The notes below the pieces were generated by a model. It was not told the DNA's origin and made no database searches. It worked only from the letters and a program-made list of their open reading frames with translations. The translations under genes were made by a program, and so were the position numbers. Below are positions 1 to 64,000 of a DNA stretch of 64,000 nucleotides, piece after piece. Origin of the DNA: Lysobacter panacisoli (GTDB lineage Bacteria; Pseudomonadota; Gammaproteobacteria; Xanthomonadales; Xanthomonadaceae); the NCBI RefSeq assembly GCF_009765165.1, contig NZ_VLNU01000001.1, positions 3,602,247 to 3,666,246 of the forward strand, given 5' to 3'. Numbering within the stretch: the stretch's first letter is position 1; every line of letters begins with the position of its first letter.

Positions 1-1543
1 GGCGCAACGGCTCGCCGGGCTTCAGCACCGGCTGCGCGTCGAGATCGAGCTTGAGGCGCTCCGGCAGGAATTCCTCCACGCGCAGTGTCATGCCCTGCAC
101 CGCGTCCTTGCTGCCCGGGTCGGTACGGAATTCCACGCGCCAGCGACCCGTCGCCGCGTCGGCGGGAATCGCCTGCTCGTGGCGCACATGACCCTGCGCA
201 TCGGGTTGCAGGCGCGTTTCCAGGAACGTCTTGCCGTCGGGCTGCACGTAGCGCAGGAACAGCGGTTGCTGCGCGACGCCGGCCTTGGGCACCACCGGCT
301 GGCCGTCCTGGTCGCGCAGCAGCGCGGACAGGCGCACGGTTTCACCAGGGCGATAGAGATCGCGTCCCGACCACGCGAACACGTCGAACCACGCCTGCTC
401 GCGTCCGCTCACCGCGAACTCCGACAGGTCCAGCGCAGGCTGGTTGAACGGCAGCATCGACACGTCGCGGCCGCGCTGCGCGATCAGTACGTGGCCGGCA
501 TTGAGGCGATATCGCAACAGCGCATTGCCGTTGCCGTCGGTCTCGCCCTTCAGCACGGGCTCGCCGCGCGCGTCGAGCACCTTCAGCTCCACGCCCGACA
601 CCGATGCACCGTTCTGCAGCGAGGCGACGTGCACGAACAGCGTGTCCTTGTAGGCGCGCGCGTGCAGGCCGAGGTCGCTGACAGTGAAGAACGCGGTCTC
701 GAATTCGTCCTGGAACTGCCCGGTGCGCTTCATCACCGCGAAGTACAGGCCGGGTTCCTGCAGCTCCTTCACGTCCTGCAGCGGCAGGTAGGTCAGCACG
801 CGCTCGTTGGGCTTGCCGCCGAGCACGAAGCGGTTGACGTACACCGGTTCGGCGAGGCGCTCCAGCGGCGTCTTGTTGCTGTACTCGCTGCCCAGCTCCC
901 AGCTGCCGCGACGGCCGCCGCGCTGGTAGTCGGAGAAGAAGCGCGGGAGTTCCTTCTCCTTCACGCGCAGGAATTCGACGTCGACCTCCGGTACGTTGAT
1001 CGACACCACCGGCAAGCCGCGACTCTCGCGTGCGGGCAGCACGCTGCCCTGCGAAGCGAAACCTACCACCGGATCGAGCGGCCCGGTGTAGACGGTCCTG
1101 CGCTGTTCCTGTCCGAGGCGATCGCCCGACGCGGCGGTCACTCTACCTTTGATCGCCAGCGTGTATTCCTTGCTTGCGTCCACGTGCGGGAAACGCAGCA
1201 CCTTCGCGTCGTCCGACAGCACCCAGCTGCCCTTCACCACCGCGCCGTTGGCGTCGGTGACGGCGATGAGTTCGTCGAACGATTGCGTGCCGACCAGCGG
1301 CCGGTTGAATTCGAGCGCGATGGCAAGCGACTCGTCGCCCTTCTGGTCGGGATACGCGGCGAGCAGCGCGAATCCCTGCACGGCTTCGCGTTGCGCCTTG
1401 ATGGCCTCGCCGCTGACCGCGGGGAGTTGCCCGTCCGCGTCGCGCCGGCACCCGGCCAGCAACAACAGCGACAGTGCGACGACGCCCAGCCACGACAGCA
1501 GGCGGGCGTGGACGATTCCTTCCGATCCCGATACGCGCTTCAT
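1..1543 (-). CDS. Alpha-2-macroglobulin family lipoprotein, N-terminal part (runs off the window)
   Basis: The reverse strand is open from an ATG at 1543 to the window edge, giving about 514 residues of a larger protein. It begins with a lipoprotein signal (hydrophobic stretch ending LLLLAGC, Cys32), so the mature protein should be membrane-anchored in the periplasm. The later sequence has the MG2-type macroglobulin pattern, including VFAWSGRDLYRPGETVRL. Bacterial A2Ms (YfhM type, usually over 1500 residues) are thought to trap foreign proteases in the periplasm, often with PbpC. The thioester region lies outside the window, so I cannot tell whether the CxEQ motif is present. The gene diverges from the glycosyltransferase at 1747. 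Confidence 0.85.
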   Translation of the reverse strand, partial: MKRVSGSEGIVHARLLSWLGVVALSLLLLAGCRRDADGQLPAVSGEAIKAQREAVQGFALLAAYPDQKGDESLAIALEFNRPLVGTQSFDELIAVTDANGAVVKGSWVLSDDAKVLRFPHVDASKEYTLAIKGRVTAASGDRLGQEQRRTVYTGPLDPVVGFASQGSVLPARESRGLPVVSINVPEVDVEFLRVKEKELPRFFSDYQRGGRRGSWELGSEYSNKTPLERLAEPVYVNRFVLGGKPNERVLTYLPLQDVKELQEPGLYFAVMKRTGQFQDEFETAFFTVSDLGLHARAYKDTLFVHVASLQNGASVSGVELKVLDARGEPVLKGETDGNGNALLRYRLNAGHVLIAQRGRDVSMLPFNQPALDLSEFAVSGREQAWFDVFAWSGRDLYRPGETVRLSALLRDQDGQPVVPKAGVAQQPLFLRYVQPDGKTFLETRLQPDAQGHVRHEQAIPADAATGRWRVEFRTDPGSKDAVQGMTLRVEEFLPERLKLDLDAQPVLKPGEPLR

Positions 1544-1746
1544 GCAGCCTCCCCAGGTTCGACACGAGTATAGGAGCTGCAACGCGACGCTGGCGTGGGG
1601 TTTTCGTCGCACCTGCACGGTGAGCGCTACCGCTGTCGCGGCGTGCCATGATGGCGCGCGCCGTCCGGCATCCCCGCCGCACAGGCCACTCCGGGACTTC
1701 CATGCTGCGTGACCTCCTGCGCCTCTCGTCGCACGAAGCGGTGCCG

Positions 1747-2682
1747 ATGTCGCCTCCCTCCGCGCCCGCCGTCCTGGTGATCCGGCAGGGTGCGTTCGGC
1801 GACCTGATCCAGGCCGATGGCGCCCTCCGCGACATCCGCGCGCACCATCGCGACGCCCGCATCGTGCTGCTGGTCGCGCCGGCCTACCGCCGGCTGATGG
1901 AGCGCTGCCCGCACGTGGACGAGTTGGTCCTCGACCCGCGCGCGTCGCTGCTGCGCCCGGGCCAGACCCTCGCCGTCCTGCGCCGACTGCGGGCGCAGCG
2001 CTTCGAACGTGTCTACGACCTGCAAGGCAGCGACCGGACCGCGTTCTACCGGCGCTGGATGCCCGGGTCCGGCGAGTGGTTCCGCAGGCACAATCCTTCA
2101 GACAGCGGCGTGCCGGATCGCGAGGCGTACGCAACCCTGCTCGCCCAGGCCGGCATCGCCGGCAGGTCGCTGCCCGACGTGGGCTGGATGGCCGACGACG
2201 TGCAGGCGCTGCTCGACGCGCAAGGAATCCGCCCCGGCTACGTGGTGCTGGTTCCCGGCAGCGCCGCGCGACACCCGCACAAGCGCTGGCCGCACTACGC
2301 GGACCTCGCTCGACGACTCTCCGACGACGGCCGGCAGGTGGTCGTGGCGCCGGGTCCGGACGAACTCGAACTCACCCGCAACCTGCCCTGCCACGTGCTG
2401 ACCGGGCCGTCGGGCTATCTCGACTGGTTCGCGTTGGCCGGCGTGTTGCGCGGCGCGGCGTTCGTCATCGGCAACGACACCGGTCCAACCCATCTGGCGG
2501 CCGGGCTCGGCGTGCCGGGGCTGGCACTGTTCGGGCCGCACACGAGCGCGAACCGTACCGGCATCCGCATGGGCCGTTTCGATGCGATTGAAGTCGCCGA
2601 CCTGCAAGCGCTGTCCGTGGACGCGGTGATGGCCGAAATCCACGCGCGCATCGACGCGCATCCGGGCTCCGACCGACGCTGA
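1747..2682 (+). CDS. Glycosyltransferase family 9 (heptosyltransferase-like)
   Basis: A protein of 311 residues from the ATG at 1747; the frame is open further upstream (ATGs at 1648 and 1702), but the fold begins at AVLVIRQGAFGDLIQ, which fits the 1747 start. GT9 enzymes use ADP-heptose or a related nucleotide sugar to build the lipopolysaccharide core on the cytoplasmic face of the inner membrane. Visible hallmarks are the N-terminal GAFGD loop and the nucleotide-sugar motif GNDTGPTHLAAGLG starting near residue 242, followed by LFGPHTSANRTG. The acceptor and donor cannot be read from sequence. It converges on gyrA across a hairpin and a repeat element. Confidence 0.85.
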   Translation: MSPPSAPAVLVIRQGAFGDLIQADGALRDIRAHHRDARIVLLVAPAYRRLMERCPHVDELVLDPRASLLRPGQTLAVLRRLRAQRFERVYDLQGSDRTAFYRRWMPGSGEWFRRHNPSDSGVPDREAYATLLAQAGIAGRSLPDVGWMADDVQALLDAQGIRPGYVVLVPGSAARHPHKRWPHYADLARRLSDDGRQVVVAPGPDELELTRNLPCHVLTGPSGYLDWFALAGVLRGAAFVIGNDTGPTHLAAGLGVPGLALFGPHTSANRTGIRMGRFDAIEVADLQALSVDAVMAEIHARIDAHPGSDRR

Positions 2683-2695
2683 CGCCACGAACGAA

Positions 2696-2717
2696 AACGC
2701 CGCCCGGAGGCGGCGTT
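2696..2717. terminator. Bidirectional hairpin terminator after the glycosyltransferase
   Basis: A perfect 9-bp stem (2696-2704 with 2709-2717) and the tetraloop CGGA lie 14 bases after the glycosyltransferase stop. The plus-strand side is followed by TTTT at 2721 after GGC. On the minus strand the AAAA at 2694-2697 would give a short U-run. It probably ends both convergent transcripts. Confidence 0.6.
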
Positions 2718-2725
2718 GGCTTTTC

Positions 2726-2872
2726 CCTTCTCCCCTTGCGGCGACCGAAGGGAGTGCAGGGCTGAGAAGGTGGCGCGAAGCGCCGGAAGAGGGGTGCCCT
2801 CCTGGCACGCGCTTCGCGCGTTCCCCTCTCCCGCCATGCTGCGCATGGCGACCTCTCCCTCAAGGGGAGAGG
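2726..2872. repeat. Intergenic palindromic mosaic repeat
   Basis: The stretch between the glycosyltransferase and gyrA starts with CCTTCTCCCCTTG (2726-2738) and ends with the near-complement CAAGGGGAGAGG (2861-2872). Nested palindromes lie inside: GGCGCGAAGCGCC, ACGCGCTTCGCGCGT and GCCATGCTGCGCATGGC. The end also folds on itself as CCTCTCCC-tcaa-GGGGAGAGG. I recall elements of this look being dispersed in Xanthomonadaceae intergenic DNA; no second copy is seen in this window. Confidence 0.6.
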
Positions 2873-2882
2873 TGAGCCGCGA

Positions 2883-5534
<2,652 letters not shown>

Positions 5535-5837
5535 CAGGGTTCCGTTCTAGAGTTTGCCCGCGCATGGCATGCGGGGAATGCATTCCGAACGAAACGACCG
5601 GTATTCGCGCACGTTGGAGCGGTCGCGAAATCGGCCTGACGGGCCCGTGCTGCAGCCCGCCGACGGCGGCTTCGAAAGGACAGGAAATGGTAGCACGAAA
5701 CGGCACCCCGTCACACCCCGATTCCCGCGCAGAAACAATCACTTGCGCGGCTTTTTCAAGTGTTTTCGGGAATTCGGCGCCGGGCGCTCGACGCAGGGCC
5801 GGGGATGTTGCCGCGAATCCCGTCGCGGGCGACCGGA
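5535..5837. other. Intergenic region between mtnA and gyrA
   Basis: This 303-bp stretch should hold the gyrA promoter and the end of the mtnA transcript. I see no convincing coding frame and no strong terminator. On the minus strand there are weak promoter-like words, such as TTGAAA near 5757 and TACCAT near 5690, but neither has a well-spaced partner. Confidence 0.4.
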
Positions 5838-6896
5838 TCAGCTGCCGAAAGCGACCTTCATCGCAGCCGCGTCGGGGCGCTCGATCACGCCGCGTTCGGT
5901 CACGATGGCGTCGATGAGTTCGTGCGGGGTGACGTCGAACACCGGGTTCCAGGCGCCTACGTCCTGCGCCGCGGTGCGCACGCCGCCGACGGCGAACAGC
6001 TCGCCCGGATCGCGTTCCTCGATGTGGATCGCATCGCCGGAGGGCGTTTCCATGTCGACCGTCGAGGACGGGGCGACGACCATGAACTTCAGGCCGTGGT
6101 GGCGCGCGGCGATGGCGAGCTGGTAGGTGCCGATCTTGTTCGCGGTATCACCGTTGGCGCAGATGCGGTCGGCGCCGACCACCACCCACTGCACGTCGCC
6201 GGACTTCATCAGGTGCGAGGCGGCGGAATCGGCGATCAGGGTCGGCGAGATGCCGTCCTGCTGGAGCTCCCACACCGTCAGGCGCGCGCCCTGCAGCCAC
6301 GGCCGCGTCTCGCCGGCGAAGACCTTGTCGATGCGGCCCTCGGCCACGCCGGCGCGAATCACGCCCAGTGCGGTGCCGAAACCGGCGGTCGCCAGCGAAC
6401 CGGTGTTGCAGTGCGTGAGCACACCGCTGCGCGGTTCGATCAGTGCGGCGCCAAGTGCGCCCATGCGACGGTTGGCAGCGAGATCTTCGTCGGCGATCGC
6501 CTGCGCTTCGCGGTCGAGCACGTCGCGCCAGTCGGCACCGGCGGTGACCAGCACGCGGCGCATGCGCGCCAGCGCCCAGGCCAGGTTCACGGCGGTCGGA
6601 CGCGCCGCATTGAGGCGCTGCAGCGCGGGCTCGAGTTTCGTCGCTGCATCGTTGCCGTTCGCGGCCTCGACGCTGCGCGCGGCCAGGACGACGCCCCACG
6701 CCGCAGCAATACCGATCGCCGGCGCGCCGCGCACCGTCAACGCGTGGATGGCCTCGGCCACCGCATCGCTGTCGGCGCAGGTGACGTACTCGACCACGAA
6801 CGGCAGCTTGCGCTGGTCCAGCAGTTCCAGGGAATCGCCGGTCCAGCGGATCGGGCGGATGCGGTCGTAACGATCGAAATCGAGGGTCGTGCTCAT
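5838..6896 (-). CDS. mtnA: Methylthioribose-1-phosphate isomerase
   Basis: A 352-residue protein, the usual length for MtnA. It converts 5-methylthioribose 1-phosphate to the ribulose 1-phosphate in the methionine salvage pathway, in the cytoplasm. The family motifs are RGAPAIG (residues 56-62), the catalytic cysteine in THCNTGS (Cys163) and the catalytic aspartate in [13 protein letters not shown] (Asp243). The other salvage genes (mtnB, C, D) are not in the window. The aminotransferase at 53885 could supply the last, transamination step, but that is an inference. Confidence 0.95.
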
Positions 6897-6963
6897 CCGT
6901 CGATTCTAGCCGGCGCATGTGCCAGGGGCACGCACGCCGGCGTTCGCATGCGCAGGAGGCGCG

Positions 6964-7761
6964 TCAGAAGGCCTGGAACTCGCCGCGGCAGCCGCTGGTC
7001 ACCCATACGCCGTTGCGATCCCAGCCCCAGCTGTTGCCCTCGATGCATGCGGCCTTTGAGGTCTGGCGGACGAGGCGTGCGTCGCGACGGATGCTGAAGT
7101 TGCAGCGGCGCTGGCGATGATTGTCGGAACCGCAGTAGAGCGTCTGGGCGGAACCCCAGCCACCGCCCTGCCCGCCTCCGTGTCCACCGCCCCAACCGCC
7201 GCCCTGTCCGCCTCCGTGTCCACCATCCCAGCCGCCGCCCTGTCCGCCGCCGTAGCCGTTGCTGGCGAACTCGGCGCGGCAGCCGCCGTCGACCCACACG
7301 AAGCCGCGACCGACGCCCCAGTTGCGGCCTTCGATGCACGCGGTCTTGGAATGCTGGCGCACCAGCACGACGCGACGCCCGTCGATCGGGCACTGCTTGT
7401 AGCGGCTGTCGTTGGAATCGCAGCGCACGGTCTCGCCACGATCGTCGCCGTTCCAGCCACCGCCGTTGCCGTTGCCGCGACGACCGAGCGCGAACTCGGC
7501 GCGGCAACCGTTGTTCACCCACACGCCACGACGGTCGTAACCCCAGCTGCGACCTTCGATGCAGGCGGACTTCGAATACTGGCGCTCAAGGCGCACGCCG
7601 CCGCGCGTGTCGGCGGGACACTCGCGATAGCGGCTGTCGTTGGAGTCGCAGCGCACCGTCTGCCGTTCGCCATTGGCGTACTGCGCGGCCGCCGGTCCGA
7701 CCCACGACAACACCGGCAGTGCAAGCAACAGTGCGAATCCCCGACGCAATCCCATGCTCAT
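6964..7761 (-). CDS. Secreted protein with three DUF3011 repeats and a Gly-rich linker
   Basis: A 265-residue protein with a signal peptide (cleavage after PAAA, about residue 26). It contains three copies of DUF3011 at about residues 34-90, 110-165 and 206-263. Each copy carries four cysteines in the contexts RCDSND, CPAD/CPID, ACIEG and GCRAEF, which suggests disulfide-bonded modules in the periplasm or outside the cell. Copies two and three are separated by a glycine-tryptophan linker (residues 169-204) built of GGHGGGQGGGWG units. The frame is open far upstream, but the ATG at 7761 is preceded by AAGGGGGCGAC, a good ribosome site. No function is known for DUF3011. A paralogue lies immediately upstream. 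Confidence 0.85.
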   Translation of the reverse strand: MSMGLRRGFALLLALPVLSWVGPAAAQYANGERQTVRCDSNDSRYRECPADTRGGVRLERQYSKSACIEGRSWGYDRRGVWVNNGCRAEFALGRRGNGNGGGWNGDDRGETVRCDSNDSRYKQCPIDGRRVVLVRQHSKTACIEGRNWGVGRGFVWVDGGCRAEFASNGYGGGQGGGWDGGHGGGQGGGWGGGHGGGQGGGWGSAQTLYCGSDNHRQRRCNFSIRRDARLVRQTSKAACIEGNSWGWDRNGVWVTSGCRGEFQAF

Positions 7762-7853
7762 GTCGCCCCCTTGTCTGCGAATTCTTCTTAGGCGCCACTC
7801 TAGCGGGCGAAACTTAACGGGCACCACACCGGAACGCCCCTTTCGCAAACGGT

Positions 7854-8576
7854 TCAGCCGCCGCTTTGCTGCTTTCTCGGCAACTCGAATTCGGCACGGC
7901 AACCGTTCTCGACCCAGATGCCGTTGTCGTCGAATCCCCAGGTGCGCCCCTGCACGCAGGCAGAGCGCGACAGCTGGCGGAACAGGCGCACGCCGCGCGA
8001 GGTGTCGGCCGGGCAATGACGCGGCAGGCTGTCGTTGGAATCGCAGCGCACGATGTCGCCGCGCGGTGCTTCGTTGGCGACGTCGACCATCATGCGGAAC
8101 TCGGCGCGACACCCGCCCGACACCCATACGCCGCGAACATCGGCGCCCCAGTTCTGGCCACGGATGCAGGGATTCTTGGAGAGCTGGCGAACCAGTTCGA
8201 CACCGGCGCGTGTTTCCGAAGGACAGTGTTGCCAGCGACCGCTGCGAGATTCGCAGCGCATCACCTTGGCGCCATAACCGCTGCCGATGCTGCCGCCGTA
8301 ACCGATGACGAAATCGGCCCGGCAACCGTAGCGCACCCAGATGCCAGAGGGATCCAGGCCCCAGCTCTGGCCTTCGTTGCATTCCGAACGCGACAGCGTG
8401 CGCAGCAGGCGCACGCCGCCGCGGATGTCGGCCGGACACAGGTTCGTTTCCTGGTCGCGCGATTCGCAACGCAGGATCCGATCGCCGTAGAAACGACCGC
8501 CCGCGTCCTGCGCCGGCGCGTCCGGCGCAATCAGTACACCCAGTGCCGCCAACGTCGAAAACGCCCAGCCGCGCAT
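7854..8576 (-). CDS. Secreted protein with three DUF3011 repeats (paralogue)
   Basis: A 240-residue protein with a signal peptide ending near PAQDA and three DUF3011 copies separated by short linkers, each with the same four-cysteine layout as the neighbour (for example RCESRD, LCPAD, ECNEG, GCRADF). It lacks the long Gly/Trp linker. The start at 8576 is chosen because AGGGG lies eight bases before that ATG; a longer frame begins at 8597. The pair, 92 bp apart on the same strand, looks like a tandem duplication that has since diverged. The function is unknown. Confidence 0.82.
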   Translation of the reverse strand: MRGWAFSTLAALGVLIAPDAPAQDAGGRFYGDRILRCESRDQETNLCPADIRGGVRLLRTLSRSECNEGQSWGLDPSGIWVRYGCRADFVIGYGGSIGSGYGAKVMRCESRSGRWQHCPSETRAGVELVRQLSKNPCIRGQNWGADVRGVWVSGGCRAEFRMMVDVANEAPRGDIVRCDSNDSLPRHCPADTSRGVRLFRQLSRSACVQGRTWGFDDNGIWVENGCRAEFELPRKQQSGG

Positions 8577-8666
8577 CAATGCACCCCTGCACTCCACACG
8601 TTCACTCTAGCCGGTCCATGCGAAAACCGACATCAAGGCCGGCTGGACAAAGAGTGAACTGCGACC

Positions 8667-9641
8667 TCAGGCACGGGCGAAGTCGAAGGCGAGCACGTCG
8701 GCAATCCGGCCCGTGCCCAGCAGGGCCATCATCAGCCGGTCCATGCCCAGCGCCACGCCCGCGCACTGAGGGAAACCCGCGTCCAATGCCCGCAGCAGGC
8801 GTTCGTCGCGCGGCGGCTCGCGGTCGCCACGCTGGCGCCGCAGCCGCAGGTCGCGATCGAAGCGTTCGCCCTGCTCGCGCGCGTCGGCAAGCTCGTGGTA
8901 GCCGTTGGCCAGTTCCAGCGGGCCCAGGTACAGCTCGAAACGTTCCGCCACCGGCACTTCGCCGTCGCGCACGCGCGCCAGCGCGCATTGCGACGCGGGA
9001 TAGTCGTACACGGCCAGCAGCTGATCCGTCGGGAAGTCCGGCTGCAGGCGATGCGTCATCAGCAGGTCCAGCCAGTCGTCGCGGGTCAGGCCGGTCGGAT
9101 CGATCACGATCTCGCCCAGCGCCGCGCGTAGTTCCCCGTCGCTGGACGTGGCCGGATCGACGCCGAGCCGCGTGCGGTACAGCTCGTGGTAGCCGATGCG
9201 CGACAGCGTCGCATTGCGACCGACCAGCGCGAGCGCAGCCAGCACCAGGTCCACGGTTTCGTCGATCAGGCGCTGGTGGTCCCAACCGAGGCGGTACCAC
9301 TCGAGCATGGTGAACTCGGGATTGTGGCGACCGCCCGCCTCGCCGTCGCGGAACACGCGACCGAGTTCGTAGCAGTCGCCTAATCCCGCCGCCAGCAAGC
9401 GCTTGAGCGGATACTCCGGCGACGTGCGCAGCCAGCGCGTACGTGGCGCGCCGTCGGTGCGGCCACTGAATTCAAGATGGAACGAGGCGATGTTCGGATC
9501 GGTGTTGCCGGCCAGCGACATCACCGGCGTCTCGACCTCGACCACATCGCGCGCAGCGAAGAACGCGCGGACGGTCGCGTTGAGTCGCGCGCGCAGGCGC
9601 AGCGCATCGAACGTGGCCGATGGTTGCCAGTCGCTGCTCAT
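8667..9641 (-). CDS. epmA: Elongation factor P--(R)-beta-lysine ligase
   Basis: A 324-residue class II lysyl-tRNA-synthetase-like protein without the anticodon-binding domain, as expected for EpmA (GenX, PoxA). It attaches beta-lysine to a conserved lysine of elongation factor P, which helps ribosomes through polyproline stretches. Motif 2 is seen as RTSPEYPLKRLLAAG (from residue 72) and YELGRVFRDGEAGGRHNPEFT, and motif 3 as GMDRLMM near the C terminus. The ATG at 9641 lies 7 bases after the ligA stop, so the two are probably co-transcribed; an alternative start at 9668 would overlap ligA. The partners epmB and efp are not in the window. Confidence 0.93.
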   Translation of the reverse strand: MSSDWQPSATFDALRLRARLNATVRAFFAARDVVEVETPVMSLAGNTDPNIASFHLEFSGRTDGAPRTRWLRTSPEYPLKRLLAAGLGDCYELGRVFRDGEAGGRHNPEFTMLEWYRLGWDHQRLIDETVDLVLAALALVGRNATLSRIGYHELYRTRLGVDPATSSDGELRAALGEIVIDPTGLTRDDWLDLLMTHRLQPDFPTDQLLAVYDYPASQCALARVRDGEVPVAERFELYLGPLELANGYHELADAREQGERFDRDLRLRRQRGDREPPRDERLLRALDAGFPQCAGVALGMDRLMMALLGTGRIADVLAFDFARA

Positions 9642-9648
9642 CGCCGGC

Positions 9649-12301
<2,653 letters not shown>

Positions 12302-13042
12302 TCACCAGCGCGTCGGCTTGGTCAGCGGCGGCGCTTCGCGCTGGCGGTCGTAGGCACGCAGCTCATCGCGGATGTGGGCGATGCGCTGGCGTCCCAGCGC
12401 GTTGCGCTGTTCGTCCAGGACCACACCGTCCAGCAGTTCGGCCATGCGCTGCGCGGTCGGCAGCATCATTTCCCAGCCGTCGAGCGCGTTGACGGGCGCC
12501 GGCAGGGTCAGGAAGAACGCGATCGCCGGGGTTTCCAGCGCCTGGATCTGCGCCATGTCGAAACTGCCGGGCTTCATGATGTTGGCGACGCTGAATACCG
12601 GGCCGCGCTCGGGATGGTTCTCGACCAGGCGGTGGAACACGCCCATGTGGCCGTAGACCAGGCCGGCCTTCTCGGCCGCGACGACGATGTCCGGACCGTG
12701 CAGTTTCTGCCCCGCGCGCGCGGCCAGGTACAGCGTGACGATCTTGTCGAACTCTTCGGTGGTGCGACGGCCCAGCTCGTTGTTGGCGCCGCCTTCCAGG
12801 GTGCGGTCGAACAGCTCCAGCTCCGCCTGCGCGGTCGTCTCGCCAGCGGCGCGGCCCTGCTGCTCGAAATCGCGCGCGATCTGCTCGCCCAGCGTCGGTT
12901 CGTGGCGCGTCGACTCGGCGGCATCGCGCGGCACGCGCTTGCCCTGCCCCGGTTTGCGCGGGCGACCGAAGAACACGATCGCCGCGATCAGCACGAGACC
13001 CGCGATCAGGATTCCGATCCGCAGCAGGGTCATGTCGGACAT
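12302..13042 (-). CDS. zipA: Cell division protein ZipA
   Basis: A 246-residue protein with an N-terminal membrane segment (residues about 5-26, N terminus outside), a short basic and disordered linker, and a C-terminal ZipA domain (from about residue 105, FDKIVTLYLAARAGQKLHG, to the end). ZipA anchors FtsZ to the inner membrane and stabilises the Z-ring. The linker is much shorter than in E. coli ZipA (328 residues). It sits 38 bp downstream of smc, the usual gammaproteobacterial arrangement, which supports the assignment where sequence conservation is modest. Confidence 0.9.
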   Translation of the reverse strand: MSDMTLLRIGILIAGLVLIAAIVFFGRPRKPGQGKRVPRDAAESTRHEPTLGEQIARDFEQQGRAAGETTAQAELELFDRTLEGGANNELGRRTTEEFDKIVTLYLAARAGQKLHGPDIVVAAEKAGLVYGHMGVFHRLVENHPERGPVFSVANIMKPGSFDMAQIQALETPAIAFFLTLPAPVNALDGWEMMLPTAQRMAELLDGVVLDEQRNALGRQRIAHIRDELRAYDRQREAPPLTKPTRW

Positions 13043-13080
13043 TCGATGGGCTCCTTACCGATGTGGATGCGACGCCGCGA

Positions 13081-16000
13081 TCAGGCCACGCCCGCCAGGC
13101 GCGAGGCCTCGGCCAGGTCGACCGACACCAGGCGGCTGACGCCCGGCTCGCGCATGGTCACGCCGGACAGCTGGTGCGCGGCTTCCATCGTCGCCTTGTT
13201 GTGGGTCACGAACAGGAACTGTACCTGCTCGCTCATCTCGCTGACCATCTGCGCGAGGCGACCGACGTTGGCTTCGTCCAGCGGCGCGTCCACCTCGTCG
13301 AGCAGGCAGAACGGCGCGGGATTGAGCCGGAAGATCGCGAACACCAGCGCGACCGCGGTCATCGCCTTCTCGCCGCCGGACAGCAGCGAGATGTTCGACA
13401 CGCGCTTGCCCGGGGGGCGCGCCATGATCGACACGCCGGTGTCGAGCAGGTCTTCGCCGGTCAGTTCGAGGTAGGCGTGTCCGCCACCGAACAGGCGCGG
13501 ATACAGCTCCTGCACGCCGCTGTTGACGCGGTCGAAGGTGTCCTTGAAGCGGCCGCGCGTCTCGCGGTCGATCTTGCGGATCGCATCTTCCAGCGTTTCC
13601 AGCGCAGCGGTGAGGTCGGCGTCCTGCGCGTCCAGGTATTCCTTGCGCTGCGCGGCCTCGGCGTGTTCCTGGATCGCGGCGAGGTTGACCGGTTCCAGTC
13701 GGCGCAGCTTGGAGTCCAGTTCGGACACGGTGCGTTCCCACGCCTGCGGGTCCATGTCCTCGGTGAGCGTGTTGACCACGTCCTCGAGCACGAAACCGGC
13801 TTCGACCACGGCCGCGGCGAGCTGCTCGGCCTTGAGCACCAGCGCCTGCTGCTCGAGGCGGCGCTGGCCGATGGCCTCGCGCTGCTGGATCGCCTGGTCG
13901 TCGCGCTGGTGGCGGACCTGTTCGAAGCGCCGCAGGTCGTTGTCGATGCCGTCCACCGCGGTACGCGCGGCGGTGAGGTTCTGTTCGGTGACCACGCGCT
14001 GTTCGAGCGCGACCTGGCGCTGTTCTTCCAGCGTCACGACCGGCTCGTCGCCGTCGGCGAGCTGCGCGGAGAGTTCGCCCAGGCGCGAGTCGAGCTGGCC
14101 GCGCTGGCCGCCCATGCGCGACAGCGCCTGTTCCAGCGCGACGATCTGGGTGCGCTGGGATTCCAGGGTCAGCGCCAGCGCGTGCGCGGTGTCGCGCGAC
14201 TCGCGGGCGATGTTGCGGGTCTGGTCGCGCGCTTCACCGAGGACGCGACGCTCGGCATCCAGCGCCTGGCGCGTGTCTTCCAGCTCGCTCATCCGCACGA
14301 CCGCCTCTTCCTGGCGGGCGCGCGCCTCGCGTGCCTGGTCCTGCGCGGCCTCCAGGCCCTGTGCGATCTGCGCCAGTTCCGCATCGATCTTCTCGATGCG
14401 CGAACGCGCGTTGTCGAGGCGGCCCTGCTGGCTCTGCAGCTGGCCGGCGATTTCCGACACCGAACGGTGCGCCATGTACAGCGTGCGCTGTGCGTCCTCG
14501 CGCTGCTGTTCGGCGGCGAGCGTGCGGTCGCGCAGCTGCACCAGCAGCGACTCGAGCTCGCGTTCGCGCGCCTGCAGCGTTTCGATATCGCCGCGCAGCG
14601 TCTGGATCTCGCGTTCGCGCAGCAGCGCGCCCTGCTGGGCGGCGCCGGAGCGCAGCACGCGCACCCAACCGGCGCCCATGCGTTCGCCAGTACGGGTGAT
14701 GATGGACTCGCCCTCGCCCAGCATCGGCAGCAGCGCGCGGGCATCGGACAGGGTCTCGGCCGCATGCAGGCGGGCGAGGATGCGACGGACCGCGATCGGA
14801 CCGCGCACCTTCGAGGCCAGCGAGGTCGGCGCGAATTCCACCGCGTCGTTGTGCGGATCGACCAGCGCGAGGCGGCCGTCGCCGAGTTCGCCGATCGCCT
14901 CGACCAGCGTTTCCGGCGACTCGACCAGCACGCCTTCGATCATCTGGCCCAGCGCGCTTTCGACGGCGTTCTCCCAGCCCGCTTCGACCTGAAGCGCTTC
15001 GCCCACGCGGGTGGCCGAATCCAGGCCGCGCGAACGCAGCCAGTTCAGCGCGGCGCCCTGCTCCTGACCGAGCGCGGCATGCTGCAGGGTTTCCAGCGAC
15101 GACAGGCGGCCGCGCGCGGCCTGCACCTGCTTGCGCGCTTCGGCCAGCTCGGACTGCGCGGCGCGCTGCTGTTCCTGCAGCTCCGACAGTGTGCCCTTGC
15201 GGGTCTCCAGCTCCTCGCTGAGGCTGTCGATCGAGAACTTCTGCGTTTCGTGCTGTTCCTGCAGCGCGGCGAACGATTCGGTCAGCGCACCCAGGTCGAG
15301 CCCGCTGCGTTCGTTGCTGAGCGCTTCGCGACGACGGTCGGCGTCCAGCACCTGCCGATCGAGGTGTTCGATGCGGGTGCGTTCGACGTCCGCGGCGCGC
15401 GCGGCTTCGGCCTGGGCGCGGCTGTGCTGGTCCCAGCGCTGCTGCCAGTCGTTGAGTGCGACTTCGGCATCGCGCAACGCTTCCTGGCGCATGCCGTCCT
15501 CGTCGCGCAGCTGCTCCAGCTTCGGCTCGGCTTCGCCCACGGCGGCGCGCAGCACGTCGAGCTTGGTCTGGTCGCTGCCGATGTGTTCGCCCAGCTCGGC
15601 CAGCGCGGCCATCGCCTCATCGCGCGCCTTGTGCAGGCGCGTGGCCATCTCGCGCTGATGCTGGATCTGCTGTTCGATGCGGGCCAGCGTGCCGCTGACC
15701 TCGTAGCTGGCAGCCTGCGCCTTGTTCAGCGCCTCGGCGGCTTCCTCGCGCTTCACGCGGCCGACTTCGAGCTCGCGCTCGGCCTCACGCTGTTCGGCGA
15801 TCAACTGCTGCAGGCGGGTTTCCTGTGAGTTGAGGCGTTCGCGCTGGCCCTGCAGCTTCTGGTCGAGGGCGCGGTGCTCCAGTGCCTTCCACTCGGCGTC
15901 CTTGACCTTCCGCTCGGCCTGGATGGTCTGGTACTGCTCGGCCTGGCGTGCCTGGCGCTTGAGGTGTTCGAGCTGCTTGCCGACTTCCTCGCGCAGGTCG

Positions 16001-16584
16001 CTCAGGCGGTCCAGGTTCTCGCGGGTGTGGCGGATGCGGGTTTCGGTTTCCTTGCGGCGTTCCTTGTACTTGGAGATGCCGGCGGCTTCTTCCAGGTAGA
16101 CGCGCAGTTCCTCGGGCTTGGCCTCGATGACCTGGCTGATCATGCCCTGCTCGATGATCGAGTAGCTGCGCGGGCCCAGGCCGGTGCCGAGGAACAGGTC
16201 GGTGATGTCGCGGCGGCGGCACTTGGCGCCGTTGAGGTAGTACTGGCTGCTGCCGTCGCGGCTGACGGTGCGCTTGACCGAGATCTCGTTGAACGCGGCG
16301 TACTCGCCGGTGATGGTGTGGTCGGAGTTGTCGAAGATCAGCTCCACCATCGCCTGCGACACCGGCTTGCGCGCCGAGGAGCCGGCGAAGATCACGTCGG
16401 TCAGCGAATCGCCGCGCAGGCGGCTGGCCGAGCTCTCGCCCATCACCCAGCGCACGGCGTCGATGATGTTGGACTTGCCGCAGCCATTGGGACCGACGAC
16501 GCCGGTCATGTTGGTCGGCAAATGCAGCGTGGTCGGATCGACGAAGGATTTGAAACCGGACAGCTTGATCGTGGACAGACGCAT
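13081..16584 (-). CDS. smc: Chromosome partition protein Smc
   Basis: A 1167-residue SMC ATPase. It has Walker A GPNGCGKS (residues 31-38), two long coiled-coil arms rich in Glu, Gln, Arg and Ala around a hinge at roughly 500-640, and a C-terminal head with signature LLSGGEKA (about 1066) and Walker B FCLLDEVDAPLDEA (about 1090). Smc works with ScpA and ScpB, both encoded at 43-45 kb in this window, to compact and separate the chromosome. The ATG at 16584 begins the canonical MRLSTIKLSGFKSF; upstream in-frame codons do not look conserved. A TATACT hexamer (minus strand, 16708-16713) and a small hairpin (16649-16676) lie upstream, so the leader may be about 120 bases. Confidence 0.97.
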   Translation of the reverse strand: MRLSTIKLSGFKSFVDPTTLHLPTNMTGVVGPNGCGKSNIIDAVRWVMGESSASRLRGDSLTDVIFAGSSARKPVSQAMVELIFDNSDHTITGEYAAFNEISVKRTVSRDGSSQYYLNGAKCRRRDITDLFLGTGLGPRSYSIIEQGMISQVIEAKPEELRVYLEEAAGISKYKERRKETETRIRHTRENLDRLSDLREEVGKQLEHLKRQARQAEQYQTIQAERKVKDAEWKALEHRALDQKLQGQRERLNSQETRLQQLIAEQREAERELEVGRVKREEAAEALNKAQAASYEVSGTLARIEQQIQHQREMATRLHKARDEAMAALAELGEHIGSDQTKLDVLRAAVGEAEPKLEQLRDEDGMRQEALRDAEVALNDWQQRWDQHSRAQAEAARAADVERTRIEHLDRQVLDADRRREALSNERSGLDLGALTESFAALQEQHETQKFSIDSLSEELETRKGTLSELQEQQRAAQSELAEARKQVQAARGRLSSLETLQHAALGQEQGAALNWLRSRGLDSATRVGEALQVEAGWENAVESALGQMIEGVLVESPETLVEAIGELGDGRLALVDPHNDAVEFAPTSLASKVRGPIAVRRILARLHAAETLSDARALLPMLGEGESIITRTGERMGAGWVRVLRSGAAQQGALLREREIQTLRGDIETLQARERELESLLVQLRDRTLAAEQQREDAQRTLYMAHRSVSEIAGQLQSQQGRLDNARSRIEKIDAELAQIAQGLEAAQDQAREARARQEEAVVRMSELEDTRQALDAERRVLGEARDQTRNIARESRDTAHALALTLESQRTQIVALEQALSRMGGQRGQLDSRLGELSAQLADGDEPVVTLEEQRQVALEQRVVTEQNLTAARTAVDGIDNDLRRFEQVRHQRDDQAIQQREAIGQRRLEQQALVLKAEQLAAAVVEAGFVLEDVVNTLTEDMDPQAWERTVSELDSKLRRLEPVNLAAIQEHAEAAQRKEYLDAQDADLTAALETLEDAIRKIDRETRGRFKDTFDRVNSGVQELYPRLFGGGHAYLELTGEDLLDTGVSIMARPPGKRVSNISLLSGGEKAMTAVALVFAIFRLNPAPFCLLDEVDAPLDEANVGRLAQMVSEMSEQVQFLFVTHNKATMEAAHQLSGVTMREPGVSRLVSVDLAEASRLAGVA

Positions 16585-16779
16585 GCGGCGGGATGGCCTC
16601 TGGCTCGCCGCGTGAGGCGGCCGTGAATACCGTAAAGGATCAGGTTTACGCCCCAAGTGATTGATCGACTTGGGCGTGTCGCGCCATTTGGGACGCAGGT
16701 TCCCGGGAGTATACCGACTGCGCGCGGCCTGCGCGGAGGGCTCCGCGAGGGCCCCGGACGGGCTCGCGCCGGCCCGCCC

Positions 16780-17784
16780 TCAGCGCTGGATCAGCGAGCG
16801 CAGGCGGGCCTCGACGTCCGCCGTCAGCGGTCCCAGCACCCCGCGGCGATCGGCCGGGAGATGCGCCGCCGGATCGGCGTCGTCGAACACATAGTGGTCC
16901 AGCAGGGTCCGCCAGGCCTCGCGCTCGGCCCGGGGCAGCGAGCGGAACGCCAGCAGGCAATGCATCAGTGCGTCGAGGCCGGGTTCGGGCACATGGCCGG
17001 GGAACGCCGGCGGACGCCACCAGTAATTGATCAGCGCGTTGAGGCGTTCGAGCGAGGCGACGTGGTGCCACCACACCGGTGGGATGTAGATCGCATCGCC
17101 CGGTTCCAGCTCGGCCACCTGCGCGTGCGCCAGCGCCTCGCCGAGGCGCGGGTAGCGCGGATCGTCGACGGCGTCGATCGGCGGCAGGCTGATAGCGGCG
17201 GCGGTCGGCGCGCGATCGAGCGGGCCGACATAGAGATTGCGGACCTGCTCCGGCGGCATCAGCGTGAACCGGCGCCGTCCGCACACGACCACGGCGAGGT
17301 TGTGCGAGGTGTCGAAATGCGCCGGCGTGGTCACGCGATTGCCGATCCACAGCCGCGGCTGCACATCGGCGTCGAGGAGCGGCATCGGATGCGCATCCAT
17401 CAACCCTGGCAGGCACTGTGCGACCAGCGCGCTCTGCATCGCCACGCCGCCCGCTTCGCCCTCCTCCTGCCGGCTGTACGCCGCGAGGCGCTCCAGCACC
17501 TGCGTCACGGTGACGCGGAAATGCCGGTAGTTGAAGCCGCTGAGGTCCGCGTTGTAACCGACCACGCCCAGCGCCTCGGGCGGCATCAGCAGCGCGTCGA
17601 CCGGGGTGGCGTTGTCGTGGTGCGCCAGTTCGCGGGCGAAGGCCGAATCGGAACCGCGCGCCAGCGCGACCATTGGCCAGTCGCGGCAGATGCCGCGCAA
17701 CACGCGCGGGCGCGCGCCGTCGATCAGCGCCTGCCGCGTGATCGGCCCATCGGCCGCACGGACTTCCTCGATGGCAATGGACAT
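16780..17784 (-). CDS. Cupin-like (JmjC/cupin_8) domain protein
   Basis: A 334-residue protein with the fold pattern of cupin_8/JmjC Fe(II)- and 2-oxoglutarate-dependent hydroxylases. The expected metal triad is visible as H156 and D158 in AHFDTSHN and a histidine at 240 or 241 in WWHHVASL, in front of NYWW. GDAIYIPPVWWHH is typical of the family. The substrate is unknown. It starts 75 bp after the stop of the sugar ABC ATPase on the same strand, so the two may share a transcript. In related bacteria such proteins often sit near TonB-dependent glycan-uptake genes; here the link is through the predicted regulon. An earlier in-frame codon at 17814 is less likely to be the start. Confidence 0.8.
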   Translation of the reverse strand: MSIAIEEVRAADGPITRQALIDGARPRVLRGICRDWPMVALARGSDSAFARELAHHDNATPVDALLMPPEALGVVGYNADLSGFNYRHFRVTVTQVLERLAAYSRQEEGEAGGVAMQSALVAQCLPGLMDAHPMPLLDADVQPRLWIGNRVTTPAHFDTSHNLAVVVCGRRRFTLMPPEQVRNLYVGPLDRAPTAAAISLPPIDAVDDPRYPRLGEALAHAQVAELEPGDAIYIPPVWWHHVASLERLNALINYWWRPPAFPGHVPEPGLDALMHCLLAFRSLPRAEREAWRTLLDHYVFDDADPAAHLPADRRGVLGPLTADVEARLRSLIQR

Positions 17785-17859
17785 GCGGCTCCGGTCCCGC
17801 TGGCGGCAGCCCATGCTAGCGAAACATGTTGGCGAAAGCGGCGCGCGCGTCGCGCGAGG

Positions 17860-18957
17860 TCACCCCACCCGCTGTCCGGTTTCCGGATCGAAGCAGTGCA
17901 GGTGTTCGTCATGGTGGTCCAGGTGCACGATCTGGCCGACCTCCGGAAGGCCGCGCGGCGACAGGCGCACGACCAGCTCCGAACCGGCGCAGTCGAGATG
18001 GAGGAAGGCTTCGTTGCCGACCGGCTCGACGGTTTCCACGCGTGCGCTCAGGCGTCCCGCACCGGGTGCGGTCAGGAACAGGTCCTCCGGGCGCAGGCCG
18101 ATCGTGAGGCGATGCCCGGCGAACGCGCGCATCGCCGATACCAGTGCGGCATCCGGATGCAGCGCCAGCTCCAGCCCATCGGCGACGCGCAGGCGCAGGC
18201 CATCGCCATCGGCGACGACGTCGCCCTGTAGCAGGTTCATGCGCGGACTGCCGAGGAAGGTCGCGACGAACAGGTTGGCCGGACGGTTGTACAGCGCCAT
18301 CGGCGTGTCGATCTGCTGGATGCGGCCTTTATCGAGCACGACGATGCGCTGGCCCAGCGTCATCGCCTCGACCTGGTCGTGGGTGACGTAGACCATCGTC
18401 GTGCCGAGCTGGCGATGCAGGCGCGCGATCTCCACGCGCGTGGTCGCTCGCAGCTTGGCGTCGAGGTTGGACAGCGGCTCGTCGAGCAGGAACACCTGCG
18501 GGTTGCGCACCAGCGCCCGCCCGAGCGCGACGCGCTGGCGCTGTCCGCCCGACAGCGCGGCCGGCTTGCGATCCAGCAACGATTCCAGTTCGAGCATCGC
18601 TGCCGATTCGCGCACGCGACGGGCGATCTCGGCCTTGTCGGTGCCGCGCAGCTTCAGGCCGAAGCCGAGGTTATCCGCGACCGTCATGTGCGGATACAGC
18701 GCGTAGCTCTGGAACACCATCGCGATGTCGCGGTCCTTCGGCGCGACGTCGTTGACGCGACGCTCGCCGATGCGCAGTTCGCCGGAGGTGATGGTCTCCA
18801 GTCCCGCGATCATGCGCAGCAGCGTCGACTTGCCGCAGCCGGACGGCCCGACCAGGACCAGCAGCTCGCCATCGCCGATCTCGAACGTCGCATCGTCCAC
18901 GCCGACGTAGCCGTTGGGATAGACCTTGCGCAGACGGTCCAGCGTGACTTTCGCCAT
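17860..18957 (-). CDS. Sugar ABC transporter ATP-binding protein (MalK/UgpC/MsmX type)
   Basis: A 365-residue ATPase with Walker A GPSGCGKS (37-44), Q-loop Gln83, signature LSGGQ (135-139), Walker B VFLLDE (ending Glu160) and a C-terminal regulatory TOBE-like domain (from about 240, with IGLRPEDL). This class energises carbohydrate importers of the MalFGK2 type, and single copies often serve several transporters. No permease or binding-protein gene is adjacent; the only sugar permeases in the window (33236-34938) lack their own ATPase, so this is the likely partner. It diverges from the GH1 gene across a region carrying a LacI-type operator. The start at 18957 begins MAKVTLDRLRKVYPNG. Confidence 0.93.
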   Translation of the reverse strand: MAKVTLDRLRKVYPNGYVGVDDATFEIGDGELLVLVGPSGCGKSTLLRMIAGLETITSGELRIGERRVNDVAPKDRDIAMVFQSYALYPHMTVADNLGFGLKLRGTDKAEIARRVRESAAMLELESLLDRKPAALSGGQRQRVALGRALVRNPQVFLLDEPLSNLDAKLRATTRVEIARLHRQLGTTMVYVTHDQVEAMTLGQRIVVLDKGRIQQIDTPMALYNRPANLFVATFLGSPRMNLLQGDVVADGDGLRLRVADGLELALHPDAALVSAMRAFAGHRLTIGLRPEDLFLTAPGAGRLSARVETVEPVGNEAFLHLDCAGSELVVRLSPRGLPEVGQIVHLDHHDEHLHCFDPETGQRVG

Positions 18958-19055
18958 GAATTCTCCGGCCCCTGACGACGGCATGGCCGACGTGATGCAG
19001 GTCGGCGTTTGGATTGTCGGCGATGCATTTGCCGCCGTCCTCGGCTATCCTGCCA

Positions 19056-19069
19056 TGTAACCGTTTTCA
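19056..19069. promoter_or_regulatory. Predicted LacI-family operator between the ABC ATPase and GH1 genes
   Basis: The 14-mer TGTAACCGTTTTCA matches the perfect palindrome found upstream of lacI (TGTAAACGTTTACA) at 12 of 14 positions. It lies 56 bases before the GH1 start and about 100 bases before the divergent ATPase start. A -10-like TATCCT sits at 19046-19051, so a bound repressor would cover the start of GH1 transcription. Confidence 0.55.
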
Positions 19070-19125
19070 TGCCTATCCACCGCGTTTCGCCCTGCGCGAA
19101 ACCGCCATCCGAGGCCGAATCACCG

Positions 19126-20517
19126 ATGAGCCAGGCGCCTGGTCCCGACACGTTCGCGTTCCCCAAGGGCTTTCTGTGGGGTGCCGCCACCGCGGCCCAC
19201 CAGATCGAGGGCTCGCCGCTGGCCGACGGTGCCGGTCCGAGCATCTGGACGCGCTTCGCCCACACCCCGGGGATGATGCTTAACGGCGACACCGGCGACG
19301 TCGCCTGCGACCACTACAACCGCTGGAAGGACGACGTGAAGCTGATGCGCGAGCTGGGCCTGCAGGCCTACCGCTTCAGCGTGTCGTGGTCGCGCATCCT
19401 GCCCGAGGGTACGGGTCGGGTGAACCAGAAAGGCCTGGACTTCTATTCGCGCCTGGTCGACGAGCTGCTCAACAACGGTATCGAGCCGCTGCTGACGCTG
19501 TACCACTGGGACCTGCCGGCGGCGCTCGACGACCGCGGTGGCTGGCTCAACCGCGACATCGCCGACTGGTTCGCCGAATACGCCGGCGTGATGTACCGCG
19601 AACTCGACGGCCGCGTGAAGAAGTGGGTCACGCTCAACGAGCCGTGGGTGGTCACCGACGGCGGCTACCTGCACGGCGCGCTGGCGCCCGGCCATCGCAG
19701 CAAGTTCGAAGCGCCGATCGCCTCGCACAACCTCATGCGCGCGCACGGCGCGGCAGTGAAGGCATACCGCGAACTGGGCCGCCACGAGATCGGCCTGGTG
19801 GTGAACATCGAACCGAAGTACCCGGCGACCGACTCGTCCGACGACGCGGCCGCGGTGCGTCGCGCGCACGCGTACATGAACGAGCAGTACCTGCACCCCG
19901 CCCTGCTCGGCCATTACCCGCCGGAGCTGAAGGAGATCTTCGGCAACGCATGGCCGGAATGGCCGGCGGAAGATTACGAACTGATCCAGCAGAAGCTCGA
20001 CTTCGTCGGCATCAACTACTACACGCGCAGCGTCACCAAGGCCGCCGAGAGCTACCCGCTCAACACCGGCGTAGTGCGCCAGCCGCTGGGTACGTACACG
20101 GAGACCGGCTGGGAAGTCTTCCCGCAGGGCCTGACCGACCTGCTGGTGTGGTTCAAGCAGACCTACGGCGACCTGCCGGTCTACATCACCGAAAACGGTG
20201 CGGCGTTCTTCGATCCGCCGACCGCGATGGTGGACGACGACGGCAAGCGTCGCGTCAAGGACCCGCTGCGCACGGACTACCTGCGCAAGCACCTGCGCGC
20301 GATCCACGACGCGATCGACGCCGGCGTCGACGTGCGCGGCTACATGCTGTGGTCGCTGCTGGACAACCTGGAATGGTCGCTGGGCTATTCCAAGCGCTTC
20401 GGCATGATCCACGTGAACTACGGCACGCAGGAGCGCACGCCGAAGGACAGTGCGCTGTGGTACTCGCGGGTGATCCAGTCGCACGGCCGCTCGCTGGCCG
20501 ACCCGCTGCCGTACTGA
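19126..20517 (+). CDS. GH1 family beta-glucosidase
   Basis: A 463-residue GH1 enzyme of standard length, without a signal peptide (the recognisable protein starts MSQAPGPDTFAFPKGFLWGAATAAHQIEG), so it should act in the cytoplasm. The acid/base glutamate is Glu172 in TLNEPW and the nucleophile is Glu356 in YITENGA. It should release glucose from beta-linked di- or oligosaccharides; linkage preference cannot be read from sequence. The frame extends upstream to 19009, but the homologous part begins at 19126. It diverges from the ABC ATPase and precedes glucokinase, a sensible import-hydrolysis-phosphorylation series. Confidence 0.94.
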   Translation: MSQAPGPDTFAFPKGFLWGAATAAHQIEGSPLADGAGPSIWTRFAHTPGMMLNGDTGDVACDHYNRWKDDVKLMRELGLQAYRFSVSWSRILPEGTGRVNQKGLDFYSRLVDELLNNGIEPLLTLYHWDLPAALDDRGGWLNRDIADWFAEYAGVMYRELDGRVKKWVTLNEPWVVTDGGYLHGALAPGHRSKFEAPIASHNLMRAHGAAVKAYRELGRHEIGLVVNIEPKYPATDSSDDAAAVRRAHAYMNEQYLHPALLGHYPPELKEIFGNAWPEWPAEDYELIQQKLDFVGINYYTRSVTKAAESYPLNTGVVRQPLGTYTETGWEVFPQGLTDLLVWFKQTYGDLPVYITENGAAFFDPPTAMVDDDGKRRVKDPLRTDYLRKHLRAIHDAIDAGVDVRGYMLWSLLDNLEWSLGYSKRFGMIHVNYGTQERTPKDSALWYSRVIQSHGRSLADPLPY

Positions 20518-20552
20518 AGCCCCTCCTTACTTTCCCCACGCGTTTCGCGGAC

Positions 20553-20591
20553 GGGATCCGTTGCCTCCCTCCCTCTTCGGCAACGGGTCCC
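20553..20591 (+). terminator. Stem-loop after the GH1 gene
   Basis: GGGATCCGTTGCC (20553-20565) pairs with GGCAACGGGTCCC (20579-20591) over 13 bp with one wobble pair and a 13-base loop. It begins 35 bases after the GH1 stop. There is no U-run, so it may be a weak terminator or an mRNA 3' end stabiliser that separates GH1 from glucokinase. Confidence 0.4.
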
Positions 20592-20737
20592 TCCGTTCTA
20601 TGTCACGACGCGACGACCGCTGATTTCGTATTCAGCGCCTTGCACGACCTCCGGCCGCCGCGCTTTCCCACACAGACGCCGGCCGAGCGATTACCCTGCG
20701 GCTCTTCCGCATTCCGCGCGAACGCAGTGGTGATTCC

Positions 20738-21724
20738 TTGAGCGTTTCCGTTCTTCCGGCCACCTCCCTGCTCGCCGACATCGGCGGCACCAATGCCCGC
20801 TTTGCCCTGGCCCGCCAGGATCCGGTCGAGCCCCTGCTGATGGAAAGCGTGCGCGAGTTCGCCGTCGCCGACTTTCCTTCGCTGTCCGATGCGGCACGCC
20901 ATTACCTCGACACCACCGGTGCCACTGCGCAGAACGGCGTGTTCGCGGTGGCAGGTCGCGTGGACGGCGACGAGGCGCGCATCACCAATCATCCGTGGGT
21001 GATCTCGGCCACGCGCACCTGCCAAGCCCTGGGGCTGGACTCGGTTCGACTGGTCAACGACTTCGCCGCGCAGGCGATGGGCGCTTCGCTGCTGCAGCCC
21101 AAGGACGTGGTGCCGGTCGGCGGCGTCGGCTGGAACGGCCACGATGGCCAGGACCGCACTTTCGCGATCATCGGCGCCGGCACCGGGCTGGGCGTGGGCG
21201 GACTGCTGCGTCGCGATGGCCGCCATTACGCGTTGCAGACCGAGGGCGGCCACGTCGGCTTCGCGCCGAACTCACCGGAGGAAATCGAGATCCTCCAGCG
21301 CATGTCCGGCGAGTTCGGCCGCGTCTCCAACGAACGCCTCGTCAGCGGCCAGGGTCTGGTCAACGTGCACCGTGCGCTCAGCGCGATCGCGGGCGAGGAT
21401 CCGGGACCGCTCAAGCCCTCCGACATCACCGCGCGCGCGAAGGAAGGCGACGAACGCGCACTGCGCACTGTCGACGTGTTCTGCGCCGTCTTCGGTGCCG
21501 CCGCGGGCGACCTCGTCCTGACCCTGGGCGCGTGGGACGGCGTTTTCCTCGCGGGCGGACTCGTACCCAAGCTGCTGCCGCAGATCGCGCACTCGGCGTT
21601 CCGCCAGCGCTTCGAATACAAGGGCCGGTTCTCGCCGACGATGGCGCGCATCCCGACGCTGGCGGTGGTCCATCCGCAGCCGGGCCTGCTGGGCGCGGCC
21701 GCGCTGGCGCAGACCGGAGCGTAG
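20738..21724 (+). CDS. glk: Glucokinase
   Basis: A 328-residue ROK-independent glucokinase (Glk family, PF02685). It phosphorylates glucose with ATP to glucose 6-phosphate in the cytoplasm. The phosphate-binding motif is ADIGGTNARFAL (from residue 13), the catalytic base is Asp108 in LVNDFAAQ, and EGGHVGFAP follows. The start codon appears to be TTG, preceded by GGTGA at a good distance; no ATG occurs before residue 35, which would be too late for the fold. pgl follows after 41 bp, so the two probably form one unit feeding the Entner-Doudoroff and pentose phosphate routes. Confidence 0.93.
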   Translation: MSVSVLPATSLLADIGGTNARFALARQDPVEPLLMESVREFAVADFPSLSDAARHYLDTTGATAQNGVFAVAGRVDGDEARITNHPWVISATRTCQALGLDSVRLVNDFAAQAMGASLLQPKDVVPVGGVGWNGHDGQDRTFAIIGAGTGLGVGGLLRRDGRHYALQTEGGHVGFAPNSPEEIEILQRMSGEFGRVSNERLVSGQGLVNVHRALSAIAGEDPGPLKPSDITARAKEGDERALRTVDVFCAVFGAAAGDLVLTLGAWDGVFLAGGLVPKLLPQIAHSAFRQRFEYKGRFSPTMARIPTLAVVHPQPGLLGAAALAQTGA

Positions 21725-21765
21725 CCCACACCCCACCGTGCCCGAAGCTGTGCGAGGATCGGCTC

Positions 21766-22515
21766 ATGGTCGACGCTGGCTCGCCCGCTTCCGCCCGCAC
21801 CAACATGCCGGTCGCCCGGCATGTCCTGCACGTGCACCCGAACCGCGAGGTCTGGACCTGGGCCGCGGCGGTGTCGATCGCCGCCGATCTGCGTCGTGAC
21901 TTGACCCTGCAACCGCGCGCGCGCCTGCTGCTGTCCGGCGGCACCACGCCGGGACCGGTCTACCACGCGCTCTCGCAGGCGCCGCTGGACTGGGAACGCG
22001 TCGACGTGGGCCTGGTCGACGAACGCTGGCTGCTCCCCGACGACCCCGAAAGCAACGCCTGGCTGGTTCGCCACGAGCTGCTGCAGGACCATGCCGCGCC
22101 CGCGCATTTCGAACCGATGACCCAGGCCGGCCGCAACATCGAGGGCGCGGTCGCAACGGCCAACGCGCATGCGCGACGCGAAGCGACCGTCGCGGTGTTC
22201 GGCATGGGCGACGATGGCCATACCGCCTCGCTGTTCCCGGCGATGAACGATTTCGAGCGCGTGATGAAGAGCCAGCGCGATTACGTCGCCATAGATGCGA
22301 GCGGCTGTCCCGGCGCGCGCGAATGGCCGCGTCGCATCAGCCTCACGCCGCACGGCATCGCGCGCATCCCGCACCGGCTGCTGCTATTGCATGGCGAACG
22401 CAAGCGCGCGGTGTTCGAACAGGCGCTGGTATCGGGCGACCTTGAGCGCTGGCCGGTGCTGACCACGCTCGACAGCGACCACGGCACGCCGCTGCACGTG
22501 CACTGGTACGAGTGA
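21766..22515 (+). CDS. pgl: 6-phosphogluconolactonase
   Basis: A 249-residue protein of the DevB/Pgl family. It hydrolyses 6-phosphogluconolactone to 6-phosphogluconate. Motifs are LLSGGTTPGPVY (from about residue 55), DERW (85-88) and GMGDDGHTASLFP (146-158). The ATG at 21766 has GAGG nine bases upstream. It is downstream of glk; zwf, edd and eda are not in the window. Confidence 0.92.
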   Translation: MVDAGSPASARTNMPVARHVLHVHPNREVWTWAAAVSIAADLRRDLTLQPRARLLLSGGTTPGPVYHALSQAPLDWERVDVGLVDERWLLPDDPESNAWLVRHELLQDHAAPAHFEPMTQAGRNIEGAVATANAHARREATVAVFGMGDDGHTASLFPAMNDFERVMKSQRDYVAIDASGCPGAREWPRRISLTPHGIARIPHRLLLLHGERKRAVFEQALVSGDLERWPVLTTLDSDHGTPLHVHWYE

Positions 22516-22518
22516 TCG

Positions 22519-23010
22519 TTACGCGGCGTCGTACAGCAGCCGGTCCGCGTGGTCGATGAAGTAACCGGCGAGATATTCCAGGCGATCCAGGTCGACACTG
22601 TAGCCGTGCCGCGTCGTGTTGTACGCCGCTCCCGCCGCGACATGATCGCCACCCGACGCATCCCACGCCTGCAGCGCACGACGCAACGCCTCGGCCTCAC
22701 CCTCCAGCCCGACCTCTTCGTAGGCGACGAAGATCGCGGGGAGTTCGTTGCGCCGGTTCTCCAGCGCATGCCAACCGCTGAACTGGCACTGCGCCTCCCA
22801 ATCGAACAGGTAAGCGATCAGCACGTAACCGCGCGGCAACGACGCCTCATCGAGATCGGACTGCGTCAGCGCGATCGCCAGCTCCGTGAAGGCATCGATC
22901 CACGCGCGGTGATCGGGATGCCGCCAGAACTCCAGCGGCAACCCGCGCGCGACCGTGGGCTGGCGTATCACGGATTCGAGGATCGGGCGTACGGATTCGG
23001 GCAGCGACAT
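22519..23010 (-). CDS. Conserved hypothetical protein (DUF4375/DMP19-like)
   Basis: A 163-residue, mostly helical, acidic soluble protein. It ends one base-triplet away from the convergent pgl stop. The central part (FDWEAQCQFSGWHALENRR followed by an amphipathic helix) weakly resembles DUF4375/DMP19 proteins, but I am not sure of the family. The start at 23010 begins MSLPESVRPILESV; upstream codons look non-coding. No function can be proposed. Confidence 0.65.
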   Translation of the reverse strand: MSLPESVRPILESVIRQPTVARGLPLEFWRHPDHRAWIDAFTELAIALTQSDLDEASLPRGYVLIAYLFDWEAQCQFSGWHALENRRNELPAIFVAYEEVGLEGEAEALRRALQAWDASGGDHVAAGAAYNTTRHGYSVDLDRLEYLAGYFIDHADRLLYDAA

Positions 23011-23177
23011 GGGCGTCCTTGTGCGTCGTTGGCGGTTGGGATCATTCCACAGGTGCGGTGCGCATCGCGAACTCCCAAGGGAAGACGCGTAGCCGGCCTC
23101 TTGCCGGCCCACGATTTCACGCTGTTTATCCGGCCGTGGCGCGAACGTAGCGATCCTTCCCACACGCAGGTGATGCC

Positions 23178-23702
23178 ATGAAAGGCCTTCTGCTCCTCGC
23201 GCTGCTGGTTCCGGTCGCCGCCTCGGCGGCGCCGAAGGTGACCGTCGATCGCGATCCGGCCGCGAACTTCTCCGCGTACAAGACCTACTACTGGGCGCTC
23301 AAGCCGCAGGGCGGTTCGCCGCTGGTGGACCAGCGCATCGTCGACAACGTCGACGCGCAACTGCGCGCCAAGGGCTGGACGCTGGCCGAACAGGGCGACG
23401 TCGCGGTCGCCGCGCACGTCTCCACGTCGCAGAAGCAGACCCTCGATACGTTCTACACCGGCACGCCGATGGGCGGCTGGGGCTGGCGCGGCTGGGGCGG
23501 AATGGGCATGGGGATGGGCACGGCGACGACCAGCGTGCACAACTACGAGGTCGGCACGCTCGTCATCGACATGTTCGACGCGAAGACGCAGAAGGCGGTC
23601 TGGCGCGGTACCGCGACGGAGACCGTGTCGTCGAATCCGGACAAGGTCGACAAGGCGGTCGACCAGGCGGTGACGCGGATGTTCGCGAAGTTCCCGCAAT
23701 AG
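23178..23702 (+). CDS. DUF4136 domain-containing secreted protein
   Basis: A 174-residue protein with a signal peptide (cleavage near AASA-AP) and no lipobox cysteine. The sequence follows DUF4136 (opening TVDRDPAANFSAYKTYYW; ending AVWRGTATETVSSNPDKVDKAVDQAVTRMFAKFP). A Gly-Trp-Met loop, GGWGWRGWGGMGMGMG (about residues 97-112), interrupts the domain. Members are usually periplasmic or membrane-attached and of unknown role. It stands alone between a divergent unknown gene and a convergent AraC gene. Confidence 0.82.
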   Translation: MKGLLLLALLVPVAASAAPKVTVDRDPAANFSAYKTYYWALKPQGGSPLVDQRIVDNVDAQLRAKGWTLAEQGDVAVAAHVSTSQKQTLDTFYTGTPMGGWGWRGWGGMGMGMGTATTSVHNYEVGTLVIDMFDAKTQKAVWRGTATETVSSNPDKVDKAVDQAVTRMFAKFPQ

Positions 23703-23750
23703 CGCATCAGGCGATGCGACGCAGCCCTCGCGGATGCGGGGCGCGTCCAA

Positions 23751-24683
23751 TCACACCTGCGGCACGTTGCGCGAGCGCCCCACTTCCGAGCGCGGCGGCG
23801 CGCCGAACAGGCGCTTGTATTCGCGACTGAACTGCGAGGGGCTTTCGTAGCCGACGTGGCGCGCCGCGGACATCGCTTCCATCGCGCCACCGAGCATCAG
23901 CCGGCGCGCCTCGTGCAGGCGCAGGTGCTTCTGGAACTGCAACGGCGACATCGTCGTCACCGCCTTGAACTGGTGGTGGAACGACGACGTGCTCATATGC
24001 ACCGAACGAGCGAGGTCGTCGATGCTCAGCGGTTCCAGATAGTTCTGCCGAAGCGACGACACCGCGCGGGCGATGCGGTGCGAGCGGGAATCGGTGACCG
24101 CGAGTGCACGCAGGCGATGGCCGAGTTCGCCGCTGAGCACGCGGTACAGGATCTCGCGTCGCAGCAGCGGCGCGAGCACCGGTACGTCCGAAGGCGTGTC
24201 GAGCAAGCGCATCAGGCGCAACACCGCATCCATCAGCGGACGGGTGACACGCGCCGCGTACAGGCCCGGATCCACACCCTGCGTCGCGTGCGACGTGCCG
24301 GCGTCGGCAAGCAGGTCGGCGACTTCCTGCGGGTCGATGTCGAGGCGGAAACACAGGTACGGATGCTCCGGCGTCGCCTCGACGACCTGTCCCGTCACCG
24401 GCAGCGTCACCGATACGACGAGGTAGTTGAGCGGGTCGTAGCGGTAGGTCTGGCCCGCGAGCGTGGCGACCTTGCTGCCCTGCGCGACGATCGCCAGGCG
24501 CGGCTCGTACACCGACGGTGTGCACGCGGTCGGCGCGCTGATGCGCACCAGGCTCAGCGGCGCATAGGCCGTGCCGTGGATGCCGTCCTCCGGTGTCGAT
24601 CGGGCAATCCGCTCGGAAAGCTCCGCCAGCGACGCGCAGCCGGCGTGGTGCTCGATGTCCGGCGTGGAAGCAATGAGATTCAT
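23751..24683 (-). CDS. AraC-family transcriptional regulator
   Basis: A 310-residue protein with an N-terminal AraC_N-type domain (about 25-185, with YRYDPLNYLVVSVTLPVTGQV) and a C-terminal pair of helix-turn-helix motifs (about 205-300; SIDDLARSVHMSTSSFHHQFK, then SAARHVGYESPSQFSREYKRLFG). It diverges from the RND pump genes, which it may control. The ATG at 24683 is the first before the conserved region; the frame is open to 24773 upstream. Confidence 0.88.
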   Translation of the reverse strand: MNLIASTPDIEHHAGCASLAELSERIARSTPEDGIHGTAYAPLSLVRISAPTACTPSVYEPRLAIVAQGSKVATLAGQTYRYDPLNYLVVSVTLPVTGQVVEATPEHPYLCFRLDIDPQEVADLLADAGTSHATQGVDPGLYAARVTRPLMDAVLRLMRLLDTPSDVPVLAPLLRREILYRVLSGELGHRLRALAVTDSRSHRIARAVSSLRQNYLEPLSIDDLARSVHMSTSSFHHQFKAVTTMSPLQFQKHLRLHEARRLMLGGAMEAMSAARHVGYESPSQFSREYKRLFGAPPRSEVGRSRNVPQV

Positions 24684-24967
24684 GGGGTTCCGGGCCGTCG
24701 TGTGACCTTGCCGATTATGGCCTCTGTGCCAAAGGTCATGTTGCCGATCCGGTCGAATTGCAGGATCAGGCAATTATCGTGCAGCAATGGACTAGCTCGG
24801 ACTGGGGGCGCGCGCCTACCTTAATTCGAGCATCGCCGTGGACGCTGGATCGTCACGGCCCCGTCCTGTACCAGCGCCACGCCGCTTCGCGGTGTCGCGG
24901 CGATGGCGTCGGCCGGTCACGGCGTGCGCGCACTGTCAGCCACCGCCTCCCCCACGGATGCAGCACG

Positions 24968-27900
24968 ATGTGGATCGTCCAATACGCCCTGAGCCGCCGT
25001 TACACCATCGGCGTGCTCGCCATCCTGATCCTGCTGTTCGGCACGCTGGCGGCGCGGCGAATGCCGACCGACATCCTGCCCGAGGTTGGGATTCCCTCGA
25101 TCAACCTGGTGTGGACGTACAACGGCCTGCCCGCCGCCGACATGGCCGCCAAGCTCACCTCGTTCTCCGAGGTGGCGATCATGAACACGGTCGACGACCT
25201 GAAGGAGGTCCGCTCCGACACGATCAACGGCGCCAGCATCGTGCGCATCGACTTCCAGCCGAACGTAAGCCTGGACCGCGCGCTCGGCCAGATCACCTCG
25301 GTCTCGCAGACGATCCTGCGGCGCATGCCGCCGGGCACGTCGCCGCCGCTGGTCATCCGCAACAACGTGTCGTCCACGCCGGTGCTGATGCTGGTGCTGT
25401 CGTCGGACTCGATGACCGAAGCGCAGCTCTACGACTACGCGCGCCTGCAGCTTCGCTCGCAGATCCAGACCATTCCCGGCATCCGCATGTCGCTGCCCTA
25501 CGGCGGCGCGGCGCGGCAGATCATGGTCGACCTCGATCCGGCCGCGCTGCAGACCTACGGGCTCACGCCGGCTGACGTCACCGGCGCGCTTGAACGCGGC
25601 AGCCCCACCCTGCCCTCCGGCTCGATCCGCGAGAACGCGCGCGAGATGCAGATCTCGCTCGACACCAGTCCCGCAACGGCCGCGGATTTCCTCGACATCC
25701 CAGTCGCCGCGCGCAACGGCACGCTGGTGTACGTGCGCGACATCGCCTCGGTGCGCGACGGTGGCGCGCTGCAGACCAACGTCGCGCGCATGGACGGCTC
25801 GAGCGCGGTGGCGGTGGCGCTGATCAAGCTCGGCAACGCCTCGGCAGTGGAGCTGGTACGCGCGGTGCGCGAACGCCTGCCGGAGATCGAAGCATCCGCA
25901 CCGCCCGGCACGCGCATCCAGCCGATCTTCGACCAATCGGTGTTCGTCGACAACGCGATCGGCTCGATCCGACACGAAGCGATCCTGGTCGGCCTGCTGG
26001 TCGCGCTGGTCGTATTGGTGTTCATCGGCTCGTGGCGTTCCAGCCTGATCGTGCTGTCGGCCATTCCGCTCGCACTGCTCGCGTCTGTCGCGGTGCTCAG
26101 CCTGCTGGGCTACACGTTCAATGTGATGACGCTGGGCGGCCTCGCGCTCGCGATCGGCATCCTGGTCGACAACGCGGTGGTGGACGTGGAGAACACCAAC
26201 CGCAACATCGCGATGGGCAAGGACGTGCGCACCGCGATCCTGGACAGCGCGAAGGAAGTGGTGTTCCCGGAGATGGTCTCCACCATCGCCATCTGCATCG
26301 TGCTCACGCCAATCCTGCTGATGACCGGATTGTCGGCGTGGGTGTTCACGCCGCTGGCGCTGGCGGTGATCTTCGCGATGCTGGCCTCGTTCCTGCTCTC
26401 GCGCACACTGATCCCGGTGCTGTGCTACCTGCTGCTGCCGGCCGACATCCGCAGCCGCGAGAATCCGCGCTGGAAAGCCGAGAAGCTGCTGCTCTCGGTC
26501 AGCCACAAGGTCGAACACACGCTCGAATCGCTGCGCGAGCGCCACCATGCGCTGCTGGTGAAGCTGGGCCATCACGGCGGCGTGCTCGCGATGGCGGCGC
26601 TACTGGTGATCGCGCTGGGCGCGGGTTCGGCATTGATGCTGGGGCGCGAGTACTTTCCGCAGGTCGATGCCGGCCAGCTGCGTTTCCAGGTGCGCTTTCC
26701 GTCCGGCACGCGACTGGAGGAAACCGCCGCGCGCGTGACCCAGATCCAGCGCGAGATCCGCGAGATCATCCCCCCTACCGAACTGCAGACCGTCTACGAA
26801 CAGATCGGCGTGCCCGACGCGGTCAACCTGTCGCTGGTCGACAGCGCGGTGGTCGGTTCGTTCGAAGCCGAGATCATGCTGCAGCTGAAGACGCCGCACG
26901 GCCCCAGCCACGAATACCTCTCGCGCATCCGTCATCGCCTTGCCGAGAAGTTCCCCGACGTGAAGATGTTCGAACGTCCGCCGGACGCGACCAGCCGCAC
27001 GCTGGCCGGCTCCGCCGCGGCCGCGTTCGAAGTGCGCCTGATCGGCCGCGACAACGCGGGCAACCTCGCACTCGCGCGCGAGATCGAGCAGCAGCTCAAG
27101 CAGGTGCCGGGCGCGGTCGACGTCGCGCTGCGCCAGGTGCTCGACCTGCCCGAATACCAGGTGCACATCGACCGCACGCGCGCGGCGCAGTTGGGACTCG
27201 ATGCGCAGCAGGCCAGCCGCGCAGTGCTGGCGGTGCTCGGCTCGGCCGGCACGGTTTCGCCGGTGTATTGGACCGATACCGTCAACGCACTCGCCTACAC
27301 CGTGCAGGTGCAGGCGCCGCCGCCGAACATGACCAGCATCGACGCGCTGCTCAACGCGCCGCTGCGCATCGGCAACGATGGACAGGCCGTGCTCCTGCGC
27401 AACATCGCCACGGTCACGCCGCGCAACGTGCCGGCGAGCCTGGCGCGCACCACGCTGGCGCCGACGATCAGCGTGCTGGCCAACGTCGAAGGCACCGACC
27501 TGGGCTCGGTCCATGACCGCCTCACCAGGATCACCAAGTCGATGGAAGCGCGCCTCAAGCCCGGCAACCGCATCGAGATCGTCGGCCAGGCCGGCGAGAT
27601 GCAGAGCGCTTACAGCGAACTCGCCGCCGGCCTGCTGATGTCGGCGACGCTGGTGTTCCTGGTGCTGGTGGTGAACTTCCAGTCGTGGATCCAGCCGCTT
27701 GTGGCGATGTCGGGCCTGCCGGTCGCGATCGCCGGCGCGGCCATCGGCCTGTTCCTCACCGGCACGCCGCTCAGCGTGCCCGCGTTGATGGGCGTGATGA
27801 TGGTGATCGGCGTGTCCACCGCGAACAGCGTGCTGGTGACCAGCTTCGCGCGCGGACTCGTCGCACAGGGACACGATCCCGAACTGGCCGCGTACGAATC

Positions 27901-28186
27901 GGCCGCGGTGCGACTGCGACCGGTGCTGATGACCGCCAGCGCGATGGTGCTGGGCATCATCCCGATGGCGATCGGCCTGGGCGAAGGCGGCGAGCAGAAC
28001 GCGCCGCTGGGCCGCGCGGTGATCGGAGGCCTGCTCTTCGGCACGCCCGCCACGCTGATCCTGGTGCCCTCGATCCTCGCGGTGCTCGGCCGCATGCCCG
28101 CCGCAGCCCGCCACGCCGCGCTCGGCGATTCCGAATCCGTTACCACCTCCGGCACCGACGGCGCCGAAGCAGGAGCCACTCCATGA
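24968..28186 (+). CDS. RND-family efflux transporter, inner-membrane subunit
   Basis: A 1072-residue RND pump with two halves of membrane segments and two large periplasmic loops. The N terminus WIVQYALSRRYTIGVLAILILLFGTLAARRMPTDILPE and the end IGLGEGGEQNAPLGRAVIGG are typical. At the membrane centre the usual Asp-Asp pair reads Asp401-Asn402 (GILVDNAVVDVEN), and the place of the AcrB Lys940 is Ala952 (VSTANSVLV). The proton path therefore differs from AcrB. It overlaps the fusion-protein gene by ATGA. The substrate is unknown. The frame is open upstream to 24758, but homology starts at the ATG at 24968. Confidence 0.92.
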   Translation: MWIVQYALSRRYTIGVLAILILLFGTLAARRMPTDILPEVGIPSINLVWTYNGLPAADMAAKLTSFSEVAIMNTVDDLKEVRSDTINGASIVRIDFQPNVSLDRALGQITSVSQTILRRMPPGTSPPLVIRNNVSSTPVLMLVLSSDSMTEAQLYDYARLQLRSQIQTIPGIRMSLPYGGAARQIMVDLDPAALQTYGLTPADVTGALERGSPTLPSGSIRENAREMQISLDTSPATAADFLDIPVAARNGTLVYVRDIASVRDGGALQTNVARMDGSSAVAVALIKLGNASAVELVRAVRERLPEIEASAPPGTRIQPIFDQSVFVDNAIGSIRHEAILVGLLVALVVLVFIGSWRSSLIVLSAIPLALLASVAVLSLLGYTFNVMTLGGLALAIGILVDNAVVDVENTNRNIAMGKDVRTAILDSAKEVVFPEMVSTIAICIVLTPILLMTGLSAWVFTPLALAVIFAMLASFLLSRTLIPVLCYLLLPADIRSRENPRWKAEKLLLSVSHKVEHTLESLRERHHALLVKLGHHGGVLAMAALLVIALGAGSALMLGREYFPQVDAGQLRFQVRFPSGTRLEETAARVTQIQREIREIIPPTELQTVYEQIGVPDAVNLSLVDSAVVGSFEAEIMLQLKTPHGPSHEYLSRIRHRLAEKFPDVKMFERPPDATSRTLAGSAAAAFEVRLIGRDNAGNLALAREIEQQLKQVPGAVDVALRQVLDLPEYQVHIDRTRAAQLGLDAQQASRAVLAVLGSAGTVSPVYWTDTVNALAYTVQVQAPPPNMTSIDALLNAPLRIGNDGQAVLLRNIATVTPRNVPASLARTTLAPTISVLANVEGTDLGSVHDRLTRITKSMEARLKPGNRIEIVGQAGEMQSAYSELAAGLLMSATLVFLVLVVNFQSWIQPLVAMSGLPVAIAGAAIGLFLTGTPLSVPALMGVMMVIGVSTANSVLVTSFARGLVAQGHDPELAAYESAAVRLRPVLMTASAMVLGIIPMAIGLGEGGEQNAPLGRAVIGGLLFGTPATLILVPSILAVLGRMPAAARHAALGDSESVTTSGTDGAEAGATP

Positions 28187-29307
28187 TCATCTCGCCTACT
28201 CGTTCCGTTGCCGCGCACACGCTGCTCGCGACCGTCGTGGCGTTCACGCTCGCCGCGTGCAGCCGCAGCGCCGCCGAAACCACGCCGCCGGTCAGCGTGC
28301 CCGAAGTCCTCACCGCGCAGGCCAGGGCCGCCGACAACGCGTTCGACCTGCGCCTGCCGGCGCGCGCACTGGCCGGCGAATCCGCGCAGATCTATCCACG
28401 CGCAACCGGTTTCGTCAGCGAGCGTCGCGCCGATCTCGGCGACGCGGTGGGCGCAGGCCAGGTGCTCGCGGTGATTTCCGCGCCCGAATCCGACCAGGCC
28501 GTGCGCGAAGCCGCCGCCGGTCTCGAACAGGCGCGCGCGGACCAGGAACTGGCCAGGGTCAACTACGACCGCGCGCAGGTACTGATCGGCTCGGGCGCGA
28601 TTTCCAAGGAGCTCTACAGCGACCGCAAGGCCAACTACGACGTCGCCGTCGCAGCACGTGGCGCGGCGGAAGCGCGCCTTGCGGCGGCGCGCGAACGGCA
28701 GGGCTTCCAGACCGTGCGCGCGCCGTTCGCCGGCGTGGTGGTGGCGCGCAATGTCGAACGCGGCGATCGTGTGGTCGGCGATGCCGCGAGCGCGGAGCCG
28801 ATGTTCGAAGTCAACGCGCTGGATCCGCTACGCGTGGTGGTCGACGTGCCGCAGAACGTGGCGCTGCAGATCCGCCCCGGCGTGGAAGGCGACGTCAGCT
28901 TCCCGGAACTCCCGGGCCAGACGTTCAAGGCGCAGGTCGTGCGCAGTGCGCAGGCGATTTCGCGCGACGCTGGCGTGATGCGCACCGAACTGCGTCTGCC
29001 CAATCCCGATAGCCGCATTCCCGCCGGCATGGTCGGCACGGTGACCTTACGCCTGCCGCGCGCGGCACCGGCAGTGGTCGTACCGCTGTCGACGGTGATC
29101 CAGCGCGGCAGCGGCGCCCAGATCGCGACGCTCAAGGATTCGACGCTGGAGTTCCGCGACGTCACTCTCGGCCGCAACCTCGGCAACGAGATCGAGATCC
29201 TCTCCGGTGTCGCGGCCAACGACACGGTGGTCCTCGCGCCCAATGCACTGCTCACGCCGGGCAGCCGGGTGAAGGCGCGCACGCTGCCGCCCGTGGAGAA
29301 GAAGTAA
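28183..29307 (+). CDS. RND efflux periplasmic adaptor (membrane fusion) lipoprotein
   Basis: A 374-residue adaptor with a lipoprotein signal (FTLAAC, Cys at about residue 25), a lipoyl half-motif (ALAGESAQIYPRATGFVSERRADLGDAVGAGQVL), a short coiled-coil hairpin rich in Ala, Gln and Arg (about 100-165), the second half-lipoyl (VRAPFAGVVVARNVERGDRV) and beta-barrel domains. It joins the inner-membrane pump to an outer-membrane channel. It is translationally coupled to the pump by the ATGA overlap. No TolC-like gene follows, so the outer channel must be encoded elsewhere. Confidence 0.92.
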   Translation: MIISPTRSVAAHTLLATVVAFTLAACSRSAAETTPPVSVPEVLTAQARAADNAFDLRLPARALAGESAQIYPRATGFVSERRADLGDAVGAGQVLAVISAPESDQAVREAAAGLEQARADQELARVNYDRAQVLIGSGAISKELYSDRKANYDVAVAARGAAEARLAAARERQGFQTVRAPFAGVVVARNVERGDRVVGDAASAEPMFEVNALDPLRVVVDVPQNVALQIRPGVEGDVSFPELPGQTFKAQVVRSAQAISRDAGVMRTELRLPNPDSRIPAGMVGTVTLRLPRAAPAVVVPLSTVIQRGSGAQIATLKDSTLEFRDVTLGRNLGNEIEILSGVAANDTVVLAPNALLTPGSRVKARTLPPVEKK

Positions 29308-29329
29308 CCGGGCGATTACCCGGGCTGCG

Positions 29330-30028
29330 TCAGCGCGGTCCGGGCATCAGCGGCCCGAGCGCGCCCGTGTCCAGTGGCAACCCCAGCTGCGCCAGTGCGA
29401 CCACCATCAGCTGCAACGCCAGTCCGACCTGCAGGATGCCGAGCACCGCGCCCAGGATCTGCAGCGGCAACAGCCCGATCGTGCGCATCAGTGGCCGCAC
29501 GAACAGCATCGCCAGCAGGTTCAGCGCCATCACCGCGATGGCCAGTCCCAGCACCGAGAACGAACGCTGCATGTCCGCGCTCATCGCCATCATCACGATG
29601 ACCGTCGCCACGCCGTAGGGCGTGACGGTGACCGGGAACACCAGCCGCAACAGTTGCGGTTCCACCGACTCTCCTTGCGGCGAGTCGGTCTCCTGGTACT
29701 GCGACAGCACCATCTGCAACGCGACCAGCAGGAAGATGAGGCCCGCCGCGAGCTGCATCACCGGCGGCGCGATGTGCCAGTTGCGCAGCAGCACGCGACC
29801 GAGCAGGCCGGCGATGAGGATCGCCACCACCGCCAGCGCGAACACCTTCCACGCCATCGCGCGGGCCTGCTTCGCCGGCAGCTCCCGCGTCTGCACGAAG
29901 TACGGGCCGAGCAGCTTGAGCGGCCCGAGCATGATGAAGAAGAACAGGAAGATGTTCGACGACGAGATCAGGTACGCGCGCGGCTGCGGCTCCACCACCG
30001 CGGCCTGCATCAGCATTTCCAGCGTCAT
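29330..30028 (-). CDS. MarC family integral membrane protein
   Basis: A 231-residue protein of the MarC/UPF0056 family with about six membrane segments (for example NIFLFFFIMLGPLKLLGPYF and VFALAVVAILIAGLLGRVLL). MarC was once linked to multiple antibiotic resistance, but the role is unproven. The start at 30028 is preceded by GGAG six bases upstream. It is convergent with the adaptor gene. Confidence 0.85.
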   Translation of the reverse strand: MTLEMLMQAAVVEPQPRAYLISSSNIFLFFFIMLGPLKLLGPYFVQTRELPAKQARAMAWKVFALAVVAILIAGLLGRVLLRNWHIAPPVMQLAAGLIFLLVALQMVLSQYQETDSPQGESVEPQLLRLVFPVTVTPYGVATVIVMMAMSADMQRSFSVLGLAIAVMALNLLAMLFVRPLMRTIGLLPLQILGAVLGILQVGLALQLMVVALAQLGLPLDTGALGPLMPGPR

Positions 30029-30098
30029 GGCCGCTCCTGCGTCGGGAGCGGCTACTGCATTCCGGCAGGCGTGAAAGCCGGGTGAATCCGACAGCACC

Positions 30099-33000
30099 TC
30101 AACGCGGCGGCAAGGCGACTTCCACCTTCGACGGCGCCTTGCGCAGTCGCAGCTCGCCGTTCTCCCACTGCGCCGGACGACCGTCCACGCGTGTCACGCC
30201 CGGTGCGTGCTCGTACGGCCAGGCCAGCACGACGCCACCGGCCGGAACGCGCAGGCCCTTCGCCAGTGTGAAGACCAGCGTCCGGTTCGTTTCCTTGAGC
30301 GTGTAACCCAGCGGCCCGTTCGGCGTGCGCAGGCCCGAGACCTCGACGCCCTGCCCCGCGAGCCAGTCGGAGGGAATGCCCGCGGCCACGACCAGCGCAT
30401 CGTCGATGTCGCGCGTATACGCGAACAGGTCGAGCGCCGACCGCACGTAATCCGAACCGACCCACGCGTGCGGCAGGTCGCCGACGAAGAACGGTTTGCG
30501 TGGCGTGCGCGAAACGACTTCGGCCCACTGGTTCCAGCTGCGCGGCTGCTGGTCGGCGAAGAAGAACGCCAGGGACTCGTGCGCGCGCTCGCGCCAGCCC
30601 AGGCGGACGAACGTACCGATGGTGCGCAGTTCGTAAGGCGTGTAGTCCTTCCACTCGCGCGTGCCGTCGCGGCGCGCCACGAACTCGCGCCAGTAGCGTT
30701 CGAAGGTGTTGTCGAGCAGGTCCTGCGGCAACCGCCCCTGCTCGCCGCCGGGTGCGAGCGCGATGGTCGTGGACGTCGCGTCGAAATCGCCCAGCTCGGC
30801 CGCGCCGGGCAGGAAATCGATGTCGTGTTGCTGAGTGGCCGAACGCAGCGATGCGTACAGATCGTCGCGGAACTGGTCGCGCGACGCGGCAAAGCGGCGC
30901 GCATCCTCGTCGCGACCGAGCCACTGCGCGATCTCCACCGCATCCTTGTAACCACGCAGCGCCCAGAAGTTGTCCCAGTACGAATGCATCGGCTTGGCCG
31001 AATAGCCTTCGTGGCTGATCGAGGCCGGCATCATTCCGTAGAACGCCGGATTTCGTGCGCGATTGGCTTCGGTGCGCTCGCTCACTCGCAGCTGGTCCAT
31101 GTACGCCACCGCGCCGACGACATGCGGCCACATCACTTCCAGCAGCGCACGGTCCTGCGTGTAGCGGTAGACCTCGGCGACGGTGAAGACCAGCTCACCG
31201 TGGCTGTCGTTCTCCGGGACCGGATCGCTGCCGCGATCGTCCACGCAGCACGGCACTTTTCCGTTCTCGAACTGGTACGGCGCGTACCAGCGCAGGAATT
31301 CTTCGGCCACGTCCTCGCGGCCCATGCGCAGCAGGCCTTCGCCGATCATCGCGCCGTCGCGGATCCACGCGCGCGAATACGAACGCGTGCCCGGCTGCAG
31401 GCGCGGACCGATGCGGCTGATCAGCATGTGCGCCAGCGCCGTTCGCAGCGTGTCGACGACGTGCTGCCCCTGCGCGGGCACGCGCAGGCGCACGCGGTCG
31501 AGCTTGTCGCGCCATTGCGAGGCGACGGCGCGCTGCATCGCTTCTGCGTCGCCGGGCGCGAACCCCGTCGGCATCGCACCGGTCATCGGCGCGATCCAGT
31601 CGAGCTCGAACGACTCACCCGAACCCAGCCGAACCGGGTAGTCGAGCGCGCCACTGGCCAGCCCAGTCGGATCGTCAACCGATGCGACCTGCTGCGACGG
31701 TTGTGCGTCGCCCTCACCATCGAACGTCGTGGCGAACCACGCGCCGGCGTTGCGCGACATCGAAACGCGCGCGCGGCCGTCCACGTCGATGCGCTCGCCA
31801 TCCACGCGCAGCGTATGGATCGGACTGACGCCACCGACCGTGTTGAGGAACTGCGTCGGCGGATTCACCTGCAGCGGACGTACTTTCAGGCGCAACACGT
31901 AATCGCGGGCCTGCGACGTCGGGTTGCTCAGGCGATAGCGACCGACCAGCTGCGACTGCGCCTGCGTGCCCTGTGCGAAACCGGTGATGTCGAGGTGGAG
32001 GTCGGCGTGTTCCCAGTGCACGGTCGGTACCGGTAGATAACCGTTCTGCAGCGACTGGGTGATGCGCGCGTCGGCCCATGTGGTCGCGCGACCGGACGCG
32101 ATCACCACCGGCTCCACGCTGAAGGCGCCCTTGCCCAGCTCGATCGCACCGTCCTCGCCGATCAGGCCCTGCTCGGTGCCGCCGTCGATGCCGAGGATGG
32201 TCCAGTACGGCTGCTCGCCGCTGAAACCGCGCGGATACGTGCCTCGCGGTGCCGCCGCCGCGACCGAGCGCACGAAATCGTTCGGCGTCGCCGCGAACGC
32301 GAGCGGTCGTACTTGCAGGCTCGCCAGTCCGATGCGTCCACCCGGCGCACGCAGCGGTGTCAGTCGCAGGTAACGCGCTTCCGATTCGGGCAGCGCGATG
32401 AAATCGGTGCCGCCATCCGCGCCAGCGACGTCGCGCACGACGCGCCAGTGCTCGCGATCATCGGAGAGTTCGATGCGGTAATCGCGTGCGTGCTCACCCG
32501 GCAACCATTGCAGGACCACGCCACCGAACTCGCGCGGCTTGCGCAGGTCGAGCACGAACTGTGGCGGCGCGACTGGATCGACTGGCGCGCGCCACGCCGT
32601 GCTGGCGGAATCGTCGAGTGCATCGCGCGCAGGGCCGCTGCGGTCCTGCGACGTCGCCGTGGCCTCGCCGATCAGCGGCGAATCGTCCTGCGGCGGCAAT
32701 GCGCGGAACGTCAGCTCGTCGAAGCACACCGAGCCCTTTCCGCCGGCGCTGTTGTAGATCGTGAATTCGATCTTGCGGCTGTGTCGTAGGGTCGGGTCCG
32801 GCGCCGGACCCCAGGCACGGCTGATGTGACGTTGCTTGTAGACGACCTGCGTCCACTCGCGCGGGAATTCGTAACGCGGACGGTTGACCCACCACACGTT
32901 GTCGCCGCTGTCGTCGACCAGCTTGAACTGCAGATCGTTCGCCGGCGAATCGCCGCGCAGGCGGAACGAGAACGCATAGTTGCCGGGATAGTCGATGGGC

Positions 33001-33239
33001 AGCTCGCGCTGCAGGCCGGCGTAGCCCGAGACACCGTGGAAGTCGTAGTCCAGGCACACGGCCTTGCCGCTCACGCCGGCCACGCTGCGCAGGCTTCCGC
33101 CCACCTGGTCGGACGTGACGACCTGCCACGGCGTGCTCGACTCGAATCCGTCCAGCACTCGCGCCGATCCGCCCTTCTGTGCCAATGCCGGCATCGCCAG
33201 CAATGCCAGCAGCACCGCACCGCCCTTCCGCACGCTCAC
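30099..33239 (-). CDS. F5/8 type C-containing six-hairpin glycosidase-like protein
   Basis: A 1046-residue secreted protein. It has a signal peptide (MSVRKGGAVLLALLAMPALA), an N-terminal beta-sandwich (about 25-170, with VWWVNRPRYEFP and ISRAWGPAPDP), an F5/8 type C (discoidin, CBM32-like) domain (about 180-320, ending YLRLTPLRAPGGRIGLASLQV), a linker domain, and a C-terminal alpha/alpha barrel (about 640-950) with RAWIRDGAMIGEGLLRM. That barrel resembles amylo-1,6-glucosidase/GH63-type catalytic domains. I cannot assign a CAZy family. The GTG start overlaps the permease stop as GTGA, so it is the last gene of the transporter operon. Confidence 0.8.
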   Translation of the reverse strand: MSVRKGGAVLLALLAMPALAQKGGSARVLDGFESSTPWQVVTSDQVGGSLRSVAGVSGKAVCLDYDFHGVSGYAGLQRELPIDYPGNYAFSFRLRGDSPANDLQFKLVDDSGDNVWWVNRPRYEFPREWTQVVYKQRHISRAWGPAPDPTLRHSRKIEFTIYNSAGGKGSVCFDELTFRALPPQDDSPLIGEATATSQDRSGPARDALDDSASTAWRAPVDPVAPPQFVLDLRKPREFGGVVLQWLPGEHARDYRIELSDDREHWRVVRDVAGADGGTDFIALPESEARYLRLTPLRAPGGRIGLASLQVRPLAFAATPNDFVRSVAAAAPRGTYPRGFSGEQPYWTILGIDGGTEQGLIGEDGAIELGKGAFSVEPVVIASGRATTWADARITQSLQNGYLPVPTVHWEHADLHLDITGFAQGTQAQSQLVGRYRLSNPTSQARDYVLRLKVRPLQVNPPTQFLNTVGGVSPIHTLRVDGERIDVDGRARVSMSRNAGAWFATTFDGEGDAQPSQQVASVDDPTGLASGALDYPVRLGSGESFELDWIAPMTGAMPTGFAPGDAEAMQRAVASQWRDKLDRVRLRVPAQGQHVVDTLRTALAHMLISRIGPRLQPGTRSYSRAWIRDGAMIGEGLLRMGREDVAEEFLRWYAPYQFENGKVPCCVDDRGSDPVPENDSHGELVFTVAEVYRYTQDRALLEVMWPHVVGAVAYMDQLRVSERTEANRARNPAFYGMMPASISHEGYSAKPMHSYWDNFWALRGYKDAVEIAQWLGRDEDARRFAASRDQFRDDLYASLRSATQQHDIDFLPGAAELGDFDATSTTIALAPGGEQGRLPQDLLDNTFERYWREFVARRDGTREWKDYTPYELRTIGTFVRLGWRERAHESLAFFFADQQPRSWNQWAEVVSRTPRKPFFVGDLPHAWVGSDYVRSALDLFAYTRDIDDALVVAAGIPSDWLAGQGVEVSGLRTPNGPLGYTLKETNRTLVFTLAKGLRVPAGGVVLAWPYEHAPGVTRVDGRPAQWENGELRLRKAPSKVEVALPPR

Positions 33240-34057
33240 CCCTTCACGCTCCCGACCAGCAGGCCCTGCAGGTAGTAGCGCTGCAGCACCAGGAACAGGA
33301 CCAGCACCGGAAGCACCGTCACCACCGAGCCCGCCATCATCAGTTCGTTGTCCTGCACGTGTTCGCGCGAGAGCGACGCCAGCGCGACCGGCAGGGTGAA
33401 ATGACTGCTGTCGCTGAGGATGATCAGCGGCCACATGAAGTCGTTCCACGCGCCGAGGAAGACGAAGATCGCCAGCGTCACCAGGATCGGCTTGAGCACC
33501 GGTAGCACGATCTGGAAGAAGATGCGCAGCTCGCCGGCGCCGTCGATGCGCGCCGCTTCCAGCAGTTCGTCCGGAATGGAGCGCGCGTACTGTCGCACCA
33601 GGAAGATGCCGAACACGCTCGCCATCAGCGGCACGACCGCACCGGCATAGCTGTTGACCAGCCCGATCTGCTTGAGCATCAGGAACAGCGGCATCATCGT
33701 CACCTGCGCGGGAATGATCAGCGCCCCGAGCAGCAGCTGGAAGATGCGCTCGCGACCGGCAAATCGCAGCTTGGCGAAGGCGTAGCCGGCCATCGTGTTG
33801 AGCAGCAGCGCGACCAGGGTGGCGGCGCTGGCGATCAGGAAACTGTTGAGCAGGTAGCGGCCCATGCCGGCGCGCGCGAACAGCTCGTGGTAGTTGTGCA
33901 GCGTCGGCGCCTTCGGCCACAGTGGCGGCGGGAAGGCGCTCGCCTCACCGGCCTGCATGAACGACACCGACAGCATCCACAGCAGCGGCGTCAGGCTGAT
34001 CACCGCCAGCGCGATCATCAGACCGTTGACGATGGCCCGGGCCAGGCGCGGGTTCAC
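33236..34057 (-). CDS. Sugar ABC transporter permease (MalG-like)
   Basis: A 273-residue inner-membrane protein with about six membrane segments. The EAA loop that contacts the ATPase is seen as EAARIDGAGELRIFFQIVLP. The GTG start overlaps the stop of the MalF-like gene as GTGA, and its own stop overlaps the start of the next gene in the same way, so translation is probably coupled. It pairs with the upstream permease to form the channel. No ATPase gene is linked; the MalK-type protein at 17860 is the candidate. Confidence 0.92.
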   Translation of the reverse strand: MNPRLARAIVNGLMIALAVISLTPLLWMLSVSFMQAGEASAFPPPLWPKAPTLHNYHELFARAGMGRYLLNSFLIASAATLVALLLNTMAGYAFAKLRFAGRERIFQLLLGALIIPAQVTMMPLFLMLKQIGLVNSYAGAVVPLMASVFGIFLVRQYARSIPDELLEAARIDGAGELRIFFQIVLPVLKPILVTLAIFVFLGAWNDFMWPLIILSDSSHFTLPVALASLSREHVQDNELMMAGSVVTVLPVLVLFLVLQRYYLQGLLVGSVKG

Positions 34058-34938
34058 GATTCGGCTCCCTTGCGCCGTGCGAACCACATCAGCCCGCTGG
34101 TCACGGTCACCATCAGCACGAACAGCAGGAACGCGACCGCCGAGGCGTTGCCGAGGTTCCACCACATGAAACCCTGTTCGTACATCAGGTACAACACACT
34201 CACGGTGCTCTGCATCGGCCCGCCGCGGGTCATCACGTAGGGTTCGGCGAACAGCTGGAAATAGCCCGACAGCGTGATGATGCTGACCAGCAGCAGCACC
34301 GGCCCGAGTTGCGGCAGCGTGATGTGCCGGAACTGCTGCGTGCGGCTGGCGCCGTCGATGCGCGCGGCTTCGTACAGGTCTTCCGGGATCGACTGCAGGC
34401 CAGCGAGGAAGATGATCATGTTGTAGCCGAAGTTCTTCCACACGGCGAACAGGATGATCGTCGGCATCGCCCACGTCGGATCCCCGAGCCAGTCGATGGG
34501 GTCGATACCGAACCACGAAAGGCCCCAGTTCACCAGCCCGTAGCGCGTGTGGAACAGGTAGCGCCAGATCACCGCCACCGCGACCACGGTGGTGACCACC
34601 GGCGCGAAGTACGCGGTGCGGAAGAACGGCTTGAACGAGCCGAGCTTCGAATGCAGCAACAACGCCGCGCCCAGCGACACCGCGATCGACAGCGGCACGC
34701 CGACCACGACGAAGTACATCGTGTTGCCCAGCGCCTGCCAGAACAGCGCGTTCTGCAGCAGCGCGGCGTAGTTGCCCAGCCCGACGAAGCGCAGGTTGCC
34801 CATGTCGGCCAGCGCGTAGATGTCGAAGTCGGTGAGGCTCAGCGCGAAGGCGGCCAGCACCGGCAGACCGAAGAACACGCCGATCACGGTCAGTGCGGGC
34901 GCGGCAAACATCCAGCCGGCAGTCGACGCGCGGATCAT
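34054..34938 (-). CDS. Sugar ABC transporter permease (MalF/UgpA-like)
   Basis: A 294-residue membrane protein with six predicted segments starting at AGWMFAAPALTVIGVFFGLPVLAAF. The EAA motif is EAARIDGASRTQQFRHITLPQL, and RGGPMQST follows, a pattern common in oligosaccharide importers. It begins at ATGA, overlapping the stop of the binding protein. Together with the MalG-like protein it imports a sugar from the periplasm. Confidence 0.92.
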   Translation of the reverse strand: MIRASTAGWMFAAPALTVIGVFFGLPVLAAFALSLTDFDIYALADMGNLRFVGLGNYAALLQNALFWQALGNTMYFVVVGVPLSIAVSLGAALLLHSKLGSFKPFFRTAYFAPVVTTVVAVAVIWRYLFHTRYGLVNWGLSWFGIDPIDWLGDPTWAMPTIILFAVWKNFGYNMIIFLAGLQSIPEDLYEAARIDGASRTQQFRHITLPQLGPVLLLVSIITLSGYFQLFAEPYVMTRGGPMQSTVSVLYLMYEQGFMWWNLGNASAVAFLLFVLMVTVTSGLMWFARRKGAES

Positions 34939-36233
34939 GGCGCGGCTCCGATCGTCCGGTGGTCGAGCATCCAGCGGCGTTTCTCGAGGATGGCGTCGGT
35001 GCGGCGGTCGAGCTCTTCGGCGGCACCGTCTACGTCGTAGCGTCCGCCGATCATCTCCTCGCCGACGATGCGGATCTCCTGCGCGATGCGCTCCCATTCC
35101 GGCACCTTCGGTGCGGCACGGGCGCGTTCCAGCTGCTCGCGGAACGCGCGCGCATACGGGTCGCGCGTGAGCGCGGGGCTGGTCCACGCACTTCGACGTG
35201 GCGGCAGGTCGCCGGTCAGCGCATGGAACTGTGTCTGCACCTGCGGCTCGGACAGGTAGGCAATGAGCTTCCACGCCGCGTCCTTGCGCTGCGAGGAACG
35301 GAAGATCACGAAGCTGGTGCCGCCCATCACCGATGCTCCCGGACCATCCGGACCGGGCAGCGGCATCGTCATCCACGAGCCAGCCACGCTCTGCGGCAGG
35401 CGCTTGCGGAACTCGGCGATATTCCAGGGACCGCTGACGTAGAAGCTGAAATAGCCGCGACCGAACTCATCCCAGACATTGGATATCTGGTTATTGCTCA
35501 CCGGCGGCGCCCAGCGCTGGTCGAACATCTCCTTGTAGAACGCCAGCGCCCGACGGAATCCCGCGCTGCGAAAATTGCCATAACGCCCGTCGTCGCGCAG
35601 CAGCGGATCGGGCTGCTGGATCGCCAGGTTCAACAGTGGCTCGAACTCGTTGAGCGGCAGAAGGATTGCGTAGCGGTCCGCGCCCGCGCGTTGCTTGACC
35701 GCGGCGAGTGCCGCGCGCCATTCATCCCAGTTGCGCGGCGGCGCGGCGATGCCGGCTTCGCGCAGCAGATCGGTGCGGTAGAACGGCACCCGGGTCTCGG
35801 CGTACCACGGCACCGCGTACACGCTGCCCTGCAGCTCACCGGATTCCCATGCACCGTGGAAGTAATCGCCCGGTTCCACCGACGGTGTGGCCGCCAGGTA
35901 GGGATCGAGCGGCGTCAACGCGCCGAGCAGCGCGAATTCCGGGATCCACGTGTTGCCGAGCGAGCACACGTCCGGCAGCGCATCGCCCGCGAACGCGGTC
36001 AGCAGCTTTTCGTGCGCGGCGGTCCACGGTAGCTGCTGCACGTCGACGCGGACGTCGGGATGGCGCCGTTCGAACTCCGGGATCAGCCGGCGCACGATCT
36101 CGCCTTCGCTGCCCATCGCCCAGAAGCGCACGACCTGGCGATCGTCCTGTTCGCGCGCGCACGATGAAAGCAGCAGCAGCGACAGAAGCGCCGCTGCGAC
36201 AAGCCCCCATCGCCGTGTGCGCGTCGCCCGCAT
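34935..36233 (-). CDS. Sugar-binding lipoprotein of the ABC transporter
   Basis: A 432-residue family 1 extracellular solute-binding protein (MalE class). The signal ends LLLLSSC (Cys25), so it is tethered to the inner membrane in the periplasm. Sequences such as GDALPDVCSLGNTWIPEFALLGALTPLDPYL and FYVSGPWNIAEFRKRLP are typical of oligosaccharide-binding proteins. It lies 16 bp after the GH144-like gene and overlaps the permease start. A GTG at 36242 is an alternative start. The ligand is inferred only from context. Confidence 0.9.
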   Translation of the reverse strand: MRATRTRRWGLVAAALLSLLLLSSCAREQDDRQVVRFWAMGSEGEIVRRLIPEFERRHPDVRVDVQQLPWTAAHEKLLTAFAGDALPDVCSLGNTWIPEFALLGALTPLDPYLAATPSVEPGDYFHGAWESGELQGSVYAVPWYAETRVPFYRTDLLREAGIAAPPRNWDEWRAALAAVKQRAGADRYAILLPLNEFEPLLNLAIQQPDPLLRDDGRYGNFRSAGFRRALAFYKEMFDQRWAPPVSNNQISNVWDEFGRGYFSFYVSGPWNIAEFRKRLPQSVAGSWMTMPLPGPDGPGASVMGGTSFVIFRSSQRKDAAWKLIAYLSEPQVQTQFHALTGDLPPRRSAWTSPALTRDPYARAFREQLERARAAPKVPEWERIAQEIRIVGEEMIGGRYDVDGAAEELDRRTDAILEKRRWMLDHRTIGAAP

Positions 36234-36249
36234 GCCGGTCACCCTACCC

Positions 36250-37890
36250 TCATTTCGACTTCTGCGGCGTCTCGGGCGTGGGCTTCGGCGACTGCGACGC
36301 ACGTGTGGCGCGCGATTCCGCCTCGCCCAGCGCGCGTGCGGTGGCGGCGTCCTTCTCGGATTGCGTCTGCGGCTTGGGCTGCGTCGCCGGCTCTTCGCCT
36401 TCCTTTACCGGCTCCAGCCATCCGCCCTTGAAGCCGGCCTTCTGCAGGCCGTCGCGGATGTACTTGTTCTTCTTCATCACGTTCCAGACGAAGTCGTTCC
36501 GGTAATTGCTGATCATCGCCAGGATCGGCCCCTGGTCGATGCCGATGTAATCGCTGGCGACCCAGCCTTCGCCCGGCACGAGGCGCCCGGTCTTGAGCGG
36601 GATGTCGTAGGTGAAGCTGGGATTGAACGAATCGAGGAATCCGTAGCTGGAGTACAGGAACTCGCCATAGCGTTCGTGCAACGCCACGGTGCTGGGGATG
36701 ACGATCTCCGGCGCGAACGGCAGCGAAGCGATCGCCGCGGTCGGCGCGATGGTGCCGTCGTCGAAGGTGTCGCGCAGGCCGGCACCGCGCGCGGAGTAGT
36801 GGCGGAACTGGCGCTGTTCGCCGCGATATTCCTGCAGCGTCTGCTGCGGACCATCGCTCGCGGTCAGGCCCCATACTTCGGGACCGTAGTCTTCCCACTT
36901 CATCGGATTGGCGATGGCGTAGGCACGCTGCGCGTAGGCCGCGCGACGGCTGTTCTCGAAGTAATCGATACCGCGCTCGCGCATGTAGTCGTCCTGGATT
37001 CCGCGGAAATCGATCCAGACGTGGCTGTACTGATGGCCGAACAGCGGGCCGAACGCGAGGTATTCCTCGCCCTGGTACACGCCCCAGACATCGTTGTAGG
37101 TACGCGTCCACACCGACCATGCCGCCGGCTCGACCGGATGGGTCGGCGAAGCCATCGCCAGCACGTACAGCAGCATGGCTTCGTTGTAACCGGTCCAGTC
37201 GTGCTGGATGAAGCCGCTCTCGGGGAACCAGCCCATCGAGATCAGCGGCTTGTTGCGCTGCAGCCACGTCCAGTCGACGCGCTTGTAGAGTTCATCGGCG
37301 AGGTCGCGGATCTGCTTCTCGCGCGGATCGTCGCGGTCGTAGTAACTCTGGGCGAACAGCACGCCCATCATCAGCAGGGCCGTGTCCACGCTCGAGAGCT
37401 CCACCCAGCTCTGGTAGCGATGACCCGTGTCCATGTCGAGGAAGTGGTAGTAGAAGCCGTTGTACGCGCCCTTCTCCGTGGCCTGCGGGCCGGACGGAAT
37501 ATCGCGGAAGAACTTCAGCGTGGTCAGCGTGCGGTCCACCGCCTGACGGCGGCTGACCCAGCCGTTCTCGATGCCGATCGGATACGCGGTCAGCGCGAAT
37601 CCCACCGAGGCGATGCTCGCGAACGGGCGCGACGGGAAACGGTCGGGCGTGAGACCGTTGATCTCGCTGGTCGTGTCCCAGAAGAACTGGAACGTGCGCT
37701 TCTCGATGTCGCGGAACAGCGGCGGCAGCTCGAGCTTGGTCGCCTTCAGCGGTTCCACCTGCACCGGCGGCGCCGAGGCGATCGGATACGTCGTCGAAGC
37801 CGGCTCGCTCTGCCGGCCGCAACCGGCCACGAACACGAGCACCGCCATCAGCGATGCAGCCCCCCAACTGCGTCGGAACGAATCGAACAT
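36250..37890 (-). CDS. GH144-like (glycoamylase fold) lipoprotein, probable beta-1,2-glucanase
   Basis: A 546-residue lipoprotein (VFVAGC, Cys24) of the Glycoamylase family PF10091, which contains GH144 endo- and exo-beta-1,2-glucanases. The alpha/alpha barrel covers about residues 55-480. Recognisable stretches are RTFQFFWDTTSEINGLTPDR, ELSSVDTALLMMGVL and GYNEAMLLYVLAMASPTHPV. The C-terminal 50 residues are Gln/Thr/Pro-rich and probably disordered. It should cut imported glucan in the periplasm. PF10091 also includes proteins of other specificity, so beta-1,2-glucan is an inference. The start is the ATG at 37890, although two in-frame GTGs precede it. Confidence 0.82.
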   Translation of the reverse strand: MFDSFRRSWGAASLMAVLVFVAGCGRQSEPASTTYPIASAPPVQVEPLKATKLELPPLFRDIEKRTFQFFWDTTSEINGLTPDRFPSRPFASIASVGFALTAYPIGIENGWVSRRQAVDRTLTTLKFFRDIPSGPQATEKGAYNGFYYHFLDMDTGHRYQSWVELSSVDTALLMMGVLFAQSYYDRDDPREKQIRDLADELYKRVDWTWLQRNKPLISMGWFPESGFIQHDWTGYNEAMLLYVLAMASPTHPVEPAAWSVWTRTYNDVWGVYQGEEYLAFGPLFGHQYSHVWIDFRGIQDDYMRERGIDYFENSRRAAYAQRAYAIANPMKWEDYGPEVWGLTASDGPQQTLQEYRGEQRQFRHYSARGAGLRDTFDDGTIAPTAAIASLPFAPEIVIPSTVALHERYGEFLYSSYGFLDSFNPSFTYDIPLKTGRLVPGEGWVASDYIGIDQGPILAMISNYRNDFVWNVMKKNKYIRDGLQKAGFKGGWLEPVKEGEEPATQPKPQTQSEKDAATARALGEAESRATRASQSPKPTPETPQKSK

Positions 37891-37934
37891 CACCACGCCA
37901 CACCATCATCGAGTGAAGGAACATGCCCGAAGGC

Positions 37935-37970
37935 GCCGCCGGCCGCCACGACGAGTAGACGGCCGGCGGC
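37935..37970 (-). terminator. Strong stem-loop between receptor gene and GH144-like gene
   Basis: GCCGCCGGCCG (37935-37945) pairs perfectly with CGGCCGGCGGC (37960-37970) over 11 bp with a 14-base loop. It lies 6 bases after the receptor stop on the transcribed strand, with no U-run. It could end or partly end transcription, or protect the receptor mRNA, and so set a higher receptor level than that of the downstream enzymes. Confidence 0.5.
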
Positions 37971-37975
37971 CCGGG

Positions 37976-40900
37976 TCACCAGGAAATACCGAAGGACAGC
38001 TTGAACGAACGCGTCGGCAGAGTGATCTCGTCGGTGTGGTCGCCGTACACCGGGTTGATCACGCCGTCCACGCCACGGAAGTTCTGGAAGCCGGTCCAGT
38101 TGCGCGCATTCGTCACGTTGAACACGTCGCCGCGCACCATGTACTTAAGGCCCGCGCCGGTGTCGAATTCCTTCTGCACCGCCAGGTCCCACTGGAAGAA
38201 ATCGGCGTCGTCGAAGAAAGCCGAATCGATGCGACCGAAAGCGCAGTTGTCGAGCGCCGGGTCGGGCGTCGGCGCGAGGCAGTCGGTGATGTCGCGCGCG
38301 ATCGGGCTGCTCCACGTGACCTTGGTCGAGAACGTGAAGCCCCAGCGCTGGTAGATGCCCGTACCGACGAAGCGGTGCTTCGGAACACCGACCGAGGCGA
38401 CCCACGGATGGTCGTCCAGGTTGGGATAGTCGAAGACGTAGTGCTCGTCGGTGTTGGCGGCGTTGGCGCGGTTCTCTTCGCCATCCGAATAGGTATACGC
38501 CAGCGTCACGCCCCACGGCGATTCCGCGGTGAGCGGCTTTTCCGCCCACAGCAACAGCTGGTTGAGCTTGGTCTCCACACCGTTGTCGGCCTTGATCAGC
38601 GAACCGAAGCCCGGGATCGTCTCGCCGAACGGAGCGCCGCCGAAAGTGCGACCCGGCCCGTAGAAGGTACCGTCGTCGTAGCGATTGCCCAGCGTGAAGA
38701 TGATGCCGTCGTGGCTCTCGATGCGGACCAACGTCACCGACGTGTTCCAGTCCACGCTGCCCAGCTTCACGGCATTGCGCATGCCCAGGCTGAACTGGTC
38801 GGAGTACGGAACCTTGAGGTCGTTGTTCATCAGGTTCACTTCCGAACCGAGGTCCGGATTGGCCGCGACCATCGCGTACAGCTCCTGCAGGTTCAGGAAT
38901 CGCGGATCCCACTCGAAGCACGTGGTGTTGTTGACCGTGCAGGGATTGCCCGGCGTGTTGAAGAACCGCGTGTAGGTCGGGAAGGTGCTCTTGGACTGTT
39001 CGAGCGCGAGGTAATCGAACAGGTTGCGGTCGTAGGCACGGCCGGCGCCGCCGAAGAACACATGGCGCTGGTCGGCGAACAGGTCGTACGAGAAGCCCAG
39101 GCGCGGCTGCCATGCATCCTTGAACGCATCGCGGTTGTTGCCGGTGCTGATGTAATCCTCGATGTCGTAGCCGACACCCGGCTGATGGATGTTGCTCCAG
39201 CCGCGCAGCGCGGCGACCAGGTCGGGCGGCGTGACGTAATCCTCGTAGCTCGGCGTGCTCTCGTAGTCGTAACGCAGGCCGAGGTTGACGATCAGCTTGT
39301 CGTTGACCTGCCAGTCGTCCTGGAAGTAGATGCCGTACTGCTTGTTCTTCGAGGCGATGTTGCGGTCGCCCACGCCCGGCAGCGGCGCACCGAAGCGCAC
39401 CTGGTAAGGCTGGAACGTCGACAGCGACGTGTTGCCCATCAGCACGACGTTGGCGGGATAGTTGATCGAATACTGCGCGTTGAACGGCTGCTGTTCGAAC
39501 GCGTTGATCTCCACGTCCTTGTACTTGAAGCCGGCCTTGAGCGTGTGGCCTTCGATGCCGGTGTAGGTCAGATCGTCCTGGAAGCCCCAGCCCTTCTGGC
39601 CCTTGTCCTGGTAGTCCTGGCCACCGCCGACGTTGAGCACGCCGCCGCGTTGGCTGTTCTGGATGATGAAGCCGGGCGCGAGGGTGATCGCACGGGGATT
39701 GAACTGCTCGTCCTCGTGCGTGATGTGCATGTCGTTCAACCAGTCGGTGTTGCTCCACTGGTAGCGCAGGTCCAGGCGCGTGCTGTCGTTCTTGTTGGTC
39801 TTGCCGTAGCTGTCGGTGTTCTGGCCGCCGAGATCGGTGATCTCTTCTTCCTCGCGTACCTTCGCGCTGAATTCGACCAGGTTGTTGTCGTTGACCTGCC
39901 AGGTCAGCTTGCCGAACCACAGGTCTTCGTTGAAGGGTTCGGTGGTCGGACCGGTCAGCGCCAGCAGTTCAGGAGTGAGAGTGAAGCCTGGATCGAGCGA
40001 TCCCGGCGCGATGGTGTCGGGCGTCTCGAACTCCTTCGCTTCGTACGTTACGAAGAAGAACAGGCGGTCCTGGATGATCGGGCCACCGAACGATGCGCCG
40101 TACTGGGTCTCGCCCGAAGGGCTCTTGCCCTGCCCGGCGCGTTCTTCGGCCGGAGTCTGTTCGCGCCACTCGGGAATGTTGGCCTTGTCCCAGAAGAACT
40201 GGCCCTGGAACTCATTGGTGCCGGACTTGGTCACCGCGGTGACGGCCGCGCTGCTGATCTGGTCGTACTCGGCCTTGTAGTTGGACGTGATGACCTTGTA
40301 CTCGCCGATCGCGAGCTGCGGGAACGGATTGCCCTTGCTCTGGTCCTGGCCGCTGATGCCGCCTTTGAGCACGTAGTTCTTCTGGCCGACGCCGTCGATG
40401 AAGACGTTCACGCCGTTGGAACTCTGCGCGCCGCTACGCAGCTGCGAAGTGCCGTTGGACTTACGGTCGAAAATCATGCCGGGCACGATGTCGGCGAAGG
40501 CGAGGAAGTTGCGCGAGGACTGCGGCAGCGATTCGATCTGCACCTGCGAAACGTAGGTTGCCACTTCCGGCGTGGTGGTCTCGAACACCGGCGCGGCGGT
40601 GACCGTGACGGTATCGACCGTGGTGGCCGGACCCGACGGCGCGGTTTCGGCGACGCCGCCGGCGGACAGGTTCAGCGTCGCGGTCTGGCCGACCTGCACG
40701 ACGATCGTGCGCGAAGCGGTCTGGCCATTGACGTTCGCGTCGATCCGGTAGGTGCCCGGCGGCAGGCCGCCGATGTTGTACGAGCCGTTGCTGGCCTGGA
40801 CGCGACGGGTCAGCCCGGTAGCGGTGTTGGTGGCGGTGACTTCGGCCTGCGCGGCCGGCGCGGAATCGACGGTGATCTGGCCGCGGACGGTCGCGGCGGT

Positions 40901-41005
40901 GCTTTGCGCGAACGCCGACGGTGCGGCCATCGCAAGACAGCTGGCCAGTGCGCAAGCCAGCAGGCGGGGGGCCGGCCTGCGGGGGGATCTGGACTGCGAC
41001 TTCAT
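37976..41005 (-). CDS. TonB-dependent outer-membrane receptor with N-terminal carboxypeptidase-like domain
   Basis: A 1009-residue receptor. It has a signal peptide (cut after SAFA, residue 33), a carboxypeptidase-regulatory-like domain (about 38-115, with GLPPGTYRIDANVNG), a plug domain (about 135-260, including NVFIDGVGQKNYVLKGG) and a C-terminal beta-barrel. Such receptors import oligosaccharides or act as sensors in Xanthomonadaceae. The last residue is tryptophan (SFGISW) instead of the more usual phenylalanine. AGAGGAA precedes the ATG. A LacI-type operator lies 34 bases upstream. It begins the glycan-uptake series. Confidence 0.92.
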   Translation of the reverse strand: MKSQSRSPRRPAPRLLACALASCLAMAAPSAFAQSTAATVRGQITVDSAPAAQAEVTATNTATGLTRRVQASNGSYNIGGLPPGTYRIDANVNGQTASRTIVVQVGQTATLNLSAGGVAETAPSGPATTVDTVTVTAAPVFETTTPEVATYVSQVQIESLPQSSRNFLAFADIVPGMIFDRKSNGTSQLRSGAQSSNGVNVFIDGVGQKNYVLKGGISGQDQSKGNPFPQLAIGEYKVITSNYKAEYDQISSAAVTAVTKSGTNEFQGQFFWDKANIPEWREQTPAEERAGQGKSPSGETQYGASFGGPIIQDRLFFFVTYEAKEFETPDTIAPGSLDPGFTLTPELLALTGPTTEPFNEDLWFGKLTWQVNDNNLVEFSAKVREEEEITDLGGQNTDSYGKTNKNDSTRLDLRYQWSNTDWLNDMHITHEDEQFNPRAITLAPGFIIQNSQRGGVLNVGGGQDYQDKGQKGWGFQDDLTYTGIEGHTLKAGFKYKDVEINAFEQQPFNAQYSINYPANVVLMGNTSLSTFQPYQVRFGAPLPGVGDRNIASKNKQYGIYFQDDWQVNDKLIVNLGLRYDYESTPSYEDYVTPPDLVAALRGWSNIHQPGVGYDIEDYISTGNNRDAFKDAWQPRLGFSYDLFADQRHVFFGGAGRAYDRNLFDYLALEQSKSTFPTYTRFFNTPGNPCTVNNTTCFEWDPRFLNLQELYAMVAANPDLGSEVNLMNNDLKVPYSDQFSLGMRNAVKLGSVDWNTSVTLVRIESHDGIIFTLGNRYDDGTFYGPGRTFGGAPFGETIPGFGSLIKADNGVETKLNQLLLWAEKPLTAESPWGVTLAYTYSDGEENRANAANTDEHYVFDYPNLDDHPWVASVGVPKHRFVGTGIYQRWGFTFSTKVTWSSPIARDITDCLAPTPDPALDNCAFGRIDSAFFDDADFFQWDLAVQKEFDTGAGLKYMVRGDVFNVTNARNWTGFQNFRGVDGVINPVYGDHTDEITLPTRSFKLSFGISW

Positions 41006-41038
41006 ATGCTTCCTCTCTCCAAAAGCATTCGAAATGTG

Positions 41039-41052
41039 TGGAATCGTTTACA
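41039..41052. promoter_or_regulatory. Predicted LacI-family operator upstream of the receptor gene
   Basis: TGGAATCGTTTACA matches the palindrome TGTAAACGTTTACA at 12 of 14 positions and lies 33 bases before the receptor start codon, between it and the lacI stop. Confidence 0.6.
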
Positions 41053-41094
41053 GCGAACAGCCACACGGGCACGTGATTGCCGCAGGGAACGGCG

Positions 41095-42108
41095 TCACGA
41101 AAGCGTGCGGGGCGGGATGCCGCTGGACTCGCGGACGATCAGCTCCGTGGCGATCACGGAGGTTTCGCTGGCCGCTTCTCCGGCGACCTGGGCGATGAGC
41201 AGGCGCGCGGCACGTGCGCCAAGTTCTGCGATGTTGACCCGCATCGTCGTGAGTGCGGGGTGTACGTAGCGCGCCAGCGGAATGTCGTCGAATCCCGCCA
41301 GTGCGATATCGCCGGGGATGGCGACGCCGGCCTGCGCGAACGCGAACAGGCAACCGAGCGCCATCATGTCGTTGGCCGCGAACACCGCGTCCGGGCGCGG
41401 CGAAGCGGCGAGCAGTTCGTGGCCGGCACGATGTCCGGAGGCTTCGTCGAAGTCGCCCTGCACCACCCATTCGTGCGAACCGGGCTGCAGTCGTGCGAGC
41501 GCGTCGCGATAGCCGCGCAGGCGCTCGTGCGCGTCGAAGTTGTCGCGCGGACCGGCGATGAAGGCGATGCGGCGATGGCCGCGCGCAACGAGGTGCTCGA
41601 CCATCGCCACCGCGCCACCGTAGTTGTCCACGCCGAGCACGGCAGTGCCGTCGAGCCCGGCCTGGCTGTTGATCAGCACCGTCGGCAGCGAAGGCTCAAG
41701 TTCCTCGCTCAGCAGCGCGGGGGCCGCGACGATCGGCGACATCACCAGCAGCCCGTCGACGCGCCCGCGCATCGCGCGCAGGGCCGCGCCCTGCTCTTCC
41801 GGATTGCCGTGGTAACTGGATACGAGCAGGTGCAGGCGGTGCGCCCGCGCGACCTGGTCGATGCCACGCATGAGTTCGGAGAAGAACTCGCCGTGCAGGT
41901 CGGGCAGGACCACGCCAAGGGTCTGGGTGCGGCGGCTGCTCAGGCTGCGCGCGGCGGCATGCGGCGTGTAGCGCAACTGCTGGGCGGCGGCGAACACGCG
42001 GGTGCGGACGTCTTCGGCGACGTTGCCGTGGCCATTGAGGGCCCGCGACACGGTGGCCACCGATACCTGGGCCACCCGTGCGACATCTTTGATGGTCACG
42101 TTCGCCAC
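41095..42108 (-). CDS. LacI/GalR-family transcriptional repressor
   Basis: A 337-residue regulator with an N-terminal helix-turn-helix (TIKDVARVAQVSVATVSRALNGHGNVAEDVRTRV, residues 5-38), a hinge helix (AARSLSSRRTQTLGVVLP) and a periplasmic-binding-protein-like sugar-sensing domain. Its start is GTG. A perfect palindromic operator lies 34 bases upstream of its own start, so it probably represses itself. Related sites precede the receptor and the GH1/ATPase pair. The inducer is likely a sugar derived from the imported glycan. Confidence 0.93.
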   Translation of the reverse strand: MANVTIKDVARVAQVSVATVSRALNGHGNVAEDVRTRVFAAAQQLRYTPHAAARSLSSRRTQTLGVVLPDLHGEFFSELMRGIDQVARAHRLHLLVSSYHGNPEEQGAALRAMRGRVDGLLVMSPIVAAPALLSEELEPSLPTVLINSQAGLDGTAVLGVDNYGGAVAMVEHLVARGHRRIAFIAGPRDNFDAHERLRGYRDALARLQPGSHEWVVQGDFDEASGHRAGHELLAASPRPDAVFAANDMMALGCLFAFAQAGVAIPGDIALAGFDDIPLARYVHPALTTMRVNIAELGARAARLLIAQVAGEAASETSVIATELIVRESSGIPPRTLS

Positions 42109-42142
42109 GCTTTCACCATCCCGGCGCTCAATGCGCGCGGAC

Positions 42143-42156
42143 TGTAAACGTTTACA
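42143..42156. promoter_or_regulatory. Perfect palindromic operator upstream of lacI
   Basis: TGTAAACGTTTACA is an exact 14-bp palindrome with the central CG typical of LacI/GalR-family operators. It lies 34 bases before the lacI start. It is the best match among the three sites in this window and defines the motif used for the others. Confidence 0.75.
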
Positions 42157-42288
42157 AACACGAATGTAAAGCAGATGTTACGAAAGCTGCGACAAGGTCG
42201 CGAACTCGCGGCCAACGTCACTTCTTTGCGAGGTCCCGATGCTGCAACGCCGCATCATCGGCGCGCGTAGGCAGTCGCCCTGTCGGAG

Positions 42289-42585
42289 TCAGGATGCTGC
42301 TTCGCGCGGCGTGCGCGCACGGATCGACAACGCGTGGATGTCGGTGTTCATCAGATCGCCGAGCGCGCCGTAGATGGCACGGTGTCGCGCGATCGGACCG
42401 AGCCCTTCGAATGCCTCGCTGACCACGTCGACACGAAAGTGGCCGCGCCCGTCCGCCGCACCGGCATGGCCGGCATGCCGATGGCTTTCGTCCTCGATCT
42501 CCAGCGACCGGGGCGCCAACGCCGCCTCCAGCGCGGCACGGATCGCCGCGACGCGCTGCTCGCGCGGCAGCGATCCCGGGATCAC
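42289..42585 (-). CDS. BolA family protein
   Basis: A 98-residue BolA-like protein. The domain runs from [29 protein letters not shown] to the end, with [26 protein letters not shown], which is the conserved helix-turn region. BolA proteins bind glutaredoxins and take part in Fe-S handling and stress responses. The GTG start overlaps the yciI stop as GTGA, so the two are co-translated. The frame is open upstream, but that part is the shadow of yciI. Confidence 0.88.
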
Positions 42586-42881
42586 GGCAGCACCTTGCGG
42601 AACGGCCGGACCTGGACCCGCTCGTAGACGCCGGCGGCCACGTAGGGGTCGGCATCGGCCCAGGCGCGGGCGGCTTCGAGGGATTCGAACTCGGCGATCA
42701 CCACGCTGCCGCTGAAGCCGGCCGGGCCCGGGTCCTCGGAATCGATGGCCGGGCACGGCCCGGCGAGGAGCAGCCGGCCCTGATCGCGAAGCGCCACCAG
42801 CCGGGCCAGATGTTCCGCACGCGCCTGCATCCGGCGCTCCAGCACGTCGTTGCCGTCATACCCTTCAATCACGTACCACAT
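42582..42881 (-). CDS. YciI family protein
   Basis: A 99-residue dimeric alpha/beta-barrel protein of the YciI family. The family's conserved histidine is seen in RAEHLARL, and the start [12 protein letters not shown] and end [14 protein letters not shown] are typical. The function is uncertain in most bacteria. A GTG directly before the ATG is an alternative start. It overlaps bolA, a pairing often seen in gammaproteobacteria. Confidence 0.85.
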
Positions 42882-43238
42882 CACGAAAGTGCTCCATCGA
42901 GCCCTGAACCGGCCCGAATTGTAGTCGCGGCGCGGCTGGACACGACCGGGACGAGGCCGTACCCTAGCTTTCACGCCCAAGGCCGGCTGCAGCGGCCCGT
43001 CGCGACCGGTCTCCCCACACCGTCGCCACGCAAGCACCCCCGGTGCGACGCTGCCCCCCGACGGTCCACGCGCCCGCAACCCTACGTCGTTCGCCGCCGC
43101 ACGCCCGTGCGACGCGCAGACCGTAGCCGTCCGGTCGCAGCACGACCTTATCAGCAGTCCGTTTGCATCCACGGTGGCCCAGGGCCCCCGCACCGAAGCG
43201 ATTTAGCAGTGCCGACGGCCCGGAGGGGCCGGTCCCGA
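42882..43238. other. Divergent intergenic region between yciI and scpA
   Basis: This 357-bp GC-rich stretch separates divergent yciI and scpA. It must hold both promoters, but I see no clear -35/-10 pairs and no conserved small gene. The frame upstream of scpA stays open only because of base composition; its residues are not protein-like. Confidence 0.4.
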
Positions 43239-44153
43239 ATGACCGAAGAACGCGCAGCCGACGCGAGCGATCCGCAATCCGTGGCCGCCCCGGCCTCCAT
43301 CTCGCCTCAGCAGCAGGAAATGCCGCTGGCGATGGTGCATGGCCAGCCGGTGCTGCAGATCCCGCAGGACCTGTACATCCCGCCGGACGCGCTGGAGGTC
43401 ATCCTCGAGGCGTTCGAAGGACCGCTCGACCTGTTGCTGTACCTGATCCGCCGGCAGAACCTGGACATCCTCGACATCCCGGTGGCGGACATCACCCGCC
43501 AGTACGTCGAGTACATCCAGGCCATGCACGAGATGCGCTTCGAGCTGGCCGCGGACTACCTGGTCATGGCCGCGATGCTGGCCGAGATCAAGTCGCGCAT
43601 GCTGCTGCCGCGCGCGCCCAACGAGGAAGGCGAGGAAGAGGATCCGCGCGCCGAGCTGGTCCGCCGCCTGCAGGAGTACGAGCGGTTCAAGAAGGCGGCG
43701 GAGGACATCGACTCCCTGCCCCGCCAGGACCGCGACACCGCGCCGGTACAGGCGTTCGTGCCGGACCGTGCGTCGGTGCGACTGCCGCCGCCGGTGGATC
43801 TGAAGGAAATGCTGCTGGCCCTGCACGACGTGCTCAAGCGCGCCGAGCTGTTCACCCAGCATGCGATCAAGCGCGATGCGCTCAGCGTCCGCCAGCGCAT
43901 GGGCGAGCTGCTGGAACGCATGAAGGACGGCAGCTTCCACCGCTTCGAGTCGCTGTTCACCGCCGAGGAAGGAAAGCTCGGCGTGGTGGTGACGTTCCTC
44001 GGCCTGCTCACGCTGGCCAAGGAACAACTGATCGAGATCGTGCAGGAGGCCGCCTTCGCGCCGATCTACGTCAAGTCGCTGGCCTTGCTCAAGGAAGGCG
44101 AGGAAATCGAACTCAGCAGCGAGTTCGACGAGCCGGCGGCGAACGATGAGTAA
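43239..44153 (+). CDS. scpA: Segregation and condensation protein A
   Basis: A 304-residue kleisin that bridges the Smc heads with ScpB. The N-terminal domain is VILEAFEGPLDLLLYLIRRQNLDILDIPVADITRQYVEYI, followed by an acidic loop (about residues 128-135, EEGEEEDP) and the C-terminal winged helix (about 235-300). About 60 extra residues precede the conserved start. Smc itself is encoded at 13081 on the other strand. The ATG at 43239 follows CGGAGGGG by about 12 bases; a later start at MPLAMVHG is possible. Confidence 0.94.
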   Translation: MTEERAADASDPQSVAAPASISPQQQEMPLAMVHGQPVLQIPQDLYIPPDALEVILEAFEGPLDLLLYLIRRQNLDILDIPVADITRQYVEYIQAMHEMRFELAADYLVMAAMLAEIKSRMLLPRAPNEEGEEEDPRAELVRRLQEYERFKKAAEDIDSLPRQDRDTAPVQAFVPDRASVRLPPPVDLKEMLLALHDVLKRAELFTQHAIKRDALSVRQRMGELLERMKDGSFHRFESLFTAEEGKLGVVVTFLGLLTLAKEQLIEIVQEAAFAPIYVKSLALLKEGEEIELSSEFDEPAANDE

Positions 44154-44175
44154 GCGGCCCACGATTCGGGCCGCT
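44153..44175. other. Small stem-loop between scpA and scpB
   Basis: AGCGGCCC (44153-44160) pairs with GGGCCGCT (44168-44175) around a 7-base loop, beginning at the scpA stop codon. There is no U-run. It may tune the level of scpB relative to scpA; a terminator is less likely because the genes normally work together. Confidence 0.35.
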
Positions 44176-44227
44176 GCAAAGGGGTTCCCGCCCGCGCGGG
44201 ATTGAACCAACGAGATCTGTCCATCCT

Positions 44228-45172
44228 ATGGATCAACAGCTAGTCACCCGCATCGTCGAGGCCGCCCTGCTCGCGGCCAACCAGCCGCTGACCCTGGCGC
44301 AGCTGCACGCGCTGTTCCCCGAGGACCAGCCGGCGCCGCCGGACAGCGTCGAACAGGCGCTGGAAACGCTGCGCGACGCCTGCGCCGAGCGCGGCGTGGA
44401 GCTGGTCGAGGTGTCGTCCGGCTTCCGCTTCCAGGTCAAGGCCGACGTCCACCCGTGGGTCGCGCGCCTGTGGACCGAGCGGCAGACGCGCTACACGCGC
44501 GCCACGCTGGAGACACTCGCGCTGATCGCCTACCGCCAGCCGATCACGCGCGGCGAGATCGAGCAGGTGCGCGGCGTGGCGGTGAACAGCAACATCATCA
44601 AGGCGCTGGAAGAGCGCGAGTGGATCCGCGTCGTCGGCCACCGCGACGTGCCGGGCAAGCCGGCGCTGTTCGGGACCACCAAGGTGTTCCTGGACTACTT
44701 CGGCCTCAAGCGCCTGGACGAACTGCCGCCGCTGTCGGAACTGAAGGACATCGGCGAGCTGGAACCGCAGTTGCAGTTCGAGAACGCACCGATCGCCGCG
44801 GGCGGCATCGCCACATCGGACGATGACACCGCCGGCAACGACGCCGATCCGATCCCCGCGCAGGACATCGCGGACGAGGCGGACACGGCATCGGAAGACA
44901 CAGGCACCAGTGCTGACAACGACATCGTCAGCGCCGATGCCGGAACCGCGGACGCGCAGGCGGACGCGGGCGACACCCACGACGACGACGAGGTCGACGA
45001 CCTCGACATCGACGAAACCGAATACGCCCCCGAGGGCAACCCCGAAGCCGCGCCGGGCGAGCGCGCGGCGGACGTGAACGATCCCGAGCAAGACAACGCC
45101 GTCGAGACGACGACCGTTCCGATTGATGACGAGGCCGAACCGGCTTCGTCGGAGCAACACAGACATGACTGA
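44228..45172 (+). CDS. scpB: Segregation and condensation protein B
   Basis: A 314-residue protein with two winged-helix domains (about 1-180; YTRATLETLALIAYRQPITRGEIEQVRGVAVNSNIIKALEEREWI is diagnostic). After about residue 200 it continues into a 110-residue Asp/Glu/Ala/Thr-rich tail with no basic residues to speak of, absent from ScpB of most bacteria (about 200 residues). It dimerises on ScpA and controls Smc ATPase activity. Its last 8 bases overlap the rluB start. Confidence 0.93.
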   Translation: MDQQLVTRIVEAALLAANQPLTLAQLHALFPEDQPAPPDSVEQALETLRDACAERGVELVEVSSGFRFQVKADVHPWVARLWTERQTRYTRATLETLALIAYRQPITRGEIEQVRGVAVNSNIIKALEEREWIRVVGHRDVPGKPALFGTTKVFLDYFGLKRLDELPPLSELKDIGELEPQLQFENAPIAAGGIATSDDDTAGNDADPIPAQDIADEADTASEDTGTSADNDIVSADAGTADAQADAGDTHDDDEVDDLDIDETEYAPEGNPEAAPGERAADVNDPEQDNAVETTTVPIDDEAEPASSEQHRHD

Positions 45173-46832
45173 AGAAAAGAGCCGCAAGCTCACCCTCAAG
45201 CGCATCGGCGCCGACGCCACGGCCGAAGCGCCGCGCCTGGAAGAACGCCTGCACAAGGTGCTCGCGCAGGCCGGACTCGGTTCGCGCCGCGCGCTCGAGC
45301 AGCGCATCGCCGACGGCCTGGTGAAGGTCAACGGCGAGATCGCGCAGGTCGGCATGGGCGTCAAGAGCGGCGACAAGATCGAGCTCGACGGACGCCAGTT
45401 CGTCGCCAGCGCGCTGACCGATCCCTCGCGCGTGCTGATGTACAACAAGCCCGAAGGCGAAGTGACCACGCGCGAAGACCCCGAAGGCCGCGCGACGGTG
45501 TTCGAGGCCCTGCCCGCGCTGAAGGGCGCGCGCTGGATCGCGATCGGCCGCCTCGACATCAACACCACCGGCCTGCTCCTGCTCACCACCGACGGCGAGC
45601 TGGCCAACGCGCTGATGCATCCCTCCTTCGAGGTCGAGCGCGAGTACGTCTGCCGCGTGCGCGCCCCCGAAGGCGAGGACGTGGTGCCGGACAACATCGT
45701 CGACCGCCTCGCGCGCGGCGTGGCGCTGGAAGACGGCCCGGCCAAGTTCGACGAGATCGAACGCATCGGCGGCACCGACTCGCACGACTGGTTCCGCGTC
45801 GTGGTGAAGGAAGGCCGCAACCGCGAAGTGCGTCGCCTGTGGGAGTCGCAGGGCTGCCAGGTGAGCCGCCTCAAGCGCGTGCGCTACGGCGAGGTCTCGC
45901 TGCCGCGCGAACTGCTGCGCGGCCAGTCGCGTGAGCTGACGACCGACGCGGTCGAAGCGCTGCGTGGCAAGCTCGGCCTGGAAGACGGCACGCCGTCGGC
46001 GCTGACGCTGCAGCCGGTGATCGGCCAGCGCAAGGCGACCAAGGCGACCATCGACCTGACCGGCAAGAGCCGTTCGCACGGCTACGTGGGCGGTCACAAC
46101 ACCGCCGACGAAGGTCGCGAGCTGCGTCGTTTCGATCACGTGCGCGAAGACCGCGGTCGCGGTCGTGGCGGTCCGCGCAAGCACGGCGGCCTGACGGTCA
46201 GCGGCGAAGCCGCCGCGAAGGCCGGCAACAAGCCGTTCAAGCAGCGCAAGGACAAGGGTCCCAAGCCCCTGCCCGAAGGCAATCCCGCCGCGTTCCGCAC
46301 CTGGTACGTGCCGGACGGCGTCGAGACCGGTCCGAGCGGCCATCGCAATCCCGATGGCGCGCGCGGTCCGCGCAAGCCATACGGCGGCAAGCCCGGTGGT
46401 GGCGGTGGCGGTGGACGTCCCGGTGCCGGTGGACGCCCCGGTGGCGGCGGCGGCCGGCGTGAAGGCGGCTTCGGCGACGAGCGCCGCGGTCCCGGCGGCG
46501 GTCAGGGTCAGGGCCAGCGCAGCTCGCGTCCGTACGGACATCCGGGCAACGCGCCGAGCTTCCCGTCCGATCACGCCAATCCGGGTGGCTTCAATCCGTA
46601 CGGCGACAAGCCGCGCAGCCCGCGTCCGGGCGGCAGCCGTCCCGGTGGCAATCGCCCCAGCGGCAACCATCCCGGTGGCAATCCGGGCGGTGGCCCCGGC
46701 GGAAATCGTCCGGGCGGCAATCGCCCCGGCGGAAATCGTCCGGGTGGCAACCGCCCCGGCGGCGGTCCGCGTCCGGGCGGCCCGCGCGGTGGTGGACGCC
46801 CCGGTGGCGGGCGCGGTCCGCGCGGCGCGTAA
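45165..46832 (+). CDS. rluB: 23S rRNA pseudouridine synthase (RluB type) with long Gly/Arg/Pro tail
   Basis: A 555-residue protein. An S4 RNA-binding domain (about 25-75) and a pseudouridine synthase domain (about 88-265) are followed by a tail of roughly 230 residues. The catalytic aspartate is Asp131 in GRLDINTTGLLLLT, and GRNREVRRLWESQGCQVSRLKRVRYG is typical. RluB makes pseudouridine 2605 in 23S rRNA. The tail (from about 325) is rich in RG and GG and ends in repeated RPGGN units, unlike the 290-residue E. coli protein. The ATG at 45165 overlaps the scpB end; GGAG lies 10 bases upstream. Confidence 0.9.
   Translation: MTEEKSRKLTLKRIGADATAEAPRLEERLHKVLAQAGLGSRRALEQRIADGLVKVNGEIAQVGMGVKSGDKIELDGRQFVASALTDPSRVLMYNKPEGEVTTREDPEGRATVFEALPALKGARWIAIGRLDINTTGLLLLTTDGELANALMHPSFEVEREYVCRVRAPEGEDVVPDNIVDRLARGVALEDGPAKFDEIERIGGTDSHDWFRVVVKEGRNREVRRLWESQGCQVSRLKRVRYGEVSLPRELLRGQSRELTTDAVEALRGKLGLEDGTPSALTLQPVIGQRKATKATIDLTGKSRSHGYVGGHNTADEGRELRRFDHVREDRGRGRGGPRKHGGLTVSGEAAAKAGNKPFKQRKDKGPKPLPEGNPAAFRTWYVPDGVETGPSGHRNPDGARGPRKPYGGKPGGGGGGGRPGAGGRPGGGGGRREGGFGDERRGPGGGQGQGQRSSRPYGHPGNAPSFPSDHANPGGFNPYGDKPRSPRPGGSRPGGNRPSGNHPGGNPGGGPGGNRPGGNRPGGNRPGGNRPGGGPRPGGPRGGGRPGGGRGPRGA
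46640..46770 (+). repeat. Short tandem repeat encoding RPGGN units in the rluB tail
   Basis: Copies of a 15-base unit (forms of GGCAATCGCCCCGGC and GGAAATCGTCCGGGC) run in tandem within the end of rluB. The repeats stay in frame and encode Gly-Asn-Arg-Pro-Gly. Copy number is likely to vary between strains. Confidence 0.6.
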
Positions 46833-46847
46833 CGCAACGCCGACATG

Positions 46848-46881
46848 ACGAAGAAGGGCGCCCACGGGCGCCCTTCTTCGT
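46848..46881. terminator. Hairpin terminator between rluB and the slipin gene
   Basis: A perfect 16-bp inverted repeat (46848-46863 with 46866-46881, core GAAGAAGGGCGCCC) lies 16 bases after the rluB stop and 26 bases before the convergent slipin stop. It is followed by TTTAGG on the plus strand. It probably ends both transcripts. Confidence 0.7.
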
Positions 46882-46906
46882 TTAGGCATCGACGTTCGGT
46901 TCGGAA

Positions 46907-47665
46907 TCACGAACGCCCGCGCGTCGTATCCAGCATCGACTGGATCAGTTCGATCGGCAGCGGGAACACGATCGTCGAACTCTTCTCGCCGGCGATCTCG
47001 GTCAGCGTCTGCAGGTAACGCAGCTGGATCGCACGCGGATCGCCACCGAGCAGCCGCGCCGCTTCGACCAGCATCGCCGCCGCCTGGCGCTCGCCCTCGG
47101 CGTGGATCACCTTGGCACGACGCACGCGCTCGGCCTCCGCCTGGCGCGCGATCGCCCGCACCATCGTCTCGTTGAGATCCACACGTTTGATCTCGACATT
47201 CGCCACCTTGATGCCCCAGGCATCGGTCTGGCTGTCGAGGATGGTGCGGATGTCGTCGTTGAGCTTCTCGCGCTCGGCGAGCATCTCGTCCAGGTCGTGC
47301 TGGCCCAGCACCGAACGCAGCGTGGTCTGCGCCAGCTGGCTGGTGGCTTCGTAGAAGTGCTCGACGTTGATGATCGCCTTCTGCGGATCGACCACACGGA
47401 AGTACACCACCGCGTTGACCTGCACCGACACGTTGTCGCGCGAGATCACGTCCTGCGGCGGCACGTCCATCACCACCGTGCGCAGGTCCACGCGCACCAT
47501 CTGCTGCACCACGGGAATCAGCAGGATCAGGCCCGGCCCCTTCACCTTCCAGAAGCGGCCGAGCTGGAACACCACGCCACGCTCGTACTCGCGCAGCACC
47601 TTGATCGCGGTGAGCAGCACGAACACCACCAGCACGATCAGCGGGAAATACATCGCCAGGTACAT
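46907..47665 (-). CDS. Slipin / stomatin-like SPFH membrane protein
   Basis: A 252-residue protein with an N-terminal membrane segment (residues 5-22) and an SPFH/Band 7 domain ([28 protein letters not shown] to about 190), then a coiled-coil region ([21 protein letters not shown]) and a hydrophobic end. Slipins oligomerise on the inner membrane and pair with NfeD-type proteases. The start has AGGAGG immediately upstream. It is 21 bp downstream of the NfeD gene, the conserved partner. Confidence 0.92.
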
Positions 47666-47686
47666 GAGCCTCCTCCTTCGCCCGGT

Positions 47687-49117
47687 TCATTCGGCCGCGG
47701 TCGCGCCGCCTTCGGGCACGACCTCCAGCACCAGTCCGTGCAGCGCGTGCACGCGCACGCGCTGTCCGCGCCGCACCGGCGACGCCGAATCGGCCTGCCA
47801 TTCCTCGCCACGGATGCGGACGCGTCCGCGCCCGTGGAAATCGCGCGTCGCCACCGCGACCTGTCCGACCAGTTCCTCGATGCCGGTGACCACCGGCCGA
47901 CGCCGTGCGCGCGCGGCGAGCCAGATCATCGCCATGAAGCCCAGCGCGCTCGCCACACCGACACCGGCAATCAGCGCCCCGGGCACGCCGAAACCCGGCA
48001 CGTCCGTGTCGAACAGGATCAGCGAACCGGCCAGCAGCGACACGACGCCGCCGATGCCGGCCGCGCCGAGACTGGGCATCGCGAACTCCAGTGCGATCAA
48101 CACCACGCCGATCACGATCAGTGCCACGCCCGCGTAGTTCACCGGCAACACCTGCAATCCGTACGCGGCGAGCAGCAGGCAGATCACGCCGACCATGCCG
48201 GGCAGGATCGCGCCGGGGCTGTAGCCTTCGAACACCAGTCCGTACAGGCCGATGAGCAGCAGCAGGTAGGCGACGGTCGGTTCGGTGAGCACCGCCAGCA
48301 AGCGCGCGCGCCAGTCCGGCACCACCCGTGTCACCGGCTGCCCAGCCACGTCGAGCGCGAGCTCGCCGCGCGCGAGCCGCACCTTGCGCCCCTGCGCCTG
48401 TCGCAACAACGAGTCGAGATCGTCGGCGACGATTTCCACGACCTGTCGTTCGCGCGCCTGCGACGCGGTGAGCGTGGCCGCATCGCGTACCGCCGCTTCG
48501 GCGAACTCGGCGTTGCGGCCGCGCAGTTCGGCGAGGCTGCGCAGGTAGGCGACGGCATCGTTCACCGCCTTGCGCTCCATCGCACTGCGTGGTTCGTGTC
48601 GTTGCGCGGGAGCTGATGAAGGCTCGCCGGATTCGCGCGCGGGTTCGTCCTTCTGCCGCGGTTCCCGTTGTTCGGGACCGCGTTGCTCCGGTTCTTGCCC
48701 GAGTCCCGGGCCGCCCATCGACACCGGCGTCGCGGCGCCGAGCGAGGTCGCCGACGCCATCGCGGCGAGGTGGCAGGCATAGAGGACGTAGGTGCCGGCG
48801 CTGGCGGCGCGCGCGCCGGACGGCGCGACCCAGCCGATCACCGGAATCTCGGAAGCGAGCAGGTCCTGGTTGATGTCGCGCGTCGCCGCATCCAGCCCGC
48901 CGGGCGTGTCGATGCGCAGCACGACCGCGCGTGCGTTCGCCTCACGTGCGCGCTTCAGGCCCGCACGCACGTAGTCGCGCGTGGCCGGACCGATCCCGCC
49001 CTTGATGTCGAGCAACAGGACGCCGCCGTCCGTCGCGGGCGTTTCGGGGGCGGCACGCAGCACCGGCACCAGCAGCAGCGCGGCGAGCAGCCAGAAGACT
49101 CGGAAGGTCTTCGCCAT
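47687..49117 (-). CDS. NfeD-family membrane serine protease
   Basis: A 476-residue protein of the long NfeD (1b) class. It has a signal peptide or anchor (1-22), a ClpP-like protease domain with the serine in SGARAASAGTY (Ser106) and the lysine in MERKAVNDAVA (Lys183), four or five membrane segments (about 265-395) and a C-terminal OB-fold (about 405-476). It should cleave membrane proteins such as the C-terminal end of its slipin partner. Between the catalytic Ser and Lys lies a charged low-complexity insertion (about residues 138-180, rich in Glu, Arg, Gln and Pro). The ATG at 49117 is preferred over a GTG at 49129. Confidence 0.9.
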   Translation of the reverse strand: MAKTFRVFWLLAALLLVPVLRAAPETPATDGGVLLLDIKGGIGPATRDYVRAGLKRAREANARAVVLRIDTPGGLDAATRDINQDLLASEIPVIGWVAPSGARAASAGTYVLYACHLAAMASATSLGAATPVSMGGPGLGQEPEQRGPEQREPRQKDEPARESGEPSSAPAQRHEPRSAMERKAVNDAVAYLRSLAELRGRNAEFAEAAVRDAATLTASQARERQVVEIVADDLDSLLRQAQGRKVRLARGELALDVAGQPVTRVVPDWRARLLAVLTEPTVAYLLLLIGLYGLVFEGYSPGAILPGMVGVICLLLAAYGLQVLPVNYAGVALIVIGVVLIALEFAMPSLGAAGIGGVVSLLAGSLILFDTDVPGFGVPGALIAGVGVASALGFMAMIWLAARARRRPVVTGIEELVGQVAVATRDFHGRGRVRIRGEEWQADSASPVRRGQRVRVHALHGLVLEVVPEGGATAAE

Positions 49118-49199
49118 GACGCAGGCCACGGCGGCATCGGAGCCACCGTCGCGACATCAGTTAACACCCGCCGCCGTTAAGCGGCGGCGACGCCATGCC

Positions 49200-51449
49200 T
49201 CAGCGCAGCAGTGCCGGCTGCCCGTCGTACCACTCCCGCGCACGGATCATGTGGAAATCGCGCTGGCCGTTGTTCACCGCCACCGCGCAGCTCAGCACGC
49301 CCCATTTCGCGTACAGGCTTCCAGTGCGGCTCTTGCCGCGCAGGCGCAGGCGTGCCTTCAGGTCGTAACGCTGGTTGCTCGCGTCGACGCGGTCCAGCAC
49401 CAGCACGTCGCCCTTCCACTGCACGTTGCCGCTGACCTGCGCCTGGCCAGAGTCGATCATCTTGTAGACCCATTTGGGGTAGTCGCGTTGGCGCGAGAAC
49501 ATAGACAGCAGGAACCCGACGTCCTTCATCGCCACGCGCGCACGCGCATCGATGCTGATCGGACGATCCCAGTCCATGCGCGCGCGTTCGAGCTGGATCC
49601 GCGCCCACCAGCCACTGCGCGATTCGCCGCCCGGCTCGGTGAAGCTGATGCCGGTCAGGTTCAAGCGTGTGCCGTCGATGTTGAAGTTGTGCCCGCTCAG
49701 GTCGGCGCGGCGCAGTGGCGTGTCGACGTCGATGTTGCCGCGCAGACCGATGCCGGCGGCGTGCAATTGCGCGTTGCTGGCCTTGATGCGCACGCTGCCG
49801 CTGCCCACGTCGCCGGCACCGTCCAGGCTCAAGTCGCCGCTGAGCGTGCCCGAACCGCCGTCGAAACGCAGGTGCGACTGCGGCAGGTAGCGGTTGTAGG
49901 CGCGCAGGTCCGGTACGCGCGCATCGCTGAAGGTAAGCCGCGCCTTCATCGCTTCGCGCACCTGCTGCATGGCATCGGGCTTGCGCAGATCCTCGCGCTG
50001 GAACGAGGACACCGTCTGCATCGTCAGGCGCAGGTCGTGCCCATCGACGTACGGCTGTGTCGGCGCATCGTCGGCGGCGATGTTGAACTGCTCCATCACC
50101 AGTTCCAGACTGGGCAGCGGCTTGCCGTCCGGGCCCGCATCGAGGCGGCCGTCCGCGCGTGCGCGTCCGCGGATGCGATTGCCCATCACATGGGCGACGG
50201 CATCGACTTCGGGCACGCTGATGCGGCTGCCTGCGGCCACGCGTCCATCGACGATGCGCACGTCGGCATCGACCGCGCCGGCGCCGTCGAGCGCCAGCCA
50301 CGGCGCATTCGTGAAGAATGCGCCGAGCCAGCGCAGCGAGGCGAACTGCCAGCGGCCGACCACGTGACCGGAGCTGCGCGGGATCAGGCTGTGGAAATCC
50401 TTCAGCGGAATCTGGTTGCCGCGCACGCGCAGATCGGCATCGAGCGTGAGGTTGCTGTCGGTTCGCGAGGGCGCCCTCGCCTTCACCACGATGTCGCGAT
50501 CCACGTCCATCGAAAGATCCAGCGCGCCACTGCGCGGACGGCCGGCGACATCGGTGCCGGTGATCGGCATGTGCCATTGCAGTTTGCTGCCGGGCGTCAA
50601 CACACCACGCGCGAAGCCGAGTTTCGCACTCGCGCGGCCGTCGCCCGGAACGGTGTCGACGGTGAAATGGCCTTTCGAATCGATACCGGTCTTGAGCGTG
50701 GTGGTCACACCGTCCAGTTGCAGCTGCGCGTCGGTGAGCAGCAGCTTCTGCGCGCCGGGCGCCTGCGCACGCGTGTGCCGGGCGATAGCGAAGCGCGCGT
50801 CGATGGTCGCGTCGTGCAGCATCTCGTCGCCCTTCAACGCGAGCTTCGCCTTGTCGAAATGGGCGGTGGACGGCATCAGTTCGAGCGCACCGCCGCGCAG
50901 CTGCTTGTAGAAACCGACTTCGGCGCGACCGGTGCCTTCGAGCGTCAGTGTCTGGAAACGCCCCTTGCGGATCGAGTCGCTGCGGATGCGTTCGAAGTTC
51001 AGTACCCAGCCGCCGGGACGAGCGACCGGCGGCGGCCGGCGCGTGGGCAGCATGTCGACCTCGCCACTCACGTCGGTGGCGAACACGTCGGGGACGCGAA
51101 CTTCCTTGCGCAACAGCGGCCAGATCGCGACGCGTCCGCTCGTCTTGCCGGCGACGACGGACCACTTCGTGCGACCCGCCTGCCCGCCCATCTTCACGTC
51201 CCACACCGTCACGCGGCCGGGCCAAAGGGTGAAGCCCGGCCCCCATTCGATGTGGAACTTCTCCGGCTTGCGGTTCGCGGTCCACTCGCCGATCGGCGTG
51301 TTGATGAAGACGTTGCCGGCGAGCAGGTACAGCGCGTAGAGGAGGACCAGCGCGAACAGCCCGCGGCCGATCCACGACTGTCGCCAGCGCGGCGGGATCC
51401 GGGCGAGGAACCGGGCGAAGCGCTGGCGATCCTTCGGGGCGCTGTTCAT
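49200..51449 (-). CDS. AsmA-like inner-membrane protein
   Basis: A 749-residue protein with one N-terminal membrane segment (about 29-46, GLFALVLLYALYLLAGNVF) and a long periplasmic part made of repeated beta-strands with alternating polar and apolar residues. The composition and layout match the AsmA/TamB/YhdP-type proteins proposed to carry phospholipids to the outer membrane. No catalytic motif is visible. It lies between NfeD and ybaK on the same strand, with no obvious functional link. Subfamily is uncertain. Confidence 0.7.
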   Translation of the reverse strand: MNSAPKDRQRFARFLARIPPRWRQSWIGRGLFALVLLYALYLLAGNVFINTPIGEWTANRKPEKFHIEWGPGFTLWPGRVTVWDVKMGGQAGRTKWSVVAGKTSGRVAIWPLLRKEVRVPDVFATDVSGEVDMLPTRRPPPVARPGGWVLNFERIRSDSIRKGRFQTLTLEGTGRAEVGFYKQLRGGALELMPSTAHFDKAKLALKGDEMLHDATIDARFAIARHTRAQAPGAQKLLLTDAQLQLDGVTTTLKTGIDSKGHFTVDTVPGDGRASAKLGFARGVLTPGSKLQWHMPITGTDVAGRPRSGALDLSMDVDRDIVVKARAPSRTDSNLTLDADLRVRGNQIPLKDFHSLIPRSSGHVVGRWQFASLRWLGAFFTNAPWLALDGAGAVDADVRIVDGRVAAGSRISVPEVDAVAHVMGNRIRGRARADGRLDAGPDGKPLPSLELVMEQFNIAADDAPTQPYVDGHDLRLTMQTVSSFQREDLRKPDAMQQVREAMKARLTFSDARVPDLRAYNRYLPQSHLRFDGGSGTLSGDLSLDGAGDVGSGSVRIKASNAQLHAAGIGLRGNIDVDTPLRRADLSGHNFNIDGTRLNLTGISFTEPGGESRSGWWARIQLERARMDWDRPISIDARARVAMKDVGFLLSMFSRQRDYPKWVYKMIDSGQAQVSGNVQWKGDVLVLDRVDASNQRYDLKARLRLRGKSRTGSLYAKWGVLSCAVAVNNGQRDFHMIRAREWYDGQPALLR

Positions 51450-51512
51450 GTCCGCAGCATAGCCACGGGGTGCATGCGCGGCGTCAACGCCGGGGCGCCG
51501 CGCAGGAGGGCG

Positions 51513-51974
51513 TCAGTGCCGGGCGAGGCTGGCCAAGCGCGGGTGCACGAGGCGCACGAAATCGTGCCACTCCATGCGCATCAGTTCGCGATGGTTGCCC
51601 GAGTTGAACGCAATCCGGTCGCCGTCCAGCGTCACGGACGCATAGACATCCATGCCGTACAGATTGCCGAACGGTGGCATCGCACCGACCTCGCATTCGG
51701 GGAAGCGATCCTTGAAGTCGGATTCGCTGGCGAGCGCGACCTCGTGCGCACCGCTTGCATCGCGCAATCGCGCGACGTCGAGCCACTCGTCCGCCGGCAG
51801 CACGGCCATCGCCAGTCGGCCGTCGAGTTTCACCATCACGGTCTTGGCCATCTCGTGGCCATCGATATGCGCACTGGCCGCGGTTTCCTGCGCGGTGAAC
51901 GCATGCGGGTGGGTCATCGTGTCGAAGGCGACGCGATTGGAATGCAGGAATTCTTCGAGACGTGGTGAGGACAT
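51513..51974 (-). CDS. YbaK/EbsC family aminoacyl-tRNA deacylase
   Basis: A 153-residue protein with the YbaK (INS-type) domain. The conserved lysine is in GHEMAKTVMVKLDG (Lys44), and FPECEVGAMPPFGNLYGMDVY forms the active-site region with the GxxxP loop. Such proteins hydrolyse mischarged tRNAs (Cys-tRNAPro, Ala-tRNAPro or others). The substrate of this one is not clear from sequence. The ATG at 51974 starts MSSPRLEEFLHSN; the open frame upstream is not conserved. Confidence 0.85.
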   Translation of the reverse strand: MSSPRLEEFLHSNRVAFDTMTHPHAFTAQETAASAHIDGHEMAKTVMVKLDGRLAMAVLPADEWLDVARLRDASGAHEVALASESDFKDRFPECEVGAMPPFGNLYGMDVYASVTLDGDRIAFNSGNHRELMRMEWHDFVRLVHPRLASLARH

Positions 51975-52133
51975 GGCACGCTCCTGTGATCGAGCGGAGG
52001 CCGGTCGCACCGCAGCGAGAGCGACGCGGCGCGCCGGCGTCCTTGTCTGCAACAGAATGGGCCGCGCATGGCGGCCCATCCAGTGTACTGCGCGAAACGC
52101 GCGTGGGCGGATGTCCGCCCGTCGCGTCGCGAA

Positions 52134-52721
52134 TTACAGAGAAGCGGTCGGCGCAGCGGTGGCCTGTGAGACGCCGGCGTAATCGACCACGAGCGAGACA
52201 CGGCGGTTGTCGCGTCCGGCATCGCCGCTCTGGCCTTCGCGCACCTGGCGATTGCGGTCCTCGCCGTAGCTGACCGCGCGCACCTGGTTCGCATTCAGGC
52301 CCGCGCTGACCAGGTAGTCGCGCACCGACTGGGCGCGCTTGAGGCCGAGGCGGCGGTTGAGTGCGGCCGATCCCGACGGATCGGCGAAGCCTTCCACCGT
52401 GATGAGCGCGTCGGAGTGGTTGTCGCGGATCACGCGCGCGAAGTCGTCCAGCAACGGCTTGTCTTCCTCGCTCAGCGTGGCGTCGTTGGTGGCGAAGTGG
52501 GCGCCGGTCTCCACGCGCACGCGCCCGGCGAGCTGGGTCACCAGCGCGTCGTGCTTCTGCGAGAGCGAATCGATCTGCCCCTGCAGCTTCTGGTCGGTCG
52601 CGCGCAAGTCGGCGATGGTGGTGTCGAACTCATCGCGCTTGATGTACTTGGTGCAGCCGGTCAGCGCGACGGCACCCAGCGCCACGGCGAATCCGGCATT
52701 ACGAATGGTGCGAGCAACCAT
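52134..52721 (-). CDS. OmpA-family peptidoglycan-associated lipoprotein
   Basis: A 195-residue lipoprotein (VALTGC, Cys23). After a short coiled coil (ADLRATDQKLQGQIDSLSQKHDALVTQL) comes an OmpA C-terminal domain (about 75-185) with the peptidoglycan-binding pattern VEGFADPSGSAALNRRLGLKRAQSVRDYLVSAGL. It probably tethers the outer membrane to the cell wall. AAGGAG sits at a good distance before the ATG at 52721. Confidence 0.88.
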   Translation of the reverse strand: MVARTIRNAGFAVALGAVALTGCTKYIKRDEFDTTIADLRATDQKLQGQIDSLSQKHDALVTQLAGRVRVETGAHFATNDATLSEEDKPLLDDFARVIRDNHSDALITVEGFADPSGSAALNRRLGLKRAQSVRDYLVSAGLNANQVRAVSYGEDRNRQVREGQSGDAGRDNRRVSLVVDYAGVSQATAAPTASL

Positions 52722-53078
52722 GATTTCTCCTTCAATTCGCGTGCGGGGGCACGCAATGTCGTGCAGGTCCGGGGAAGGCCCTGCAGCTCTGTGTTGTGCT
52801 TCTACTTTTGTGTTCTTTGCGCGGGGCGCGCGGTGTAGCGGCTGGTCAGGTTGTTGAGGGAGACGTATGAATGCCACGCCGAACATTAATGGCTCGTTGC
52901 CTGAACAGGCCGCAGCGCGTCGCCAAAGGCGAAGCTGCGCACGGTTCAGTGAAGTCAAGACGGATTTAACGCGCGACGTATCGGCGCCATTCATCGTTCG
53001 CGGCACGGCGCGAAGGCGCGGAGATGATGTTCGAACAGTCGGGGCGGCGCGCGGCGCCGCCCTGTTCACGCGGTCGGA
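52722..53078. other. Intergenic region upstream of the OmpA lipoprotein gene
   Basis: This 357-bp stretch lies between the OmpA-family gene and the omega-amidase gene, both on the minus strand. Apart from the hairpin at 53042-53062 I see nothing coding or regulatory. It is locally less GC-rich near 52790-52900, which fits a promoter for the OmpA gene, but no clear hexamers stand out. Confidence 0.35.
53042..53062 (-). terminator. Hairpin after the omega-amidase gene
   Basis: GGGCGGCGC (53042-53050) pairs with GCGCCGCCC (53054-53062) with a three-base loop, 16 bases past the stop of the amidase gene on its strand. It has no U-run, so its role as a terminator is tentative. Confidence 0.4.
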
Positions 53079-53876
53079 TCAGACCAGGTTGAACGCATCG
53101 CCATCGAGCATGGCGGGGAAGCGTTCACGGTGCGCGAGCAGTTCCGCCGCCTGCAGCGTGGTGGTGACCACCACTTCCTCGTCGGCGCACTCGCTGATGG
53201 GATGGCCGAGGAAATCGATGACCGCGCTGTCGCCTGCGTAGTGCAGGCCGTTGCCGTCGGTGCCGACGCGGTTCACCGCGGCCACGAAACTCAGGTTCTC
53301 GATCGCCCGCGCACGCAGCAGCGTCTTCCACGGATAGCTGCGCGCCGACGGCCAGTTGGCAACGAACAGCATCAGGTCGTAGTCGAGGTGGCCCGCGCGC
53401 TCGACGTCGAAACGATTGCGCGAGAACACCGGGAAGCGCAGGTCGTAGCAGACCAGCGGACAGATCCGCCAGCCGCGCCACTCGACCGTGAGACGGTCGC
53501 GACCGGAGGCATAGCGTTCGTGTTCGCGTGCATACCGGAACAGGTGACGCTTGTCGTACGTGCTGATCGCACCGTCGGGCGTGGCGAACAGCAGGCGGTT
53601 GAACACGCCCTCCTGCGTGCGCAGCTGCACGCTGCCGGTCACCGCCGCGTCCAGGCGCGCGGCCTGCTCGCGGATCCACTCGACGGTCGGCCCGTCCATC
53701 GTTTCGGCGTTGCCGATGGCGTCGTTGGAGAAGCCGCTGGTGAACGTCTCCGGCAGGATCACCAGGTCGGTCGTGCCGTGCAGCGGCGCGATCAGGCGGC
53801 CGTAGTACTCGCGATTGCCGGCCGGATCGTGCCAGCGGGTGTCGCCCTGGATCAGCGAGACGCGAAGGTCATTCAT
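53079..53876 (-). CDS. Omega-amidase (nitrilase superfamily, YafV/Nit2-like)
   Basis: A 265-residue nitrilase-fold hydrolase with the Glu-Lys-Cys triad at Glu43 (LPETFTSGFS), Lys109 (YDKRHLFRY) and Cys143 (CYDLRFPVFSRN). The CYDLRFP context and the LPETFTSGF segment match YafV/omega-amidases, which hydrolyse 2-oxoglutaramate and 2-oxosuccinamate to the oxo acid and ammonia. It starts 8 bases after the stop of the aminotransferase gene, its expected metabolic partner. The frame is open to 53945 upstream, but that part overlaps the aminotransferase. Confidence 0.9.
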   Translation of the reverse strand: MNDLRVSLIQGDTRWHDPAGNREYYGRLIAPLHGTTDLVILPETFTSGFSNDAIGNAETMDGPTVEWIREQAARLDAAVTGSVQLRTQEGVFNRLLFATPDGAISTYDKRHLFRYAREHERYASGRDRLTVEWRGWRICPLVCYDLRFPVFSRNRFDVERAGHLDYDLMLFVANWPSARSYPWKTLLRARAIENLSFVAAVNRVGTDGNGLHYAGDSAVIDFLGHPISECADEEVVVTTTLQAAELLAHRERFPAMLDGDAFNLV

Positions 53877-53884
53877 GTGTGCCC

Positions 53885-55033
53885 TCAAAGCTTCTGCAGT
53901 CGTTCGATCGCCCTGTCCAGCGTGGCTTCGTTCTTGGCGAAGCACAGGCGCGCCAGGCGCTGTCCGGACGGGGGCGACTCATAGAACGGAGAAAGCGGGA
54001 TCGCCGCGACGCCCTTCTCCACCGTGAGCCAACGGCAGAACGCGGCATCATCGAGGTCGCTGACCGCCGAATAGTCCACCAGCTGGAAGTAGCCACCCGG
54101 CACCGGCAGCGGCTTCAGGCGCGTGGTCAGCAGCTGCTCGCGGAAGCGGTCGCGCTTGGACTGGTAGAACGCGCCGAGCTGTTCGTAATGCTCCGGCTCG
54201 GTCTGGATCATCTCGGCGAACGCCCACTGCGCCGGGGCGAAGGTGCAGAAGGTGTTGTACTGGTGGACCTTGCGCAGCTCCAGCGACAACGCCGGCGGCG
54301 CGATGCAGTAACCGACTTTCCAGCCCGTGCAATGGTAGGTCTTGCCGAAGCTCGACACCACGAACGCGCGTTCGCGCAGTTCCGGATAGCGCAGCACCGA
54401 TTCGTGGCGGCGGCCGTCGAACACGATGTGTTCGTACACCTCGTCCGATAGCAGCCAGATGCCGGTGTCGCGCAGCAGCGCGGTGAGCTGGGCGATGTCG
54501 TCGGCGCTGAACATCGCGCCGGAGGGATTGTGCGGCGAGTTGATCATCAGCAGCCGCGTCTTCGACGTGACCGCGGCGCGGATGAGGTTCCAGTCCGGCG
54601 CGAAGGTCGCCGGATCCAGAGGCACGTGCACCGCGCGGCCGCCAGCCAGGTCGATCGCCGGCTCGTAGGAGTCGTAGCAGGGATCCAGGACGATCACTTC
54701 CTCGCCCGGGCGCACGACCGCGGCGACGGCGTCGAAGATCGCCTCGCTCGCACCCGATGCCACGGTGATCTCGCTGTCCGGATCGGGACGATGGCCGTAG
54801 CAGCGCAGGGTCTTGTCGGCGATGGCCTGGCGCAGCGCCGGGATGCCGGTCATCGGCGCGTACTGGTTCTTGCCCTCGCGCATGGCGCGGTCGAGCGCCT
54901 CGATCAGACGCTCGGGGACGTTGAAGTCGGGAAATCCCTGGCCGAGGTTGACCGCGTCGTGCTCCATCGCGAGCTGCGACATGACGGTGAAGATGGTCGT
55001 GCCGACCTTCGGCAGCTTGGTTTGCAGGGTCAT
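53885..55033 (-). CDS. PLP-dependent methionine/glutamine aminotransferase (YbdL/KAT type)
   Basis: A 382-residue class I aminotransferase. The PLP lysine is Lys231 in SSFGKTYHCTGWKVGYC, with NSPHNPSG at 165-172 and SDEVYEHIVFDG after it. This is the YbdL/kynurenine-aminotransferase branch, which transaminates methionine and aromatic amino acids and can use glutamine. With the adjacent omega-amidase it should make glutamine-driven transamination irreversible. One plausible task is the last step of methionine salvage, for which mtnA (5838) is also present. The ATG at 55033 begins MTLQTKLPKVGTTIFTVMSQ. Confidence 0.92.
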   Translation of the reverse strand: MTLQTKLPKVGTTIFTVMSQLAMEHDAVNLGQGFPDFNVPERLIEALDRAMREGKNQYAPMTGIPALRQAIADKTLRCYGHRPDPDSEITVASGASEAIFDAVAAVVRPGEEVIVLDPCYDSYEPAIDLAGGRAVHVPLDPATFAPDWNLIRAAVTSKTRLLMINSPHNPSGAMFSADDIAQLTALLRDTGIWLLSDEVYEHIVFDGRRHESVLRYPELRERAFVVSSFGKTYHCTGWKVGYCIAPPALSLELRKVHQYNTFCTFAPAQWAFAEMIQTEPEHYEQLGAFYQSKRDRFREQLLTTRLKPLPVPGGYFQLVDYSAVSDLDDAAFCRWLTVEKGVAAIPLSPFYESPPSGQRLARLCFAKNEATLDRAIERLQKL

Positions 55034-55196
55034 CGGAAGGTGGGGGTCAGTAATCAGGAAACGGGAAACGGCGAAGTGTAAGGATGCACGTTGCGGGACG
55101 TCATGACGAAACCTCATCACGCGATCCCGCTGAGGGTAACGACGGGGGTGACCCTCAGCCGTTGCACGACCGCCACCGCCCCAGCAAACTTGGGCC

Positions 55197-55670
55197 ATGC
55201 GCGAGCTGCAGATCGTCGACGCCGTCGAACTGGCCACCGCCTACGCCGCCGCGGACTACGCGGTGGTGCTGGACGGGGATCCGTTGCCGCTGCGCGTGGG
55301 CGAACGCGCCATCGACCTGGAAGCCTACGCGCCAGCAGCGCGCTACGCTTTCATTACCGCATGGAATCCCGCGTCGCAGCCCCGCTCGGACACCGCCAAC
55401 GAGGCGGCCGACGCGCTGCTCGTGGCTCAGCTGGACGCCGCCGGCGTGGTCCGGCATCCGGCCTGGGCACAGGGTCCGCTGGGCGAGTGGCGCGAACCGG
55501 GCTGGCTGGTCGCCGGGCTGGACGAGGCATCCGTGCTGCGGCTGGCGATGGAGTTCGGCCAGGCCGGGGTGCTCGACTGGAACGCCGGCGAACCGGTCCG
55601 GCTGCGCATGCTGATGCCACGCCCGCACGCCGCGAACGGGGCCACCCACACCGAGTGGGTCACCGCCTGA
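55197..55670 (+). CDS. DUF3293 domain-containing protein
   Basis: A 157-residue soluble protein matching DUF3293, recognised by [22 protein letters not shown] and by [19 protein letters not shown]. Members have no known function. The ATG at 55197 follows TTGGGCC. It stands 94 bp upstream of ccmA on the same strand, with no evident link to cytochrome maturation. Confidence 0.8.
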
Positions 55671-55764
55671 ACCCACGCCGGACCGCCGGCAGCCGCCAAG
55701 CGGCGCGTGGAGCCAGTCGAATAGAATGGCGCACCGCGGCCGACCGGCCGTTCATGTCAGCCCG

Positions 55765-56415
55765 ATGACGCCCAACGACCGCCCTGTCCCGCCGCTGCTC
55801 GCAGCCCGCGGCCTCCGCTTCGCGCGCAACGACGAGCCGGTCTTCGGCCCGCTCGATTTCAGCGTCGACGCCGGCGAAGCCCTGCTGGTGCAGGGCGACA
55901 ACGGCGCGGGCAAGACCACGCTGTTGCGGGTACTGGCCGGCCTGCTGCGCGCCGAGGGCGGCGAGATCGACCTCGACGGCGAACCGGCCGGGATCGCCCG
56001 CCGCGCCCGCGCCATCGCCTACCTCAGCCACCTGCCCGGCCTGAAGGCCGACCTCAGTGCGCTGGAGAATCTCAATTTCCTGTGCGGCCTGCAGGGACGC
56101 CGCCGCGCGCAGTTGCCGGAGAACGCGCTGTCGATCGTCGGCCTGGCTGGTTACGAGGACACGCTGGCGCGGCAGCTCTCCGCCGGGCAGAAGAAGCGCC
56201 TGTCGCTGGCCCGCCTGTGGATGTCGCCGGCGCCGCTGTGGCTGCTCGACGAGCCCTACGCCAACCTCGACCTGGAAGGCATCGAACTGGTCAACCGCAT
56301 GGTCCAGGCGCACCTGCGCGAGGGCGGCGCGGCGCTGGTCACCACGCATGGCGCGTATGCAGCGCCGCCGGTGCGCACGCGGATGCTGGTGCTGTCGCGC
56401 GGAGGCATGGCATGA
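55765..56415 (+). CDS. ccmA: Heme exporter ATP-binding protein CcmA
   Basis: A 216-residue ABC ATPase with Walker [10 protein letters not shown] (44-52), signature [14 protein letters not shown] and Walker [13 protein letters not shown]. With CcmB and CcmC it frees holo-CcmE during cytochrome c maturation. The ATG at 55765 is chosen; an earlier in-frame ATG at 55726 adds 13 residues that do not look conserved. A -10-like TAGAAT lies at 55722-55727. First gene of the ccm operon. Confidence 0.93.
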
Positions 56416-57101
56416 ACCCGGGAACCCCGACGCTCGCCGGCGCCGCGCGTGCCCTGCTCGCCCGCGACCTGCGCCTGATCTGGCGCCGTCGCGGCGACGC
56501 CTTGCAGCCGGCACTGTTCGCGCTGCTGGTGGTCGTGCTGTTCGCACTGGCGCTGGGCGGCGAGAAACAAGCACTGGCGAAGGTCGCCGCGGCGGTGCTG
56601 TGGCTCGCCGTGCTGTTGGCTGGCCTGCTCGCGCTGGACACGCTGTTCCGCGGCGATGCGGAAGACGGCTCGCTCGAGCAGTGGATGCTCGCCCCCGTGC
56701 CGCTGGCCTGGCTGGTCGGCGTGCGCACCTTCATGCACTGGGCGACGACCGCGCTGCCGTTGCTGGTCGCAACGCCCTTCCTGGGCGAGCTGCTGCACCT
56801 GCCGCACGCGCAGCTGCCGGTGCTGATGGCCTCGCTGGCGCTGGGCACGCCACTGCTGAGCCTGCTCGGCGCGGTGGTGGCCGCCCTGACGGTCGGGATG
56901 CGGCGCTCCGGTATACTCGTGGCCTTGCTGGCGCTGCCTTTGTACGTGCCGGTGCTGGTGTTCGGCGCGGGCAGCGTGGCTGCCTCGGCGCAGGGGCTGG
57001 ATCCGATCGGCGCGCTGCTGTTGCTAGGCGCAGGGCTGGCGGTTGCCCTGGTGCTGGCCCCGCTCGCGGCGGCCGCCGCCATCCGGATCGCCCTGAGCTG
57101 A
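56412..57101 (+). CDS. ccmB: Heme exporter membrane protein CcmB
   Basis: A 229-residue protein with six membrane segments. The opening [36 protein letters not shown] and the middle [19 protein letters not shown] are typical. It is the membrane partner of CcmA. The start overlaps the ccmA stop as ATGA. Confidence 0.93.
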
Positions 57102-57205
57102 GGGCATCACTTGAGCCGGATCAAGCCCCAGCGCGGCGCTGCCGCGACAATCCGCCGCAATCTGCCGCTGCCCGGCCCGACGGTCCGGAGGCGGAGCGAG
57201 AAACG

Positions 57206-57958
57206 ATGAATCCGATCATCCGCTGGTTCCACAAACTCGGTTCGCCCCCCTACTTCGACCGCTTTGCCGCGCGATGGGCGCCCTGGGGTTACGGCCTGGG
57301 CCTGCTGGTCATGGCCTGGGGCCTGTACGGCGCACTGTTCCAGGTGCCGGCCGACTACCAGCAGGGCGACAGCTTCCGCATCCTCTACATCCACGTGCCC
57401 AGCGCCTGGATGAGCATGGCCGTGTTCGGGCTGATGGCCGTCTATGCCGCGATCGCGCTGATCTGGCGGATCAAGCTGTGCGAGATCCTGGCGATGGCCT
57501 GCGCGCCGATCGGTGCTGCCTTCACCCTGATCACGCTGCTGACCGGTTCGATCTGGGGCAAGCCGATGTGGGGCACCTGGTGGGACTGGGATCCGCGCCT
57601 GACCACCGAGCTGATCCTGCTGTTCCTCTACCTGGGCGTGATCGGCCTGTACAACGCCATCGACGACCGTCGCGCCGCCGCGCGCGCCGCCGGCCTGCTC
57701 GCGATCGTCGGCGTGGTGCTGTTGCCGGTGATCCGATATTCCGTGGTGTGGTGGAACTCCCTGCACCAGGGCCAGACCATCCGCCTGCTGGGTGAGTCGA
57801 GCATGGACTCGAGCATGATCGGCCCGCTGGTGTGGATGATCGTCGGCACCAAGCTGTGGTTCGTCGGCGCACTGCTGGCGCGTGCGCGCGCCGACAACCT
57901 GCGCCGCGAGAGCGGCAAGGCGTGGGTCGCCGGACTCGCGCAGGGGAAGCAAGCATGA
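57206..57958 (+). CDS. ccmC: Heme transfer protein CcmC
   Basis: A 250-residue inner-membrane protein with six segments and the tryptophan-rich WWD heme-handling motif MWGTWWDWDPRLT (121-133), flanked by conserved His63 (YIHVPSAW) and His187 (WWNSLHQG). It loads heme onto CcmE. A 104-bp gap separates it from ccmB; GGAGCGAG precedes the ATG at 57206. The end overlaps ccmD. Confidence 0.95.
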   Translation: MNPIIRWFHKLGSPPYFDRFAARWAPWGYGLGLLVMAWGLYGALFQVPADYQQGDSFRILYIHVPSAWMSMAVFGLMAVYAAIALIWRIKLCEILAMACAPIGAAFTLITLLTGSIWGKPMWGTWWDWDPRLTTELILLFLYLGVIGLYNAIDDRRAAARAAGLLAIVGVVLLPVIRYSVVWWNSLHQGQTIRLLGESSMDSSMIGPLVWMIVGTKLWFVGALLARARADNLRRESGKAWVAGLAQGKQA

Positions 57959-58128
57959 GCTATGCCAACTACGTCATCGCCGCCTACGCGGTATTCGCGG
58001 CCGTGCTCGGCTGGGACTTCCTCAGCACGCAGTTGCAGATCCGCCGCGAACTGCGCGGCGCCCGCCTGCGCGCTTCGCGCGAGGCGGCGCGCCCGGGGAA
58101 GGGCGCGGCCAACGAACTGACCCGATAA
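57955..58128 (+). CDS. ccmD: Heme exporter small protein CcmD
   Basis: A 57-residue protein with one membrane segment (residues 3-20, YANYVIAAYAVFAAVLGW) and a basic cytoplasmic tail. It stabilises the CcmABC-CcmE complex. The start overlaps the ccmC stop as ATGA. Assigned by position, size and topology, as is usual for this weakly conserved family. Confidence 0.85.
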   Translation: MSYANYVIAAYAVFAAVLGWDFLSTQLQIRRELRGARLRASREAARPGKGAANELTR

Positions 58129-58149
58129 CGACCTGAAGAGCCTGTCCAG

Positions 58150-58623
58150 ATGAATCCCGTACGTCGCCGCCGACTGCTCTGGGTGATCGCCCTCGTGGTG
58201 GCCGCCGGCATCGCCACCGCGCTGGTCGCGATGGCCCTGCAGCGCAACATCGCCTACCTCTACACGCCTGCCGAAGTCCTGCGCGGCGAAGCAGGCGAGC
58301 ACGCACGCTTCCGCCTCGGCGGCATGGTCGCGGCCGATTCGTTCAAGCGCGCCCCGGGCTCGCTCGAAGCCAGCTTCCTCGTCACCGACGGCGACGCGCA
58401 GTTGCCGGTGCGCTACACCGGCATCCTGCCGGACCTGTTCCGCGAGAAGCAGGCGGTGGTCGCCACCGGTCGCATGCAGGGCGACACCTTCGTCGCCGAG
58501 GAAATCCTCGCCAAGCACGACGAGACCTACATGCCGAAGGAAGTCGCCGACAAGATGGGCGTCGCGCACAAGAAGCACGACGTGCAGGCGCCGGCCGCCG
58601 GTACCGGCAAGGAAGCGCGCTAA
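58150..58623 (+). CDS. ccmE: Cytochrome c maturation heme chaperone CcmE
   Basis: A 157-residue protein anchored by one N-terminal segment (10-30), with an OB-fold periplasmic domain. The heme-binding histidine is His123 in [13 protein letters not shown], with the conserved Tyr127. It carries heme from CcmC to CcmF. The stop is immediately followed by the ccmF start. Confidence 0.95.
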
Positions 58624-60600
58624 GTGCTCGGCGAACTCGGACAGATCGCGCTGATCCTCGCGCTGCTGGTGTCGGTGCTTCAGTCGGCGCTGCCGCTGGC
58701 CGGCGCGCAGCGCGGCGTCGCACCGTGGATGGCGGTCGCACGCCCGGCTGCGTACGCGCAGCTGGCACTGGTGTTCATCGCCTTCGTCATCCTCACGCAT
58801 GGCTTCGTGACGCAGGACTTCTCGCTGCGCTACGTCGCCGAAAACAGCAACTCGCTGCTGCCAGTGATGTACCGCTACACCGCGGTGTGGGGCGCGCACG
58901 AAGGCTCACTGCTGCTGTGGGCGCTGATCCTGGCGCTGTGGACCGGCGCGGTCGCGCGCTTCTCGCGCAGCCTGCCCGATCCGGTGATCGCGCGCGTGCT
59001 CGGCGTGATGGGCCTGGTCAGCGTGGGCTTCCTCGCGTTCCTGATCTTCACCAGCAACCCGTTCCTGCGCCTGCTGCCGGCTGCCGGCGAAGGCCGCGAC
59101 CTCAATCCGCTGCTGCAGGATCCGGGCATGATCATCCACCCGCCGATGCTGTACGTCGGCTACGTGGGCTTCGCGGTGCCGTTCGCGTTCGCGATCGCGG
59201 CGCTGCTGGACGGGAAGATCGATGCACGCTGGCTGCGCTGGACGCGGCCGTGGACCAACGTCGCATGGGCGTTCCTCACCCTCGGCATCGCGCTGGGCTC
59301 GTGGTGGGCGTATTACGAACTGGGCTGGGGCGGCTGGTGGTTCTGGGATCCGGTCGAGAACGCCAGCTTCATGCCGTGGCTCGCCGGCGCGGCGTTGCTG
59401 CATTCGCAGGCGGTGACCGAAAAGCGCGGCAGCTTCCGCGGTTGGACCCTGCTGCTCGCCATCGCCACGTTCTCGCTGTCGTTGCTGGGCACGTTCCTGG
59501 TGCGTTCGGGTGTGCTGACCAGCGTGCACGCGTTCGCGGCCGATCCGGCGCGCGGTCTGTTCATCCTGATCTTCCTCGGCGTCGTCATCGGCGGCTCGCT
59601 GCTGCTGTACGCGCTGAAGGCGCCGTCTTCCGAAGATGGCGGCAAGCCGTTCGAGGCCGCCTCGCGCGAAACGCTTCTGCTGCTCAACAACCTGCTGCTT
59701 TCCACCGCCTGCGCGATGGTCCTGCTGGGTACGCTGTATCCGCTGCTGGCCGACGCGCTCGAGCTGGGCAAGATCTCGGTCGGTCCGCCCTACTTCGCAC
59801 TGATGTTCGTGGTGCTGATGACGCCGCTGGTCGTGCTGGTGCCGTTCGGTCCACTCACGCGCTGGCAGCGCGAGCAGGTGTCCAAGCCGCTGGCGATGCT
59901 GGCGCCGTGGGCCGGCCTGGCGCTGGTGCTCGGCGTGGTCGCGTACTTCTTCGCGCCGCAGGGACCGGTGAAGGTCGCGGCCGGCGTGCTGGGTGCGGCG
60001 TGGGTGTTGCTGGGCACGTTGCGCTTCGTGTGGTCGCGACTGCGCAGCCAGACCAGCGGCCAGCGCTTCACCGCCGAGATGCTCGGCATGACGCTCGCGC
60101 ACTTCGGCATCGCGGTGTTCCTGGTCGGCGCACTGCTGACCGAAGGCCTGACGCAGCAGCGCGAACTCGCAGTCGCACCGGGCCAGACCGTGGAACTGGG
60201 TCGCTACGCCTTCCGCTTCGACGGTGCCGCGCATTCGCAGGGCCCGAACTACGAAGCCGATCGCGGCACCGTCACCGTGTTCGAGAACGACAAGCCGCTG
60301 ACCGTGATGCATCCGGAAAAGCGCGCTTACGTCAGCGGTGGCCAGGTAATGACCGAAGCGGCGATCGAGCGCGGCATCACGCGCGATCTCTACGTCGCGC
60401 TCGGGGAACCGCTCGGCGGCGACTCGTGGGCGCTGCGCGTGCACATCAAGCCGTTCGTGCGCTGGATCTGGGCGGGCGCGATCCTGATGATGCTCGGCGG
60501 CCTGGTCACGGCGACGGATCGGCGTTTCCGCCGCGCCACCGCGAGCGACACGCTGCCCGCTTCCCCTGCGACGGCCGCAATCCCGGAGCCCGCACGATGA
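58624..60600 (+). CDS. ccmF: Heme lyase CcmF
   Basis: A 658-residue membrane protein with about fifteen segments and the WWD motif GWGGWWFWDPVENASFMPWL at about residues 233-252. Together with CcmH and CcmI it attaches heme to apocytochrome c CXXCH motifs. The start codon is GTG, directly after the ccmE stop, so translation is probably coupled. The end overlaps ccmG. Confidence 0.95.
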   Translation: MLGELGQIALILALLVSVLQSALPLAGAQRGVAPWMAVARPAAYAQLALVFIAFVILTHGFVTQDFSLRYVAENSNSLLPVMYRYTAVWGAHEGSLLLWALILALWTGAVARFSRSLPDPVIARVLGVMGLVSVGFLAFLIFTSNPFLRLLPAAGEGRDLNPLLQDPGMIIHPPMLYVGYVGFAVPFAFAIAALLDGKIDARWLRWTRPWTNVAWAFLTLGIALGSWWAYYELGWGGWWFWDPVENASFMPWLAGAALLHSQAVTEKRGSFRGWTLLLAIATFSLSLLGTFLVRSGVLTSVHAFAADPARGLFILIFLGVVIGGSLLLYALKAPSSEDGGKPFEAASRETLLLLNNLLLSTACAMVLLGTLYPLLADALELGKISVGPPYFALMFVVLMTPLVVLVPFGPLTRWQREQVSKPLAMLAPWAGLALVLGVVAYFFAPQGPVKVAAGVLGAAWVLLGTLRFVWSRLRSQTSGQRFTAEMLGMTLAHFGIAVFLVGALLTEGLTQQRELAVAPGQTVELGRYAFRFDGAAHSQGPNYEADRGTVTVFENDKPLTVMHPEKRAYVSGGQVMTEAAIERGITRDLYVALGEPLGGDSWALRVHIKPFVRWIWAGAILMMLGGLVTATDRRFRRATASDTLPASPATAAIPEPAR

Positions 60601-61169
60601 GCGAATCGGTGCCGCGCAAGTCCTCGATGCGCTGGATCCCGCTGGTGATCGTCGCCGCGCTCGGCGCGCTGCTGTTCGCCGGCGTGATGCTCAGCCGCAA
60701 CCCGAATCGCGAGGCCCTGCCCTCGCCACTGATCGGCAAGCCCGCGCCGGCGTTCCGCCTGCCGGTGCTGCACGAGCCAGGCCGACTGGTGACCGACAAG
60801 GACCTGCGCGGTGCGCCGTACCTGCTCAACGTCTGGGGCAGCTGGTGCCCGGCGTGCCGCGACGAGCATCCGGTGCTCACGCGTTTCGCCGAGTCCAAGC
60901 GCCTGCGCGTGATCGGCTTCAACTGGAAGGACGAACACGCCGACGCGATGCGCTGGCTGGAGCAATTCGGCAATCCGTACTTCATGGTCCTCACCGATTA
61001 CGAGGGCAAGGCCGCGATCGACTGGGGCATCTACGGCGCGCCGGAAACCTTCCTCGTCGACGCCGGCGGCACGATCCGCTGGAAGTACGTCGGCCCGCTC
61101 ACCGACCAGGTGATCGAGAACGAACTGCTGCCGAAACTCGCGCAGCTCGACCGGGGCGCGCCGCTGTGA
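60597..61169 (+). CDS. ccmG: Thiol:disulfide interchange protein CcmG (DsbE)
   Basis: A 190-residue thioredoxin-fold protein with one N-terminal membrane anchor (12-32) and the redox motif WCPAC (Cys84, Cys87). It reduces apocytochrome c cysteines before heme attachment. The acidic-loop residues typical of CcmG follow (GFNWKDEHADAMRWLEQFG). It overlaps both neighbours: ATGA with ccmF and TGATG with ccmH. Confidence 0.94.
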   Translation: MSESVPRKSSMRWIPLVIVAALGALLFAGVMLSRNPNREALPSPLIGKPAPAFRLPVLHEPGRLVTDKDLRGAPYLLNVWGSWCPACRDEHPVLTRFAESKRLRVIGFNWKDEHADAMRWLEQFGNPYFMVLTDYEGKAAIDWGIYGAPETFLVDAGGTIRWKYVGPLTDQVIENELLPKLAQLDRGAPL

Positions 61170-61615
61170 TGCGCGCACTGCTGCTCGCCTTCGCGCTCCT
61201 GCTGGCGACGGGTTCCGCGTTCGCGCAGGCCGCGACCGATCCGACGCCGCTCACGTTCACCAGCCCGGCCGAAGAGAAGCGCTTCCACGCGCTGATCAGC
61301 GAACTGCGCTGCGTGATGTGCCAGAACCAGTCGCTCGCCGAATCCAACGCGCAGATCGCCGTGGACCTGCGTCGCGAAGTGCTGGAACTGATGCGCAAGG
61401 GCAAGGACGACACGGAGATCAAGGAGTTCCTGGTCGCGCGCTACGGCGAGTTCGTGCTGTATCGCCCGCAGGTCGAATCCAAGACGTGGCTGCTGTGGTT
61501 CGGCCCAGCGGTGGTGCTGCTGGCCGGTGGACTCGTGGTGGTCGGCGCGGTGCGCCGGCGTTCGCGCAATACGACGCCCACGGCCGACGAGCGCAACGAA
61601 GAACAGGAGTGGTGA
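61169..61615 (+). CDS. ccmH: Cytochrome c maturation protein CcmH (short form)
   Basis: A 148-residue protein with a signal peptide (cut near AFAQA), the thiol motif LRCVMCQNQSLAESNA (Cys48, Cys51) and one C-terminal membrane segment (about 105-125). It holds apocytochrome c in the reduced state for CcmF. The start and stop overlap neighbours as TGATG. This is the short CcmH; the TPR part seen in long E. coli CcmH is the separate ccmI. Confidence 0.93.
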   Translation: MRALLLAFALLLATGSAFAQAATDPTPLTFTSPAEEKRFHALISELRCVMCQNQSLAESNAQIAVDLRREVLELMRKGKDDTEIKEFLVARYGEFVLYRPQVESKTWLLWFGPAVVLLAGGLVVVGAVRRRSRNTTPTADERNEEQEW

Positions 61616-62622
61616 TGAGCGGTATGACGGCAGGTTTCATCGCCGCCGGCCTGGTATTGGCCGTGTTGACCCTGGTGTACGTGCTGCGTCCGTTGTGGCG
61701 CACGCGCCGCGTCGCCGGACTTTCCGCCGTCATCGGCCTGGTCCTCGCGACCGGACTGATGTACGTCGCGATCGGCACGCCGGCCGCGCTGGATTCGAGC
61801 CAGCGCGAAATGCCGAAGACGCTGGAAGAGGCCATCGCCAAGCTCGAAGCGGAGCTGCAGCGCGATCCGAACCAGGTCGAAGGCTGGCGACTGCTCGGCC
61901 GCGCCTACGTCGCCCAGGGCGAACCCGGCAAGGCCGCCAATGCACTCGGCAGTGCGCTCAAGCTGATGCCCGACGATCCGGACCTGCTCACCGAAACCGC
62001 CGAGATGCGCGCACTCGCCGCGCCGCAGCGCCAGTTCGATGCGCAGGGCGTGACGATGCTGCAACAGGCCATCGGCATCCAGCCGATGCACCAGCGCGCG
62101 CGCTGGTTCCTCGGCATCGCCCAGCGCCAGGCCAAGCAGCCCGCCGAAGCGGCGCGCACGTGGGAGCCATTGCTGGCCGTGGTCGACGTCGCGGCGGCCG
62201 CGCCGCTGCGAGCGCAGATCGATGCCGCACGCGCAGAAGCCGGCCTGCCCCCGCTGCCCAAGCCGGACGCCGCGCCGACGTCCGGTGGCCTGAAGGTGAA
62301 GGTCTCGCTGTCGCCCGCGCTGGCGTCGAAGATTCCGGCGAATGCGACCGTGTTCGTGATCGCCCGCCAACCGGGCGGTCCGCCGATGCCGGTCGCGGCC
62401 GAGAAGCTCGCCGCGAAGGATTTCCCGCTCGAAGTCACGCTCGACGACAACGACAGTCCGATGCCGACGCTGAAGCTGTCCGAGCTCGATCGCGTGGAAG
62501 TACTGGCGCGCGTCTCCGCGTCGGGCAACGCGATGCCGCAGGCCGGCGACCTGGAAGCCACCGCGAAGCCGTCCGGCAATACTGGTCGCGTCGAGCTGTT
62601 GATCGACAGCGTTCGACCCTGA
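61615..62622 (+). CDS. ccmI: Cytochrome c maturation protein CcmI
   Basis: A 335-residue protein with two N-terminal membrane segments (about 4-24 and 37-55) and a periplasmic part with TPR repeats (about 70-215, for example VEGWRLLGRAYVAQGEPGKAANALGSALKLMPDDP). The C-terminal beta domain (about 225-335) follows the CcmI pattern. It binds the C-terminal helix of apocytochrome c. GGAGTGG precedes the ATG at 61615. Last gene of the ccm operon. Confidence 0.92.
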   Translation: MSGMTAGFIAAGLVLAVLTLVYVLRPLWRTRRVAGLSAVIGLVLATGLMYVAIGTPAALDSSQREMPKTLEEAIAKLEAELQRDPNQVEGWRLLGRAYVAQGEPGKAANALGSALKLMPDDPDLLTETAEMRALAAPQRQFDAQGVTMLQQAIGIQPMHQRARWFLGIAQRQAKQPAEAARTWEPLLAVVDVAAAAPLRAQIDAARAEAGLPPLPKPDAAPTSGGLKVKVSLSPALASKIPANATVFVIARQPGGPPMPVAAEKLAAKDFPLEVTLDDNDSPMPTLKLSELDRVEVLARVSASGNAMPQAGDLEATAKPSGNTGRVELLIDSVRP

Positions 62623-62754
62623 GCGATCCGCCAACGCACACCGCGTCGGCGGCGCATCGCCTCATGCCATTCGCAAAAGGCGCATGGCACTCCGTCATCG
62701 CATCGGCATCCGGCCACGCGTGCCCCGTTCCGCCCGGCCCGTTAAGCTTGTCTC

Positions 62755-63891
62755 ATGACTGAATTCATTCCGCCCGGCACGCTCTGGTTCGACCTGCCCT
62801 CGCCCTTCGCGATGAAACGCGGTGGCGCACTGCACGGGGCGCACGTGGCGTACGAGACCTGGGGCACGCTCAACGAAGCGCGCGACAACGCGATCCTGAT
62901 CGTCACCGGCCTGTCGCCCGACGCGCACGCGGCCGCCAACGCCGGCAACCCGGAGCCGGGCTGGTGGGAGCCGATGCTCGGGCCCGGCAAGCCCATCGAC
63001 AGCGACCGCTGGTTCGTGATCTGCGTGAACTCGCTGGGCAGTTGCAAGGGTTCGACCGGGCCGGCGTCGATCGACCCGCGAACCGGCGAGCCATACCGCC
63101 TCGATTTCCCCGAGCTCTCGGTCGAAGACGGCGCGGACGCCTCGGCGCACCTCGTGCGCGGGCTCGGCATCGAGCGCCTCGCCTGCATCATCGGCAATTC
63201 GATGGGTGGCATGACCGCACTGGCGTTCCTGCTGCGGCATCCGGGACTGGCGCGCAACCACATCAACATTTCCGGCGCACCGAAAGCGCTGCCGTTCTCG
63301 ATCGCGATCCGCTCGTTGCAGCGCGAGGCGATCCGCCTGGATCCGAACTGGAACCACGGCCGCTACGACGACGCGACCTATCCCGAATCGGGCATGCGCA
63401 TGGCGCGCAAGCTGGGCGTGATCACCTATCGCTCCGCGCTGGAATGGGACGGCCGCTTCGGCCGCGTGCGACTGGACTCGGACCGCGGCGAAGACGAACC
63501 GTTCGGCCTGGAGTTCGAGGTCGAGAGCTACCTCGAAGGCCACGCGCGCCGCTTCGTGCGTCGTTTCGATCCCAACTGCTATCTCTACCTCAGCCGTTCG
63601 ATGGACTGGTTCGACATCGGCGAGTACTGCACCACGCGCGGCAACGGCGAAGCCGACACGCGCGCGGGCCTGGCCAGCATCCGCGTGGAAAAGGCGCTGG
63701 CGATCGGGGTGCACACCGACATCCTGTTCCCGCTGCAGCAGCAGGAGGAGATCGCCGAGGGTCTGCGCGCCGGCGGCGCGGACGCGCGGTTCCTGCCGCT
63801 GCCTTCGCCGCAGGGCCACGACGCCTTCCTGGTGGACATCGCCCGGTTCGGACCGGCGGTCGCGGATTTCCTGAACACGCTGCGGACGTAA
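62755..63891 (+). CDS. metX: MetX-family serine/homoserine O-acyltransferase (likely L-serine O-succinyltransferase)
   Basis: A 378-residue alpha/beta-hydrolase-fold acyltransferase. The triad is Ser149 (IIGNSMGGM), Asp322 (HTDILFP) and His355 (QGHDAF). In classical homoserine acetyltransferases the oxyanion region reads near GGCMGSTGP; here it reads VNSLGSCKGSTGPAS, and the opening is GLSPDAHAAA. As I recall, the Xanthomonas and Lysobacter members with this pattern were shown to be serine O-succinyltransferases used in cysteine synthesis. The exact substrate remains an inference. The ATG at 62755 gives the standard length. Nothing else of the pathway is in the window. Confidence 0.85.
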   Translation: MTEFIPPGTLWFDLPSPFAMKRGGALHGAHVAYETWGTLNEARDNAILIVTGLSPDAHAAANAGNPEPGWWEPMLGPGKPIDSDRWFVICVNSLGSCKGSTGPASIDPRTGEPYRLDFPELSVEDGADASAHLVRGLGIERLACIIGNSMGGMTALAFLLRHPGLARNHINISGAPKALPFSIAIRSLQREAIRLDPNWNHGRYDDATYPESGMRMARKLGVITYRSALEWDGRFGRVRLDSDRGEDEPFGLEFEVESYLEGHARRFVRRFDPNCYLYLSRSMDWFDIGEYCTTRGNGEADTRAGLASIRVEKALAIGVHTDILFPLQQQEEIAEGLRAGGADARFLPLPSPQGHDAFLVDIARFGPAVADFLNTLRT

Positions 63892-63975
63892 CGCTGGCGT
63901 ACGATTCGTGGCGTACGGTCACGGATTGGTGCGTCGCAAGAAGCCGCATCGGAACGGCACGGTAGAATCGCCGGC

Positions 63976-64000
63976 ATGACTGCCAACGACGCAATGCCCG
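63976..64000 (+). CDS. Possible start of a gene cut by the window end
   Basis: An ATG at 63976 opens a frame (MTANDAMP) that runs off the edge. A -10-like TAGAAT lies at 63963-63968. In related genomes a sulfur amino acid gene often follows metX, but eight residues are too few to identify it. Confidence 0.3.

Follow-up and report, generated by a model that had tools for sequence, protein, structure and literature searches.

Beta-1,2-glucans are periplasmic, symbiotic or pathogenic factors made by many bacteria, and their consumption in Gram-negative organisms is known mainly enzyme by enzyme. According to the accessible parts of one report (PMC12369401), Lin1841, the sophoro-oligosaccharide binder of Listeria innocua, belongs to a cluster (Lin1839-1841) that also holds ABC genes and a GH3 beta-glucosidase, and SGR_2423-2427 of Streptomyces griseus combine a Lin1841-type binding protein with ABC genes, a GH1 beta-glucosidase and a gene of a beta-1,2-glucanase family (GH193); both clusters are Gram-positive and have no TonB receptor. 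In Ignavibacterium album, a GH144/IaSGT cluster with a TonB-dependent transporter and an ABC importer, the latter including a Lin1841 homologue, has been proposed to handle beta-1,2-glucan in the order GH144, TonB-dependent transporter, ABC importer (Kobayashi 2022, PMC8861115, in the parts available). The novelty claimed in an earlier note on the present DNA for a route pairing TonB uptake with a binding-protein importer therefore does not hold. In addition, the CUT loci of Xanthomonas are described in the available parts of PMC1790865 as uniting a TonB receptor, a degradative enzyme, an inner-membrane transporter and a regulator, the sucrose locus being equipped with a major-facilitator permease.

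The window, a 64,000-nucleotide stretch of Lysobacter panacisoli DNA analysed as a whole, contains the four components of a CUT locus (Blanvillain 2007), with an ABC importer in place of the major-facilitator permease. Compared with the Listeria and Streptomyces clusters, it displays a GH144 endo-enzyme, a barrel protein named GHX here, and a LacI regulon whose ATPase and GH1 genes stand apart from the locus. The Ignavibacterium cluster encodes GH35 and GH94-type proteins, whereas the window offers GH1, GHX and LacI control; no GH94 phosphorylase was detected above the cut-off in the genome, with which a hydrolytic GH1 route fits. Judging from sequence comparisons, the genes very likely form a LacI-controlled regulon for the use of beta-1,2-glucan, which would be cut, imported and digested. 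No description of such a regulon in Xanthomonads was found in the accessible open-access literature and, as far as these searches show, the regulon, the probable ligand of a 3UOR-type protein and the unclassified enzyme GHX appear to be new.

Organization and conservation of the locus

Seven genes follow one another on the minus strand: lacI, the TonB receptor, the GH144 gene, a binding lipoprotein, two permeases and a secreted barrel protein of 1044 aa. The gene inventory and single orientation given in the earlier note were confirmed with Pfam for every feature. The locus had been called complete as well, which is not so: a UgpC-type ATPase and a GH1 beta-glucosidase are located in the same window at 17.9-20.5 kb, about 10-12 kb away.

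A chance assemblage of the seven genes is excluded by their conservation. Among 299 genomes drawn from the order, the binding protein is present in 118 (E <= 1e-40), all of which also encode the GH144 protein (E <= 1e-20); the two lie at most 400 bp apart in 116 of these 118, a count based on the best match of each, leaving out second GH144 copies and contig numbers. GHX orthologues occur in 87 of the 299 genomes, invariably together with the binding protein (87/87). GH144 is present in 78 of 80 named loci, but the fetched stretch includes GH1 in only 37 and UgpC in only 27 of them. Regions of 21 kb each fetched from a Proteobacteria MAG (L138), a Hyphomonadaceae genome (L139) and Pseudaquidulcibacter (L142) share one gene order: GH1, LacI, GH144, binding protein, MalF, MalG, GHX, UgpC.

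The TonB-dependent receptor (37976..41005, minus strand; PF13620 (CarboxypepD_reg), PF25183 and PF00593) is the least conserved part of the locus, with 34-66% among the compared relatives, and a receptor match is absent in L138, L139, L142, L154 and others of the loci compared. Its Pfam matches include the barrel and no plug domain; the Xanthomonas receptor XCC2208, numbered next to XCC2207 (XcSGL), seemingly has no canonical plug either (PMC1790865, in the parts available).

The LacI operator and the distant genes

The LacI-family repressor (41095..42108, minus strand; PF00356 and PF13377 (Peripla_BP_3)) is directly preceded by a perfect palindrome, TGTAAACGTTTACA (42143..42156). The motif scan returned two further copies with 2 mismatches each, one upstream of the TonB receptor (41039..41052) and one between ugpC and the GH1 gene (19056..19069). 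These 3 window sites at <=3 mismatches compare with 0.19 expected, and none of 100 shuffles reaches 3. Throughout the genome (3.88 Mb), 4 sites are found at <=2 mismatches, 3 of which are those of the window; the fourth lies near an unrelated frame, presumably DUF1254-like.

The operator was surveyed in 40 loci of relatives at <=2 mismatches, where ugpC and GH1 may share one site. It precedes lacI in 31 of 32 testable relatives, ugpC in 13 of 15, and GH1, a gene held by 14 of the 40 loci, in 6/6 testable cases; upstream of the TonB receptor it was observed in 5/34 relatives only. As an internal control, the region upstream of the binding protein was free of operators in all 40 relatives, even at <=4 mismatches. 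In 64 full-length named loci, 123 operator sites are spread over 58 loci, compared with 0-3 sites per palindrome for the shuffled controls (20 shuffled, 18 distinct).

The locus and the distant ugpC and GH1 genes thus most likely belong to one LacI-controlled regulon, as predicted from the common operator. LacI would bind TGTAAACGTTTACA at the three observed sites, those preceding lacI and the receptor operon and the one separating ugpC from GH1, and would be released on arrival of an oligosaccharide or a derivative. A single operator joining receptor, endo-glucanase, importer, ATPase and beta-glucosidase would define one testable regulon, with loci in several proteobacterial groups.

The distant ATPase is of the UgpC/MsmX type (17860..18984, minus strand, start possibly 18957; NF008653, 490 bits) and is the only one of 35 NF008653 matches in the genome to exceed the 432-bit cut-off. 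The operator links it to the importer, which it probably powers. The GH1 beta-glucosidase (19126..20517, plus strand, start set by eye in a frame open from 19009; PF00232, E 2.1e-161) is the only GH1 of the genome and displays no signal peptide by eye. It is followed on the same strand by a glucokinase (20738..21724; TIGR00749 above cut-off) and a 6-phosphogluconolactonase (21832..22515, start approximate; TIGR01198 above cut-off, PF01182). The GH1 enzyme, taken as cytoplasmic, would split the imported oligosaccharides into glucose, which the glucokinase and the adjoining lactonase would pass on. Two GH3 genes (929-938 aa) located elsewhere in the genome could split oligosaccharides too.

The probable substrate

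The GH144 lipoprotein (36250..37896, minus strand; PF10091, E 1.2e-87; lipobox by eye) is the single PF10091 copy of the genome and a putative endo-beta-1,2-glucanase of the XcSGL type. The comparison with characterized GH144 structures suggested in the earlier note places it with XcSGL (8xul, XCC2207; 901 bits, 74% identity) and with no other PF10091 clade. The clan residues E239, F286 and Y367 (XcSGL numbers) are kept at the same positions, F286 being located by counting. XcSGL is a characterized endo-beta-1,2-glucanase acting on beta-1,2-glucan, and CM-cellulose, barley beta-glucan, glucomannan, xyloglucan and lichenan are entered as N.D. in the table of the report (PMC12102758, in the parts available).

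The importer corresponds to a CUT1-type set made of a binding protein, two permeases and the separately located UgpC/MalK ATPase. The binding lipoprotein (34935..36233, minus strand; SBP_bac_1, lipobox by eye) scores 560 bits with the X. citri "MalE" structure 3uor, 226 bits with Lin1841 (5ysb, only 33% identity) and 119 bits with the next solved structure; Lin1841 is thus its closest solved relative with a known ligand. The permeases (34054..34938, MalF/UgpA type, and 33236..34057, MalG/UgpE type, both on the minus strand) match PF00528 (BPD_transp_1), and their best NCBIfam matches are UgpA-type and UgpE-type, respectively, under the equivalog cut-offs.

Beta-1,2-glucan, the substrate proposed in the earlier note, is thereby supported indirectly, through the XcSGL-type GH144, the Lin1841-like binding protein and the GH1 of the regulon. 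By analogy with XcSGL, the GH144 lipoprotein would cut the glucan into short sophoro-oligosaccharides, the receptor would carry beta-1,2-glucans or their fragments across the outer membrane, and the ABC importer, on the grounds of homology, conserved neighbourhood and common operator, would take up the oligosaccharides.

As a sub-case compatible with this scheme, the regulon might recover the osmoregulated, probably alpha-1,6-cyclised beta-1,2-glucan of the bacterium itself, an option we consider tentative and rather doubtful. The genome does hold one GH186 (OpgG/D) gene, closest to XccOpgD, but its product lacks D343 and R477; 11 of 22 GH186 sequences picked for spread keep all three cyclisation residues of XccOpgD. 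Within the family of the source genome, 54 of the 60 genomes with the locus also have GH186, and none of the 19 sampled genomes devoid of the locus has it, a pattern nevertheless confounded by common ancestry. Of the 58 genomes that carry the locus outside the family, only 3 have GH186, so the locus is independent of a self-made glucan of the GH186 type. Moreover, a periplasmic polymer needs no outer-membrane TonB receptor.

It is improbable that the system mainly serves a different beta-glucan or a glycoside, for instance branched glucans or sophorosides from plants, and that beta-1,2-glucan is only one of several substrates. The CBM11-like and CBM32-like parts of GHX and the varied carriers would suit this reading; the near-constant presence of GH144 in the named loci and the recorded specificity of XcSGL argue against it. 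A maltodextrin or trehalose system with a MalE-type binding protein, after the name of the X. citri relative, is very improbable and was rejected: the permeases are of MalFG/UgpAE type, the GHX fold is GH15-like and 3uor has been labelled a putative maltose/trehalose binder, but its ligand is given as 'Unknown' in the same source (PMC7676653, in the parts available), Lin1841 ranks above every maltose-type protein among the structures listed, the regulon partners are GH144 and a GH1 beta-glucosidase, and nothing was found pointing to the maltodextrin preference that the earlier note had named as contrary to its proposal. With beta-1,2-glucan as the preferred substrate, a sophoro-oligosaccharide is suggested as the ligand of the solved X. 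citri protein.

The barrel protein GHX

GHX (30099..33233, minus strand) comprises a signal-peptide-like start followed by CBM11-like, CBM32-like, beta-sandwich and (alpha/alpha)6-barrel parts. It matches PF00754 (F5/8) at E 1.8e-17. The six-hairpin profile PF17389 reaches 29 bits in the window protein against a cut-off of 24.5. Of the 8 members scanned, only this one exceeds the cut-off, 5 score under it and 2 have no listed match. In precomputed Pfam data, about half of the 120 nearest relatives of GHX are annotated with the profile; for the more distant L036 protein, the figure is 1 relative in 120. With this uneven distribution, a plain GH78 rhamnosidase (Bac_rhamnosid6H) is kept only as a less favoured reading of GHX.

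The predicted structure of the catalytic half finds its best fold match in dextran dextrinase (9ju0), other families being close behind. The GH15-type fold extends over 524-541 residues at 10-13% identity, and beta-acting GH116 and GH94 matches score no more than 2-4 Z units below the best one, so that the fold alone cannot fix an alpha linkage. The GH15 enzymes dextran dextrinase 9ju0, glucodextranase 1ug9 and glucoamylase 1lf6 resemble GHX in the fold of the catalytic half and perhaps in the position of a candidate catalytic glutamate; they differ in that GHX carries extra CBM-like modules and matches no GH15 profile above cut-off. PF00723 (GH15) appears at E 0.02-0.2 in 4 of the 8 members scanned, TIGR01577 at E 4.3e-5 to 8.9e-9 in all 8, far under its cut-off, and profile searches of PDB chains with the catalytic half returned no match at E <= 10. 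GHX is hence called GH15-like only, and not a GH15 member. In a shallow profile alignment (E 0.0037, probability 8.9%; 13 GHX sequences, 7 of them retained by hhalign, and L192 probably read in the wrong frame), the GH15 'WE' aligns on E742. This residue is invariant in GHX alignment A2, but the neighbouring loop 743-749 is predicted with a pLDDT under 50.

GHX may thus be an unclassified, distantly GH15-like enzyme and a candidate opener of alpha-1,6-cyclised beta-1,2-glucan. Once exported, it would remove a linkage or end group beyond GH144 and GH1, most plausibly alpha-glucosidic, which is the least certain step of the scheme. A bolder version, to which we give a minority chance, is that GHX founds a new GH family near GH15 and acts on the cyclised glucans made by GH186, cutting their one alpha-1,6 joint, or alpha-glucosyl ends, and leaving the rest of the degradation to GH144 and GH1. 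If true, this conserved enzyme of no assigned family would be the missing degradative partner of XccOpgD; an enzyme opening the alpha-1,6 joint was not found in the accessible open-access literature.

A tie between GHX and a self-made GH186 glucan was rejected, as four genomes of the family have GHX and no GH186 and, outside the family, GHX is present in 29 of the 58 locus-bearing genomes against 3 for GH186, of which 2 have GHX. Within the family, G032 and G211 are the only locus-bearing genomes devoid of a GHX orthologue, and both also lack GH186; they belong to the same genus and may represent one event. A paralogue of GHX (~30-37% identity) was discarded as a component of the regulon, since matches to GH144 and to the binding protein were both lacking in 11 of the 12 regions fetched around it; in L028, L073, L100, L112, L124 and L159 it is a direct neighbour of the locus.

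Composition of the locus and its predicted glucanase

The locus comprises seven genes on the minus strand (42108-30099), starting with lacI and continuing with a TonB-dependent receptor, a PF10091 lipoprotein, a solute-binding lipoprotein, two permeases of the MalFG/UgpAE type and finally GHX (30099-33233), an unclassified GH15-like enzyme. The one-strand set described in the earlier note is present in full. GHX has 1044 residues; its start resembles a signal peptide and it contains an F5/8 module as well as a six-hairpin barrel, and its closest named relatives among the matches listed are from Lysobacter. Lipoboxes and signal peptides of the locus proteins were read by eye. The receptor displays barrel and CarboxypepD_reg matches and no plug-domain match; X. 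campestris XCC2208 has been described in much the same terms (PMC1790865).

PF10091 occurs only once in the genome (3.88 Mb, two contigs). The best solved relative of this protein is 8xul, the endo-beta-1,2-glucanase XcSGL (XCC2207), with 901 bits over residues 22-540 and 74% identity, and the XcSGL clan residues E239, F286 and Y367 are all found in it under the same numbering. The GH144 assignment was upheld by comparison with a characterised structure. XcSGL itself, characterised in 2025, hydrolyses beta-1,2-glucan; its entries for CM-cellulose, barley beta-glucan, glucomannan, xyloglucan and lichenan are N.D. (PMC12102758).

Importer components and candidate operator

The highest ranking match of the binding protein is the X. 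citri 'MalE' 3uor (560 bits, 58% identity), whose ligand is listed as unknown (PMC7676653). It is followed by Lin1841, the sophoro-oligosaccharide binder of Listeria (226 bits, 33% identity); other sugar binders do not exceed 119 bits. The earlier description of the locus as complete was not borne out, since no ATPase gene is found in it and the single match over the cut-off, among 35 obtained in a genome search for UgpC, is located at 17860-18984, outside 30099-42108. The sole GH1 gene of the genome (19126-20517) is divergent from ugpC and is followed at its 3' side by glucokinase and then 6-phosphogluconolactonase genes. No GH94 phosphorylase exceeded the cut-off in the genome. The GH1 enzyme is not the sole possible beta-glucosidase, as three GH3 genes are located elsewhere in the genome, a short one (365-aa frame) and two of 929-938 aa. 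Adjacent to ugpC and in the same orientation is a gene for a Cupin_8/JmjC-like protein (16780-17814).

Judging from sequence, the locus is tied to the ugpC/GH1 part by one candidate operator, the perfect palindrome TGTAAACGTTTACA found upstream of lacI. With up to 3 mismatches allowed, the window holds three copies, one at lacI, one at the receptor and one in the ugpC-GH1 interval; 0.19 were expected, and three were reached in 0/100 shuffles. At up to 2 mismatches, four sites were detected in the whole genome, three of them in the window, and the reversed pattern gave no site. The fourth (C1:336776-336789), near a frame unrelated to the regulon which we take to be DUF1254-like, is probably due to chance.

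The operator was then surveyed in 40 relatives' loci, upstream of testable genes and at up to 2 mismatches. It precedes lacI in 31/32 testable genes, ugpC in 13/15 and GH1 in 6/6 (14 of the 40 loci hold GH1), as well as GH144 in 9/40 loci and the receptor in 5/34 relatives. The binding-protein gene, used as an internal control, gave 0/40 even at up to 4 mismatches. In 64 full-length named loci, 123 sites were spread over 58 loci; shuffled palindromes (20 shuffles, 18 distinct) produced 0-3 sites each in the same loci.

Conservation and gene order among relatives

In a sample of 299 genomes of the order, the GH144 protein was found in 124, the binding protein in 118 and a GHX orthologue in 87 (89 minus G032 and G211, which hold only a paralogue of about 36% identity). 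GH144 is present in all 118 genomes carrying the binding protein and lies within 400 bp of it in 116 (counting each genome's best match and disregarding contig numbers). From a binding-protein scan of named genomes, 80 loci were retained, originating from Lysobacter, Pseudoxanthomonas, Stenotrophomonas, Luteimonas, Xanthomonas, Thermomonas, Dokdonella, Steroidobacter, Rubrivivax, Pelomonas, Hyphomonadaceae and others. Their fetched stretches, 16 of which were shorter than 21 kb, contain GH144 (78/80), GHX (68/80), the receptor (67/80), LacI (65/80), GH1 (37/80) and UgpC (27/80).

The strongest sign that GH1, LacI, GH144, importer, GHX and UgpC form one system is the order GH1-LacI-GH144-binding protein-permeases-GHX-UgpC in the fetched 21 kb of a Proteobacteria MAG (L138), a Hyphomonadaceae (L139) and Pseudaquidulcibacter (L142), where the receptor gave no match. 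X. sacchari shares with the window the genes and their order, edd-pgl-glk-zwf separating the locus from ugpC; its listed genes do not include GHX. In its L062 record the GHX gene may have decayed, as the region 16956-21516 shows homology in several frames with no CDS listed.

A related Parvularculaceae MAG locus (L134) has the binding protein, permeases, GH1, UgpC and two operator sites, with no GH144 or GHX match; another glucanase family may fill the GH144 role there. A flavin-dependent tryptophan-halogenase-like gene (PF04820) was observed in 16/40 fetched loci (L028, L029, L034, L042 and 12 others), mostly between receptor and GH144, where the window has no space for it. Most copies of a GHX paralogue (~1040 aa, about 30-37% identity) are solitary and lie at other genomic positions (L068-L079); in some genomes a copy adjoins the beta-1,2-glucan locus (L028, L073, L100, L112, L124, L159).

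Precedents and possible origin of the glucan

The pairing of TonB uptake with a binding-protein importer, regarded as new in the earlier note, had already been proposed for Ignavibacterium, where GH144 would work in concert with a TonB transporter and an ABC importer (Kobayashi 2022, PMC8861115). ABC-based systems of Listeria and S. griseus are also published (PMC12369401). As these and XcSGL came earlier, the present system is a variant on known ones. The regulon is new as far as the open-access literature searched shows: neither a description of it nor a ligand for the 3UOR-type protein was found there, and no function was seen assigned to GHX.

Scavenging of glucan is the simpler reading of the locus. 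Recycling of the organism's own GH186-type glucan is possible: the genome has one GH186 gene, closest to XccOpgD, which makes alpha-1,6-cyclised beta-1,2-glucohexadecaose (PMC11228985). At the XccOpgD positions W76, D343 and R477, it carries Y, S and H. Among 22 GH186 sequences (20 regions chosen for spread, one yielding two, plus the organism's own), 11 keep all three residues, 10 including its own have Y76 without the full set, and one has none. Enzymes with Y76 and lacking D343 and R477 are described as possibly transglycosylating and not making the 16-mer (PMC11228985). Within the host's family, GH186 accompanies the locus in 54/60 genomes and occurs in 0/19 sampled genomes without it. Outside the family it is found in only 3/58 locus-bearing genomes, so the locus does not need a self-made GH186-type glucan.
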